Below, one piece after another: positions 1 through 42,030 of a stretch of 42,030 nucleotides of DNA. Below the pieces are notes generated by a model. The model made no database searches. It saw nothing but the letters and a program-made list of their open reading frames with translations, and was not told where the DNA came from. Position 1 is the stretch's first letter; each line of letters opens with the position of its first letter. Where the stretch lies: the IMG/VR virus record IMGVR_UViG_3300036651_001481, positions 1 through 42,030 of that record; one strand, written 5' to 3'. A program made the position numbers and the translations under genes. The stretch comes from a virus.

Positions 1-126
1 AAAGACTTACACCTTTCCTCTACTAATTGTGCAAATTCATGATGTTTTGGTTGCCTCCACAATCTGTCTGGAGCGTAGGCTGAGGGTAAATCAATAATAG
101 GAAGTGTAATGCGGTTTTGTGGGTAA
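1..126. repeat. Direct terminal repeat (contig overlap)
   Basis: Bases 1-126 are identical to 41902-42027. The last three bases of the window (CCT) differ from what follows the first copy (TTC). The methyltransferase reading frame runs through base 1 into the sequence before 41902 and stops at 41895-41897, so joining the ends restores one intact gene. This is best read as the overlap of a circular or circularly permuted assembly, not a biological terminal repeat. Confidence 0.9.
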
Positions 127-1076
127 TTCAAATACGTAAAGATTCTCTCTGTCTCCCTTTTATAGACTTCATCCGCTCCATATTTATCTGTATATCTCTT
201 TAGAGAAGTGAGCATAACTTTGGGAAAGAATGATCCCCACCCAAGACCCATGGTCATTCGACTGTCTTTATAAGACTCAAAATGTCCTGGTTTCATGCCT
301 ACGTTTATCATACCTGGCTTTGATTTATCTAAGAGTTCTTTAATAGGAACAATCGCATCGTCATCTTGATAATAGATCGTCTCAAATTTTGCCCGTTTAA
401 ATAGCTCATGTTTCTTAAAAGGGCTATCAGAATCAATCCCGACTAAAACTTCTCCCCATTGATACTGTTTGATATTGTTTAGGACTTCTTCTGGATAGGC
501 ATGTTCTTTTGTTAACAATACGCAAGATACTTTCTTCAGATCAATAAAAGGCTTCTTAAAGAGATAAAAATATAACTGCCCATCTTCTTCGACTACTTGA
601 CGGATAATAGGCTCACCAAATCGTTTATAATCAAAGTTTCGAATTCGCACGTGTGCATCCATCTTTTCTTCCCGTTCGTAGGCGGTAACTGCTAGATATT
701 TCGTATATCCTTCTAATCGTTTATACATTGCTTCAAGCTCATTCTCATCTAAGATATGAAAAAGAACATCAATACAAAGGAGAAGGTCTGCGTGAGGAAG
801 TATGGGGTCGTTAGTGAAGCTATACTGAGGATATAATTGTCTATTTCGACTGACAATAGTTGGTGAAATATCGTATCCTGTATATGAGGCTTTTGGGTAC
901 AGTTCTAGTAAGTGTTTTCCAAAGTTAAAATCCCCACAGCCAATTTCACTAATTGATTCGATAGTTAGATTATCAAGCCAATGAAGTTTTTTCACAAGTT
1001 GCTCGCCGTAGGAGCCATAGCCAGAATTTCCTCCTTGAGCGTATCTAGAGTCCCAGTATTTTTTTGCATCCATCAT
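1..1076 (-). CDS. SAM methyltransferase / transferase fusion (runs off the left end)
   Basis: The frame opens at ATG 1074-1076 and is open to base 1. On the circle it ends with TAA at 41895-41897, giving about 360 residues. The N-terminal part has a class I SAM-binding motif (EIGCGDFNFG) followed by GYDIS, as in small-molecule or sugar methyltransferases. The C-terminal half has a YYQDDDAIVP stretch that could be the acidic metal site of a GT-A-like fold, so a two-domain glycan-modifying enzyme is plausible (inference). It overlaps the epimerase gene by 32 bases and is last in the glycan operon. No Shine-Dalgarno is visible, so coupled translation is likely. ATG 1071-1073 is an alternative start. 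The methyltransferase call is good; the second domain is uncertain. Confidence 0.8.
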   Translation of the reverse strand, partial: MMDAKKYWDSRYAQGGNSGYGSYGEQLVKKLHWLDNLTIESISEIGCGDFNFGKHLLELYPKASYTGYDISPTIVSRNRQLYPQYSFTNDPILPHADLLLCIDVLFHILDENELEAMYKRLEGYTKYLAVTAYEREEKMDAHVRIRNFDYKRFGEPIIRQVVEEDGQLYFYLFKKPFIDLKKVSCVLLTKEHAYPEEVLNNIKQYQWGEVLVGIDSDSPFKKHELFKRAKFETIYYQDDDAIVPIKELLDKSKPGMINVGMKPGHFESYKDSRMTMGLGWGSFFPKVMLTSLKRYTDKYGADEVYKRETERIFTYLNYPQNRITLPIIDLPSAYAPDRLWRQPKHHEFAQLVEERCKS

Positions 1077-1740
1077 AGATTGAATTTTTTGTCGGTATGG
1101 GATTTTGACATACTACTCCTTTCGCATATCCTTTTGGGGCACTTTTGTATATTGGTTCTATTTTCGTGCCTAATATATCGTTTATTGTCTGAATAATACT
1201 GTTAAATGAAGTAGGCTTTCCTGCTCCCACATCCCGAATACCTACGGATCGGATTGCTATATAACTCATAATTTGATCAATTACATCCTGAATATAGATA
1301 AAATCTCTCTCTTGTGTTCCGTCTCCCCATACTTCAGGGCGTTTCCCTTGTTTCATTGCTTCACATGCCTGAGAAATAAAGGTACGATGCTCCCCTACTC
1401 CATAGACTGGAAAGATGCGAAGCCCTAAGTTATTCGGATAAGCTTTGGCTAACTCTTCCATAGCTTTTTTAAAATGGGTAAAGGCTATTTCTTTCTCTTC
1501 ATACACAAGCGCTGAGGATGGCCACACATAATACACGCCAAAGGAGAGAAAATAAAGGTGACGCTGGAGAAGTGTTTGAAAATAGTAATCAGGATTCTCC
1601 TCAAAAGGCATATGCACAGGCGAGCCAAAATCAAAAATAATATCACAATCCTTTGTAGGCGTTGAGGTGACATTTCCTAAGCGTTTTGCAAGCGCTCCTC
1701 CGATAAACCCACTTCGTCCTATTACACAATATTTGGCCAT
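1045..1740 (-). CDS. NAD-dependent epimerase/dehydratase-like protein (SDR), 231 aa
   Basis: An extended-SDR nucleotide-sugar epimerase/dehydratase homologue. The N-terminal GRSGFIGG is the Rossmann GxxGxxG dinucleotide motif. WPSSALVY carries the family serine region, and FTHFKKAMEE aligns with the usual YxxxK segment. The lysine is kept but the catalytic tyrosine position reads Phe. It is shorter (231 aa) than typical family members (about 300). It overlaps the genes on both sides (19 and 32 bases) inside the glycan operon. The fold is confident. Catalytic competence is doubtful because of the Tyr-to-Phe change, so it may bind rather than convert a nucleotide sugar. Confidence 0.85.
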   Translation of the reverse strand: MAKYCVIGRSGFIGGALAKRLGNVTSTPTKDCDIIFDFGSPVHMPFEENPDYYFQTLLQRHLYFLSFGVYYVWPSSALVYEEKEIAFTHFKKAMEELAKAYPNNLGLRIFPVYGVGEHRTFISQACEAMKQGKRPEVWGDGTQERDFIYIQDVIDQIMSYIAIRSVGIRDVGAGKPTSFNSIIQTINDILGTKIEPIYKSAPKGYAKGVVCQNPIPTKNSIYDGCKKILGL

Positions 1741-2504
1741 ATTTTTGTCCTTGAAAAATGAAAATACGGGATTTCTCTACCAATAAAGGGACGGGCATGA
1801 ATCCATGTTGGGGGGTTTACATCAGCAAGTAACTCCCACAAAGACCCATCTTCTTTTATAGAAAGCTTAGGAATGGGGACGTGGTTTTCAAGTCTATCAT
1901 GTGAGTGAAGTGGATAATACGAAGGGGAAATAAAATGCAAATCCCTCACTAGCTTTGTCATTTCATACTCATCAGTCCCTACAATTGCAGAAGTTTTGAA
2001 AGCTCCCTCCCAGTCTTGAATCTTTCTAAACAAGTTATTTATCTCTTCACAGTTTCGAAAAAGTGAGAAAACCCCATTTACTGCTCCAACGTCATCACTA
2101 AAGACATCACAATGCGCAAGCATGTCATCGTCAATAAAATTATCTAAAAGTCCCCACACTACATCCCAATTAGTTATTCCCCAGAAGTCTGTGTCTTTGA
2201 GATAGTCTTGAAAAATCACCCCATTTGCGACATAGAAGTCACTCATTGGCTTCGTTGGAATGCCATTTTCTATTTGTACTTCTGGGTCAAAACCAAGCTG
2301 CTTTACACAAAGTTTGTTAAATCCCCATATAGTCATAGGAATAATTTCTACATTACCCTTCGTATTGAATTTATAATTATTTATTTCTGGAGCAAATATT
2401 TTCCAATACCATCCATATTTTTCTAGTTTTTGCACATTATCTATATACTGTTGTGTCCATTCATGTGGTGTACCAAATTGTGTTAAGATAAATGTTTTTT
2501 TCAT
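1722..2504 (-). CDS. DUF6625-like putative glycosyltransferase, 260 aa
   Basis: The protein resembles the DUF6625 group found in capsule and glycan loci: a block like DFWGITNWDVVWG, then DDDM and CDVFSDD, then a FSLFRN element. The start is placed at ATG 2502-2504, which overlaps the upstream TGA as ATGA, the clearest coupling signal. An in-frame upstream extension of 13 basic residues lacks support. Its place between a dehydrogenase-like and an epimerase gene fits modification of a virion or host surface glycan. The family assignment is from memory of the motif pattern; the activity is not proven. Confidence 0.7.
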   Translation of the reverse strand: MKKTFILTQFGTPHEWTQQYIDNVQKLEKYGWYWKIFAPEINNYKFNTKGNVEIIPMTIWGFNKLCVKQLGFDPEVQIENGIPTKPMSDFYVANGVIFQDYLKDTDFWGITNWDVVWGLLDNFIDDDMLAHCDVFSDDVGAVNGVFSLFRNCEEINNLFRKIQDWEGAFKTSAIVGTDEYEMTKLVRDLHFISPSYYPLHSHDRLENHVPIPKLSIKEDGSLWELLADVNPPTWIHARPFIGREIPYFHFSRTKIWPNIV

Positions 2505-3145
2505 AGCTTTACGCCTAAAAGTTTTACGTTTGGTAATACGCAATGCCCTCCTATGGGGCCTTCCATGTGTTTGAGCCAGGGTCTGACAACATGCGCCATG
2601 CCGAGCTTTGTATACCCTTTGTTATATGATTGGTTTGCCTCAGTGTAGATAGCATCAAAGTCAACTTTATGCTTCTTACACCATGCGTAAATCTCTTTCT
2701 CAAGCATAATAAGACGTCCATACTGGGTTGTGTCCCATAGCTTGAGAGCTTCAGTGGTTTTAGCGTCTTTATAGACTTTCGTTTTTAGTCCTAAATCAGA
2801 GAAGATTTTTGCAGCCTTTCGAGCATCTTTCCCTCCAAAGTATTTCGTGAATGTGCGTATCCCCTGCTCAAGATTGGGATGTACGCCACGAATGGGAGAA
2901 TGAACTACCCCTAACTTATCACATGTTCCTACAGGGACAGAAGAATGGACAATAACTAGAGGAAAGCCATTTTTGATAAATCTTACATGGTCTTTGAATT
3001 CATTAGAATATGGAAAGCAAACATGAGCAACATCTCCCATTTCTCCATTCCATGTTCCCTCTTGCTTATTGTTCCATAAGGCTTTTCCAATGACCTTATG
3101 AACAGCTTTTCCTACCTCTCCATAACCCCAAATTACATGAACCAT
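2501..3145 (-). CDS. Nucleotide-sugar dehydrogenase-like protein (UDP-Glc/ManNAc dehydrogenase family), 214 aa
   Basis: It shows the landmarks of the UDP-glucose/UDP-ManNAc dehydrogenase family in compact form: N-terminal NAD-binding GYGEVGKA, the HSSVPVGT segment, a central EALKLWDTT helix with the conserved Lys, and PIGGHCVLP with the catalytic-type Cys. At 214 residues it is about half the usual length and lacks the C-terminal UDP-binding domain. It could be a minimal oxidoreductase or a specialised homologue. It overlaps PIG-L by 13 bases upstream and the DUF6625-like gene by 4 bases downstream. Confidence 0.75.
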   Translation of the reverse strand: MVHVIWGYGEVGKAVHKVIGKALWNNKQEGTWNGEMGDVAHVCFPYSNEFKDHVRFIKNGFPLVIVHSSVPVGTCDKLGVVHSPIRGVHPNLEQGIRTFTKYFGGKDARKAAKIFSDLGLKTKVYKDAKTTEALKLWDTTQYGRLIMLEKEIYAWCKKHKVDFDAIYTEANQSYNKGYTKLGMAHVVRPWLKHMEGPIGGHCVLPNVKLLGVKL

Positions 3146-3675
3146 TCTGACCTCCCTTTTATTGCCTCAAAATGAGGCTTGGTAGCTGGTAAATTGATTT
3201 GTGATTGGAAGCACTGAAGAGCTTTTTCTTTCAGTTCTAATTCTCTTTCATTTCCCGTGATCCTCTCTGATCCTGTTGTATAGAGTTCTGTTGGTGTATA
3301 GGTTGTGTAGTGTTTGACTTTATCTCCAAAGACCTCGTCTGCTATTCGTCCTATCAAATCATGGTCTTTATTTCCTCCCTGGACAGCTGGCGCATAGATA
3401 GTCTCAAACCCACTAAAACGCCCTAGGGCTCGTCTTACTGCCCAATCATCTATTACATCATCTCGTATAGCAAGATCAATGTGAGAGCATCCTAGTAATT
3501 CACACGCTTTCCTATCCTCTTCCATGCGCTCTTGAGCAGTGATATTTTCTCCTCTATTGGATTGAATATAAGCAGAAGTCACAGTAACCACAAGTGGATG
3601 CTCACGCATAAGCGTAAAAGCTCCGAAAAGCACACTGTCATCTGAATGTGGAGAGAGCCAGAGCTTATTGGACAT
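3133..3675 (-). CDS. PIG-L family deacetylase, 180 aa
   Basis: A LmbE/PIG-L type metal-dependent N-deacetylase, probably acting on an N-acetylated sugar. The N-terminal SPHSDDSVLFG corresponds to the family PHPDDE metal motif with Ser for the second Pro and for Glu. NKDHDLIG supplies the later HxxH/DH metal ligand motif. ATG 3673-3675 is preceded by a strong GGGAGGTG ribosome site lying inside the upstream small gene. Loss of the usual Glu in the first motif may alter activity. It sits in the glycan operon. Confidence 0.82.
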   Translation of the reverse strand: MSNKLWLSPHSDDSVLFGAFTLMREHPLVVTVTSAYIQSNRGENITAQERMEEDRKACELLGCSHIDLAIRDDVIDDWAVRRALGRFSGFETIYAPAVQGGNKDHDLIGRIADEVFGDKVKHYTTYTPTELYTTGSERITGNERELELKEKALQCFQSQINLPATKPHFEAIKGRSEWFM

Positions 3676-3808
3676 GAGGACACCTCCCGTAATATGCCTT
3701 TGCCGAATTACAATTATGACAAAGAATCTGAAAACCAGTAGGATAATTATTTTTATAATAAAGTGCCATTCTTAATTTTCGTTTTTTATTATCTATTATT
3801 TTTTTCAT
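3665..3808 (-). CDS. Small cysteine-rich (zinc-finger-like) protein, 47 aa
   Basis: A short frame from ATG 3806-3808, overlapping the glycosyltransferase stop as ATGA, to TAA 3665-3667, overlapping the deacetylase start. The C-terminal half has LCHNCNSAKAYYGRCPH, a CxxC...CPH zinc-binding pattern like the ends of many phage HNH-type proteins. The basic N-terminus contains NKKRKLR. It fills the only gap in this operon. Function is unknown; a nucleic-acid-binding or remnant HNH element is possible. Confidence 0.7.
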   Translation of the reverse strand: MKKIIDNKKRKLRMALYYKNNYPTGFQILCHNCNSAKAYYGRCPHVQ

Positions 3809-4725
3809 CTAAAATCAAATACGTTTCTTACAAATAAAACATCGTCATTCGTAGCTGTTTCTGCCATCTTTAGCCATTGCTCAGCATTTTTTTCCCATCT
3901 ATCATTACCTGTCCCTTTACCTGCGAGAATAGCCATAAAGACAATTGCTTCCTTAAAGTTGGCGTTTATTTTAAGAGCCTGAAGACAGGCGTCCCGTGCA
4001 TCCTCTGGCATTTTCATATTCCAGTAGGCTCTGCTCATAATTAAAAATGCTTCTGCTTTCTGTGCTAAGTAGCTGTCACGTTGTACATATTTCCCCAGCA
4101 TTACGACACAGCTTTCATAATCTTGACGATAAAAGTATTCTCTTCCTAAATAAAACATTTCTCGTACTGCATCAGGATTATTTGCTACTTCTTTTTTAAG
4201 GATTCTAAAAGCTCGGTCTTTATCGAGTTCATGTGCTGGAGAGTACCCGTGGGTAATACGGACATTACTTTTTATTTCTCCATTGACTGAGAGATGGTTG
4301 TGGATATTCCCTACCCACCATACTTGTGGAGAGTTTTTAAAAAGTCTTGGATATTGGAATTCCTGCCCATTATCTGAGGCTATCATCGTACAATCTACTG
4401 CTAAAGCATGATGTTCTTCTGCAACTGCAACTGCTTCTCGTACTGCTGCAAAATCATGTAAAACCTCATCTGCATCTATACTTAGAATCCAGTCCCCTGT
4501 TGCTTTGGATTTCGCATGATTTCGTGCCTTACAAAATGAATCTTCCCAGACATAATCTGTATAAACTTTATCAGTATAAAGTTTGGCAAGCTCTACAGTT
4601 CTGTCTTGACTTCCTGTATCACAGATAACGATTTCATCTATACCTTCTATGGAGTCTAAGCATTGGCCTAGGAGAACTTCTTCGTTTTTAACAATCAAAA
4701 CGGCTGAAATGGTAGGCTTTTTCAT
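3805..4725 (-). CDS. Family 2 glycosyltransferase with TPR-like C-terminus, 306 aa
   Basis: A GT2 transferase. The N-terminus TISAVLIVKNEE and CDTGSQDRT are GT2 landmarks, ILSIDADEVL contains the DxD metal/nucleotide-sugar motif, and the C-terminal half is helical and repeat-like (DYESCVVMLGKY, YLAQKAEAF, DARDACLQALK) like TPRs. This matches the SunS/Wbb-type group that glycosylates proteins or cell-surface material. The start is taken at ATG 4723-4725, directly after the U tract of attenuator A. A longer frame would begin with TTG inside the terminator hairpin. It is the first gene of the glycan operon. Confidence 0.88.
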   Translation of the reverse strand: MKKPTISAVLIVKNEEVLLGQCLDSIEGIDEIVICDTGSQDRTVELAKLYTDKVYTDYVWEDSFCKARNHAKSKATGDWILSIDADEVLHDFAAVREAVAVAEEHHALAVDCTMIASDNGQEFQYPRLFKNSPQVWWVGNIHNHLSVNGEIKSNVRITHGYSPAHELDKDRAFRILKKEVANNPDAVREMFYLGREYFYRQDYESCVVMLGKYVQRDSYLAQKAEAFLIMSRAYWNMKMPEDARDACLQALKINANFKEAIVFMAILAGKGTGNDRWEKNAEQWLKMAETATNDDVLFVRNVFDFR

Positions 4726-4790
4726 AAAAAAAGCCCACAAATCCCGAAGGACTTGTGAGCGAAAATGGCTCGAATATGTATATTATAACA
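4726..4790 (-). promoter_or_regulatory. Late attenuator module A (extended -10 promoter, switch hairpin, terminator)
   Basis: Minus strand in order: TGTTATAAT (-10 at 4782-4787), predicted +1 purine at 4775, UUC, hairpin arms GAGC/GCTC with loop CATTTTC, then a perfect 12-bp terminator stem (4733-4760) with a TTCG loop whose 5' arm starts with the same GCTC, then 7 U (4726-4732) and ATG. No good -35 is visible. The two hairpins exclude each other. It controls the glycan operon. Confidence 0.85.
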
Positions 4791-4792
4791 TA

Positions 4793-5482
4793 TTAGGGTC
4801 TGAAGAAGACAAAAAAATTAGATGTATTCGTCGTAGAGGCTGCAGGACGTATAGCTATTGTTGCTGCTGCCCAGAAACGATTACTATTTGGAGTAAATGT
4901 TCCTGGATCTTCTGAGCTAGCATTTAGTGATCTTGTTGAAGAAGCTACGTTACAAGTAGATCCACCACTTGATGCTCCGTTGCTGTGAAGATTCAAATAG
5001 TTTGTTGGAGCAGCAGTAAATCCTGTTGTTTCACCAGTTGCTGAATTAGAGGCTATTGCCAACCACAAAGTATTATCTGCTCCCCATGATGGCGTTAGGG
5101 ATGGAGGATTTGCATTTGTTGCATCCCCTGATGCAGTTGTCGCTTCTGGGGGTGTTGTGCCATGCCAACCAGAAATACGTATTGTTATCCATGCAGCAGT
5201 AGTCACTCCACTTGCTGTCCATGTAGGTGTTGTCCCACCTTCTGTACCATCTGCAATTTTATAAAATCCACTCAATTTTCCTACTGATCCACCACCAGCT
5301 TGTGCTATTGTTGAAATATCATTCCACCCACTAGGTTTTGTCCAAGTTGGTGCATTACGAGTGGAAGACAAAGCAATAAGTAGATCGCCTGAATTAACCG
5401 TTGCTGGCATATTTATAGGCATTGATGTAACTGATGAAGCAAAACCTGTATCTGTTACTGATTCATAAGTTGGAAATGCCAT
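4793..5482 (-). CDS. Putative virion surface/tail-associated beta-sandwich protein, 229 aa
   Basis: Rich in Thr, Ser, Ala and Gly with alternating beta-type segments, and no signal peptide. The pattern (NSGDLLIALSS, WITIRISGW, RFWAAATIAIRP) resembles beta-sandwich proteins encoded beside phage fibres; the protein at 35020-35658 has a similar build. The start is placed at ATG 5480-5482, two bases after the stop of the collagen-like gene (TAATTATG), without a ribosome site. It is the last gene before attenuator A. Structural role inferred; no exact family recognised. Confidence 0.7.
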   Translation of the reverse strand: MAFPTYESVTDTGFASSVTSMPINMPATVNSGDLLIALSSTRNAPTWTKPSGWNDISTIAQAGGGSVGKLSGFYKIADGTEGGTTPTWTASGVTTAAWITIRISGWHGTTPPEATTASGDATNANPPSLTPSWGADNTLWLAIASNSATGETTGFTAAPTNYLNLHSNGASSGGSTCNVASSTRSLNASSEDPGTFTPNSNRFWAAATIAIRPAASTTNTSNFFVFFRP

Positions 5483-5484
5483 AA

Positions 5485-6273
5485 TTATTGTTGTACGGAT
5501 GCTAAACACATCCATGTATTGAGTGAATTAGCAGTGACGTACATAAACCCCACATTGAGTGTTTTAGAGGTCGTGAATGTAGAAGGCATACCTACAGTTG
5601 TTGTACCTGTATACCCTCCTGTTGCTGTTGACCATGTTAAGGGATGCCCTGAGCCCGTAGAAGTAACTTGAATAATTAGCTTTTGCCCATCAACAGGAGA
5701 TCCGCTAGGAGGCTGAAAAGCTGCTGTAGCTACTTGTGCAGTAAGTTCAAATATATCAGTTGTATCTGAGTTAGGTGTAGGAGTAGCACTTGATGTTGTT
5801 GAAGCTACTGCTGGAAGTCTGCCTGTAGGTCCAGTGGGTCCTGTTACTCCATTTGTACCTGCGGTACCTTGAGAACCATTGCTTCCTGCCGTGCCTTGTG
5901 GTCCCGTAGGACCTGTGGTACCTTGAGGTCCCGTTGCTCCTGTAAGGATAGCGTTTGAGCCAGCAGTTCCCTGGATTCCCTGAGATCCAGTAGGGCCAGT
6001 AGGTCCAGTGACCCCGTTACTTCCATTACTTCCAGCAGTACCCTGAATACCTTGCGAACCTGCTGTACCCTGTATTCCTTGACTTCCTGTAGGTCCAGTA
6101 GGACCAGTCACGCCATTTGTACCATTACTGCCTGCTGTGCCTTGGATACCCTGTGCACCAGCTGTTCCTTGAATACCTTGAGATCCTGTCGCTCCCTGAG
6201 CACCTGTTGGTCCCGTGGGGCCAGTTGTGCCACCTGAAGAAGATCCTGGTTTATTTGCAAAAGGTAATAACAT
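5485..6273 (-). CDS. Collagen-like fibre protein, 262 aa
   Basis: After a short N-terminus ([15 protein letters not shown]) come about 130 residues of Gly-X-Y triplets rich in [16 protein letters not shown] and GSNG, with at least one slip (SNAILTG) in the register. A C-terminal globular beta domain of about 110 residues follows. This is typical of trimeric phage fibres or head decorations. The start is at ATG 6271-6273 in a TAATATG junction with the upstream gene. It probably projects from the virion and may bind the host surface. Confidence 0.85.
5820..6231 (-). repeat. Gly-X-Y coding repeats of the collagen-like gene
   Basis: Imperfect DNA repeats encoding units such as [20 protein letters not shown], present several times with synonymous differences. 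Repeats of this type change length readily by recombination. Short-read assemblies can also collapse them, so the exact number of units should be treated with care. Confidence 0.8.
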
Positions 6274-6274
6274 A

Positions 6275-6697
6275 TTATGAACCTGAGAAGGAAACAATAT
6301 CCCCTGCGGTTCCATTTATATAAAGAGCATTTGTATTACTTACAGCCCATGACATAGACATTCCTGCCTCAAGAATCGTCCCATTTCCTGTGCCATCCGT
6401 AGTATTTGCTACCCCAGATCCTCCAACGACAATAGGAGCTGCATTCGTTGATTTCGCACTAACAACAACTCCGTTGAGTAGTACGTTAGATCCAAGCTGT
6501 ACTGCGGTACTTGTGACAGCTATTTTAGCCTGTCCATTTAAAGGAGCTGCAGAGAGAATACCTGTATTCCCATTTATTACTATCTTTAGATTCCCATTAG
6601 CATCTACCTCAAGAGAACTGGGGGCACCATCTCCTCGTGTTTTAGGAGTTATATTGTAATTTGCTGGTTGTGCGTATTGTGTTTGTGAACTTGCCAT
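6275..6697 (-). CDS. Virion structural protein (head/fibre-associated), 140 aa
   Basis: A beta-rich, Ala/Gly/Thr/Asn-rich protein with elements like [20 protein letters not shown] and [22 protein letters not shown], a style common in phage decoration or fibre-base proteins. There are no enzymatic motifs and no membrane segment. It is joined to the collagen-like fibre gene by TAATATG, so the two may form one appendage. Function inferred from composition and place. Confidence 0.7.
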
Positions 6698-6701
6698 ATA
6701 G

Positions 6702-7214
6702 TTAAATACTCATTGTTTTTACTCGTTCTAATTGCGTTTGTATTTCTTCTTCTTTACGAGTTAACTTCGTTTTTCTCATATCATCTAATGCTTTTTCTTT
6801 TTGAATTAGGATTCTTTCTTCAGCCACAGACTCTTCCGCTAACTTTACTTTTCCTTCCCATTCTGCAAATTCCTTTTCTTTACGAGTAAGCTTGTCTTCT
6901 CTCTCTGTTATCTCTTCCCCTTTTTTTCTCAATGCTTCTTTTTCACTACTGAGCGCTTCCTGTGCAAGCCTGATAGATCGCTCTTTTACGGCTATTTGCG
7001 TCTCACGCTCTTTAAGTTCATGTTCAAATTGCTTTACTTCTCCCTGGTACTTTGCAAGGTCATTGGCTGTTTTTACCTGCTGCATGTTTTGAGTTTTAAT
7101 CTCTTCCTGCATTACAGTGAGCTTCGCTTCTTTCTTATTGAGCAAATCTTCATATTTGATCGCCTCTTCGAGCTCTTTTTGTAGCTCAGTACATTTTTGT
7201 GTGATATTATTCAT
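6702..7214 (-). CDS. Coiled-coil protein, 170 aa
   Basis: Almost entirely charged heptad-like sequence (Lys, Glu, Gln; for example KELEEAIKYEDLL and EALRKKGEEITERED), predicting one long coiled coil. The start is taken as ATG 7212-7214, overlapping the end of the upstream gene. It lies among head/fibre genes, so an assembly chaperone or structural spacer is plausible. No family recognised. Confidence 0.75.
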   Translation of the reverse strand: MNNITQKCTELQKELEEAIKYEDLLNKKEAKLTVMQEEIKTQNMQQVKTANDLAKYQGEVKQFEHELKERETQIAVKERSIRLAQEALSSEKEALRKKGEEITEREDKLTRKEKEFAEWEGKVKLAEESVAEERILIQKEKALDDMRKTKLTRKEEEIQTQLERVKTMSI

Positions 7215-7491
7215 GAACAACAATCTTCTCCTTTATTCTAGCTATCTCAAGCTTGGGATCAGTCTTATATGAGAAGTCTTCAAGATTAAGGATAAAGTTA
7301 GCGAGATGGGTAATCACCATCGGGGCGAGAGAAGCTTCAAAAGGTTTGGTATCTAAGGCTGGGATAGTAATCGTGTGAGAGACATTCTTGTCATCTAGGT
7401 AGTCCATAGAAAAGTCCTCTGTGGTGTAATTCATCACATAGACTAATCCTTGTGGTTTTTCTTCTGGTAATGTGTTGACTGCGTAAAGCAT
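7207..7491 (-). CDS. Hypothetical structural protein, 94 aa, first gene of operon B
   Basis: Begins with ATG 7489-7491, immediately after the U tract of attenuator B. An AGGGAGGGG sequence in the 3' arm of the terminator lies 8 bases upstream of ATG and could serve as ribosome site only when the hairpin is open. The protein is soluble, mixed alpha/beta (GLVYVMNYTTEDFSMDY). No motif recognised. The operon continues with the coiled-coil and fibre genes. Confidence 0.75.
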   Translation of the reverse strand: MLYAVNTLPEEKPQGLVYVMNYTTEDFSMDYLDDKNVSHTITIPALDTKPFEASLAPMVITHLANFILNLEDFSYKTDPKLEIARIKEKIVVHE

Positions 7492-7551
7492 AAAAAAAGC
7501 CCCTCCCTTACGGGAAAGAGCGAAATATGCTCGAACACTTATATTATACCA
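7492..7551 (-). promoter_or_regulatory. Late attenuator module B
   Basis: TGGTATAAT (-10 at 7543-7548), predicted +1 G at 7536, UUC, hairpin GAGC/GCTC with loop ATATTTC, terminator stem at 7499-7521 with GTAA loop, 7 U (7492-7498), ATG. The -10 overlaps the TAA stop of the upstream gene. The 3' terminator arm contains AGGGAGGGG. Confidence 0.85.
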
Positions 7552-7753
7552 CAGGTTGTAGTTCTTGGAGTTTTTTCTCTAGTGTATTTACTCGCATCAT
7601 AAGCATAATCAAAAGGTTCCATTTCTTGTTCTGGTCAATAGAACCACCTGTAGAGCGATCTTTTAAGAATGGTTCCCACATCATAGGATCATCCGGCAAT
7701 CTAAGGCCTACAATTAGACTGGCTTCTTCTCGAAGAGAGAGTGTTTTATCCAT
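7544..7753 (-). CDS. Hypothetical protein, 69 aa
   Basis: A small helical protein (LSLREEASLIVGL, LLIMLMMRVNTLEKKLQEL) ending in a short coiled coil. It starts one base after the preceding stop (TAATATG), and its stop TAA overlaps the -10 of module B. It is the last gene of the operon opened by module C. Function unknown. Confidence 0.7.
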   Translation of the reverse strand: MDKTLSLREEASLIVGLRLPDDPMMWEPFLKDRSTGGSIDQNKKWNLLIMLMMRVNTLEKKLQELQPVV

Positions 7754-7754
7754 A

Positions 7755-8411
7755 TTATGCGCTGATTTCTTCTGCTAATTCTTTTTTACTGGTATGAGGC
7801 ATAATGGCTTCTAAGTCTTCAAGACTTGGAGCGGTTAAGTTCTCAACAGGCTTTACTTTTTTAACTGTTGCAGTTGTCTCTGTACCATATCGTTTATCCT
7901 TTAACTTTTCCATGACTGATTCCTGAACTGACTTATCCTGTGCCAGATAGGGTTGGTCTGGTTGGTATTCTGTCCCAAACTCACGAGTAACGCCTAAAAA
8001 GAGGTTAGGATAGAGGTTAGCTAACTCTTGGTCGCTATTTGTTTTAGGTACTTTTTCCCATATCGCCTTCTGTTGTTGAAATTCATTTAAGCTTTCTTGT
8101 CCTTTTTCTTGGCGCTCTTTCATCATTTGTTCCCACATCTTTTGGCCTTTTTCATTGATAATCTTTTCTGCCATGTGCTTGCAGTACCACACAGCTAAGT
8201 AGCGTTGTACCTCCCGTTTTCCCTCACCATAGCCGATATCTTTATGCTGTGCGGGAACGAGGTAGCGCCATGGCGTTCCTTTGGTGTTGTACCATTCAAT
8301 ATAGAAGTCTTCGTCTGTAGGGTTTTGGATCATGCACCAATCGAGAGAGATACGCTCCATTTCTAAGTGGAGTGCTTCTTCTTCAGTAGAGCGGACAAGA
8401 GGGGCTGCCAT
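7755..8411 (-). CDS. Hypothetical phage protein, 218 aa
   Basis: A hydrophilic protein with several Trp/Tyr-rich stretches in the N-terminal third (FYIEWYNTKGTPWRYLVP) and charged helices after it (KIINEKGQKMWEQMMKERQ). Its ATG overlaps the upstream stop as TAATG. Neighbours are head genes, so a head-completion or virion role is possible. No known domain recognised. Confidence 0.75.
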   Translation of the reverse strand: MAAPLVRSTEEEALHLEMERISLDWCMIQNPTDEDFYIEWYNTKGTPWRYLVPAQHKDIGYGEGKREVQRYLAVWYCKHMAEKIINEKGQKMWEQMMKERQEKGQESLNEFQQQKAIWEKVPKTNSDQELANLYPNLFLGVTREFGTEYQPDQPYLAQDKSVQESVMEKLKDKRYGTETTATVKKVKPVENLTAPSLEDLEAIMPHTSKKELAEEISA

Positions 8412-8602
8412 TATTTTACAACCTCACTTTCAACCAGAGGTGGCTTTTTTGTTACGTCTTCTTCTTTGGGTTGATCAATATAGGGGATAAGTTTATCTAC
8501 GAGGGCAAGAAAGGGTCGAGAGTCGCCAACGGCGATTTGAATGCGGGTAAGGGTACCAACGAGGACTTTTAATTCATCTTGTGAGAGTGGTATGTCTTTC
8601 AT
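8411..8602 (-). CDS. Hypothetical protein, 63 aa, first gene of operon C
   Basis: A small acidic helical protein (LSQDELKVLVGTLTRIQIAVG) with a Pro/Lys/Glu-rich tail. Start ATG 8600-8602 lies nine bases past the U tract of attenuator C. No ribosome site is visible between terminator and ATG. Function unknown. Confidence 0.7.
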   Translation of the reverse strand: MKDIPLSQDELKVLVGTLTRIQIAVGDSRPFLALVDKLIPYIDQPKEEDVTKKPPLVESEVVK

Positions 8603-8611
8603 GTATTATAC

Positions 8612-8672
8612 AAAAAAGACTACGCCCCGTGAGGGATGTAGTCGAAAATGACTGAACAAATACATTATATCA
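8612..8672 (-). promoter_or_regulatory. Late attenuator module C
   Basis: TGATATAAT (-10 at 8664-8669), predicted +1 G at 8657, UUC, hairpin AGTC/GACT with loop ATTTTC, terminator stem GACTAC.../...GTAGTC (8618-8643), 6 U (8612-8617). The quartet differs from GAGC in the other copies, yet both the small hairpin and the terminator remain paired, which is compensatory change. Confidence 0.85.
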
Positions 8673-8689
8673 TATAGGAGCAAGAGAAG

Positions 8690-8965
8690 CTATTGGTTAC
8701 CACCCATACCAGAGGAAACAGAGACAGTGACATCGGTTGCAACGGAAGGATTGACGGTTACACCATTTTTCATATCCCAATACTCAAACTGTAGTCCTAC
8801 TGTTGGATTTGTGATAGTTCCAATAACTGGGGTACCTGCAGTTGCAGTTTCATCAGAGACAACAATAGTACCAGTTAAGGCTTTATTGACTTGGATAAGT
8901 ACTTTTCTTGAGCGGCCTGTGGAGACGTTTGCAGGACCTGATACTGTTACATTTGAATATGCCAT
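8690..8965 (-). CDS. Virion-associated beta-rich protein, 91 aa
   Basis: An Ig-like/beta-sandwich style sequence (NVTVSGPANVSTGRSRKVLIQV, GLQFEYWD, DVTVSVSSG). It is joined by TAATATG to the upstream gene and ends just before module C. Likely a small decoration or fibre protein of the head operon; assignment by composition and position only. Confidence 0.7.
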   Translation of the reverse strand: MAYSNVTVSGPANVSTGRSRKVLIQVNKALTGTIVVSDETATAGTPVIGTITNPTVGLQFEYWDMKNGVTVNPSVATDVTVSVSSGMGGNQ

Positions 8966-8966
8966 A

Positions 8967-9305
8967 TTATTGCCAGAATGGAACCCAAGCGGCTACACCT
9001 GCAACAAAAATTTTAGTCCAACCTGCTTGTGCTGCTGTAGCTGGTCCACTATCTGCTGCACCTGTTGGACCCAAAGCTGCGGTTGTTCCAGTAGGGCCTG
9101 TTACTGGTGCTGTTGTTAAGTTTAACGTGCCGATACCTGCTGTACCTGAGATTGCTGCTCCACTAGCGATTGTTAAGTTACCTGAAGTATCTACCTGTGT
9201 GCCACTAAAATTAACAGCCTTATTTGTATTAAGACCTTGCAATGCTACGATAGGCAATCCGCCTACTGCTTTTTCTAATACTTGATTGTCTGTTGGTGCT
9301 GCCAT
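8967..9305 (-). CDS. Virion structural protein with short collagen-like patch, 112 aa
   Basis: An Ala/Thr/Gly-rich protein with a TGPTGTTAALGPTG stretch resembling the collagen-like fibre gene, and a hydrophobic aromatic C-terminus (AAWVPFWQ). The start ATG 9303-9305 follows a weak GAGGA site. It sits between the decoration-like and beta-rich small genes in the capsid operon. Probably part of a head fibre. Confidence 0.7.
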   Translation of the reverse strand: MAAPTDNQVLEKAVGGLPIVALQGLNTNKAVNFSGTQVDTSGNLTIASGAAISGTAGIGTLNLTTAPVTGPTGTTAALGPTGAADSGPATAAQAGWTKIFVAGVAAWVPFWQ

Positions 9306-9337
9306 AATTGTTTAGAGCTAATCCTCGATATAGAGTA

Positions 9338-10078
9338 TTAGTCTATGTTGAGGAAGGCTACTGCTCCTTTTCCGGAGGCTCCGGTTGATAATGCTTTACC
9401 GACTACTGCGTATCCTGCTCCTGCTGTTGCGAGTGTAAGGGATCCTGCGACACTTTGTGCTGCTCCAAGCATTGCTCCTGGAACTACTGCTGATCCATCT
9501 GCTGTGTATGGTGCGACGCCGTGAGTTTGGATCCATCCATATTGATTTGCTGGGATTTCATATACTGCCATACCGACTGGGATACCTGTTAGCGTTGTTG
9601 GACATACGATGACTCCTGAGAATGGACTTGGCATCATATTTACGGTTGCAGACGTTGTTACTGCATATCTTAAAGGACGATCTAAGAAGACTTTCAATGC
9701 GCCGCCAGTTGTCAGAGTTCCTGTAACTCCCGTGATCGTGTATTCATCTCCAATTAAATCAGTTCCTGCGGAGTAGATCGAGATTGATCCACCCTCAAAC
9801 TGTTGAGATGTGATCGTTGAAGTTCCGTTGGTGATCTGAAGATTTGTATCGCCAACTTTTCCTGCTACTGCGACTACCATATTCTGATACGTAGAGCCAA
9901 GACTTGCTGGGGATTGACACATTTGACCTTTTACAAGAGCAGATGCGCCATTAAGAGCATAGCGAAACATTTTGCCGTTTACATCCCAAGCTACTTGTCC
10001 GACCATGTATGGACCAGGTTGCGTTGATGTGCCTGCGTATAAATCAATTGTTGCTAGTTTGTTAGTTAATCGTGCCAT
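9338..10078 (-). CDS. Putative capsid decoration / head protein, 246 aa
   Basis: Directly downstream of the major capsid gene (gap of four bases, TAAAACTATG). It is Gly/Ala/Thr-rich and beta-rich, with a C-terminus (AGYAVVGKALSTGASGKGAVAFLNID) typical of small head decoration proteins that follow capsid genes. No enzymatic motif. Role inferred from position and composition. Confidence 0.75.
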   Translation of the reverse strand: MARLTNKLATIDLYAGTSTQPGPYMVGQVAWDVNGKMFRYALNGASALVKGQMCQSPASLGSTYQNMVVAVAGKVGDTNLQITNGTSTITSQQFEGGSISIYSAGTDLIGDEYTITGVTGTLTTGGALKVFLDRPLRYAVTTSATVNMMPSPFSGVIVCPTTLTGIPVGMAVYEIPANQYGWIQTHGVAPYTADGSAVVPGAMLGAAQSVAGSLTLATAGAGYAVVGKALSTGASGKGAVAFLNID

Positions 10079-10082
10079 AGTT

Positions 10083-11180
10083 TTATATTCCTGTTACTCC
10101 TGTTAATTGTCCCTGTTTTCTGAATTCCCATGATACTTCTTGTCCTATTACATAGAATCTGCCAAGTCTTCCTGCTTGATAAGGAAGTGTTAATGGTTTC
10201 TGATAGAAGAATCCGTTGTATTCACTTGGCATGTCGAGACTCTCTGCGCCTGTACCTTCATATGCTTTCATTGTCCCTAGATTTACTTTCTCAAGGGTAT
10301 CTGCATATTCTTCTGGAACAATTGTTCTTCCATACCAGCCGAATTTATGTTCATTTAAGAGATAGAAGGTTCCACTTGTTGCAAACTGATCTTTGAGAAC
10401 TGGAATACCTCGGTATGAAATAGAGGTAAATCCTGCACCAGATACCAAGTCACCTTTGCCTCGTACTGCTTGCATTGAGCGAACTGGTACTCGGTCAAAT
10501 CCTGCTTCATTGTAATTCTCTCTTAATGCTGGAGCTAAGAGCTGTCCATAATACGTCCAAACTGTTGGAGTTGTAAGACCTGTATTTGGTTCTTCCATTG
10601 AGAGACCTGCATTTGAGATTGCGTCAAAAAGTGTATCAAGCTTTGGAAGTGTCAATGTTCCACTAGATGCTGTGTTGGTTGCATTTAATACTGTATAGGT
10701 AGATCGGGATTGTCCACCGATTGTACCAGAGTCTAATACGATAATTCCAAGTCCAGATGGTTGGTTACCTGCTGATGTTCCGTAGATTGCTGATCCAAGA
10801 GCTTGAAGTGTCTGTGCTGCTGCCTTTTCATATTTAAAGGTATCAAGTGGGATAATACCTGTGATTCCCGTATTAGCAAAAGACTCTAACATAATAGAGA
10901 CTTGTGGTTGAGTGAATGCTGTCTGTGCAAAGCCAAGAGTAATTGTTGACTGTACTGCTGCAGAATTTAGGTCTTCAAGTCCTGTGATCCATTGTCCCTG
11001 TGTATCAGAGGTAATATCAAGAGTAATTTCTTCTGTCTTGCCTTGCATTGGCTCGCCTTGTGAAAGTTGTCGTGAGAAGTACACCGGAGCATTAAGGATG
11101 TTGTCTACAACCTTAGATCGCAATTTGCGGTTTGTAAAATTATCTACGTTATTTGAATATTGATCTCCGTCGTATGCCAT
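10083..11180 (-). CDS. Major capsid protein (HK97-fold type), 365 aa
   Basis: Identified by order (scaffold, capsid, decoration), length and character: an N-terminal arm (MAYDGDQYSNN), an extended EEITLDITSDTQGQW segment, helical ETL/ALG region, and a C-terminal part like an HK97 P- and A-domain (GIPVLKDQFATSGTFYLLN, KFGWYGRTIVPEEYAD). The start is set at ATG 11178-11180. The longer frame up to 11321 would translate through the two attenuator hairpins and is rejected. It has the strongest promoter of the phage (module D). Confidence 0.88.
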   Translation of the reverse strand: MAYDGDQYSNNVDNFTNRKLRSKVVDNILNAPVYFSRQLSQGEPMQGKTEEITLDITSDTQGQWITGLEDLNSAAVQSTITLGFAQTAFTQPQVSIMLESFANTGITGIIPLDTFKYEKAAAQTLQALGSAIYGTSAGNQPSGLGIIVLDSGTIGGQSRSTYTVLNATNTASSGTLTLPKLDTLFDAISNAGLSMEEPNTGLTTPTVWTYYGQLLAPALRENYNEAGFDRVPVRSMQAVRGKGDLVSGAGFTSISYRGIPVLKDQFATSGTFYLLNEHKFGWYGRTIVPEEYADTLEKVNLGTMKAYEGTGAESLDMPSEYNGFFYQKPLTLPYQAGRLGRFYVIGQEVSWEFRKQGQLTGVTGI

Positions 11181-11190
11181 ATTTTTGTAT

Positions 11191-11321
11191 AAAAAAAGCT
11201 CCCTGCACCTTTCGGTGGGGAGCGATAGTTGCTCGATTTTGTCAAAAAAAATGCTTCCCGTGTGGGAAGCGAAATTTGCTTGAACTAAAAGAATTATATA
11301 CCCGAAATAGTATTCTGTCAA
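11191..11321 (-). promoter_or_regulatory. Late module D: consensus promoter with two tandem attenuators before the capsid gene
   Basis: -35 TTGACA (11316-11321), 17 bases, -10 TATAAT (11293-11298): a perfect sigma70 consensus. Predicted +1 G at 11285. Unit D1: UUC, AAGC/GCTT with loop AAATTTC, terminator stem at 11253-11270, 8 U (11244-11251). Unit D2: AUC, GAGC/GCTC with loop AACTATC, terminator stem at 11198-11223 with GAAA loop, 7 U (11191-11197). Both units keep the shared-arm design. This is the only module lacking TGn before the -10. Confidence 0.88.
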
Positions 11322-11330
11322 GAGGGGGTA

Positions 11331-12152
11331 CTAGCCTCTTTTAAATGCACTTTGTAATATTTTCTTAAAAGAATTCCTTGGTCCTGCGATATCTCGGTAA
11401 TCCAGTTCCTCACTATCATCAGGTGAGAAGCCACCTCGTCCCATGTTGACCGGAACCTTTGCCCCTGCTACTTCTTTCTCTGGCATTTTAAAGTCCTCAT
11501 AGAAGATTTCTTTTAAGGTTTTTGGAGGAAGGCTTTCTGCAATTCGTTTCTGGTTTACATCTACAACTGTTCTAAGTAATTGGTTTTGTACCCTTTTGCC
11601 GTAGTCATCTGGATTTTCTTTGTCTTGAATACGTGGTAGCTTATTAGAAGTATAGAGCTCGTTAAGCGTATCCTCTACATATTTATTGGTAGCATCTGTT
11701 TGTCTTTGTTGCTCGTCTCTCTGCTTTGTTACTTCTTCTTCTTTTGCTTTTGCTTGTTCTGTTTGTTTTGCTTCTAACTTTGCTAAAGCCTTATCTTCCA
11801 TAAATTCAGCTACTTCAAACCATGTAGGTTGACGATTATTTTTCTTAAAGAACTCTTCTTGATAAGCAACATATTCACTAACATTCTCTTTTGTTTCTTC
11901 TTTGGAATCTCCTTTAAGTTGTTCAGCTATTGCGGCACGAGCTTCTTCTACAGCTTCTTTTTTAAGTTGGGCAGGATCGAATTCAACTGTTTCGTATTCT
12001 TCTTCCTTTGGTTCTTCCTTAACCTCTTCTTTGGGCTCTTCTTTTACAGGAGCAGCGATTTGTTCAAAATCTTTACCTGCTATATCTTTAGCGTAATCAA
12101 TGGGAGTTTCATCAACCTCTTCAGTAACTGTAGTAGTTTTCTTTTTAGCCAT
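11331..12152 (-). CDS. Capsid scaffold protein, 273 aa
   Basis: Highly charged and helical: a Lys-rich start (MAKKKTTT), a long Glu/Lys run with repeated KEEPKEE units, coiled-coil helices (EQAKAKEEEVTKQRDEQQR) and a basic C-terminus (NSFKKILQSAFKRG) like the capsid-binding tails of scaffolds. It lies immediately upstream of the capsid gene, the usual place. No protease domain is seen, so assembly would use scaffold without an obvious maturation protease. Confidence 0.8.
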   Translation of the reverse strand: MAKKKTTTVTEEVDETPIDYAKDIAGKDFEQIAAPVKEEPKEEVKEEPKEEEYETVEFDPAQLKKEAVEEARAAIAEQLKGDSKEETKENVSEYVAYQEEFFKKNNRQPTWFEVAEFMEDKALAKLEAKQTEQAKAKEEEVTKQRDEQQRQTDATNKYVEDTLNELYTSNKLPRIQDKENPDDYGKRVQNQLLRTVVDVNQKRIAESLPPKTLKEIFYEDFKMPEKEVAGAKVPVNMGRGGFSPDDSEELDYRDIAGPRNSFKKILQSAFKRG

Positions 12153-12384
12153 ATATTGCTGCGCCTCCTACCGTATTACTACAGAGTATTTGATATGGTT
12201 GAAGCAAAGGACTAATAGTAGGCTGTACATAAGGATAATGAAGTAATGTGCAAGGGGAATACACAGGATAAGGTTGTGGAATAAATTGAATAACTGTAAG
12301 TTTTTTTAAGCCATCAATTTCTTTTTTAAGAGATTTTATTTCTTTAAGTAATTCCTCATTACTGATAATCTTTTTCTTAGCCAT
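12145..12384 (-). CDS. Hypothetical protein, 79 aa
   Basis: A Lys-rich coiled-coil N-terminus (NEELLKEIKSLKKEIDGLKKL) followed by a Pro/Tyr-rich segment (FIPQPYPVYSP). It overlaps the scaffold gene by eight bases. Its start MAKKK resembles the scaffold start, suggesting local duplication of the 5' end. Function unknown, likely in head assembly. Confidence 0.65.
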   Translation of the reverse strand: MAKKKIISNEELLKEIKSLKKEIDGLKKLTVIQFIPQPYPVYSPCTLLHYPYVQPTISPLLQPYQILCSNTVGGAAIYG

Positions 12385-12394
12385 ACTAGAATAT

Positions 12395-12601
12395 TTAGTG
12401 ATGCCACTTTTTAGCGTTTTCTGCGAATACCACTTCTTTTTCTAACTTTTCATTTCCTTCTTTTTTTGCAGAGCCTTTTTCCTTCTCAAGTTTCTTCTCT
12501 GGAATTTTTTTGTCATCGGCAATTCCCATCTTCTCATGGAGTAACCCCTTTTTTACCTTAATAGAGAGTTTGCCTGTCTTTTTGTCTTTTGTTGCTTTCA
12601 T
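12395..12601 (-). CDS. Lysine-rich small protein, 68 aa, first gene of operon E
   Basis: Strongly basic (Lys-rich throughout, KIPEKKLEKEKGSAKKEG). The start ATG 12599-12601 is two bases after the U tract of attenuator E. It may bind nucleic acid or act in assembly; no family recognised. It opens the operon that continues with the 79-residue protein and scaffold. Confidence 0.7.
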   Translation of the reverse strand: MKATKDKKTGKLSIKVKKGLLHEKMGIADDKKIPEKKLEKEKGSAKKEGNEKLEKEVVFAENAKKWHH

Positions 12602-12603
12602 AC

Positions 12604-12663
12604 AAAAAAACTCACAAACCTTGCGGCTGTGAGTGAAATTACTCGATTGATTATATTATACCA
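12604..12663 (-). promoter_or_regulatory. Late attenuator module E
   Basis: TGGTATAAT (-10 at 12655-12660), predicted +1 A at 12648, AUC, hairpin GAGT/ACTC with loop AATTTC, terminator stem ACTCACA.../...TGTGAGT (12610-12634) with GCAA loop, 7 U (12604-12610). GAGT replaces GAGC with matching changes in both partner arms. Confidence 0.85.
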
Positions 12664-12671
12664 CAAAGTGT

Positions 12672-14786
12672 CTACAATGATCTAGGGCTTGCCTGTGGCA
12701 TTGCAGGGGGTGCAATGGGTACTGCACTTGTATTCGTTGGTGTAGGTGCTTGTGGTCCTCCTACTGGTAAAGGTTGTTGTGGTTGTCCCATTGCAGGCAT
12801 TGTCGGAACTGGTGGTTGACCCTGTGGAGCTACAACTGGCTGCTGACCTAGAGCCTGAGTTTGTTGTTGGACATTCTCAAGTCCTAAGATATATTTTGTA
12901 TAGTATCCATTCTTATCCATCATCCAAGTAACAAACATATCTGCTCGCTCTACGTAGTCGTCAAAGCCCATATCTCTATAGAAGTTAATAGGGTCGATAG
13001 CTTGGTCTTGCCACATTTGTTGTGCTTCGTTGTGAGCCTTGAGCTTATCCGTACCAGAGGCTTTAATCTTCACTACCATTCCCTCATTCACCATATTTGA
13101 TTTCAGAGAAATAAAGGCATCTTGCCCCTTTTGGCCTAAGAGATAGATCATATGGGGTTCTGTATAGCGAAGCTTAATAAATTGCATGGACCACTGTGCC
13201 ATCCATTCAGAGGCTGGGTTGATCGTATTCTCGACCAAATCATCTAAGACAGTGAAGTTATTCTCTCTTCCTATCTGGTTACTCGTTGCCACCTCAGACT
13301 GTAATTGGCCACCTACGGCACTCACTCCCGCTAAGTCCTTCATGCGCTTTAAGATACGGTCGAGATTCTCAAATGACTGTGGAAGCGGTTGTGCGGGTGA
13401 AATAAACGCATGCGTCTTATTCACATCCCCATCAACGATTAAGTCCTGGGTTGGGTCTTCCATATCCATTTTCTCTACGTCTTTTGCCTCTAACCCTGAT
13501 TCTTTACTAAACACATGCTTTCCCTTATTCTGCATTGCCTCTTCAAGGTTCTTGCCATTTTTATCCATGTTTTGCTGGTTTCTGAGGTTCTGCTCAATAC
13601 GAGACGTTTCATCATAGGCAATCTTTCCCCACTGATCATACGTCATTAAGTAATACGGCACTCTGGGGGATTGGAAGTAGTTTCTGTAGACTGTTTCTGT
13701 GACAGAGTTAAGCGGGATATTAAGTGCTGCAGACAAAAAGCGTTCACTTGCGCCAACTTCTTTCTTACTTGATTCGTCTGAAGGATCTGGATACACAAAG
13801 TCTTTCTCTTCTCCTACGTAATCAAAGTTAGGATTTTTAATCTTATTTAAGATACACTTCTCAAACTTCCAGATTACCCCACGAATGACTTTCCACTTTA
13901 CTCCTGGCTCCCGGATCATCTCATCCTGGACGTCCTCTATACTATCTAATACCTTTTTATCCGTTTCTTTCTCGTACCACTTAAACCACACTTGGCGAAT
14001 CTGGATTGGCGTTGCCATGTCTGATTCCGTAAAGTCATCTTCTCCTTGGATTTCCTTTGCCATCACCCCGTCTTTTTTCAATTCCTCAAAAAATTCTTTT
14101 CTTTTCTTTGGAAATTGCATAACAACCATCTGAACGGTAGTCGGGCAGAGTTCACTAATAAACTCCATCTCGTCAGCATTGGGACTTGATGCAGTGTGAT
14201 CAATATCAATATAGTCTGGATGAATAGGCCTAAAGGTGAAGTCTCCAAATTTCCCTTTTTCACTGTCCCACTCTGCTTTGATCACGCCTGTAAAATACAC
14301 AGGCATGTGCTTAAAGGCGATACCTAAGGCTATCCTATTCTCCCGGCTTTTAATCTGTGTATCTATAGCTTTTGTCAAACTTTCTGCAGTCTCCCGTGCC
14401 TCGTTACTATCATTGTTAGGACCAATGATAAGATCAGGCATCTGCTGCATGGCAATTGGCTTAATCGTGGATTCTATTTCATAGAGCGCATTATCGAGGA
14501 AGCGGGATTCATAGATCTTGAGTTCATTACGCTCTTCTTTGCTACTAATCTGGCGACCCAACACATACATTTCATTCTTCTTTCGTCTTTCATAGAGGTT
14601 GTAGGCTGGTTTTCTAAAAAAGGCACGGGATGCACGAATACGCTTATCAATGATTTTCACTAAGCGTTTGTCATCTATATCTAGCGCCAAAGGATCAGTT
14701 GGCTCAAAAGCCATCTCTTCAGGATGCGTAATAATATCTAGTGGATCAGGAGTTGTTAGTATATCTCCTTGTATATCAGTTGCCAT
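12672..14786 (-). CDS. Portal protein (P22-like size class), 704 aa
   Basis: A 704-residue head-tail connector. It follows the terminase genes and has the character of large podoviral portals: an N-terminal helical region (DKRIRASRAFFRKPAYNLYERRKK), a central clip/wing portion (VYRNYFQSPRVPYYLM), a long helix (SRIEQNLRNQQNMDKNGKNL), and a Pro/Gln-rich flexible C-terminus. P22-type portals are about 725 residues. It would form the dodecameric DNA channel. Its start ATG 14784-14786 lies downstream of attenuator F. Confidence 0.88.
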   Translation of the reverse strand: MATDIQGDILTTPDPLDIITHPEEMAFEPTDPLALDIDDKRLVKIIDKRIRASRAFFRKPAYNLYERRKKNEMYVLGRQISSKEERNELKIYESRFLDNALYEIESTIKPIAMQQMPDLIIGPNNDSNEARETAESLTKAIDTQIKSRENRIALGIAFKHMPVYFTGVIKAEWDSEKGKFGDFTFRPIHPDYIDIDHTASSPNADEMEFISELCPTTVQMVVMQFPKKRKEFFEELKKDGVMAKEIQGEDDFTESDMATPIQIRQVWFKWYEKETDKKVLDSIEDVQDEMIREPGVKWKVIRGVIWKFEKCILNKIKNPNFDYVGEEKDFVYPDPSDESSKKEVGASERFLSAALNIPLNSVTETVYRNYFQSPRVPYYLMTYDQWGKIAYDETSRIEQNLRNQQNMDKNGKNLEEAMQNKGKHVFSKESGLEAKDVEKMDMEDPTQDLIVDGDVNKTHAFISPAQPLPQSFENLDRILKRMKDLAGVSAVGGQLQSEVATSNQIGRENNFTVLDDLVENTINPASEWMAQWSMQFIKLRYTEPHMIYLLGQKGQDAFISLKSNMVNEGMVVKIKASGTDKLKAHNEAQQMWQDQAIDPINFYRDMGFDDYVERADMFVTWMMDKNGYYTKYILGLENVQQQTQALGQQPVVAPQGQPPVPTMPAMGQPQQPLPVGGPQAPTPTNTSAVPIAPPAMPQASPRSL

Positions 14787-14797
14787 ATGTTAAGCAC

Positions 14798-14850
14798 AAA
14801 AAAACCGCCACATTGGGCGGTGAATGTACCGGAATATCTCTATTATATCA
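14798..14850 (-). promoter_or_regulatory. Late attenuator module F (portal)
   Basis: TGATATAAT (-10 at 14842-14847), predicted +1 A at 14835, UUC, hairpin CGGT/ACCG with loop ACATTC, terminator stem ACCGCC(C)/GGCGGT (14804-14821), 7 U (14798-14804). The CGGT quartet is unique to this copy, and all three arms agree. Confidence 0.85.
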
Positions 14851-14851
14851 C

Positions 14852-15097
14852 CTACACGATACCATTGAAAGAATAGTTGCGTTTGCAGTTCGTACAACGC
14901 TTAATAAGAGGCAACGCAATAGGAGCATGTCCCGGGGTTAGACTAATAATCTTTCCCATATACTGGAGTAAAGGTTGTGGGTTACGGCAATAAGGACAAA
15001 AGAATGCGTTGAGGTTATCTGGGTTTTCATCATCATTTGTAATAATGACATCGATGAGGGCAATATCGATTTGTTTACCGGCAATAATGACGAGCAT
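14852..15097 (-). CDS. Zinc-ribbon protein, 81 aa
   Basis: Two Cys pairs, FFCPYCRNPQP and KRCTNCKRNYS, about 35 residues apart, form a zinc ribbon. The N-terminus is hydrophobic beta (MLVIIAGKQIDIALIDVII). It lies between the large terminase and portal and has its own promoter overlapping the terminase stop. A weak AGGA ribosome site precedes ATG 15095-15097. It could bind DNA or RNA; no specific role is evident. Confidence 0.78.
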   Translation of the reverse strand: MLVIIAGKQIDIALIDVIITNDDENPDNLNAFFCPYCRNPQPLLQYMGKIISLTPGHAPIALPLIKRCTNCKRNYSFNGIV

Positions 15098-15111
15098 AAG
15101 TTATCCTGCCG

Positions 15112-15127
15112 ATAATGTATTATATCA
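15112..15127 (-). promoter_or_regulatory. Extended -10 promoter for the zinc-ribbon gene
   Basis: TGATATAAT with -10 at 15119-15124. The TGA is the stop codon of the large terminase gene. Predicted start is near 15112. No attenuator hairpin follows, so this promoter differs from modules A-J. Confidence 0.65.
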
Positions 15128-16585
15128 CGTCCACCATGACTTCTGCTTGACTTGTACTTCCTCAAAGCTCCCAAGATCAATACTAACCTCTTTTCCAGTA
15201 CGAGGATTAATCAGTGCCGTGTGCTTTCGCTTCTTATATGGCAAGTGGGATACTTCTCCTGATTTCACCCCAAGCCACTTCAATCCTTTTAACATATACC
15301 GCTGATCATCGGGTGCATGATCTTCGCCGTCTGTATCTACATCTTCTACCTTTAACTCGTCATGGATCAGTTGTGGAAGTGTTCTTACTAAATTTTTGCA
15401 CTCTAACGATACTTGATAGAATGGAAGACCATCAGGAGCAATAGAGAGCCATTGGTGGAAGTTCATCCACCCTGCAATACGATCATTACTTGCTGGTCTT
15501 AATTTTCGCCATCCCTCATTGGCTTTAACAAATTGATCTCTAATAGAAATAGAGCCATCAGTTCCTTTATTAAACATGGCAGGATCTGCTTGAATCCACT
15601 CAATATTATCAAATGTTATGCCTTTCTTCTCCATCTCTGCAATACAAATGTCGCTCCACTCTGCGGCTGTCTTCTCGGTACCATAACATTCAAGGAATGG
15701 TTTGCCCCTGTAGAATTGCTGCTCTTTGTAAACAAGCTTCTTTACTTCTGCTAGATGAAAGGAAAAAGGATGTGAATATCCCCAGTCCATACCTCCGACA
15801 ATGACACCTGAGGTAGGCATAAAGGAAAGAACCGTATGTTTAAGTGGCGACCATTCAGGGAAGTACTGACCAGCAAATACGTCCCATGAGCCTTCTAAGT
15901 AGGCTTTACGCTGTTGCTCAGGCAATGACTCAAGTTGCTTGACATAATCAGGGCTTATATATTTATTATCGTACGCATTCGCATGAACATAGAAGAATCT
16001 ATCCTGTTCTGGATCATCGCTTACTTGATCTACAAAGAGTTTTTTAACCCAGCCGTGTCCTATGCCACCAGGGTTAGTTGCTCCCATAAACTTTACCTCT
16101 TCAATGCCAGGATAACGCAAGCGGTTACGTAAGTCTCTAAATGTTTGTTCATCATTACGAGTTAACTCTTCAACAAACTCCCCTGCAAACTCAGTAGACA
16201 TATACTTTCCTGGATCATCTAAGTTACGAAGTAATATCTTTCCTCCTCCATATTCATCAGCTAAGACAAATGCTAATCCATCTGTTCGAGAATCCGCTAT
16301 ACTCCCTAACCATCTTGGAAACTCACGTTCAATACGACTTACTTGTCTATCTTTAAGAGTTGGATAGTCTTCGCTAAATAGACCTATTGGTATGCCTTTA
16401 ATACCTGTTTTTAGGAAGAGATAGATAGCATACGATAATGCTCCCCAACGAAGTAAATAGCTCTTTCCGCCTGCCATTGCCCCGCCATAGAGTAAATACT
16501 TACACTGTGGGGTTAAGAGCGTTTCTAGAGCGTCTAGCTGCTTAGGCTGTGGGTTTATCAGTTGACTGATCTGTACCTTTTCCAT
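15125..16585 (-). CDS. terL: Terminase large subunit, 486 aa
   Basis: The ATP-driven DNA packaging motor and nuclease. Walker A is GGAMAGGKS near the N-terminus, Walker B-like is EFVEELTRND, and GATNPGG is the coupling motif. The C-terminal RNase H-like nuclease has GGMDWGYSHP, a later QADPAM, and HAPDDQRYML. Length is normal. Start set at ATG 16583-16585; a TTG nine bases upstream is possible. It overlaps the small terminase gene by 44 bases. Confidence 0.95.
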   Translation of the reverse strand: MEKVQISQLINPQPKQLDALETLLTPQCKYLLYGGAMAGGKSYLLRWGALSYAIYLFLKTGIKGIPIGLFSEDYPTLKDRQVSRIEREFPRWLGSIADSRTDGLAFVLADEYGGGKILLRNLDDPGKYMSTEFAGEFVEELTRNDEQTFRDLRNRLRYPGIEEVKFMGATNPGGIGHGWVKKLFVDQVSDDPEQDRFFYVHANAYDNKYISPDYVKQLESLPEQQRKAYLEGSWDVFAGQYFPEWSPLKHTVLSFMPTSGVIVGGMDWGYSHPFSFHLAEVKKLVYKEQQFYRGKPFLECYGTEKTAAEWSDICIAEMEKKGITFDNIEWIQADPAMFNKGTDGSISIRDQFVKANEGWRKLRPASNDRIAGWMNFHQWLSIAPDGLPFYQVSLECKNLVRTLPQLIHDELKVEDVDTDGEDHAPDDQRYMLKGLKWLGVKSGEVSHLPYKKRKHTALINPRTGKEVSIDLGSFEEVQVKQKSWWT

Positions 16586-16988
16586 GCAAATCAAAGCCTA
16601 CGAGTGGCTTACCCCCTGTAGTAAAATCTGTGTGCGATTCATCCTTCCACCCAAAATTATTCTTTAGGTTAAAGATTGCCCCAGTCTGTGCTCTGCCTTC
16701 CATAAGGCGAGTTTCGACATCTTCATGCACTCGTTCACGAGCTTGTTCGATAATCTCTGTAAACTCTGGCTTGTTCTTATAATTAAGTAGTCCTTGACGA
16801 GATAAACCTACACGGCGTGCTAAACCTGACATAGTATACGGGGCTGGGTAGTTTACAACGACTTCTTTATTAGTTTTAGGATCAAAGATTGTCTTTATCC
16901 TATTATCCATCTCACTAAAATATTCTTCTACTACAGTTTGTAGCTCTTTAGGTGTTTTATATTTAACTGGCTGGCCGAATTTGTTCAT
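16542..16988 (-). CDS. terS: Terminase small subunit, 148 aa
   Basis: A helix-turn-helix at about residues 50-75 (TMSGLARRVGLSRQGLLNYKN) is followed by a helical region (EFTEIIEQARERVHEDVE) and an Asn/Phe segment GAIFNLKNNFGWKD. This is the pattern of gp3/Terminase_2-type small subunits that select DNA for packaging. Directly upstream of terL. ATG 16986-16988 is directly against the U tract of attenuator G. Confidence 0.9.
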   Translation of the reverse strand: MNKFGQPVKYKTPKELQTVVEEYFSEMDNRIKTIFDPKTNKEVVVNYPAPYTMSGLARRVGLSRQGLLNYKNKPEFTEIIEQARERVHEDVETRLMEGRAQTGAIFNLKNNFGWKDESHTDFTTGGKPLVGFDLHGKGTDQSTDKPTA

Positions 16989-17049
16989 AAAAAAGACCCC
17001 AAACCCTTGCGGGTGGGGTCGAATAAGACCGAATAGCTATATTATATCA
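16989..17049 (-). promoter_or_regulatory. Late attenuator module G (terminase operon)
   Basis: TGATATAAT (-10 at 17041-17046), predicted +1 A at 17034, UUC, hairpin GGTC/GACC with loop TTATTC, strong terminator stem GACCCCACCC/GGGTTTGGGGTC with GCAA loop (16995-17020), 6 U (16989-16994), then ATG with no spacer. The -10 overlaps the stop of the upstream gene. This is the boundary between early and late genes. Confidence 0.87.
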
Positions 17050-17314
17050 CAGGAGTGAGGGGTTTGACTTCCTCTTGCAGTGATCTACGCATCTCTTCTT
17101 TCTCTTCTAAAATCTCTGGGTGATGCAGTTCGTTAAGTCTCGCTGCTGATGGACGCTGTACTACACCACTAGGCTGTCTAAACTGAGGTAGGACTTTATG
17201 TGCTAACTCTTTCTTAATAGCTTGATATGTCTCTTTCGTAAATGAGCCCTTACCTAAGAAATACCCTAGTAAAAAGGTACAGATAGTTCCTAACCAAATA
17301 AATATATTATTCAT
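17042..17314 (-). CDS. Single-pass membrane protein, 90 aa
   Basis: One N-terminal transmembrane helix (residues 3-20, IFIWLGTICTFLLGYFLGKG) followed by a basic then acidic cytosolic tail (EEKEEMRRSLQEEV). It starts within the stop region of the upstream zinc-finger gene. Last gene of the early block; function unknown. Confidence 0.7.
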   Translation of the reverse strand: MNNIFIWLGTICTFLLGYFLGKGSFTKETYQAIKKELAHKVLPQFRQPSGVVQRPSAARLNELHHPEILEEKEEMRRSLQEEVKPLTPVI

Positions 17315-17619
17315 CTTTTATAAAACTCCCCTGGTAGATCCCTACTCCATACATTCTTTGCATTCTTTACTTCTTCTGGACTCGCATCAATGTACTTTGA
17401 ACCATACAGATCTACATACTCCTTACTCAACTCACCATTTCTAAATGGCTGAATGGTTTGGTCTTTGAACTCTTTTCTTTCTTTTTTGATGTGCTCTGGG
17501 ACAAATTCATATGTTCTATCTGTAATCTCTTTTGCTTTATCTCGACAACTCTTACAGGCTATTACCCCAAACTGGGGATGTACTTCAGCCTTATTTACTT
17601 TGCATGTTGGGCATGTCAT
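17311..17619 (-). CDS. Small zinc-finger protein, 102 aa
   Basis: The N-terminal CPTCKVNKAEVHPQFGVIACKSC forms a CxxC...CxxC zinc ribbon. The rest is charged and helical (KERKEFKDQ). It overlaps the neighbouring genes by four bases at each side (ATGA junctions). Probably a nucleic-acid- or RNA-polymerase-binding protein. As a late member of the early operon it is one of several candidates for a transcription regulator, but nothing proves this. Confidence 0.75.
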   Translation of the reverse strand: MTCPTCKVNKAEVHPQFGVIACKSCRDKAKEITDRTYEFVPEHIKKERKEFKDQTIQPFRNGELSKEYVDLYGSKYIDASPEEVKNAKNVWSRDLPGEFYKR

Positions 17620-17774
17620 CTTTCTAATTCCATAAGCATAGTTATTTCCTTATCTTTGTCTTCTAATTCATTAAGAACATTCTCTAAAAGAATAGTCCAC
17701 TCTTTTCGTGACAAAGTTATTCCAAGAATTATTGGCTCTTTTAAATAATCTAATCTCCACTTTTTGATTCTCAT
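17616..17774 (-). CDS. Small helical protein, 52 aa
   Basis: ATG 17772-17774 overlaps the groEL stop as ATGA, and the stop TGA overlaps the next gene's ATG in the same way. The sequence MRIKKWRLDYLKEP...VLNELEDKDKEITMLMELER is basic then coiled-coil. Overlap at both ends supports a real gene. Function unknown. Confidence 0.65.
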   Translation of the reverse strand: MRIKKWRLDYLKEPIILGITLSRKEWTILLENVLNELEDKDKEITMLMELER

Positions 17775-19366
17775 TTCTTTGCTGGCTCATCTCCTGGTGT
17801 TATCACTACATTGATTATCATAAACTGAATTGCAACAGAGACTGCGTTACGCAGGGCACACTTAACCACCTTTGCTGGATCAATAATACCCTTCTCTATC
17901 ATGTTGACTATCTCACCAGTAGTAGCATCTACGCCTTCACCAGGCTTTGCATGCTTCATCTTCTCAGTATATTCACCAACATTAAGGCCAGAGTTGGTCA
18001 TAAGCTGTTCAAAGGGCTTTTGAATAGCTGTTGTCAAAACTGTATAAGCAAGAGCATTTGGATTTCCATACTCTCCAGGCAGAATACCTTTTGGTGCATA
18101 ATAAGAATTTAATACATTTTCTAGCTGAAAGTAAGCTCGCTCTCCACCAATGACTATCCCATCTTCTACGGCTGCCTTGGTCGCTGCGACAGCGTCTATT
18201 GCTCGCTCTTTACGCTCATTCATCTCTACCTCAGTTGTACCACCAACCTTAATGATTGCAACACCTGTCGTGAGTTTGGCTAGTCTTTCTCGTAGCTTCT
18301 CGTTCTCAAAGTCTGAAGGAGTATTCTTCAATAAGGCTTTGATACTCGTAATACGCTCTTCAATGAGTGTAGGATCACCTTTCCCTTGAATCACAATCGT
18401 AGAGTTCTTGTTACTTATAATCTTCTCTGCCTCACCCAAGTCCTCATACTTTATGTCTTCAATGCGTGATCCTTCAGTAAGCGTGATATAGTTTGCACCA
18501 GTTAATATGGCTAGATCTTGAAGAAAGTCTTTCTGAAAGTTTGCTGAATAAGGAGCGTTAATATACAACGCTTGAATAGCGCCTTTTCGCTTATTCTCAA
18601 TTAAAAACTCTCCCATTCGCTCATCCATACCAGGAGCAATAATAACAATAGAAAGTCCTTTCTTCTGTATGTCACTAAAGATAGGCATAAGGCCTTCAAA
18701 GCTGACTGCTCGGTCCATAATAAGGATCTTAGGATTAAGATAGATTGATTCCATATTCTCAGGGTGGGTAACAAAAGCAGCGTGTGCATACCCTGATTCA
18801 AAGCGCATACCCTTCTGATACTCAACATAGGTCTCACTGCCTGTTGTCTCCTCAACTGTGACTATCCCATCTACGCCCATAGAATCAATCGTCTCTGCTA
18901 CCAACTTGCCTAATACCTCATCTTTACAGGAGATAGTGGCAATTTGGGTTGTCTGTGCCAAGCCTTTCACTGGAGTCTTGATCTTATCTACTTCTTTCAC
19001 TAAGAGCTCTACGCCTTCTTCTAAACCCTTTCTGAGTGACATAGGGTGTACTCCAGTCTCAATCAACTTAAATGCTTCATGGATCATATGGTAAGCAAGA
19101 ATAATCGTCGCAGTCGTCGAGTCTCCTGCTTCATCAGCTGTCTTACGTGATGCTTCAGCAACAAGGTTGGCAGCGAAATTCTCTACCTTATCCTCAAGGA
19201 TTACTCGCTTTGCTATCTCTACTCCATCATCAATCACTCTACGCCTAAACTGTTCGTCTAGTCCTGCAGCAAAGGCACGAGGGCCAAGACTAGGTGCTGT
19301 TGCTCTGTACAGCGTTTCTAGTCCATCTAAGAGCTTTTGTTTATCAAACGAAATTAAGTTAGGCAT
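17771..19366 (-). CDS. groEL: GroEL-type chaperonin (Cpn60), 531 aa
   Basis: A full-length group I chaperonin subunit. Equatorial ATP-site landmarks are present: SLGPR, VIDDGVEIAK (Asp 47 aligning with E. coli D52), AGDSTTATI (Asp 82 aligning with D87; the usual Gly of GDGTT is Ser) and IDAVAATKAAVEDG with GGE instead of GGG. The apical domain and SGLNVG near the end are kept. The C-terminal GGM-rich tail of cellular GroEL is absent (ends DEPAKK). It overlaps the upstream gene X by eight bases and is coupled through it to groES. It probably folds phage proteins. Phage chaperonins are known but rare. Confidence 0.95.
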   Translation of the reverse strand: MPNLISFDKQKLLDGLETLYRATAPSLGPRAFAAGLDEQFRRRVIDDGVEIAKRVILEDKVENFAANLVAEASRKTADEAGDSTTATIILAYHMIHEAFKLIETGVHPMSLRKGLEEGVELLVKEVDKIKTPVKGLAQTTQIATISCKDEVLGKLVAETIDSMGVDGIVTVEETTGSETYVEYQKGMRFESGYAHAAFVTHPENMESIYLNPKILIMDRAVSFEGLMPIFSDIQKKGLSIVIIAPGMDERMGEFLIENKRKGAIQALYINAPYSANFQKDFLQDLAILTGANYITLTEGSRIEDIKYEDLGEAEKIISNKNSTIVIQGKGDPTLIEERITSIKALLKNTPSDFENEKLRERLAKLTTGVAIIKVGGTTEVEMNERKERAIDAVAATKAAVEDGIVIGGERAYFQLENVLNSYYAPKGILPGEYGNPNALAYTVLTTAIQKPFEQLMTNSGLNVGEYTEKMKHAKPGEGVDATTGEIVNMIEKGIIDPAKVVKCALRNAVSVAIQFMIINVVITPGDEPAKK

Positions 19367-19838
19367 TGAGTACCTCCTTTACTGCTTCCCAAAGATTATC
19401 ACAAATATTATGTATCCATGCTACTTCTGTTGCATTAGAGTCTGTGTTTTCCCAATGGCTTTTTCTCAAAAATTTATGTTCTTCTAAAAACTCTATCATT
19501 TGACCAATAGAGAGAAGAGGAAGAGCGTCTTTAAGAATTTCTATACCTCTAGCTTTTTGATCTCCTGTATATGAATATCCACTTTCTTGAGATTCTTCAT
19601 TAGGAAAAGTGTCTCCTAAGTCCCAGCCATAATAACCACTATCTGTTTCTTGACGTGTTAATAATTGTGGCTCACCATAATCTTCATCATTATCATCAGG
19701 ACGTCCATAAATATAATAAAGTGAGGAGTATCGAGTTATAAACCAATCCCCAACCTCTGGCTTCCACCACTCTCTCAGTCTCTCTTTCCCTTTCTCTGAG
19801 AGTTCATTTAGCTGGTCAATCGTTATATGTTGTTTCAT
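19359..19838 (-). CDS. Unknown protein X between groES and groEL, 159 aa
   Basis: An acidic soluble protein. It begins with ITIDQLNELSEKGKERLREWW and has LLSIGQMIEFLEEHKF and a C-terminal LWEAVKEVL helix. From memory (unverified) these phrases resemble small proteins common in Firmicutes phages. It overlaps groES (ATGA) and groEL (8 bases), so the three are translationally linked. It may be a chaperonin substrate, adaptor or unrelated passenger. No catalytic motif seen. Confidence 0.8.
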   Translation of the reverse strand: MKQHITIDQLNELSEKGKERLREWWKPEVGDWFITRYSSLYYIYGRPDDNDEDYGEPQLLTRQETDSGYYGWDLGDTFPNEESQESGYSYTGDQKARGIEILKDALPLLSIGQMIEFLEEHKFLRKSHWENTDSNATEVAWIHNICDNLWEAVKEVLNA

Positions 19839-20101
19839 TCTGTTACTACTCCTCTTACTTGGTCAAAGATTATTAAATATTGGTTAGTCCCTGGTATTCT
19901 CTCGTTTCCATTAAACACAAAGTAGATAATATCTCCTTCACTAACTGGACAGTAGATCTTCTCATGGCAGATATGCCAGACAAAGTCTCCTGCTGAGATT
20001 ACCTTTGCTTTGTGTAATTCCCCATTCTGTGCCGGGACACTGAATCCACCCGTTTCTTGAATATCCTCTACTAAAATAATGTTGCGTGTTGCTTTTATCA
20101 T
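19835..20101 (-). CDS. groES: GroES-like co-chaperonin, 88 aa
   Basis: Fits the Cpn10 pattern in order: an N-terminal beta strand (NIILVEDI), a mobile loop with ETGGFSVPAQ replacing the usual GGIVLP, a KAKVISAGD element, VSEGDIIYF, and the C-terminal YLIIFDQVRGVV strand aligned with the ending of GroES. A Cys/His insert (WHICHEKIYC) replaces part of the roof loop. It lies upstream of groEL in the same operon. The start codon lies at the predicted transcription start, suggesting a leaderless message. Confidence 0.87.
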   Translation of the reverse strand: MIKATRNIILVEDIQETGGFSVPAQNGELHKAKVISAGDFVWHICHEKIYCPVSEGDIIYFVFNGNERIPGTNQYLIIFDQVRGVVTE

Positions 20102-20116
20102 ATCTCTATTATATCA
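20102..20116 (-). promoter_or_regulatory. Extended -10 promoter of the chaperonin operon (leaderless)
   Basis: TGATATAAT with -10 at 20108-20113 and only six bases (AGAGAT) before ATG 20099-20101. Transcription should start at or next to the ATG. The -10 is like those of modules A-J, but no hairpin and no ribosome site follow. Confidence 0.75.
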
Positions 20117-20129
20117 AATCGATCGTATC

Positions 20130-20198
20130 AGCTGGTAAAGCGAGAATGTTCATCCTTCGGCAGGTTATGAGACATTATAAGTCTCAGGATTACCAGCT
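20130..20198 (-). other. Structured inverted-repeat element upstream of groES
   Basis: A 9-bp stem (AGCTGGTAA with TTACCAGCT) closes 51 bases containing a second hairpin, TGAGAC/GTCTCA with a 7-base loop, and TCCT/AGGA pairing. There is no U tract, so it is not an intrinsic terminator. It lies between a small gene and the groES promoter. It could be an operator, a small RNA or the end of the upstream transcript. Confidence 0.6.
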
Positions 20199-20225
20199 TA
20201 TACCAATCGCTTTTATAGTGTCAAA

Positions 20226-20366
20226 TTATCCCTCATTCACCCTTTCAATAATCTCATTGAGCTTTGATTCTATATTTTCAAGAATATCTATTAAAGCTGG
20301 GTCTAAAGCCAGTTTAAAAGCATCTTGATAAAGTCCTTCTATCTTCTTCTGCTTAGGTTGTGTCAT
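20226..20366 (-). CDS. Small hypothetical protein, 46 aa
   Basis: A short frame from ATG 20364-20366 reading MTQPKQKKIEGLYQDAFKLA... and ending in an amphipathic coil (NIESKLNEIIERVNEG). It occupies most of an otherwise empty interval in the early block. Plausible composition, no family recognised. Confidence 0.55.
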   Translation of the reverse strand: MTQPKQKKIEGLYQDAFKLALDPALIDILENIESKLNEIIERVNEG

Positions 20367-20420
20367 ACATTTTTCAAATCATTTCCTTCTATCTGTTTTG
20401 TTTTTAAACATTTAATACAA

Positions 20421-20525
20421 TTAAAATAAATAATATACTCCTGTTCCACCATAATTATTTATCCACCCATTGTGCATTGGAATAAGTTGCCTAAATTCAT
20501 GATTGTGTTTCTTCTTAGGTTTCAT
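20421..20525 (-). CDS. Very small hypothetical protein, 34 aa
   Basis: ATG 20523-20525 overlaps the upstream stop as ATGA. The sequence (MKPKKKHNHEFRQLIPMHNG...) is basic then aromatic. Only the overlap junction and the filled gap support it. Confidence 0.45.
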   Translation of the reverse strand: MKPKKKHNHEFRQLIPMHNGWINNYGGTGVYYLF

Positions 20526-20785
20526 GTAATTAATATATATCTTGTTTTAGATAATACATTTGCTCCAAGTTCATTCTTCTTTAGAATAGAACTGTCTGGA
20601 TAGTGAGCGTTTATTAAAAACCATGAAGAACATAGCAACTTATATTTTTGACTTGGTGTAACATGCTTTATATCCCAACTCTTAATATCCTTGACACTTC
20701 TATATTGCAACTCCGCTATAGATGGCATGGGTTTATGTGGTTTACCGTAAATAAATCTTTTCAATTTTATAAGTATCTTTTTCAT
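20522..20785 (-). CDS. Hypothetical protein, 87 aa
   Basis: Basic N-terminus (MKKILIKLKRFIYGKPHKP), mixed fold, no known motif. A strong AAGGAGGAG ribosome site lies seven bases before ATG 20783-20785. Early operon; function unknown. Confidence 0.7.
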   Translation of the reverse strand: MKKILIKLKRFIYGKPHKPMPSIAELQYRSVKDIKSWDIKHVTPSQKYKLLCSSWFLINAHYPDSSILKKNELGANVLSKTRYILIT

Positions 20786-20787
20786 AT

Positions 20788-20946
20788 TTACTCCTCCTTA
20801 GAAGATAACTCCTTAATCTGCTCATCTATTTCTTGACATCTGCAATTAAGGCTATGTGTGGTAATTGGCTTGCCTGCTCCATCACCACATCTCAATTGTT
20901 TCTCAAGATTTAACTTTAATAACATTTCCGCAACTTTTGCTTTCAT
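20788..20946 (-). CDS. Small hypothetical protein, 52 aa
   Basis: Starts at ATG 20944-20946 (MKAKVAEMLLKLNLEKQLRCG...), contains three Cys (LRCG, NCRC) and ends with an acidic tail whose codons double as the ribosome site of the next gene. Function unknown; possible small metal-binding protein. Confidence 0.6.
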   Translation of the reverse strand: MKAKVAEMLLKLNLEKQLRCGDGAGKPITTHSLNCRCQEIDEQIKELSSKEE

Positions 20947-20962
20947 ATTCTTCTTTTCCCCT

Positions 20963-21280
20963 CTAGAAAGTAGGGCTAACTAACTTCCACAATAAGTAAA
21001 ATTTATATTCTTTTCCCATAAATTTATACTTTCGTTGGGCTTCTTTTAACCCTTCAACTAAATGTGGTTTAGGCATAGACCATTCATCTTCATCAAAAGC
21101 ACTCTTTACCCAACCGCCAATATCAATATAGTAATCAAATCCTTTTTCTTTACATGCTTTATCTGCAATTCTTTGTCCTTGAATTTCCCATGGAACTAAC
21201 TTACCACCATTATCCATTGAAGATTTTGCTAGGTCATATAAGAAATCTTTTTCTATTGTAAATAATTCCCAATCTTTCAT
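20963..21280 (-). CDS. Hypothetical protein, 105 aa
   Basis: A soluble, aromatic-rich protein (WELFTIEKDFLYDLAKSS, FDYYIDIGGWVKSAF). ATG 21278-21280 overlaps the upstream stop. No motif recognised. Confidence 0.7.
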   Translation of the reverse strand: MKDWELFTIEKDFLYDLAKSSMDNGGKLVPWEIQGQRIADKACKEKGFDYYIDIGGWVKSAFDEDEWSMPKPHLVEGLKEAQRKYKFMGKEYKFYLLWKLVSPTF

Positions 21281-21510
21281 CTTCCTTTTCCTTTCTTTAG
21301 CTGTAGGACATCATCAAGAGCTAGTTTTGCACCTTGTCCTGCCTCAGAGTTATTCCAATCATCTTTTAGTTTCTCTACCTTCTCTATCAAGTCAGCAAAA
21401 TCAAATATTTCCATAATTTTTTCTACTACTCCAGGAACAAACTCAGGGTCGTATACATCTGTGTAGAACTCTTCTTGAATAAGTTTATTTACCTTTTGTT
21501 TATTACTCAT
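21277..21510 (-). CDS. Hypothetical helical protein, 77 aa
   Basis: Start ATG 21508-21510 (MSNKQKVNKLIQEEF) is chosen because a strong AAGGAGGAAC ribosome site lies just upstream. The open frame extends 52 codons further, but that part overlaps the previous gene and is an artefact. It continues with acidic helices (VEKIMEIFDFADLIEKVEKL). Function unknown. Confidence 0.7.
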   Translation of the reverse strand: MSNKQKVNKLIQEEFYTDVYDPEFVPGVVEKIMEIFDFADLIEKVEKLKDDWNNSEAGQGAKLALDDVLQLKKGKGR

Positions 21511-21880
21511 GTTCCTCCTTTTTCTCACAATCTTTACAGGGGATATTTCCATTACAAGGGAATGGAGGAAAGTGACATCTACAATTACAATTATTAGGAT
21601 GTTCCTCCTTTTTCTTCTCTTGGGAAAGGGAAGAAATAATATCTTCCATTGCTCTAGCATATCCATTTGTCATATCAATATTCATTCCATATGACCAAGG
21701 ATCAGAGCATTGTTCTATCTTATACTTTTCACATTTTACTTTTATCTCTTCCCGTTGCTTCTCTAAGGCCTGTTGAACAATTTTAGTTATCGTTAACTTT
21801 ACTCTATCAACTTCCAATTGTTTTGAGGTGAGAGGAATAATTTTTTTTACTGCTTCTTTTAGTATGGTATCGTGTGTCAT
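21503..21880 (-). CDS. Hypothetical protein with Cys-rich tail, 125 aa
   Basis: A helical N-terminal two-thirds (TKIVQQALEKQREEIKVKCEKY) is followed by a cysteine-rich tail (CNCRCHFPPFPCNG, CKDC), which may bind zinc. It overlaps the downstream gene by eight bases. Function unknown. Confidence 0.7.
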   Translation of the reverse strand: MTHDTILKEAVKKIIPLTSKQLEVDRVKLTITKIVQQALEKQREEIKVKCEKYKIEQCSDPWSYGMNIDMTNGYARAMEDIISSLSQEKKKEEHPNNCNCRCHFPPFPCNGNIPCKDCEKKEEHE

Positions 21881-21883
21881 AGG

Positions 21884-22015
21884 TTAAACTGCTGCTAAAA
21901 AGGCTATAGCTGCCCCAAGCCATAGCCAATCATTAGGTTCTTTACCGTTCATAATAAGATAGGTATTTATCAATACAAATCCTAAACAAATAATTGCTGC
22001 TGCTAATTGTTTCAT
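21884..22015 (-). CDS. Small membrane protein, 43 aa
   Basis: Two hydrophobic helices (AAAIICLGFVLINTYLIM and WLWLGAAIAFLAAV) separated by NGKEPND. ATG at 22013-22015. Could be a small superinfection-exclusion or lysis-related protein; no specific family recognised. Confidence 0.6.
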   Translation of the reverse strand: MKQLAAAIICLGFVLINTYLIMNGKEPNDWLWLGAAIAFLAAV

Positions 22016-22037
22016 ATTGCTTTTATAATGGTATCGT

Positions 22038-22163
22038 TCATATCTTTCTCCACTTCTCTAAGCTCTCTTTTGCTTTTGTATTGTTAGGGTTATGTTTAAG
22101 CTCTTTTTCAATACGTCTAATCTTATTACGAGCTGTATGTTTTTTCTTTTCTTCTGGTTTCAT
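22038..22163 (-). CDS. Small basic protein, 41 aa
   Basis: A very basic helical peptide (MKPEEKKKHTARNKIRRIEKELKHN...) preceded by a TAGGAGG ribosome site before ATG 22161-22163. An arginine/lysine-rich helix of this kind could bind RNA. It is a candidate partner for the attenuator hairpins, but this is speculation. Confidence 0.6.
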   Translation of the reverse strand: MKPEEKKKHTARNKIRRIEKELKHNPNNTKAKESLEKWRKI

Positions 22164-22216
22164 ATATTCTGTAACCTCCTATAACTCTCTTGAATCCAGG
22201 TAGGTACACCCAACAC

Positions 22217-22645
22217 TTATGCTCCTTCAAATAATCTCGTGTAAAAGCGTGCTAGCTCCTCATAATCACTCTGTTTGTAGTGAGACTCGTCATTTCTATG
22301 TTCTTGGATATACTCCCATCTATCAAAGAAGTGAGTCTGAAGCAGTAATTCCCAGTCTGATGGCCGCATAGTATAGTAGATGTGGTGTCCAGAGCAGCCT
22401 GCCATCGCATTAACTTCATCAAAGCGAAGCGCATAGATACCTCGGGTAATAAGGTGCATACATTGGAGTTGCTCGCTACATCGAACGTTGTCTAGACCTG
22501 CTAGCATACACTTGCCATCTCTGTCTCTGATGTACTTCGCAAATGCAAGGTCAGCCTTTTTCTTAGCTTTCTTTAGAGGAGAGACAGGTGTCCTTTTCAA
22601 GGGTGACCTTTTCAAGGGCTGTCTCTTTATGGCAGTTATGTTCAT
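22217..22645 (-). CDS. Rap/NinG-like recombination endonuclease, 142 aa
   Basis: Matches the lambda Rap (NinG) pattern: a basic N-terminus of repeated LKRSPLKRTP, KKADLAFAKYIRDRDG, CMLAG, then QCMHLITRGIYALRFDEVNAMAGC and HHIYY, with Cys and His ligands typical of this HNH-like structure-specific nuclease. The family cuts branched DNA. Start ATG 22643-22645 overlaps the upstream TGA as ATGA. The ninG symbol is withheld because similarity is judged by eye. Confidence 0.78.
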   Translation of the reverse strand: MNITAIKRQPLKRSPLKRTPVSPLKKAKKKADLAFAKYIRDRDGKCMLAGLDNVRCSEQLQCMHLITRGIYALRFDEVNAMAGCSGHHIYYTMRPSDWELLLQTHFFDRWEYIQEHRNDESHYKQSDYEELARFYTRLFEGA

Positions 22646-22863
22646 TTCTTTAGGCAATATGCTTTGATCTCTGCATTGGTTGCTTCTCTCTGGCGTACAA
22701 GTGGATAGGTGAAGGCACCTGATGAGGATTGGTTCAACTGCTCATTATCTAGCGCTTTAAAGGAAGCCATAATAATATCCTTGTGGCCTTGATATGACTT
22801 ACCATGACAGAAGATGTCGTTTTCATCTATGCGTTGTCTCTCTGGTTTATATTGTGGTTTCAT
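22642..22863 (-). CDS. Hypothetical protein, 73 aa
   Basis: Soluble small protein (MKPQYKPERQRIDENDIFCHG). TAATATG junction with the RNA ligase gene upstream and ATGA overlap with the Rap-like gene downstream. No family recognised. Confidence 0.7.
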   Translation of the reverse strand: MKPQYKPERQRIDENDIFCHGKSYQGHKDIIMASFKALDNEQLNQSSSGAFTYPLVRQREATNAEIKAYCLKK

Positions 22864-22864
22864 A

Positions 22865-23431
22865 TTATTTAAAATCCTTTAGTTTTATCTTTCCAATAGG
22901 TTCATCATTTTCCCACCAAACAATTCCCTCAATTGGAGCATCAATACCAACTCTGCTTTTTTGCTTTCCCATCCATTCTTTTAATTCAGTAAACTTTACT
23001 GGAGCACCATCAAGATTTAATTGTGCCCTCACTTCTGGTAGTGAAAAGAAGAAAACTCTATTTGCTGTAAGATTAAGAGGATTTCCTTGGATATCTGGAC
23101 CAACTGCTTCTGCTGACCATTCACCATCTGGAACATCAGATAAGCTAGTGTTTCTTATTGCATCCCAGATCCATTGATCGTTTTTATCATACTCATCAGC
23201 ATCTATATACCAAGGCTCAGTTATTCCCTTTGCCTTTTGGATTTTATCGGGATTTCTTCGTTTCTCTAAACGGACAAGCATATGGTTTCTTACTGTAGCT
23301 CGCACATTTGTGCCATCTATCTTTTCTGTAGGAATAGCTTGTAAAAGATCTGTTGAGCTTACAGTCTCTTGATTGATAACTCCCCGATTACCTTCCCAAT
23401 TTCTTTCAAATATCGTACTTATCTTATTCAT
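22865..23431 (-). CDS. RNA ligase-type nucleotidyltransferase, 188 aa
   Basis: Contains the ordered motifs of covalent nucleotidyltransferases: EKIDGT with the KxDG lysine at residue 37 (the adenylated residue), a RLEKRR segment, a GEWSAEAVG segment, EGIVWW (motif IV) and GKIKLKDF (motif V). It is only the core domain without an obvious C-terminal extension. It resembles DUF5565/T4 RNA ligase relatives that seal nicked RNA, for example tRNAs cut by host defences (knowledge of the family; target not shown here). Confidence 0.85.
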   Translation of the reverse strand: MNKISTIFERNWEGNRGVINQETVSSTDLLQAIPTEKIDGTNVRATVRNHMLVRLEKRRNPDKIQKAKGITEPWYIDADEYDKNDQWIWDAIRNTSLSDVPDGEWSAEAVGPDIQGNPLNLTANRVFFFSLPEVRAQLNLDGAPVKFTELKEWMGKQKSRVGIDAPIEGIVWWENDEPIGKIKLKDFK

Positions 23432-23432
23432 A

Positions 23433-23588
23433 TTAATTGTATTTTATCGCTAACTTGCTTGCTTGTATCGACCTATAACTTTTATCTCTATCCTGATGCC
23501 AAAGATTATCTTTCCACACGACGTTTTTACATGCTTCTTTATTAGCTTTACACTTAGGACAATGCTCATTATCGTAATGAATACACAT
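23433..23588 (-). CDS. Small Cys/His-rich protein, 51 aa
   Basis: Begins MCIHYDNEHCPKCKANKEAC, a compact set of Cys/His residues suited to one zinc ion, then a basic tail. Its stop and start form TAATATG junctions with both neighbours. Function unknown. Confidence 0.65.
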   Translation of the reverse strand: MCIHYDNEHCPKCKANKEACKNVVWKDNLWHQDRDKSYRSIQASKLAIKYN

Positions 23589-23589
23589 A

Positions 23590-23745
23590 TTACTTCTGTA
23601 ACCCTTCCTTTTCTTCTTTAAGTAAGGTAGCTAAATCTCTCAGAAACTTTTGATACGCTGGGGAACTGGATATATACCTGAGTCTCATGTCCTCAAGTTT
23701 TCTGTCTATTTCAGTTATCCTTGTTTGTTTTTCTATATCTTTCAT
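23590..23745 (-). CDS. Small helical protein, 51 aa
   Basis: MKDIEKQTRITEIDRKLEDM... to LLKEEKEGLQK; predicted all-helical. TAATATG junction to the next gene. Function unknown. Confidence 0.6.
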   Translation of the reverse strand: MKDIEKQTRITEIDRKLEDMRLRYISSSPAYQKFLRDLATLLKEEKEGLQK

Positions 23746-23752
23746 AGTCAAA

Positions 23753-23986
23753 CTAGTTCACCTTAGAAGATGCAATGTCCCTAAGGCTATTGCTAACCAA
23801 ATATAATTTCGTGGTGTATTGAATACTCCAAGGGTCATCGAGTCCAGGTCTGTCTTTACCTCTCTCCTTGGCTTTAGTCTTACCGCCTATTCGTTTCAGA
23901 AATAGGGACTCAGGACGGTTTTGAATCGTCTGGATAATACTTTCGGTCTGGTGATACACCAGCCGAGCTTTAGTAACCACTTCCAT
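23753..23986 (-). CDS. Doubtful 77-aa open frame within a structured region
   Basis: Open from ATG 23984-23986 (MEVVTKARLVYHQTES...). It lacks a ribosome site at normal spacing and lies wholly in a segment with many inverted repeats and a pseudoknot. It may be chance coding in an RNA gene, or a real gene with a structured message. No protein family recognised. Confidence 0.35.
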   Translation of the reverse strand: MEVVTKARLVYHQTESIIQTIQNRPESLFLKRIGGKTKAKERGKDRPGLDDPWSIQYTTKLYLVSNSLRDIASSKVN

Positions 23987-24115
23987 AGCCTTTAGCTATC
24001 TAATAGCTGTATGTCTCGTATTACTCAATTTGAGACAGTGACCCAACGCACTTACGTGCATCTATGAAGCGTGTAATTTGAACGACACGCCTCGTAGATT
24101 TTCAAATTATTGGGT
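23761..24115. ncRNA. Candidate structured RNA with pseudoknots
   Basis: Pairings on the plus strand. CCAAGG (23828-23833) with CCTTGG (23866-23871) crosses GAGTCC (23840-23845) with GGACTC (23906-23911). Hairpins are CCTATT/AATAGG, CACCAG/CTGGTG and CCTTAG/CTAAGG. At 24041-24115, ACCCAA/TTGGGT closes GCAC/GTGC, an 8-bp ATCTATGA/TCGTAGAT stem, and GCGTGT/ACACGC, whose loop (24074-24082) pairs over 9 bases with 24101-24109. The strand is unresolved because both can fold. No known RNA class was matched. Confidence 0.5.
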
Positions 24116-24118
24116 TAT

Positions 24119-24709
24119 TTAGTTTTCAAAGAGCGAATTCAATATATGTAATCCAGTTTCTGGTTCTACGCAATTTCTTAGTATTTTTCTTTTATCAATC
24201 CCTTTATATTTACTTAGATCGAAGCCTTTTCTTTCTTGTAAAGTTTTAATAGTGCCATGATGCTCACGGCTTTTTTTTGTTAGATTTTGTATCTTAAAAT
24301 TCGCCCAAAAATAATGCTTATTTATATCTTGTGGTTCAATAAGAGGCTTATACCAGCTAATAACATTTTCTACTACATAAAATCCGGGATAATATCCTTG
24401 TAGCAATAATATTTCTTCATATAGTTTCATGTCGGGATAAATTGGTTTATTTTGACCTGATCCAACACCAAGCATTTTTCTTATTTTGCTATGACTAGGA
24501 CATGGAGGACTTGACCAAATAAAATCATATTCGAGAAAATGATCCAATAAATATTGGTGCGCATCTGTCACTATGACAATATCGCTAGGAAATAACTCTT
24601 TGTAGATTTTTGCTATATCTGGATCTATTTCTATAGCAGTTACCTCATGGGAATCTCCCCACAATTTCCTATTACCTCCAATACCTGCATATAAATTCAA
24701 TATTTTCAT
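24119..24709 (-). CDS. C5-type DNA methyltransferase-like protein, 196 aa
   Basis: The N-terminus MKILNLYAGIGGNRKLW is the SAM-binding motif I of cytosine-5 methyltransferases. Motif IV is SSPPCPSHS with the catalytic-type Cys, and VVENV is motif VI (ENV). It has about 196 residues and lacks a clear target-recognition domain, so it is a minimal or partner-dependent form. It may protect phage DNA from restriction or mark it. It sits in the early block after a winged-helix gene. Confidence 0.87.
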   Translation of the reverse strand: MKILNLYAGIGGNRKLWGDSHEVTAIEIDPDIAKIYKELFPSDIVIVTDAHQYLLDHFLEYDFIWSSPPCPSHSKIRKMLGVGSGQNKPIYPDMKLYEEILLLQGYYPGFYVVENVISWYKPLIEPQDINKHYFWANFKIQNLTKKSREHHGTIKTLQERKGFDLSKYKGIDKRKILRNCVEPETGLHILNSLFEN

Positions 24710-24734
24710 ATCTGTACTACCTTTCCTGTTATTG

Positions 24735-25001
24735 TCATATGCTTAAGCTCACTTCTTTTTGTAAAATCGGATCCCACACGGTACAAATTCGATGTTCTGG
24801 TTGGGATTCAAGAGAATAGGTAGCAGTTCCGTCATGTTCCCGTTTTGACACAATTCTTACACCCTTTTTATTGAGTTCTGATACCAATTTGGGAACATCA
24901 ACAGCATGAGTAATATTCCGTAGTTGATTTGTATTGATACCTAAAAAGCCTGATTCTTTAATCAGTCTGTAGATCCATTTTTGTTTTCCTCGTAATTGCA
25001 T
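24735..25001 (-). CDS. Winged-helix DNA-binding protein, 88 aa
   Basis: A helix-turn-helix with wing: YRLIKESGFLGINTNQLRNITHAVDVPKLVSELNKKG then VRIVSKREHDGTATYSLE. This is the layout of small MarR-like or restriction-associated winged helices. Its message has a structured leader (25014-25083). Possible early regulator. Confidence 0.75.
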   Translation of the reverse strand: MQLRGKQKWIYRLIKESGFLGINTNQLRNITHAVDVPKLVSELNKKGVRIVSKREHDGTATYSLESQPEHRICTVWDPILQKEVSLSI

Positions 25002-25013
25002 AAGTCTCCAAAT

Positions 25014-25083
25014 AGGCTTTCGCCTGACTTTATTTATATTTACTCCCTAGATCAGTCTTCGTGTCCTTGCGGGCGAAGACTGA
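25014..25083 (-). promoter_or_regulatory. Two hairpins in the leader of the winged-helix gene
   Basis: A 10-bp stem TCAGTCTTCG/CGAAGACTGA (25052-25061 with 25074-25083) has a 12-base loop that allows a further CC/GG pair around GCAA. Nearer the gene is AGGC-GAAA-GCCT (25014-25025). No U tract follows, so these are not terminators. They could control translation or stability. Confidence 0.55.
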
Positions 25084-25091
25084 CTCAAGGA

Positions 25092-25493
25092 CTACTTTGC
25101 TCTACAGAATGATCCATCGGCATTCTTTGTAGGACAAGACCAGAAAGCATAAGGCTTTCCAGTTTCTTTGTTATTTCCCTCTTTCCAGATTTTTGTAATT
25201 CCATGTACGCTACATGTAGGAGCTACCTTTTTATCTGTCTGAATTCCATTTACTTTGGTAAACTGTTCAGCTTTGGTGCCATAAAGAGCTAGAAGTCTGT
25301 CATATACCTTCCGGGCATATTTCATTCCTTCAGTTCTAGCTTTAGGAGTAGTAGCTTTTATACGAACAGTGTTCTTACCATCAGAAGAAAGGAAAAGTTC
25401 GAATTCAAAATCCTCATTGCTTTCTTCATCTCTCGTAAGCCATACTTCGTTAATAGATTCCTTTGCTTGTTCTTCTTCAAAGTTTTCGTACAT
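25092..25493 (-). CDS. Hypothetical protein with C-terminal zinc-ribbon-like motif, 133 aa
   Basis: Acidic N-terminal half (NFEEEQAKESINE), then APTCSVHGITKIWKEG...GKPYAFWSCPTKNADGSFC. The C-terminal Cys/His spacing is a zinc ribbon seen in several phage DNA-binding proteins. It could bind single-stranded DNA, but no OB-fold is evident. Confidence 0.7.
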   Translation of the reverse strand: MYENFEEEQAKESINEVWLTRDEESNEDFEFELFLSSDGKNTVRIKATTPKARTEGMKYARKVYDRLLALYGTKAEQFTKVNGIQTDKKVAPTCSVHGITKIWKEGNNKETGKPYAFWSCPTKNADGSFCRAK

Positions 25494-25673
25494 TTATTTC
25501 ACCCCCTCTCTATGCATTCCTTCTTCGTGATCTGTTAAACACATTGAGCAATAGACTGTCTTCTTGCCTATCACTGTCTTCTTTTCTCTCATCCAATATG
25601 GATTGCCTATCTCTGTGATAAACTCTCTTTTCTTGTTTGATCTTTGAGCTAAGTTAATTGGTTGATATGTCAT
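25494..25673 (-). CDS. Small hypothetical protein, 59 aa
   Basis: Start ATG 25671-25673 overlaps the upstream TAA (TAATG). Basic protein with one CSMC pair and His residues near the C-terminus (CLTDHEEGMH), possibly metal binding. Function unknown. Confidence 0.65.
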   Translation of the reverse strand: MTYQPINLAQRSNKKREFITEIGNPYWMREKKTVIGKKTVYCSMCLTDHEEGMHREGVK

Positions 25674-26221
25674 TAGTACCACCCGTCCTTTACTTCATGC
25701 GCCCATGCGTTATCAGGATTTCCATAGCGATTCTTTATGTAATCGAATCCGAATTGGATTTGGTCTTGAATACTCATAGAAAGCATTTTGTTACAAGGAA
25801 GAGATTGAAATATGCCACATGCGCCCGATTGAGGATTGATAGCTTGAGGATTAAACCCTGACTCTCGCATCAAGAGTTTATCCATACTATCTACTTGATT
25901 GTCACCAAACTCTATTTTAGTTAAGGAAAGGACTATTTCTCTCACCTGCATGTTAGGGTGAATCACCATGACCTGTATATTGTTTGGATGTGTATAAGCA
26001 GCTTGTGCTTTTGGAGCTTCAGCAAAGAAAGGAAAGGTTGTATATGCTGAATAGAGAATAAATCCTACTACTATCAGTCTCCATTCCCACCTTCTAAATG
26101 AATAAAGGCCTGTCCCTACAAGAGCTATAAGGCCAAGAAGGATCATAACTATTTCATAGGCAATCTTGGCGATTGCTTCTGCTAGTTTTTCTGATAATGG
26201 TTTATGTAACATGTTTTTCAT
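25673..26221 (-). CDS. Membrane-anchored lytic transglycosylase (SLT), 182 aa
   Basis: Two N-terminal hydrophobic segments (EIVMILLGLIALVGTGLY and WRLIVVGFILYSAYTTF), a spacer, then a transglycosylase core: LLMRESGFNPQAINPQSGACGIFQSLPC. Glu of RESG is the expected catalytic residue, and the GxxxxFQ segment follows as in SLT enzymes. Place in the early/lysogeny-proximal block, not beside the endolysin, suggests a role other than lysis, such as local wall remodelling. Confidence 0.8.
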   Translation of the reverse strand: MKNMLHKPLSEKLAEAIAKIAYEIVMILLGLIALVGTGLYSFRRWEWRLIVVGFILYSAYTTFPFFAEAPKAQAAYTHPNNIQVMVIHPNMQVREIVLSLTKIEFGDNQVDSMDKLLMRESGFNPQAINPQSGACGIFQSLPCNKMLSMSIQDQIQFGFDYIKNRYGNPDNAWAHEVKDGWY

Positions 26222-26394
26222 AAATCTTCTCGATAAAATTCAATCATTTTTATAAGCGAATCAATCGCATCACTTCTTCTTTCACCATCTGCTAATAAGT
26301 CAGGCAGATCGTCGTCAAGTGTTTCTGGTCTAGTATCAATTACTAAACTGTCTATAATTTTTGTTAACTGTGTTTTAATTTCTGAGCCTGTCAT
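26218..26394 (-). CDS. Small acidic protein, 58 aa
   Basis: ATG 26392-26394 with an AAGG ribosome site upstream; stop TGA overlaps the transglycosylase ATG as ATGA. The sequence MTGSEIKTQLTKIIDSLV... is acidic in the middle (DDDLPDLLADGERR). Function unknown. Confidence 0.65.
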   Translation of the reverse strand: MTGSEIKTQLTKIIDSLVIDTRPETLDDDLPDLLADGERRSDAIDSLIKMIEFYREDL

Positions 26395-26414
26395 ATATTC
26401 CTTTCGTATCTTGA

Positions 26415-26448
26415 ATTAGCCTGTGCAAATCACGTAAGGCAGGCTAAT
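26415..26448 (-). promoter_or_regulatory. 9-bp hairpin in early operon
   Basis: ATTAGCCTG (26415-26423) pairs with CAGGCTAAT (26440-26448) around a 16-base loop, between two early genes. No U tract. It could be an mRNA processing or regulatory hairpin. Confidence 0.55.
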
Positions 26449-26454
26449 CTAAAA

Positions 26455-26700
26455 TCAGAAGGGTATTTGATTTTTTATCGCATACTCCACTGAGTCAACG
26501 TCAAAGAGAGCTTTCATTTCGCTCTCTACTTCTTGCTTGTATTCAAGAAGCTTTCTATATTCGAGTCCTTGTAGTGGTTTAAGAGCTACGCCATGAATCA
26601 TGTTTAGATTCATATCAATCTCTTTTTCCATTTCTACAAAACTAGGTAGGTTGTTGAGAGCTTTCATAGTTCTCTTGTTTATTTTTTTAGTGATAGTCAT
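26455..26700 (-). CDS. Hypothetical helical protein, 81 aa
   Basis: Basic N-terminus (MTITKKINKRTMKALNNL), then helices (YRKLLEYKQEVESEMKALF). ATG 26698-26700 overlaps the stop of the HTH gene. Function unknown. Confidence 0.7.
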   Translation of the reverse strand: MTITKKINKRTMKALNNLPSFVEMEKEIDMNLNMIHGVALKPLQGLEYRKLLEYKQEVESEMKALFDVDSVEYAIKNQIPF

Positions 26701-26900
26701 TTAGAACCTCCTTTCTTGGGATATTTCTTTGTGATGTTTGTTCTCGTAGATCCTGTAGCTTCTGCAAGGTCTCTGTAGCTTGCGCCTTTTTTATACGCAA
26801 CTTGAGCGATTTGATCGGCCTCTGTAAAAAAGAATTCTCTTAGTTGTTTGAGGATGTCATTCCATTGGTCTCTCTTGTTTTTTGTAATTTTACTAGCCAT
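26697..26900 (-). CDS. Small helix-turn-helix regulator, 67 aa
   Basis: A helix-turn-helix at about residues 38-60 (GASYRDLAEATGSTRTNITKKY) with basic ends. It is the first gene of the leftward early block and is divergent from the integrase, the usual place of a Cro-like regulator or excisionase. Its start lies inside a palindrome (26893-26917) that may be its own operator. Confidence 0.75.
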   Translation of the reverse strand: MASKITKNKRDQWNDILKQLREFFFTEADQIAQVAYKKGASYRDLAEATGSTRTNITKKYPKKGGSK

Positions 26901-26917
26901 ATTGTATAATTGGCTAG
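26893..26917. promoter_or_regulatory. Palindromic operator candidate over a -10 box
   Basis: CTAGCCA (26893-26899) and TGGCTAG (26911-26917) flank 11 bases holding a plus-strand TATAAT (26905-26910). The left arm overlaps the start codon of the HTH gene. A protein bound here would block the plus promoter that reads into the tRNA half. Confidence 0.6.
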
Positions 26918-26932
26918 ATCATTTTCATTCAA

Positions 26933-26967
26933 GCGGGTTTAGCTCAGTGGTAGAGCATCTGTCTACC
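26933..26967 (+). other. attP candidate: 5' half of a tRNA (Gly-like)
   Basis: GCGGGTTTAGCTCAGTGGTA (26933-26952) and the following GAGCA give an acceptor 5' strand, U8-A9, and a complete D arm (GCTC/GAGC). TCTGT then matches an anticodon-stem 5' strand and the loop begins CT. After the loop the expected 3' anticodon strand (ACAGA) is missing. No T arm or 3' acceptor strand is present nearby. A partial tRNA beside an integrase is the usual mark of a tRNA attachment site with anticodon-loop crossover. Here the 5' half is carried, with its own -10 box 22 bases upstream. Confidence 0.65.
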
Positions 26968-27010
26968 GAGGAGCTAGAGGCTGAATGCGGATCTAGTAAT
27001 ACTTTTATAC

Positions 27011-27049
27011 ACTGTCTATCTTGATATGTCAAGAGGCAGTTTTCTTTTT
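27011..27049 (+). terminator. Intrinsic terminator after the tRNA half
   Basis: Stem ACTG...TCTTGA / TCAAGA...CAGT with TATG loop (27011-27040), followed by TTTTCTTTTT. It lies between the tRNA fragment and the integrase and would stop transcripts entering from the tRNA side. Confidence 0.7.
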
Positions 27050-27180
27050 ACCCATTTTGCTGTAATAAAATACGAACGGTTCACAGTATGACTTTTTCAG
27101 CAAGGTGATTTTTTGCATTTTGGGAGCATAATGGTTATTGCTAGACTGTAAGAAAGCTGTAAGAATGAAGATGATCCATT

Positions 27181-28182
27181 ATGGATCAGATAGGAGAATT
27201 TCAACACTTCCTTCGTTTGAAGGGCCAAGAAGAGTCAACCATACGGACGAATACTAAACTAATACGAAGAGTCTTAACTGACTGCTCGCCTCTTATGCTT
27301 TCTACGTTCTCCAATATGGTGAATGGGTTAATCATCCAAAAAAAATCCGTAAAATACATCCGACAAATTATAACTATAACTCGCTACTTCGCTGAGTTTA
27401 CCCATCTTAAAGACCTCATAGACTTTAGGATGCCAAAACTTCGGGATAAGTCAACCTATATTCGTGGAACCTTGTCTGATGAAGAAATTGATTCTTTTAT
27501 TAATCTTTCGTGTCCTTACTCCTCTCGATTTACTCCAGTATGGAAACAGTGGAGTATGTTTTGGACAGTGCAGGCATATACGGGGATGCGACCTGCTGAG
27601 GTAAGCCGATTACGTGTTACAGATATAGATTTTGGCTTAGGAAAGATAAATGTGTTAGAGACAAAAACAGGATACCCCCGTGAGATCCCTATATCCCCCA
27701 TGATTCGTTCTTCTTTAGAGAAGTATGTAAAAGCACTTTGTCATGATTTACTTTTTCCAACGTCCCGGGATAAAACTGTACCTGTGTCTCCTAGTGCGTG
27801 GCTTGAGAATTTCAATATAAGAAAACGAATACTTAAGCTAAATCGACCTCATCTTAGTGCCTACTCCTTACGACACTCGTTTGCGTCTCGCTTAATTAGT
27901 GAAACATCTATCTATGACGTGAAGACGTTGATGGGCCATAGGAAGATTAGCACCACAGAAAAGTATCTCCATACGAACCTCAAGAGGCTCCAGAAGACCA
28001 TAGACAGTGATCCTCTAGGAGAGAGGTATAAATCGCCTCAAGACCAATTCCATGACATCCTTAAGCAAGAAAATGTGCTTTCTGAAAAGTACTTTGAAAA
28101 CATTCACTCACAGGTAAGTATCTCAGAGGATGGTTCGGAAATTCTTATTAAAAGAAAGATAAAGCATATTAATTTCCCATAA
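27181..28182 (+). CDS. int: Tyrosine recombinase / integrase, 333 aa
   Basis: An N-terminal SAM-like core-binding domain (about residues 1-85) and a C-terminal catalytic domain. Catalytic residues: Arg 137 (GMRPAEV), Lys 162 (ETKTG), Arg 231 in YSLRHSF with Tyr in place of the first His, His 253 (GHRK) and nucleophile Tyr 262 (EKYLHT). A C-terminal extension of about 70 residues follows the Tyr. On the opposite strand to nearly all other genes, next to the attP candidate. No clear ribosome site precedes ATG. Confidence 0.93.
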   Translation: MDQIGEFQHFLRLKGQEESTIRTNTKLIRRVLTDCSPLMLSTFSNMVNGLIIQKKSVKYIRQIITITRYFAEFTHLKDLIDFRMPKLRDKSTYIRGTLSDEEIDSFINLSCPYSSRFTPVWKQWSMFWTVQAYTGMRPAEVSRLRVTDIDFGLGKINVLETKTGYPREIPISPMIRSSLEKYVKALCHDLLFPTSRDKTVPVSPSAWLENFNIRKRILKLNRPHLSAYSLRHSFASRLISETSIYDVKTLMGHRKISTTEKYLHTNLKRLQKTIDSDPLGERYKSPQDQFHDILKQENVLSEKYFENIHSQVSISEDGSEILIKRKIKHINFP

Positions 28183-28184
28183 AT

Positions 28185-28228
28185 GCTAGCAGGGAGCTAG
28201 TAGATTGCTAGCTAATTGCTAGTAATAT
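28185..28228 (+). repeat. Four GCTAG direct repeats with exact 11-bp period
   Basis: GCTAG begins at 28185, 28196, 28207 and 28218. The array sits between integrase and the XRE gene and overlaps the probable -10 (TAATAT at 28223-28228), seven bases before the XRE ATG. The spacing of about one helical turn fits a repressor array on one face of DNA. Confidence 0.75.
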
Positions 28229-28235
28229 TACCTTA

Positions 28236-28442
28236 ATGAGACCTGCCAAACAATTAGGAGAAATGATTCAACGGCTTCGGAAAGGAGCAGGTATTTCCCA
28301 AGAAGAATTTGCTGAAAAGATAAATATCAGTCGGACACATATGGGGCATATTGAACAAGGCAGAAGAAAGCCATCGCTTCGTATATTAGAAAAGATAGCC
28401 AAAGGACTACGAGTACAAGTAAAAGACTTAATTCCTTTTTAA
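28236..28442 (+). CDS. XRE-family repressor-like regulator, 68 aa
   Basis: A classic HTH_3 domain fills the protein: LGEMIQRLRKGAGISQEEFAEKINISRTHMGHIEQGRRKPSLRILEKIAKGL. It lacks a multimerisation or peptidase domain, like small Cro/CI-type regulators. Downstream of integrase and preceded by the GCTAG array. It is probably part of lysogeny control. Its stop abuts the holin stop with no gap. Confidence 0.88.
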   Translation: MRPAKQLGEMIQRLRKGAGISQEEFAEKINISRTHMGHIEQGRRKPSLRILEKIAKGLRVQVKDLIPF

Positions 28443-28649
28443 CTACTCTACACGTCCGTCTAAACTTTTTCGTAGAATGTTTACTATCACTGGTGCTAAG
28501 GTCATGATGATTGGCGTATATACTCCTAAGTTTTGCTTGGTAATATATGCGTATAGATAGGTAATAGCTGTACCTGCTAGTGCGATAAGTAAGCCCTTCC
28601 CAAGTGAAAGTAAATCCTGTTTTCCAAATCCTTGTAAATGTATTTTCAT
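28443..28649 (-). CDS. Putative holin, 68 aa
   Basis: Two hydrophobic helices (LLSLGKGLLIALAGTAITYLYAY and VYTPIIMTLAPVIVNIL) with a short basic C-terminus, directly downstream of the endolysin block. Start ATG 28647-28649 is chosen because of a perfect AAGGAGGTG ribosome site. The frame is open 34 codons further up, but a separate small gene ends there. Confidence 0.75.
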   Translation of the reverse strand: MKIHLQGFGKQDLLSLGKGLLIALAGTAITYLYAYITKQNLGVYTPIIMTLAPVIVNILRKSLDGRVE

Positions 28650-28662
28650 ATGTTTCACCTCC

Positions 28663-28833
28663 TTAGTTTTGTGTCGTCGGTTGTGACGGCGTATGTATTT
28701 TTCTCTGTCTAAATCGCCTTGTGGGTAAAAATTCCTGTAATATTGTTCCATTCGGTGTCACCTCATGTTTTACTTCCACAAACCCTTTCGGCGTTTCTTG
28801 CCCTTCTACTTTTTTAGAAATAGGCCTTTCCAT
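28663..28833 (-). CDS. Small protein between endolysin and holin, 56 aa
   Basis: ATG 28831-28833 lies inside the end of the endolysin gene and TAA 28663-28665 begins the TAAGGAGG ribosome site of the holin. The sequence MERPISKKVEGQETPKGFVEVKHEV... has balanced composition, ending TPSQPTTQN. It competes with an open frame in another phase (the N-terminal extension of the holin frame). I favour this one. Function unknown. Confidence 0.55.
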   Translation of the reverse strand: MERPISKKVEGQETPKGFVEVKHEVTPNGTILQEFLPTRRFRQRKIHTPSQPTTQN

Positions 28834-29744
28834 AGTTGAATAAGAACACTTTTTATGTTCGTTAAGGTAAAAACTATAAGGTCTGACAATCTCATTGATG
28901 GCTTTACAGGGCCATGTATAGGTAATGGTTTAGTCTCTACTGGGGGCATATTGTCTCCTGACGTACTGGGTAGCACTTCGGGTGTTGGAGTGCTAGGTAA
29001 AACTACAGGTTCTGGCAAAATTTGAGGCGTAGGAGTCACCTCCACAACTGGCGCCGGTTGCGCTGGTTGGTTTACAACTGGAGTTACAACTTCAGGTGGT
29101 ATGTTTACAACTGGTGGGCTTTGCTGAATAGGTTGTGGGGTCTTATATCCATATGCTTTGAGTTGGTCTTGTGAGCCAAAGAATACATCTCCATCGGTAT
29201 TGCCTGCAATGCCTGGTACTGCTTGCGCATCTGTCCATTGTTGCATGACAGACGTTTGCCACTTGCCGCCGTTAAAGGTGTTGTTGTTGGGGTCATAGGT
29301 ATATGCAGCAATCCACAATCCATATCCTGCATCAATAACAGGTTGCCAATCGTTATGGCTTGCTAAGTCTTGGTTTAGATAGATAAGCGGTTTAACGTTA
29401 GTAAGTGCTTTACAATGATCAAGAAACGCTTTACACCACGCTACTTTATCTCCTGCGTATTGTTCTTCAAAGTCGAGTGCTAAAAACTCTCCGTCTTGTA
29501 ATCCGTCAATGGCTTTGATAAACCAATTTGCTTCGTCAATAGGTGAGTTATATTGAGGATAGGAATAATGATAAAAACCATGCGGCAGGCTTGTCTGTCT
29601 AACTTCTTGTCTGTTGTTGCCAAACCACTTATCAAAATATCCAACGCCATAGGAAGAACGAATCACTACAAAGTTTGTATTATTCTTATAGGTATTCCAG
29701 TCTATTTGTCCCTGGAATTCTGATATATCTTGTCCGACTATCAT
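28806..29744 (-). CDS. GH25 endolysin (muramidase), 312 aa
   Basis: N-terminal GH25 domain: GQDISEFQGQIDW with the catalytic-site Asp/Glu, VVIRSSYGVG, HGFYHYS, LALDFEEQ with the DxE pair, PLIYLNQ, and WIAAYT then MQQWTD. After about residue 200 comes a Pro/Val/Thr-rich linker and a C-terminal amphipathic stretch (DLIVFTLTNIKSVLIQLWKGLF) in place of a standard wall-binding repeat. Start ATG 29742-29744 in a TAATATG junction. Confidence 0.9.
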   Translation of the reverse strand: MIVGQDISEFQGQIDWNTYKNNTNFVVIRSSYGVGYFDKWFGNNRQEVRQTSLPHGFYHYSYPQYNSPIDEANWFIKAIDGLQDGEFLALDFEEQYAGDKVAWCKAFLDHCKALTNVKPLIYLNQDLASHNDWQPVIDAGYGLWIAAYTYDPNNNTFNGGKWQTSVMQQWTDAQAVPGIAGNTDGDVFFGSQDQLKAYGYKTPQPIQQSPPVVNIPPEVVTPVVNQPAQPAPVVEVTPTPQILPEPVVLPSTPTPEVLPSTSGDNMPPVETKPLPIHGPVKPSMRLSDLIVFTLTNIKSVLIQLWKGLFLKK

Positions 29745-29745
29745 A

Positions 29746-30330
29746 TTATTTTTGTTGTAAGGCAATCATGTGTTCTGCATCGAGTTGTTCTGAAAAGTGA
29801 CTAAGCATAACAGGATTTACAGAGACTAAAAGAGTGTTATTTTGTGATTTAAACCCTGCTGGGTTTTTTATATCTGCTTTGAGACTAATCCCTGTCCCCT
29901 CTCCACTACTAGACCAGTTTGTTGATCCTTCAAACCACACCCCTTGTCCAACTAATACACCGCCCTTTGTATGGGATATCTGGTGCGTTGCAGATTGGCC
30001 AATAGCAAAAGAGTTAAGAAAGTTGGAGTTATTTGCTTCATCCATGGCAATAATTTTTTTCTCATGGGCTCCTGAGGCTTGAGATTTATCAAGTGTTGCC
30101 TGGACCCGAATATTTGGGGTTTTTATCATATCCATAATGACTTGGTTAAGCTCTTCATCATCAAAACCAAACATATTAAACTTAAAGGCCATCTTTTCAT
30201 TCGTCAGAAGATATTTGAGAATGCCATGTACATCATCTTTCCCAACAAAGAAAAGATACGTTTGCCCGTATCCTGGTGTTAAACCAGCTGGAGTAAATTG
30301 TGCGAGTGCTGCTATGCGTATATCATCCAT
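29746..30330 (-). CDS. Phospholipase D-like protein, 194 aa
   Basis: One HKD-type half-site: SHTKGGVLVG with His and Lys, then FEGSTNWSSSG, the Gly/Ser-Asn signature of PLD-like nucleases and lipases. The usual Asp after the Lys is not at standard spacing. A single motif means a dimer would be needed. It lies between the XhlA-like gene and the endolysin. It might cut nucleic acid or lipid; family is likely, substrate unknown. Confidence 0.75.
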   Translation of the reverse strand: MDDIRIAALAQFTPAGLTPGYGQTYLFFVGKDDVHGILKYLLTNEKMAFKFNMFGFDDEELNQVIMDMIKTPNIRVQATLDKSQASGAHEKKIIAMDEANNSNFLNSFAIGQSATHQISHTKGGVLVGQGVWFEGSTNWSSSGEGTGISLKADIKNPAGFKSQNNTLLVSVNPVMLSHFSEQLDAEHMIALQQK

Positions 30331-30332
30331 AG

Positions 30333-30605
30333 TTAATGTAAATGTTGTAAATACTGAATAAAAAGAAATTCAATAATCACAGAAATAATTGCAGCAAGCG
30401 TTGGAGAAGCCCATTTCCATAAATCACTTGAGTTTTCTAATTTATCAAGCCGTATTTCACTTGCTTTTTTTACATCTTCAAGAGAAACTTGGGTTGCATA
30501 GACCCCGGCAAGGTCTTTAACAGATGCTTTGATCTCGGCAATATCCTTTTTTATGTATTCAAGGTTATTACCCATTACTGCTAGTTTTGTTACTTCGTCT
30601 GTCAT
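30333..30605 (-). CDS. XhlA-like membrane lysis protein, 90 aa
   Basis: N-terminal coiled coil (YIKKDIAEIKASVKDLAG, KASEIRLDKLENSSDLWKW) and one C-terminal hydrophobic helix (LAAIISVIIEFLFIQYL). This matches the XhlA/haemolysin-type proteins that act with holin and endolysin. First gene of the lysis group. Confidence 0.75.
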   Translation of the reverse strand: MTDEVTKLAVMGNNLEYIKKDIAEIKASVKDLAGVYATQVSLEDVKKASEIRLDKLENSSDLWKWASPTLAAIISVIIEFLFIQYLQHLH

Positions 30606-30700
30606 ATTGACTATTTATTTTTTCTATGTCTAAACTATATATAGTCAATCGCTAGGTGCAACCCGCTTCTTTTTCTAGCGATTGAGGAGCGGGTTTTTCC
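30606..30700. promoter_or_regulatory. Interleaved inverted repeats before the lysis genes
   Basis: Three competing stems: ATTGACTAT/ATAGTCAAT (30606-30614, 30641-30649); TCAATCGCTAG/CTAGCGATTGA (30645-30655, 30675-30685); ACCCGCT/AGCGGGT (30661-30667, 30688-30694). The first two share bases and the last two interlock. On the plus strand the third stem is followed by TTTTT and could terminate. On the minus strand the first stem closes right beside the start of the XhlA-like gene. Confidence 0.7.
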
Positions 30701-30701
30701 G

Positions 30702-31124
30702 CTACCTTCCTACTACTGGAATCTTTGCTTCCTCTGCTTTATTATGTAAACCAAGTCTACTAATAAGAGCTTTAAGAATCATGTTTGCTTCGGGATTTGC
30801 AGGAGGCATCCCTACTACTCCTTGTTGTGGCACTTGTGGTCCAGAAGTAGGTAATGATTGCATAGGAATTTGTGGCGTTGCTATCTGTGGCATTGAAGTT
30901 GGTGGCATTTGAGGACTCATGGGTTGTCCTTGTGTAGGAGTAGTAGGCATAGGAGACATCTGATCCATAGGACCTTTAGGAAATAGTCCTGGATTAAAAG
31001 AAGCTGAAGAAGGAGTCTGTTGAGAAATCCCCCCTGGTTGAGCTAAGACTTGTGAAGCCTGTCCCCCCAATAAAGGGCCTCCTTGGCCGAATGATACTCC
31101 TAATTGTCTTGCATTTGGATCCAT
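30702..31124 (-). CDS. Pro/Gln/Met-rich protein, 140 aa
   Basis: Low-complexity sequence with many Pro, Gln, Met and Ser (PMDQMSPMPTTPTQGQP), then a helical C-terminus (ANMILKALISRLGLHNKAEEAKI). It resembles the tail ends of some internal virion proteins. Start directly after attenuator H; GGAGAGG in the terminator arm is seven bases before ATG. Function unknown. Confidence 0.7.
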   Translation of the reverse strand: MDPNARQLGVSFGQGGPLLGGQASQVLAQPGGISQQTPSSASFNPGLFPKGPMDQMSPMPTTPTQGQPMSPQMPPTSMPQIATPQIPMQSLPTSGPQVPQQGVVGMPPANPEANMILKALISRLGLHNKAEEAKIPVVGR

Positions 31125-31177
31125 AAAAAAACCTCTCCGAAGAGAGGTGATACTACCTGAATGCTTCTATTATATCA
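31125..31177 (-). promoter_or_regulatory. Late attenuator module H
   Basis: TGATATAAT (-10 at 31169-31174), predicted +1 A at 31162, UUC, hairpin AGGT/ACCT with loop AGTATC, terminator ACCTCTC-TTCG-GAGAGGT (31131-31148), 7 U (31125-31131), ATG. A GGAGAGG ribosome site is buried in the 3' terminator arm. Confidence 0.87.
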
Positions 31178-31179
31178 TA

Positions 31180-33570
31180 TTAGTAGACAAACGGATGTCC
31201 TACTCCAATACCGGCATTTTGTCCTGCTTGAGGAGCAATAGGAGGAAGCTGTGTATTTCCTGTTGCCATATTAACTGCATTATCACTTTGTGTACTATTT
31301 CCGCCAGCTCCTATTGTTGGTAAGGCTTGACTATATCCTCCTTGTGAAGGAAATTGAGAATAATAATTACTATATAAAAGAGTTTGTGCAGCTTGTTGAA
31401 GATTTCCTAAAGCGACATCAAGACTCATTCCAGGCTCAAATATTTGGACTCCTGATTTATCTTGAAGATATTTTAGAGCTTGAGCAAGTTTTGAATATGC
31501 ACCATTATTTATGGTAGCTAGTTTATTAAGATCCCCATTTACTAAACTAATATTACTCCATCCATTTTTAATATCATCTGTTGCTTGATTTACGCTTGAT
31601 GAAAGAGTTAATGCGGTTTGATATGGTTGATCTAAAGAGCGGCTTTTTGCACTAAGTGAATTAAGGGTATCAATATCAGTTTGTACATTTGCTGCATTTG
31701 CTTTATCTTGTGCTAAAGCTGTAGGGTTGAGCGCATCTTGTCCCTCTTGAGTGGTATATTGTTTTAAGACGGCTTGTTTCTGTTTCAACGTGTCTTGATA
31801 TTGAGCTTTTGTTATTGCATCAGTTCCATTAAAAGGATTAAACACTCCTACATGACCATTCTGGTCAAAGTTGATTTGATCTTGGCTTTGAGGTATTGTA
31901 TTGACAACAGGTGATATACTAGTAGCATTAGAAATGGAAGGAGGAGTTGAAAAATTTTGATTTGGGGTATTTTGTTTTTGATTTTGTTCATTCTTATTGG
32001 TTATAACTGGAAGTAATGCTTGTGCTGCTATACTGCCTTTAAGTGTGGCGCTTGGTGCTCCTACTCCTGCTTCTCCTAAACCATATAAGGAATTTCCTAA
32101 CGCCTCTTTGCCTGCATTTGTGGTAGCTGCAAATACTCCCATACCTATAGGGTTTGGATGAAGGCTTGCTGCAAGACCTGAAGCCATTTGTGTGAGACTG
32201 GGAGATTTTTCCCCAGCGTTTATTACGCTGTTTGCCATTCTACTTCCCTGCGTAAATAAGCTTTCTATTTTTCTCAATCCGCCAACGGTTGTTTGAGAAA
32301 TTACATCATCTGCTAATTGTCCATTTCCCACTTTCTTTAATGTTGAAATTTCTTCAGGTGTCCATGATGAAGAAAGATCCAAATTGTCTGCTCCTATGCG
32401 AGTTCCTACTCCACTACTTGTAGCCCCGGTGAACAATCGTGTTTTTAATTCTTGGGATACTGAACTATAATATTTAGATAATTCTAGTTGAGTTGGGTTT
32501 ACAAGATTTCCTTCTTTATCAAATGCTGCAGAATTTGCAGTAGAAGATAATGTATCAAGTTTTCTTGAAAACTCAAATACTGATTGAGGATCAGCAAGCG
32601 TTTCTCCTAGGCTATTTATTTTTGTTGCACCTGGTAAATTGTCTAATCCCTTTTCTACTGTTGCTACTGCTTTTTTTTCTACCGCTCCGGTTACATTTGT
32701 TGAGCTATCCATGACTTGTTGAGCTAAAGGTTTAATACCGCCTACATCTACTGGGTCACTATCTCCAATAGCTTGAAGTACCTTTTTATGAACAATAGCT
32801 TGAGCTGGATCTGCAGTGTCAGGAGCACCAGTTACAACCTTTGCAGCATCAGAAATATCTTGAGGATCAGATAAACCATATTGCTTTAGAGCAGTTACTA
32901 CACCTAAAGGATCACGTGATACATCTTCTGCATTTTTATATTGTCCAAGTAACCATCTTGCCCCTAACTTCTTTAATCCTTCAGAACCAGTTAATTGAAA
33001 ATTATTTGGATCGTGAATAGCTGAATTGACAAAATCTCCAGTAATTTTAGGTAAATTACTTAATGTATCAGAAGCTGTTTGTAACGTTTGAATAGGATGA
33101 CGCACTGCTGTAAGGGCTCCTTTTGTCAAATCAATAGCTCCCTTTAGTGTGCCTATTGGATGAGCCAGCATATCTGCTCCTGTTCCAATTTGCATACCTG
33201 TTTGTGCTCCTCTTAATAATGGATTTTGTGCCACATCTGGAGAATAACCCTGGCTCATTGCTTGAGCATTAGAAGCATTTGTTTGTGTTGCTTGTCCTGC
33301 AACGGTTAATAATCGTTGTTTTTCAGCTGGATCAGTAGTAGTCTTTGCTTTTTGCATTGCCTGTTGTGCGAGTTTTAATGAAGCATCAGAAGACTGTTGT
33401 TGACCTGGCGTAGTCATTGCTCCTAATCCTGTCCCTATATCATTCGCAGTATTTATTGCACTTCCATAGAGAAAATGGCCAACAGGATTACTATTTACCG
33501 CATTCGCAACTCCTGCTCCGGCAGAAGTAATAGCTGGTAAAATTTGACTATACCAAGGTTGTGTGGCCAT
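31180..33570 (-). CDS. Large internal virion / DNA-ejection protein, 796 aa
   Basis: A long Ala/Thr/Ser/Gln/Asn-rich, mainly helical protein without enzymatic motifs. The N-terminus has a Gly/Ala-rich hydrophobic part (ILPAITSAGAGVANAV), and a second Gly/Ala-rich region lies in the middle (GMGVFAATTNAGKEALG). Third in a row of Q/N-rich proteins, as in podoviral ejection gene sets. Start ATG 33568-33570 follows AGGAGGTG. Confidence 0.75.
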   Translation of the reverse strand: MATQPWYSQILPAITSAGAGVANAVNSNPVGHFLYGSAINTANDIGTGLGAMTTPGQQQSSDASLKLAQQAMQKAKTTTDPAEKQRLLTVAGQATQTNASNAQAMSQGYSPDVAQNPLLRGAQTGMQIGTGADMLAHPIGTLKGAIDLTKGALTAVRHPIQTLQTASDTLSNLPKITGDFVNSAIHDPNNFQLTGSEGLKKLGARWLLGQYKNAEDVSRDPLGVVTALKQYGLSDPQDISDAAKVVTGAPDTADPAQAIVHKKVLQAIGDSDPVDVGGIKPLAQQVMDSSTNVTGAVEKKAVATVEKGLDNLPGATKINSLGETLADPQSVFEFSRKLDTLSSTANSAAFDKEGNLVNPTQLELSKYYSSVSQELKTRLFTGATSSGVGTRIGADNLDLSSSWTPEEISTLKKVGNGQLADDVISQTTVGGLRKIESLFTQGSRMANSVINAGEKSPSLTQMASGLAASLHPNPIGMGVFAATTNAGKEALGNSLYGLGEAGVGAPSATLKGSIAAQALLPVITNKNEQNQKQNTPNQNFSTPPSISNATSISPVVNTIPQSQDQINFDQNGHVGVFNPFNGTDAITKAQYQDTLKQKQAVLKQYTTQEGQDALNPTALAQDKANAANVQTDIDTLNSLSAKSRSLDQPYQTALTLSSSVNQATDDIKNGWSNISLVNGDLNKLATINNGAYSKLAQALKYLQDKSGVQIFEPGMSLDVALGNLQQAAQTLLYSNYYSQFPSQGGYSQALPTIGAGGNSTQSDNAVNMATGNTQLPPIAPQAGQNAGIGVGHPFVY

Positions 33571-34136
33571 CAATTTACACCTCCTACTGCTGGTAATTGA
33601 TTAAACTCGGGTGTGTTCTCCACATCTTGTACGTAGGTTGGACTTGTTGCATATCCATTTGCCTCAATTGCTCGAATAACCGCATCTGGATTGCCTGTTT
33701 TTACTGCATCAGCTACGCCTGGATATGAGAGGACTAAATCTAAGTACGCATTTACTGCATCCTCAGGTGTCTTATATGCGGCAAAATCTGAGTTTTCCCC
33801 ATAATATCCACCATTTCCATATTCCTGCGTAGCGAGATTATTTGATCCACTATCTCCACTTCCTTTAATACCGAAAAAGTTATTTCCAGGTGCAGCTTGA
33901 CCCCTTGCACTTTCTAAGGCTGCTTGTGCTGTTAGTACGTTTGGTGGGAAGCCTCGTTGTTGTGCTACTTTTTCTGCCATTGAAAGAAAGTTATTCCATC
34001 CAGTATTTCCTTGTGGTTGATTTGTAGTCGAAAGATTTGTATTCAATAAAGCTTCATAAGGATCATTATTTTGACTTGTGGACGTTTGTTCACCTTGTAA
34101 AGAAGTATTCAGTAATTGGTCATATATACTAGCCAT
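33570..34136 (-). CDS. Virion-associated glucosaminidase (FlgJ-like), 188 aa
   Basis: After about 50 flexible residues comes a glucosaminidase-type domain: FLSMAEKVAQQRGFPPNVLTAQAALESARGQ with the catalytic-type Glu, then NNFFGIKG and FAAYKTPEDAVNAYLDLV. This layout is known from peptidoglycan-cutting virion proteins that open the wall during DNA entry. Flanked by ejection-type genes. Start ATG 34134-34136 at a TAATATG junction. Confidence 0.85.
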   Translation of the reverse strand: MASIYDQLLNTSLQGEQTSTSQNNDPYEALLNTNLSTTNQPQGNTGWNNFLSMAEKVAQQRGFPPNVLTAQAALESARGQAAPGNNFFGIKGSGDSGSNNLATQEYGNGGYYGENSDFAAYKTPEDAVNAYLDLVLSYPGVADAVKTGNPDAVIRAIEANGYATSPTYVQDVENTPEFNQLPAVGGVN

Positions 34137-34137
34137 A

Positions 34138-34962
34138 TTATGCTGGTGCTGAAACCTTTGTTGTAGGATTGTAATACCCACCTGTTGTAGGGTTATAATA
34201 GGTAGAACCTGATGCGAGAATTTGATTCTGGGATGAAATCTTTTGAGCAGCTATTAACGCATCCGCCTGTGTTTTTGCATTCTGTAGAGAAGCAAGTGTA
34301 GCCGCATCTTGTCCACTAAGAGTAGCACCAGAAGCTACGGCAGCCTCCAAGGCTGCTAGTTGGTTGGCCTGGTCTGCCGTGAAATTCGCATAACCCCCTG
34401 ATATTGCACTATTTACTAAGCCCGCAGAGTTTGCAAATGGTGATAATTGTTGTTGCTCGTTGTTAACACCAGCCTGCACCATGGTATTTGCTAACCCCTG
34501 TGCTGTCTGCGCTGAATTAGTAGAAGCTTGTGCTAAAGGATCTAATTCCCATTGCTTCTGCCCGATTAACTGCATCAACTGGTTATTATTCGTATCTGAA
34601 CCCTGTGTAGCCTGGGAATAGGTTTGAGGAATTTGTAAGACCGTATTATTGAGATCGTTTGCTTTCTGAGCTAAGGGTTGTACGTTATATTGTGTATTCG
34701 CATCGTTTTGTAGTTTTTGATAGGTCGGAAGCGCATTGACTGCCGCCTGATTTGCCCCTTGGAACGCTCCTATTGTCCCATATTGTGCGTTATTAAAGTT
34801 TTGACTGTTTTTATTCTGCCCATTGGCAATACTCGTATAGTCAGGCATCTGATACCCACCGACATTACTTTGTCCATTCACAGTCTGGCCTCCTACCGAC
34901 GAAGCGTTGATATTTGGAGAACTATAATTATAATTTGTTGCGTATGGGTTCGAGTCTGCCAT
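34138..34962 (-). CDS. Q/N-rich internal virion protein, 274 aa
   Basis: Gln, Asn, Ala and Tyr dominate; a disordered N-terminus then helical Ala/Gln-rich repeats (ADQANQLAALEAAVASG), ending in YYNPTTGGYYNPTT. First gene after attenuator I. Composition and position next to the glucosaminidase suggest an ejection protein. Confidence 0.72.
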   Translation of the reverse strand: MADSNPYATNYNYSSPNINASSVGGQTVNGQSNVGGYQMPDYTSIANGQNKNSQNFNNAQYGTIGAFQGANQAAVNALPTYQKLQNDANTQYNVQPLAQKANDLNNTVLQIPQTYSQATQGSDTNNNQLMQLIGQKQWELDPLAQASTNSAQTAQGLANTMVQAGVNNEQQQLSPFANSAGLVNSAISGGYANFTADQANQLAALEAAVASGATLSGQDAATLASLQNAKTQADALIAAQKISSQNQILASGSTYYNPTTGGYYNPTTKVSAPA

Positions 34963-35017
34963 AAAAAATCACCCTCCTAAGAGAGTGAAATATACTCGAA
35001 CTGCTTCTATTATAGCA
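34963..35017 (-). promoter_or_regulatory. Late attenuator module I
   Basis: TGCTATAAT (-10 at 35009-35014), predicted +1 G at 35001, UUC, hairpin GAGT/ACTC with loop ATATTTC, 8-bp terminator TCACTCTC/GAGGGTGA (34969-34988), 6 U (34963-34968), ATG. The loop and 3' arm contain AGGAGG, a perfect ribosome site, hidden when the terminator forms. Confidence 0.88.
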
Positions 35018-35019
35018 CA

Positions 35020-35658
35020 TTACATAAAATTATAAAGGAAAGCTCCTCCTGCTACTGCTGGTAAAATAGAAATTTCCAAAGATTCAAAACTATTACTTAC
35101 TGTTGAATTAATCGTCATACTATATGAGCCCGCTGGATTTACTGGACCATTTGAATCAAATAATCCTGGTATATTATTCGTTGCTGTTGTAACTCTTCCT
35201 GTAGCTCCTGTTCCCGCTGACAATTGTCCTCCAAAACACCATGAGAAATTTATTACCCAACATCCGGGATTATTTGTTGTAATTGAAGTAGTGAGCGAGT
35301 TCGTACTAGAACCACCATTAGTATTTGAAGTAGTATTATCTGGTTGATTAACAGCCGAAGCGCCAAAATAGGATGCTGAACAACATCCTTGAATATCTGA
35401 TCCGCTAATAGAAGTTATTATTGAGCTTGATCCAATTGAAGGATTTACTAAAGTATAAAGATAAACATATCTCGTACTATTACCAAATGGAGCAACTTTT
35501 ATTTGTTGCGTCATTGAAACGCCATTGTACTTAACTCCTGTTACATTGTCTGAATTAAATCCTCCTACAATTCCTGCGACGAGAATGTTTCCTGAATTTA
35601 CATGTGTCCAGGTTCCACCGCCTCCTGGTTGATTATTGTATCCAGCATCAAAAGTCAT
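35020..35658 (-). CDS. Putative tail-associated beta protein, 212 aa
   Basis: Gly/Ser/Thr/Asn-rich beta-type protein (GNILVAGIVGGFNSD, RYVYLYTLVNPS, FESLEISILPAVAGG), built like the protein at 4793-5482. Probably a fibre or receptor-related virion protein. TAATATG junction with the upstream gene. No family recognised. Confidence 0.7.
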   Translation of the reverse strand: MTFDAGYNNQPGGGGTWTHVNSGNILVAGIVGGFNSDNVTGVKYNGVSMTQQIKVAPFGNSTRYVYLYTLVNPSIGSSSIITSISGSDIQGCCSASYFGASAVNQPDNTTSNTNGGSSTNSLTTSITTNNPGCWVINFSWCFGGQLSAGTGATGRVTTATNNIPGLFDSNGPVNPAGSYSMTINSTVSNSFESLEISILPAVAGGAFLYNFM

Positions 35659-35659
35659 A

Positions 35660-36247
35660 TTAAGAACTCCCAACAAGATATCCTAAGAAGGTACTTGAAG
35701 ATAATACTCGAAATCCATAGGTAGTTATCCCTCCTGATGTAGTAGTTTGAACTGGAGCAGTAGCTCCTGATGTTACCCAGGTAATGCCTGAAAACCAGGT
35801 ATTTGTATAGGTAGTTCCTGAACCCTGTTGGACTTCAACCATAATAACTTGTCCAGCTTGTGCACCAGAAATGGAATAGGTCGTATTGCCTGAAAGAGTA
35901 ATCGTAAAGATAATATTGTTATTTCCTGTACAGGTTAATGTAGGGGTTGTCCCGCTAACAGCAGTAACAGTTGGAAATTGATTGGAGATATTAGGAGTTT
36001 TCCAAGTCGGTACACTCCCAGTAACTGTAAGCACTTGACTTGCACTCCCAATAGCTGTTTTTATAAAATTTGTTCCATCAGAATAATAGGTATCTCCCTT
36101 TGCTTGGGTTGTTGAAGGAGTTAAATGTTTTGGCTTGATTGCACCAGGAACAATATCTTGCTGATAGACTCGTTGATTTTTCAGCTTATCAACGTCAGTT
36201 TGCAGCTGTACACCTTGCTCTAGTGTTGGTTGATCTTGATTATCCAT
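35660..36247 (-). CDS. Putative tail fibre protein, 195 aa
   Basis: An N-terminal coiled segment (LQTDVDKLKNQRVYQQDIVPG) typical of fibre attachment parts, then a KPKHLTPST motif and a beta-rich C-terminus. Start ATG 36245-36247 follows TAAT from the big tail gene. The longer frame begins inside that gene and is rejected. Confidence 0.72.
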   Translation of the reverse strand: MDNQDQPTLEQGVQLQTDVDKLKNQRVYQQDIVPGAIKPKHLTPSTTQAKGDTYYSDGTNFIKTAIGSASQVLTVTGSVPTWKTPNISNQFPTVTAVSGTTPTLTCTGNNNIIFTITLSGNTTYSISGAQAGQVIMVEVQQGSGTTYTNTWFSGITWVTSGATAPVQTTTSGGITTYGFRVLSSSTFLGYLVGSS

Positions 36248-36248
36248 A

Positions 36249-39200
36249 TTATTGTGTCTGAAGTTTAAGAGATCCAGATTCAGGATCACGCTCAAAAGCA
36301 ATGCTGGTTACCGTTGGAGATGTAGAGACAGTTGTAGCCAAATCTGCACCCACTTCATACTCACCATACAAAGATCCAGGAATAATAAGCGCCGTCTTGG
36401 TAGATCCCACAGTGGAGTTGTATCCTGAAAGTTGATATGTTCCTCTATCGGTAGAAAATTCTGCTTGTATACTTTCCCCTGCATTAAGTGGTAAATGCTG
36501 CACGACAAGCGTAAGTGCTGCCTTTTGCTTATATGCCTCTCCATCATCAGATAAAAGTAATTTAATTGACCCATTTGTAGCAGGATTATTATTGAATGAA
36601 ACATAGTCAACGCCATAGGCTATGCCATCCTGCCAGCCAATCAGAAGTTTGTTTTGTGTTGGTGTAAGCATACCTATACTCACTGTTGAGCCATAGTTAC
36701 CTGTCGAGATAAGATAATCAAGTGACAGTGATTCTCGATACAGTTGTTGGAAAAAGCCGAGGGTTAAGAACGATCCCCATGAATATACACCTCTATTAAC
36801 CGTACTTGAACTCACTGATCCTCCGACACCAAATCTCACTAATGTTCTCCAGGTAGTCACAGCGCCTGGATAAATCTCAACCGTATCTGATTCAAGCATA
36901 TGAGGAATACGTTTTACCTTATCTCCTTCTAAGCCTTGTTGGTATTGAAAAAGGTAGCCAGTATATCCACACCACGCATATAAAGAGGCACCACGAGAAA
37001 GCAGTGCATTGATGCCGCCTTCAGGAACGTCAATAAAAAAGTTAAAGGTCAATGCTGAGCCATCCCAGAAATAAATGCGTCCTTGGTCAAAATCTGTAAT
37101 TGATGTACCTCGAAAACAGCCAATCGCAATGTATTCATTCCACAAAGCAAAGCACTTAACTCGCCATGCAGCAGGAAGAATAAGAGTATTTGGATTGTAC
37201 GAAGCTGCAAGGCCATTATATGTTGCAACGTAGCGTTCATTACCAATCACCATTTGATTAAGCATCTGGCTAATTGGATGCCAGGCAGCATCGGTTACTA
37301 AAAAACTAAAGTATGTGGTAAATCCTGCGGTTGAAAGATTACTACTTGTTCCACAATCTATACTTCCATCAGCAACAGTACTGGTAAAATGCACATGGTA
37401 GATATTGGTAAAATTCGTCAGTGTACGCCAGGGGGTCGCAAACGTAAACTCATAATTTCCTGTATGAAGTGAGGCATTTGCCACTGTGACAGTTGCTACT
37501 TGATTATTGAGGCTATCATGAATTGTTGCAGTCCAGTTGCCAGTTCCCACAGTATTAATACTCACTTGTATTGATTTCTGAGGATCACGACTAGGAGTAA
37601 AAGAAATCTTTGCACTTGAACTCTCAGAAATAGCAACAGGAACTGTATAGGTATTTCCTGTACCTGTATGTGTTTGATCTATATCAAGTCTCGTGGTTGC
37701 ACCAGGATACGGAACATTGGTAGAAAATGTCGGAGTATTGGTTCCAGTAAGCGTATTTGCATTTGCAGTTGCATCAGTTAGATCTCCATTGAGCTTGGCA
37801 TAGAATTGTAATCCTTGAGCATTTGTAGCGGTTTGCTGAGAAAGTGTTGTCGTCCAAAATGCAGCAGTTTGTTGCATGTTAAAAAGTAAGACATCGTCAA
37901 TAAGCCCATCGTAGAAGTCTCCAACAACTGATGCTCCTTTATCTGCCCCTAAATAAAATGCAGAAGCATTATTATTAATTGATGTTTTTGTGCCTGTTGC
38001 GGTTCCTTGAGAAACAGCATTCAGGAAGAAAGTAGCCATGGCACTTGCAGATGCCCACGAGACTGCAACGTGTTGCCATTTTGCAGTCTGCAGATTGACA
38101 TTTTGCGTTAAGGTTTCGGATGTTGTCCCATCTGAAGACACACTAAACTGGAGTTGATAGGTCGTTGTAGTGACCAAGCTTGAGTCCTGGATCACATTGA
38201 TTGTTGGGGTGGTTGAACCTGTGTAGGAAGTAAGATAATTGATATTTATTCTTCCAACGCCTCCATTTCCTCCCTGTACATTGCTTCCTTGTCCCCCTAT
38301 TCCTCCTGAAGCAGTTATAAGATTTGTCCCAAGAGTTGCGGTTTGCGCTTTAAGAAGTATAGATCCTCCCGCACCTGCTCCAGAACCCACTGTTGAAGGA
38401 GAAACAGCTCCATTTGCACCATTTGAGGTAATAGTCCCTGTAATTGTAAGAGTTGCTGCATTTATGAAAATTATTCCTCCACCTACACCGCCTGTTGCCG
38501 CCGTTGGGCTGCCCTGTGCATACATCGCTCCTCCGCCTCCTCCTCCAAAAACCATTGTTGTTAGATCACTTGTGCCTGAAATTCCTCCGCCAATTGCTGC
38601 TGTTGAGCTATCATTTGCACCTGTTCTTCCATTTCCTCCTCCCGCACCTGCTGTACTCTCATAATTTGGTGATCCGCCTCCTCCATTTCCGTTAGCGCTT
38701 GCACTATTAGTTCCAATACCTGTATAACCTTCTCCTTGTTGTCCTGGCGTTTGAGGTGAACCACCATTATGTCCAAGGCCACCTCTGAAACCTGTTGCAT
38801 CCGCTACTACAGAACCTGTAATAGTAACCGTTCCATTGGCTAAGAAAGATAAAATGCCCCCTGTGGTGCCGTTCCATGCTTTGGCCGTATAAGTGACGCC
38901 AGAATTTATCGTCACATTGGTATATTGTTTTAATACCCTTACTTGTGCCCCTGTTGTATATGTTCCAATAAGCGCAGTGCCTGTTGTTATAGTTCCCGCT
39001 GTATAGCTTTGGATAGTATTTCTCTCCCATTGCCCCGCATTTGTTCCTTGAGATTGATGGATTAAGATAATCTGACCTGCGGCAAAGCTTACGTTTGTTG
39101 CCGTAAGCGTCTGGGTTCCTGCAGTGCCGGTGCAGGCAGAGTCAATGGGCGCTTCAGTTGTATTTGAGGAGATTGTCAGTGCTCCATCACTTCCCGAACC

Positions 39201-39872
39201 AAAAAATCCGGAGATTGCCCCAATGCCAAACTTATATGCTTCATGGGATGCAGATTGATCCCATTTTGCTATTAAAGACATGGAATTGCCAACAGCTGGA
39301 AGTGTTGAAGGATAAATATAGCATCCCATTGCTATATCACCTGTAATATCAAATGCCCCCGCATCAATATGGGAAGCATATTGGCTTGATGCAGCTACTA
39401 GAGAGAGGGAATTGGTATTTGTTGGAACTCCCCCTTGTGCCTGAAAATAATTGTCAATAAACTGTGGACTTCCTAAGCTTATTGGTCCATATCTCCCTAT
39501 AGAATTATCAGTCGTATAATAGACATAATCATCTTCTGGATAGTAAAAGATTCCATTCCCATGACTACTTGGAGCTTGGTGTAGGAGAGTATACGTAGGC
39601 GTAGTAGTGCGAGAATAGATATTGCCCGTATTCCCATACATATACGTCGTTAAGTTAGTGGGATAGGTTGTCGCCCATTTAATAAGATCAGTAACGACAG
39701 AGCCTGACTCTTTTAGTGAAGCTGGGAGTAACGTAATCGCTCGAGGATCGTGCCTATGATCTATTGCGATCCCATCTTGATAGACAAAGGAATCTAAACC
39801 TTCTTTGGGAAAGTCACTTATCCCGCTTACAAAGCGCTGTTGTGCAACAATTTTTGGTATCTGATCTGCCAT
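36249..39872 (-). CDS. Large tail protein with LamG-like and Gly-rich inserts, 1207 aa
   Basis: N-terminal and C-terminal parts look like a beta-propeller tail/nozzle protein (RFVSGISDFPKEGLDSF, RYGPISLGSPQ; WNEYIAIGCF, GRIYFWDGS, YLFQYQQG). Between about residues 155 and 680 sits a LamG/ConA-like domain (SQYASHIDAGAFDITGDIAMG ... DGLIDDVLLFN), itself interrupted by about 300 residues of Gly-rich repeats (GGGGGAMY, GSGAGAGGS). It probably combines tail-tube and surface-binding roles. Confidence 0.8.
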   Translation of the reverse strand: MADQIPKIVAQQRFVSGISDFPKEGLDSFVYQDGIAIDHRHDPRAITLLPASLKESGSVVTDLIKWATTYPTNLTTYMYGNTGNIYSRTTTPTYTLLHQAPSSHGNGIFYYPEDDYVYYTTDNSIGRYGPISLGSPQFIDNYFQAQGGVPTNTNSLSLVAASSQYASHIDAGAFDITGDIAMGCYIYPSTLPAVGNSMSLIAKWDQSASHEAYKFGIGAISGFFGSGSDGALTISSNTTEAPIDSACTGTAGTQTLTATNVSFAAGQIILIHQSQGTNAGQWERNTIQSYTAGTITTGTALIGTYTTGAQVRVLKQYTNVTINSGVTYTAKAWNGTTGGILSFLANGTVTITGSVVADATGFRGGLGHNGGSPQTPGQQGEGYTGIGTNSASANGNGGGGSPNYESTAGAGGGNGRTGANDSSTAAIGGGISGTSDLTTMVFGGGGGGAMYAQGSPTAATGGVGGGIIFINAATLTITGTITSNGANGAVSPSTVGSGAGAGGSILLKAQTATLGTNLITASGGIGGQGSNVQGGNGGVGRININYLTSYTGSTTPTINVIQDSSLVTTTTYQLQFSVSSDGTTSETLTQNVNLQTAKWQHVAVSWASASAMATFFLNAVSQGTATGTKTSINNNASAFYLGADKGASVVGDFYDGLIDDVLLFNMQQTAAFWTTTLSQQTATNAQGLQFYAKLNGDLTDATANANTLTGTNTPTFSTNVPYPGATTRLDIDQTHTGTGNTYTVPVAISESSSAKISFTPSRDPQKSIQVSINTVGTGNWTATIHDSLNNQVATVTVANASLHTGNYEFTFATPWRTLTNFTNIYHVHFTSTVADGSIDCGTSSNLSTAGFTTYFSFLVTDAAWHPISQMLNQMVIGNERYVATYNGLAASYNPNTLILPAAWRVKCFALWNEYIAIGCFRGTSITDFDQGRIYFWDGSALTFNFFIDVPEGGINALLSRGASLYAWCGYTGYLFQYQQGLEGDKVKRIPHMLESDTVEIYPGAVTTWRTLVRFGVGGSVSSSTVNRGVYSWGSFLTLGFFQQLYRESLSLDYLISTGNYGSTVSIGMLTPTQNKLLIGWQDGIAYGVDYVSFNNNPATNGSIKLLLSDDGEAYKQKAALTLVVQHLPLNAGESIQAEFSTDRGTYQLSGYNSTVGSTKTALIIPGSLYGEYEVGADLATTVSTSPTVTSIAFERDPESGSLKLQTQ

Positions 39873-39877
39873 ACATA

Positions 39878-40846
39878 TTATGAACCTGAGAGTGTTATCC
39901 CAAAGGCTTTCAGGCCTGGGTATTCAACTGTCTTTTTTCGTTGTATTACATGAGATTCGTTTCTATCTTGATACTTATTGACAAGGCCAATAACTCCTCC
40001 TAAAACGTCATTATCTCCGAATTTGCGATTTGTATTAGAAGGGTCGCCGGTCCAGAATCTATTTTCCCACCTCGCAGCAGAGTCCTCATTATTTTTTAGA
40101 TTTGAGAAAAAATCTGCAGTTGCTCCGTATGCTAAGAGCATATGTCCTTCTTCAGGGATTTCTGGACATTCACCAATGTTATATGCAACTCCAGATGAAG
40201 TTGTGCCTGACCACACTGTCTCCAAATTCATGACAGAGCCTGAAACATACGAGCCAAGTCTATAAAAATACCCCTGCCCACTGACTGTAGGATCAGTTAC
40301 TGTAAACCATCTCCCAACCATTGCGGGGGTAAAGGTAACTCCTGAGCCAGTTATTGTTGTTGAGTTATTTGTAACCGCTACTGTTCCTGTCGAATAATCA
40401 GCAACAGATAAGTTTCTATCTCGATAGTGATAGGACATGTAACCGTTATACACATTTGATGGAACAGGCCAGATACCGAAATCATCTTTTCGAGGAAAGA
40501 AATACTGTGGAAAAGTAGTTGGCTGAAAGGGAATTGCGTTTAGTTCATTCCACTTTTGCTCATCATTCACAATGCGCAACACATATTTATATCCGATGTC
40601 GATATAAATACTTTCAATATTAATAAGTCCTGCAGGATAATAATAATATTGTTGATTAGCAACGGTGGAAAATGTACTGTTATATGTCTCCGTTTTATAA
40701 TCAGACATTTTTGAGAGAATCATTTGATATCTATTGCCAATACTTTGGTTAAAATCAGCCAAAATATTTGTATAATTTGGGTCTGTTGTTTTTACCCCAG
40801 TATTACGAAGATATTGATTAAGTAAATTAGAATATGTGATTTTCAT
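39878..40846 (-). CDS. Head-tail adaptor / tail tubular-type protein, 322 aa
   Basis: Typical order before the nozzle protein. It starts with a helical MKITYSNLLNQYLRNTG part, includes FNQSIGNRYQMILSKMSDYK, YYYYPAGLINIESIYIDI, and a central Ig-like insert (GTVAVTNNSTTITGSGVTF) of a kind used as decoration. Ends with LLAYGATADFF and a long helix. Fits podoviral adaptors (T7 gp11/P22 gp4 role); exact family not verified. Confidence 0.72.
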   Translation of the reverse strand: MKITYSNLLNQYLRNTGVKTTDPNYTNILADFNQSIGNRYQMILSKMSDYKTETYNSTFSTVANQQYYYYPAGLINIESIYIDIGYKYVLRIVNDEQKWNELNAIPFQPTTFPQYFFPRKDDFGIWPVPSNVYNGYMSYHYRDRNLSVADYSTGTVAVTNNSTTITGSGVTFTPAMVGRWFTVTDPTVSGQGYFYRLGSYVSGSVMNLETVWSGTTSSGVAYNIGECPEIPEEGHMLLAYGATADFFSNLKNNEDSAARWENRFWTGDPSNTNRKFGDNDVLGGVIGLVNKYQDRNESHVIQRKKTVEYPGLKAFGITLSGS

Positions 40847-40848
40847 AG

Positions 40849-41679
40849 TTATCCTATATTGCCAACAACATTGTTTGTGCTTGTTCCAAGTGGGATAAAG
40901 GTAATATAGGAATTAGCCTTCATCGTGGGAGACCCTGCTGCTGTTGCAGAAAATGAAATCTGAGGCGTAATTGTTCCCGCTGTTGCAGTTCGTATGATGC
41001 CTTTAAAATAATGATATTCATTGTTTGCTGTCGCTGCGTTGACAACTGTTGAGCTAACAGTATCCACATAGGTAATTTGTGTAGTTGTACCTGTTGTATC
41101 TGCTGCAGCATTTTGGCCAATGACATGATAAAGAATTGAGGTAACCGCTCCTCCCCCTCCTACGGCAAAAGCCATAGCAGTAGTCACAGAATTAGTAGAT
41201 TTCGTAATGTAATATTGGCCTTCGAATAGATAGGTGGTTGAAGCGTTGAAGGTAAACACATCACCTGTTGTCGGGAAAGCTGCCTGCACTCCTGCTGCAA
41301 CCGCAAGGGCAAAGTCGCCTGCTGGGGCAATTGAATACTGCATAGAGGGAGAAACGCCTCTGGCTGATGCAACATGGCTTGTATAAAAAACTGTCCCATC
41401 ATATTCCATTGAGCCTGCAACGGCTGCAGTTAAGTTTGTGCCAGCTGTAAACGTAATAGGATCAATTGATGCTGTTCCTGCAGAAAGTGTAATACCAGAA
41501 ATTGTTGGTGCAGTAATAGTTTTATTTGTTAGTGTCTGGGCAAGTGCAGCCATTTGGGAAGCCATATTTGCATAAGTAATAGAAGAGGAAGTCCCAGAGC
41601 TATTTGGAACTACATAAAATAGATCATTGGTTGCAAGTGTTGTGACAGCCGTTAGGGCGCTTAGTTTTGTATTTGCCAT
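40849..41679 (-). CDS. Tail/head fibre protein, 276 aa
   Basis: The N-terminal MANTKLSALTAVTTLATNDLFYVVPNSS block is a frequent beginning of phage fibres, followed by a coiled part (MASQMAALAQTLTNKTITAPTISG) and a beta-rich C-terminal domain. TAATATG junction with the upstream small gene. Confidence 0.8.
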   Translation of the reverse strand: MANTKLSALTAVTTLATNDLFYVVPNSSGTSSSITYANMASQMAALAQTLTNKTITAPTISGITLSAGTASIDPITFTAGTNLTAAVAGSMEYDGTVFYTSHVASARGVSPSMQYSIAPAGDFALAVAAGVQAAFPTTGDVFTFNASTTYLFEGQYYITKSTNSVTTAMAFAVGGGGAVTSILYHVIGQNAAADTTGTTTQITYVDTVSSTVVNAATANNEYHYFKGIIRTATAGTITPQISFSATAAGSPTMKANSYITFIPLGTSTNNVVGNIG

Positions 41680-41680
41680 A

Positions 41681-41827
41681 TTATAAAGCTAAAAAATTAC
41701 TATCTTCGAGCAATAGACTGTCTCCTGATTCAAGCAACAGATTCCCTACAGAGGTAGACCACCCTGTTGCGTAGGTTGTTGTCTTGGTCCAGGCGGTTGC
41801 TGGTGCTATTTGTGCTTCAGTTGCCAT
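41681..41827 (-). CDS. Small protein opening the tail operon, 48 aa
   Basis: MATEAQIAPATAWTKTTTYATGW... then NLLLESGDSLLLEDSNFLAL, a repeated LLLE-type tail. Start ATG 41825-41827 has a GGGAAAG site after attenuator J. The stop and the next start form TAATATG. Probably a small virion protein; function unknown. Confidence 0.65.
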   Translation of the reverse strand: MATEAQIAPATAWTKTTTYATGWSTSVGNLLLESGDSLLLEDSNFLAL

Positions 41828-41837
41828 ACTTTCCCAC

Positions 41838-41893
41838 AAAAAACGCCCTCCTTTCGGAGAGCGAATAATTGCTCGAACAACTCTATTATAGCA
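41838..41893 (-). promoter_or_regulatory. Late attenuator module J (tail operon)
   Basis: TGCTATAAT (-10 at 41885-41890), predicted +1 G at 41878, UUC, hairpin GAGC/GCTC with loop AATTATTC, terminator CGCTCTCC-GAAA-GGAGGGCG (41844-41863), 6 U (41838-41843). It lies just after the stop of the methyltransferase gene and controls the tail operon. Confidence 0.87.
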
Positions 41894-41894
41894 C

Positions 41895-42030
41895 TTATAT
41901 CAAAGACTTACACCTTTCCTCTACTAATTGTGCAAATTCATGATGTTTTGGTTGCCTCCACAATCTGTCTGGAGCGTAGGCTGAGGGTAAATCAATAATA
42001 GGAAGTGTAATGCGGTTTTGTGGGTAACCT
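41895..42030 (-). CDS. Second copy of the 3' end of the methyltransferase/transferase gene
   Basis: The window ends inside the same reading frame that occupies 1-1076. This stretch encodes the C-terminus (ending EERCKSLI) and the TAA at 41895-41897. Bases 41902-42027 duplicate 1-126, so it is the overlap of a circular contig and not a separate gene. Confidence 0.85.
   Translation of the reverse strand, partial: GYPQNRITLPIIDLPSAYAPDRLWRQPKHHEFAQLVEERCKSLI

Follow-up and report, generated by a model that had tools for sequence, protein, structure and literature searches.

Putative three-segment attenuators precede structural genes in a phage family probably infecting Patescibacteria, with a tandem pair at one capsid gene

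In the stretch of viral DNA analysed here (the window; 42,030 nt, positions 1 to 42,030 of IMG/VR record IMGVR_UViG_3300036651_001481), the major capsid gene follows a consensus promoter and two short units that are each predicted to fold in two alternative ways, and modules of the same plan recur before structural and packaging genes across a family of related phages. They appear to be an undescribed recurrent regulatory RNA organising structural-gene expression in this Patescibacteria-linked family, whose likely hosts are organisms in which phage transcription is little known. Each module would represent a very small three-segment attenuator, of a kind that nature provides in dozens of versions with the covariation already built in.

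The plan of a unit is X-loop-X'-hairpin-X-T7/8, in which X' can pair either with the upstream X, closing a mini-hairpin, or with the downstream X, forming the base of an intrinsic terminator. Two such units, D1 and D2, are arranged head-to-tail in the capsid leader between promoter and start codon on the minus strand (Table 1). In D1 the mini-hairpin (11267-11281) and the terminator stem-loop (11253-11270) have the GCTT arm in common, with folding energies of -6.0 kcal/mol for the former and -12.8 kcal/mol for the latter. D2, with its mini-hairpin at 11220-11234 and its terminator at 11198-11223 (-17.4 kcal/mol), is a complete second unit lacking only a promoter of its own. Both match the structure of intrinsic terminators as predicted from sequence, having a G+C-rich stem followed at once by a U tract, and the whole leader folds at -31.9 kcal/mol compared with -19.4 kcal/mol in shuffles (z = -4.1), with both terminators formed. 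The two serial units (AAGC/GCTT and GAGC/GCTC), each with terminator and U tract, had been part of the original prediction and are confirmed here, each with an alternative fold. The capsid proteins of relatives are 48-64% identical to that of the window, with similarity starting at the ATG at 11180. An ORF finder nevertheless leaves the capsid frame open upstream to the TTG of the -35 element (10083-11321), an extension over the module that is due to chance, so automatic annotation could bury the module within the gene.

Besides the capsid module, nine further promoter-linked units of the same plan lie in the window, all on the minus strand and all before structural, packaging or adjacent genes, bringing the promoter-linked units to ten, with the promoterless D2 as the eleventh. 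None was found within the 17-31 kb region of the window. The conserved 704-aa gene behind one of them probably encodes the portal protein, judging from its position and from the annotation of its homologue in MW202566.

Table 1. Coordinates of the capsid leader, of the other modules and of a candidate regulatory gene in the window
Feature	Position	Strand	Details
Consensus promoter of capsid gene	11293..11321	(-)	TTGACA-17-TATAAT, no TGn; -35 11321-11316, -10 11298-11293
Unit D1	11244..11281	(-)	AAGC-aaatttc-GCTT-cccacacggg-AAGC-A-T8; X = AAGC, loop aaatttc
Unit D2	11191..11234	(-)	GAGC-aactatc-GCTC-cccaccgaaaggtgcagg-GAGC-T7; X = GAGC, loop aactatc
Major capsid protein gene	10083..11180	(-)	ATG 11180; phrog_9953 major head protein, E 4e-19
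Module at start of tail-region genes	41837..41893	(-)	TGn -10, one unit
Module before 274-aa structural-region gene (cluster t272)	34962..35017	(-)	
Module before 140-aa gene 30702-31124	31125..31177	(-)	
Module before small terminase gene	16988..17049	(-)	
Module before conserved 704-aa gene	14798..14850	(-)	
Module before 68-aa gene 12395-12601	12604..12663	(-)	
Module before gene 8411-8602	8611..8672	(-)	
Module before gene 7207-7491	7492..7551	(-)	
Module before glycosyltransferase-like gene 3805-4740	4726..4790	(-)	
102-aa zinc-ribbon-like protein, weak factor candidate	17311..17619	(-)	after groEL, before packaging genes

The capsid promoter, which had been predicted correctly to the base, was the sole 12/12 match of the sigma-70 type in the two 20-kb stretches scanned, and a perfect pair with 16-18 spacing is expected only 0.04 times per dinucleotide-shuffled window. 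It is also, as had been claimed, the window's only module with a consensus -35 and the only one without TGn: the -35 match is 6/6, whereas all nine other promoter-linked modules have TGn before TATAAT and -35 matches of at most 4/6. Across the family, a correctly placed TTGACA occurs in 11/18 capsid modules versus 0/41 other modules (p = 1e-7), which identifies a distinct strong promoter as a conserved trait of the capsid gene. The tandem pair of units, by comparison, occurs in the window genome only among family contigs, and ten other phages have a TTGACA capsid promoter with a single unit. The proposal that the strongest promoter needs double insulation therefore does not hold as a rule.

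Capsid homologues at the 48-64% level of identity come from viral contigs and from two contigs of MAGs, of which one is a Patescibacteria bacterium, and a TM7 phage is a distant relative (28% identity). The family thus probably infects Patescibacteria, an assignment that rests on one MAG and this distant TM7 relative. The family contigs are mostly records of uncultivated viruses and may be incomplete. A scan of 688 kb from related phages gave 56 sites at which a promoter, a terminator and an in-register mini-hairpin occur together, versus no such coincidence in the same 688 kb after dinucleotide shuffling or reversal; among control phages, lambda contained no module and Sfi21 one unconvincing candidate. 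Chance terminators are ruled out as the origin of the modules by these controls. When terminator-like sites were grouped solely by the presence of an upstream -10 element, an in-register mini-hairpin was found at 52/63 sites with one and 44/221 without (Fisher 9e-20). After eight spurious sites had been dropped by eye and near-duplicate contigs excluded, the curated set comprised 59 modules in 20 contigs. A pattern search yielded three further module-bearing contigs, all members of the same phage family. In structural or packaging operons, the modules sit on the coding strand; nearly every relative has a single module at the capsid gene, and modules are also frequent at the portal gene and at further structural genes. 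Several relatives carry this promoter type without an attenuator at certain structural genes (terminase, scaffold, long tail gene), and in one contig (G018), which has leaderless promoters, no module was found, so gating of late genes is not universal. We also considered a host regulatory element and rejected it, as one loop/X class of the full module was absent from 380 genomes of the phylum to which the relative-bearing MAG belongs and present in viral contigs.

Comparison of the 59 curated modules supports the view that the units are attenuators by design. They contain 30 different X sequences with X:X' pairing retained, the loop-adjacent base pairs being CG, GC, AT, TA and a few TG, and in 59/59 modules the X' arm is paired in the terminator at at least two of its first three positions. 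Because X varies and yet both pairings persist, two mutually exclusive helices both seem to be maintained, and it is this continued complementarity of X, X' and X under sequence change that points to an attenuator. A DNA operator was rejected as the main reading, since X is free to change while complementarity persists.

The mini-hairpins have stems of 3-5 pairs and one apical loop of 5 nt (n = 28), 6 nt (n = 22), 7 nt (n = 8) or 8 nt (n = 1). The first loop base is A in 53/59 modules, the next-to-last a pyrimidine in 58/59 and the last A or C in 55/59, giving a consensus of A...Y-(A or C). Within this frame the loops follow the genome rather than the gene. Mini-hairpin loop identity is 0.78 within a genome versus 0.49 between genomes (0 of 2000 permutations as extreme), while terminator loops are not conserved (0.32 within, 0.29 between). 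Likewise, the loops of capsid modules are closer to other modules of the same genome (0.81) than to those at the capsid genes of other phages in the family (0.59; p = 3e-9). For example, all modules of G008 and G021 have ACACA, those of G001 mostly AATTTA, and most of those in the window nnnTTC. This is the pattern expected of a shared, co-evolving trans-acting factor. Duplication of one module could account for part of the within-genome sharing; X and the terminator loops have nonetheless diverged.

On this basis we lean, somewhat beyond an even balance, towards the reading that each unit is a three-segment attenuator resembling ANTAR P2, in which a putative trans-acting factor would stabilise the mini-hairpin and permit read-through. 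At the very start of the mRNA, segments 1 and 3 (both X) would compete for segment 2 (X'). In the unbound state, X' and segment 3 would complete a full intrinsic terminator on the U tract, and we infer that most transcripts would end after about 40-50 nt. The factor would bind the 5-7-nt loop of the X:X' mini-hairpin and keep X' upstream, leaving a terminator that is short of the 3-4 base pairs at its foot and separated from the U tract by about 4 nt, and the polymerase would then enter the gene. With the AUG directly after the U tract, the G-rich third segment would be freed 7-8 nt before the AUG as a possible Shine-Dalgarno sequence. At the capsid gene, a strong promoter with two serial units would give tighter silence before the factor acts, each unit being opened separately. 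In the units of the window the terminator fold is better than the mini-hairpin fold by 1-8 kcal/mol, and its greater stability makes a default off state plausible. A hairpin of 3-4 bp is weak without a ligand. In the mini-hairpin fold the inner stem mostly persists, with the released third segment lying between it and the U tract. The factor is most likely encoded by the phage and co-evolving with its sites, because the loop type is common to the modules of one phage and different between phages. More tentatively, and with less than even confidence, we suggest that it may be a fast-evolving, phage-encoded RNA-binding antiterminator that recognises a hairpin of 3-4 bp with a 5-7-nt loop at most structural operons, constituting a minimal ANTAR-like switch and a new class of RNA and protein, in which a single event would both permit transcription and expose the ribosome site, with phage specificity set by the loop.

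The mini-hairpin is transcribed ahead of the terminator and is its in-register competitor, as would also be expected of a kinetic attenuator that needs no protein, in which the mini-hairpin forms first and delays the terminator, read-through is fixed or depends on polymerase speed, and two units multiply the loss at the capsid promoter. Regulator searches that found none (see below) fit this scheme as well. Such an attenuator needs no particular loop sequence, yet the loop is the most uniform part of the module in each genome and shifts in concert between genomes, and we consider a purely kinetic device unlikely. Loop conservation would equally be left unexplained if the terminators served mainly to stop transcripts arriving from upstream operons, with the mini-hairpin freeing locally started RNA. 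The strong extragenic minus-strand terminators of the structural regions are the modules themselves, and the gene preceding the capsid gene (stop at 11331) ends about 10 nt before the capsid -35 without another strong terminator, in keeping with such an insulating role. A terminator placed upstream of the promoter would be simpler, however, and local and read-through RNA have the same folds with nothing obvious to tell them apart, so that insulation as the main function is quite improbable.

In a further alternative, the hairpins would mainly regulate how ribosomes reach their site or shield the 5' end, with termination of lesser importance. X is purine-rich (73% versus 50% in other terminators), predicted anti-Shine-Dalgarno pairing of the 20-nt upstream region averages -6.0 kcal/mol where the AUG abuts the U tract versus -3.4 kcal/mol elsewhere, and the spacing from TATAAT to X sets the mini-hairpin close to the expected 5' end (within a few nt), as would suit a stabiliser. 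The U tracts after the stems are nonetheless kept even where the AUG lies 20-50 nt further on and has its own Shine-Dalgarno sequence (as in G002 and G017), which marks them as a termination feature, and we give a primarily translational or stabilising role little credence. Least probable in our assessment is N- or Q-type processive antitermination, in which a polymerase modified once near the promoter passes D1 and D2 alike. The original prediction had envisaged such a factor passing both stops, and it is possible but not the best reading. The mini-hairpin does stand at a plausible loading site on nascent RNA, with a loop that varies by phage; its arm is common with the terminator, however, which is needless for a loading site, and most structural operons have their own module. 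D2, moreover, retains its own in-register mini-hairpin and a loop of the lineage type, which a single polymerase modification would not need and which argues for local opening at each terminator, as the favoured attenuator reading would have it. The tandem capsid copy offers a natural test of local versus processive antitermination.

Among described systems, the ANTAR regulators EutV, NasR and AmiR recognise a small hairpin with variable stem and conserved loop whose 3' arm overlaps the 5' arm of a terminator, so that stabilising the hairpin shortens the terminator stem and parts it from the poly-U tract (PMC3369936, PMC8934654). The phage modules likewise use one segment as 3' arm of the antiterminator and 5' arm of the terminator (59 curated modules; 52/63 promoter-linked terminators), and their first loop base is A, as in ANTAR hairpins. 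They differ in that the ANTAR hexaloop has A1 and G4, whereas module loops are mostly 5-7 nt with no G4 among the listed 6-nt loops; in having one hairpin per terminator, D1 and D2 included, instead of P1 and P2 before one terminator; in the position of the hairpin, which lies within a few nt of where the 5' end is expected; and in recurring at many operons of a phage. With BglG, SacY and LicT the modules have in common a leader antiterminator helix that excludes an intrinsic terminator and is stabilised by a protein (putative in the phages), but the RAT stem is broken by two asymmetric internal loops (PMC3369936), unlike the 3-5 pairs with a single apical loop and no internal loops seen here. 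As with lambda Q, a phage late promoter is followed by a terminator to be passed. Lambda Q, however, engages a paused polymerase via a DNA site in the promoter (PMC6606751) and acts processively, in contrast to an RNA helix that overlaps the terminator and is present at many operons, with ten promoter-linked modules in the window rather than one. The three-segment folding choice of the modules is shared with the trp type; unlike the trp attenuators, they leave no room for a leader peptide, and their 5' segment lies a few nt from the expected transcription start. In amino-acid attenuators of that type, the choice is between 1:2 and 2:3 folding. Cluster K mycobacteriophages reportedly carry start-associated sequences, in which one short element recurs at numerous gene starts within a single phage, and by this description the modules resemble them; those sequences are not known to overlap a terminator. 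No known RNA family in Rfam matches the modules: a search with Rfam 15 at the gathering score gave no match in the window, and the capsid leader had only sub-threshold matches. No account of modules of this kind turned up in literature searches. From these comparisons they are best filed as hairpin-based antitermination in a new form, predicted to act like an ANTAR P2 antiterminator yet belonging to neither the ANTAR nor the CAT class.

The loop code implies a trans-acting factor, which is now open to search. The ANTAR domain (PF03861) was absent from 12/12 phage records and the CAT_RBD domain (PF03123) from 12/12 records, one of which was a Patescibacteria MAG holding a relative. Presence/absence clustering for proteins that track the modules gave no clear candidate. 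The 102-aa zinc-ribbon-like protein listed in Table 1 is well placed and found in 14/18 family contigs; it matches nothing in Pfam above cut-off, nothing in PHROG and no PDB sequence significantly, and its AlphaFold model (mean pLDDT 80) gave no fold match. It occurs also in the module-free G018, and we retain it as a weak candidate only. Another small protein, with two CxxC motifs, has its gene (14852-15097) between those for the large terminase and the portal and occurs in 15/18 family contigs, some versions being longer with a second such region.

Some promoters of the TGnTATAAT type are often followed by an ATG after 4-8 nt and are thus leaderless, as at the window's groES and at loci L031, L054, L059 and L060, and they occur at many genes of G012, G015 and G018. 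At orthologous genes, the module form and the leaderless form substitute for each other. In the window, one TGnTATAAT promoter, that of groES-groEL (20101-20120), has this form, with the ATG 4-8 nt behind it; the phage-encoded groEL (17771-19366) and groES (19835-20101) are also present in most relatives. On the minus strand of G023, the hairpin elements behind the TGGTAAAAT promoters at 21895, 14216 and 9337 (L066, L067) are weaker and spaced differently, and may represent modules that have diverged. Where the late strand ends (3-4740), methyltransferase, nucleotide-sugar epimerase and glycosyltransferase-like genes form a run that possibly serves surface or DNA modification; a separate module precedes the last of them. 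Beside the integrase gene, positions 26936-26995 resemble the 5' part of a tRNA gene (gcgggtttagctcagtggtagagcatctgtctaccgagga...), although ARAGORN calls no tRNA there, and this stretch is possibly an attachment site. Finally, a strong terminator-like hairpin (-20 kcal/mol) lies on the plus strand at 30650-30700, in the gap between genes 30333-30605 and 30702-31124; it overlaps a second inverted repeat (ATCGCTAG...CTAGCGAT) and is a possible alternative-fold element on the opposite strand.
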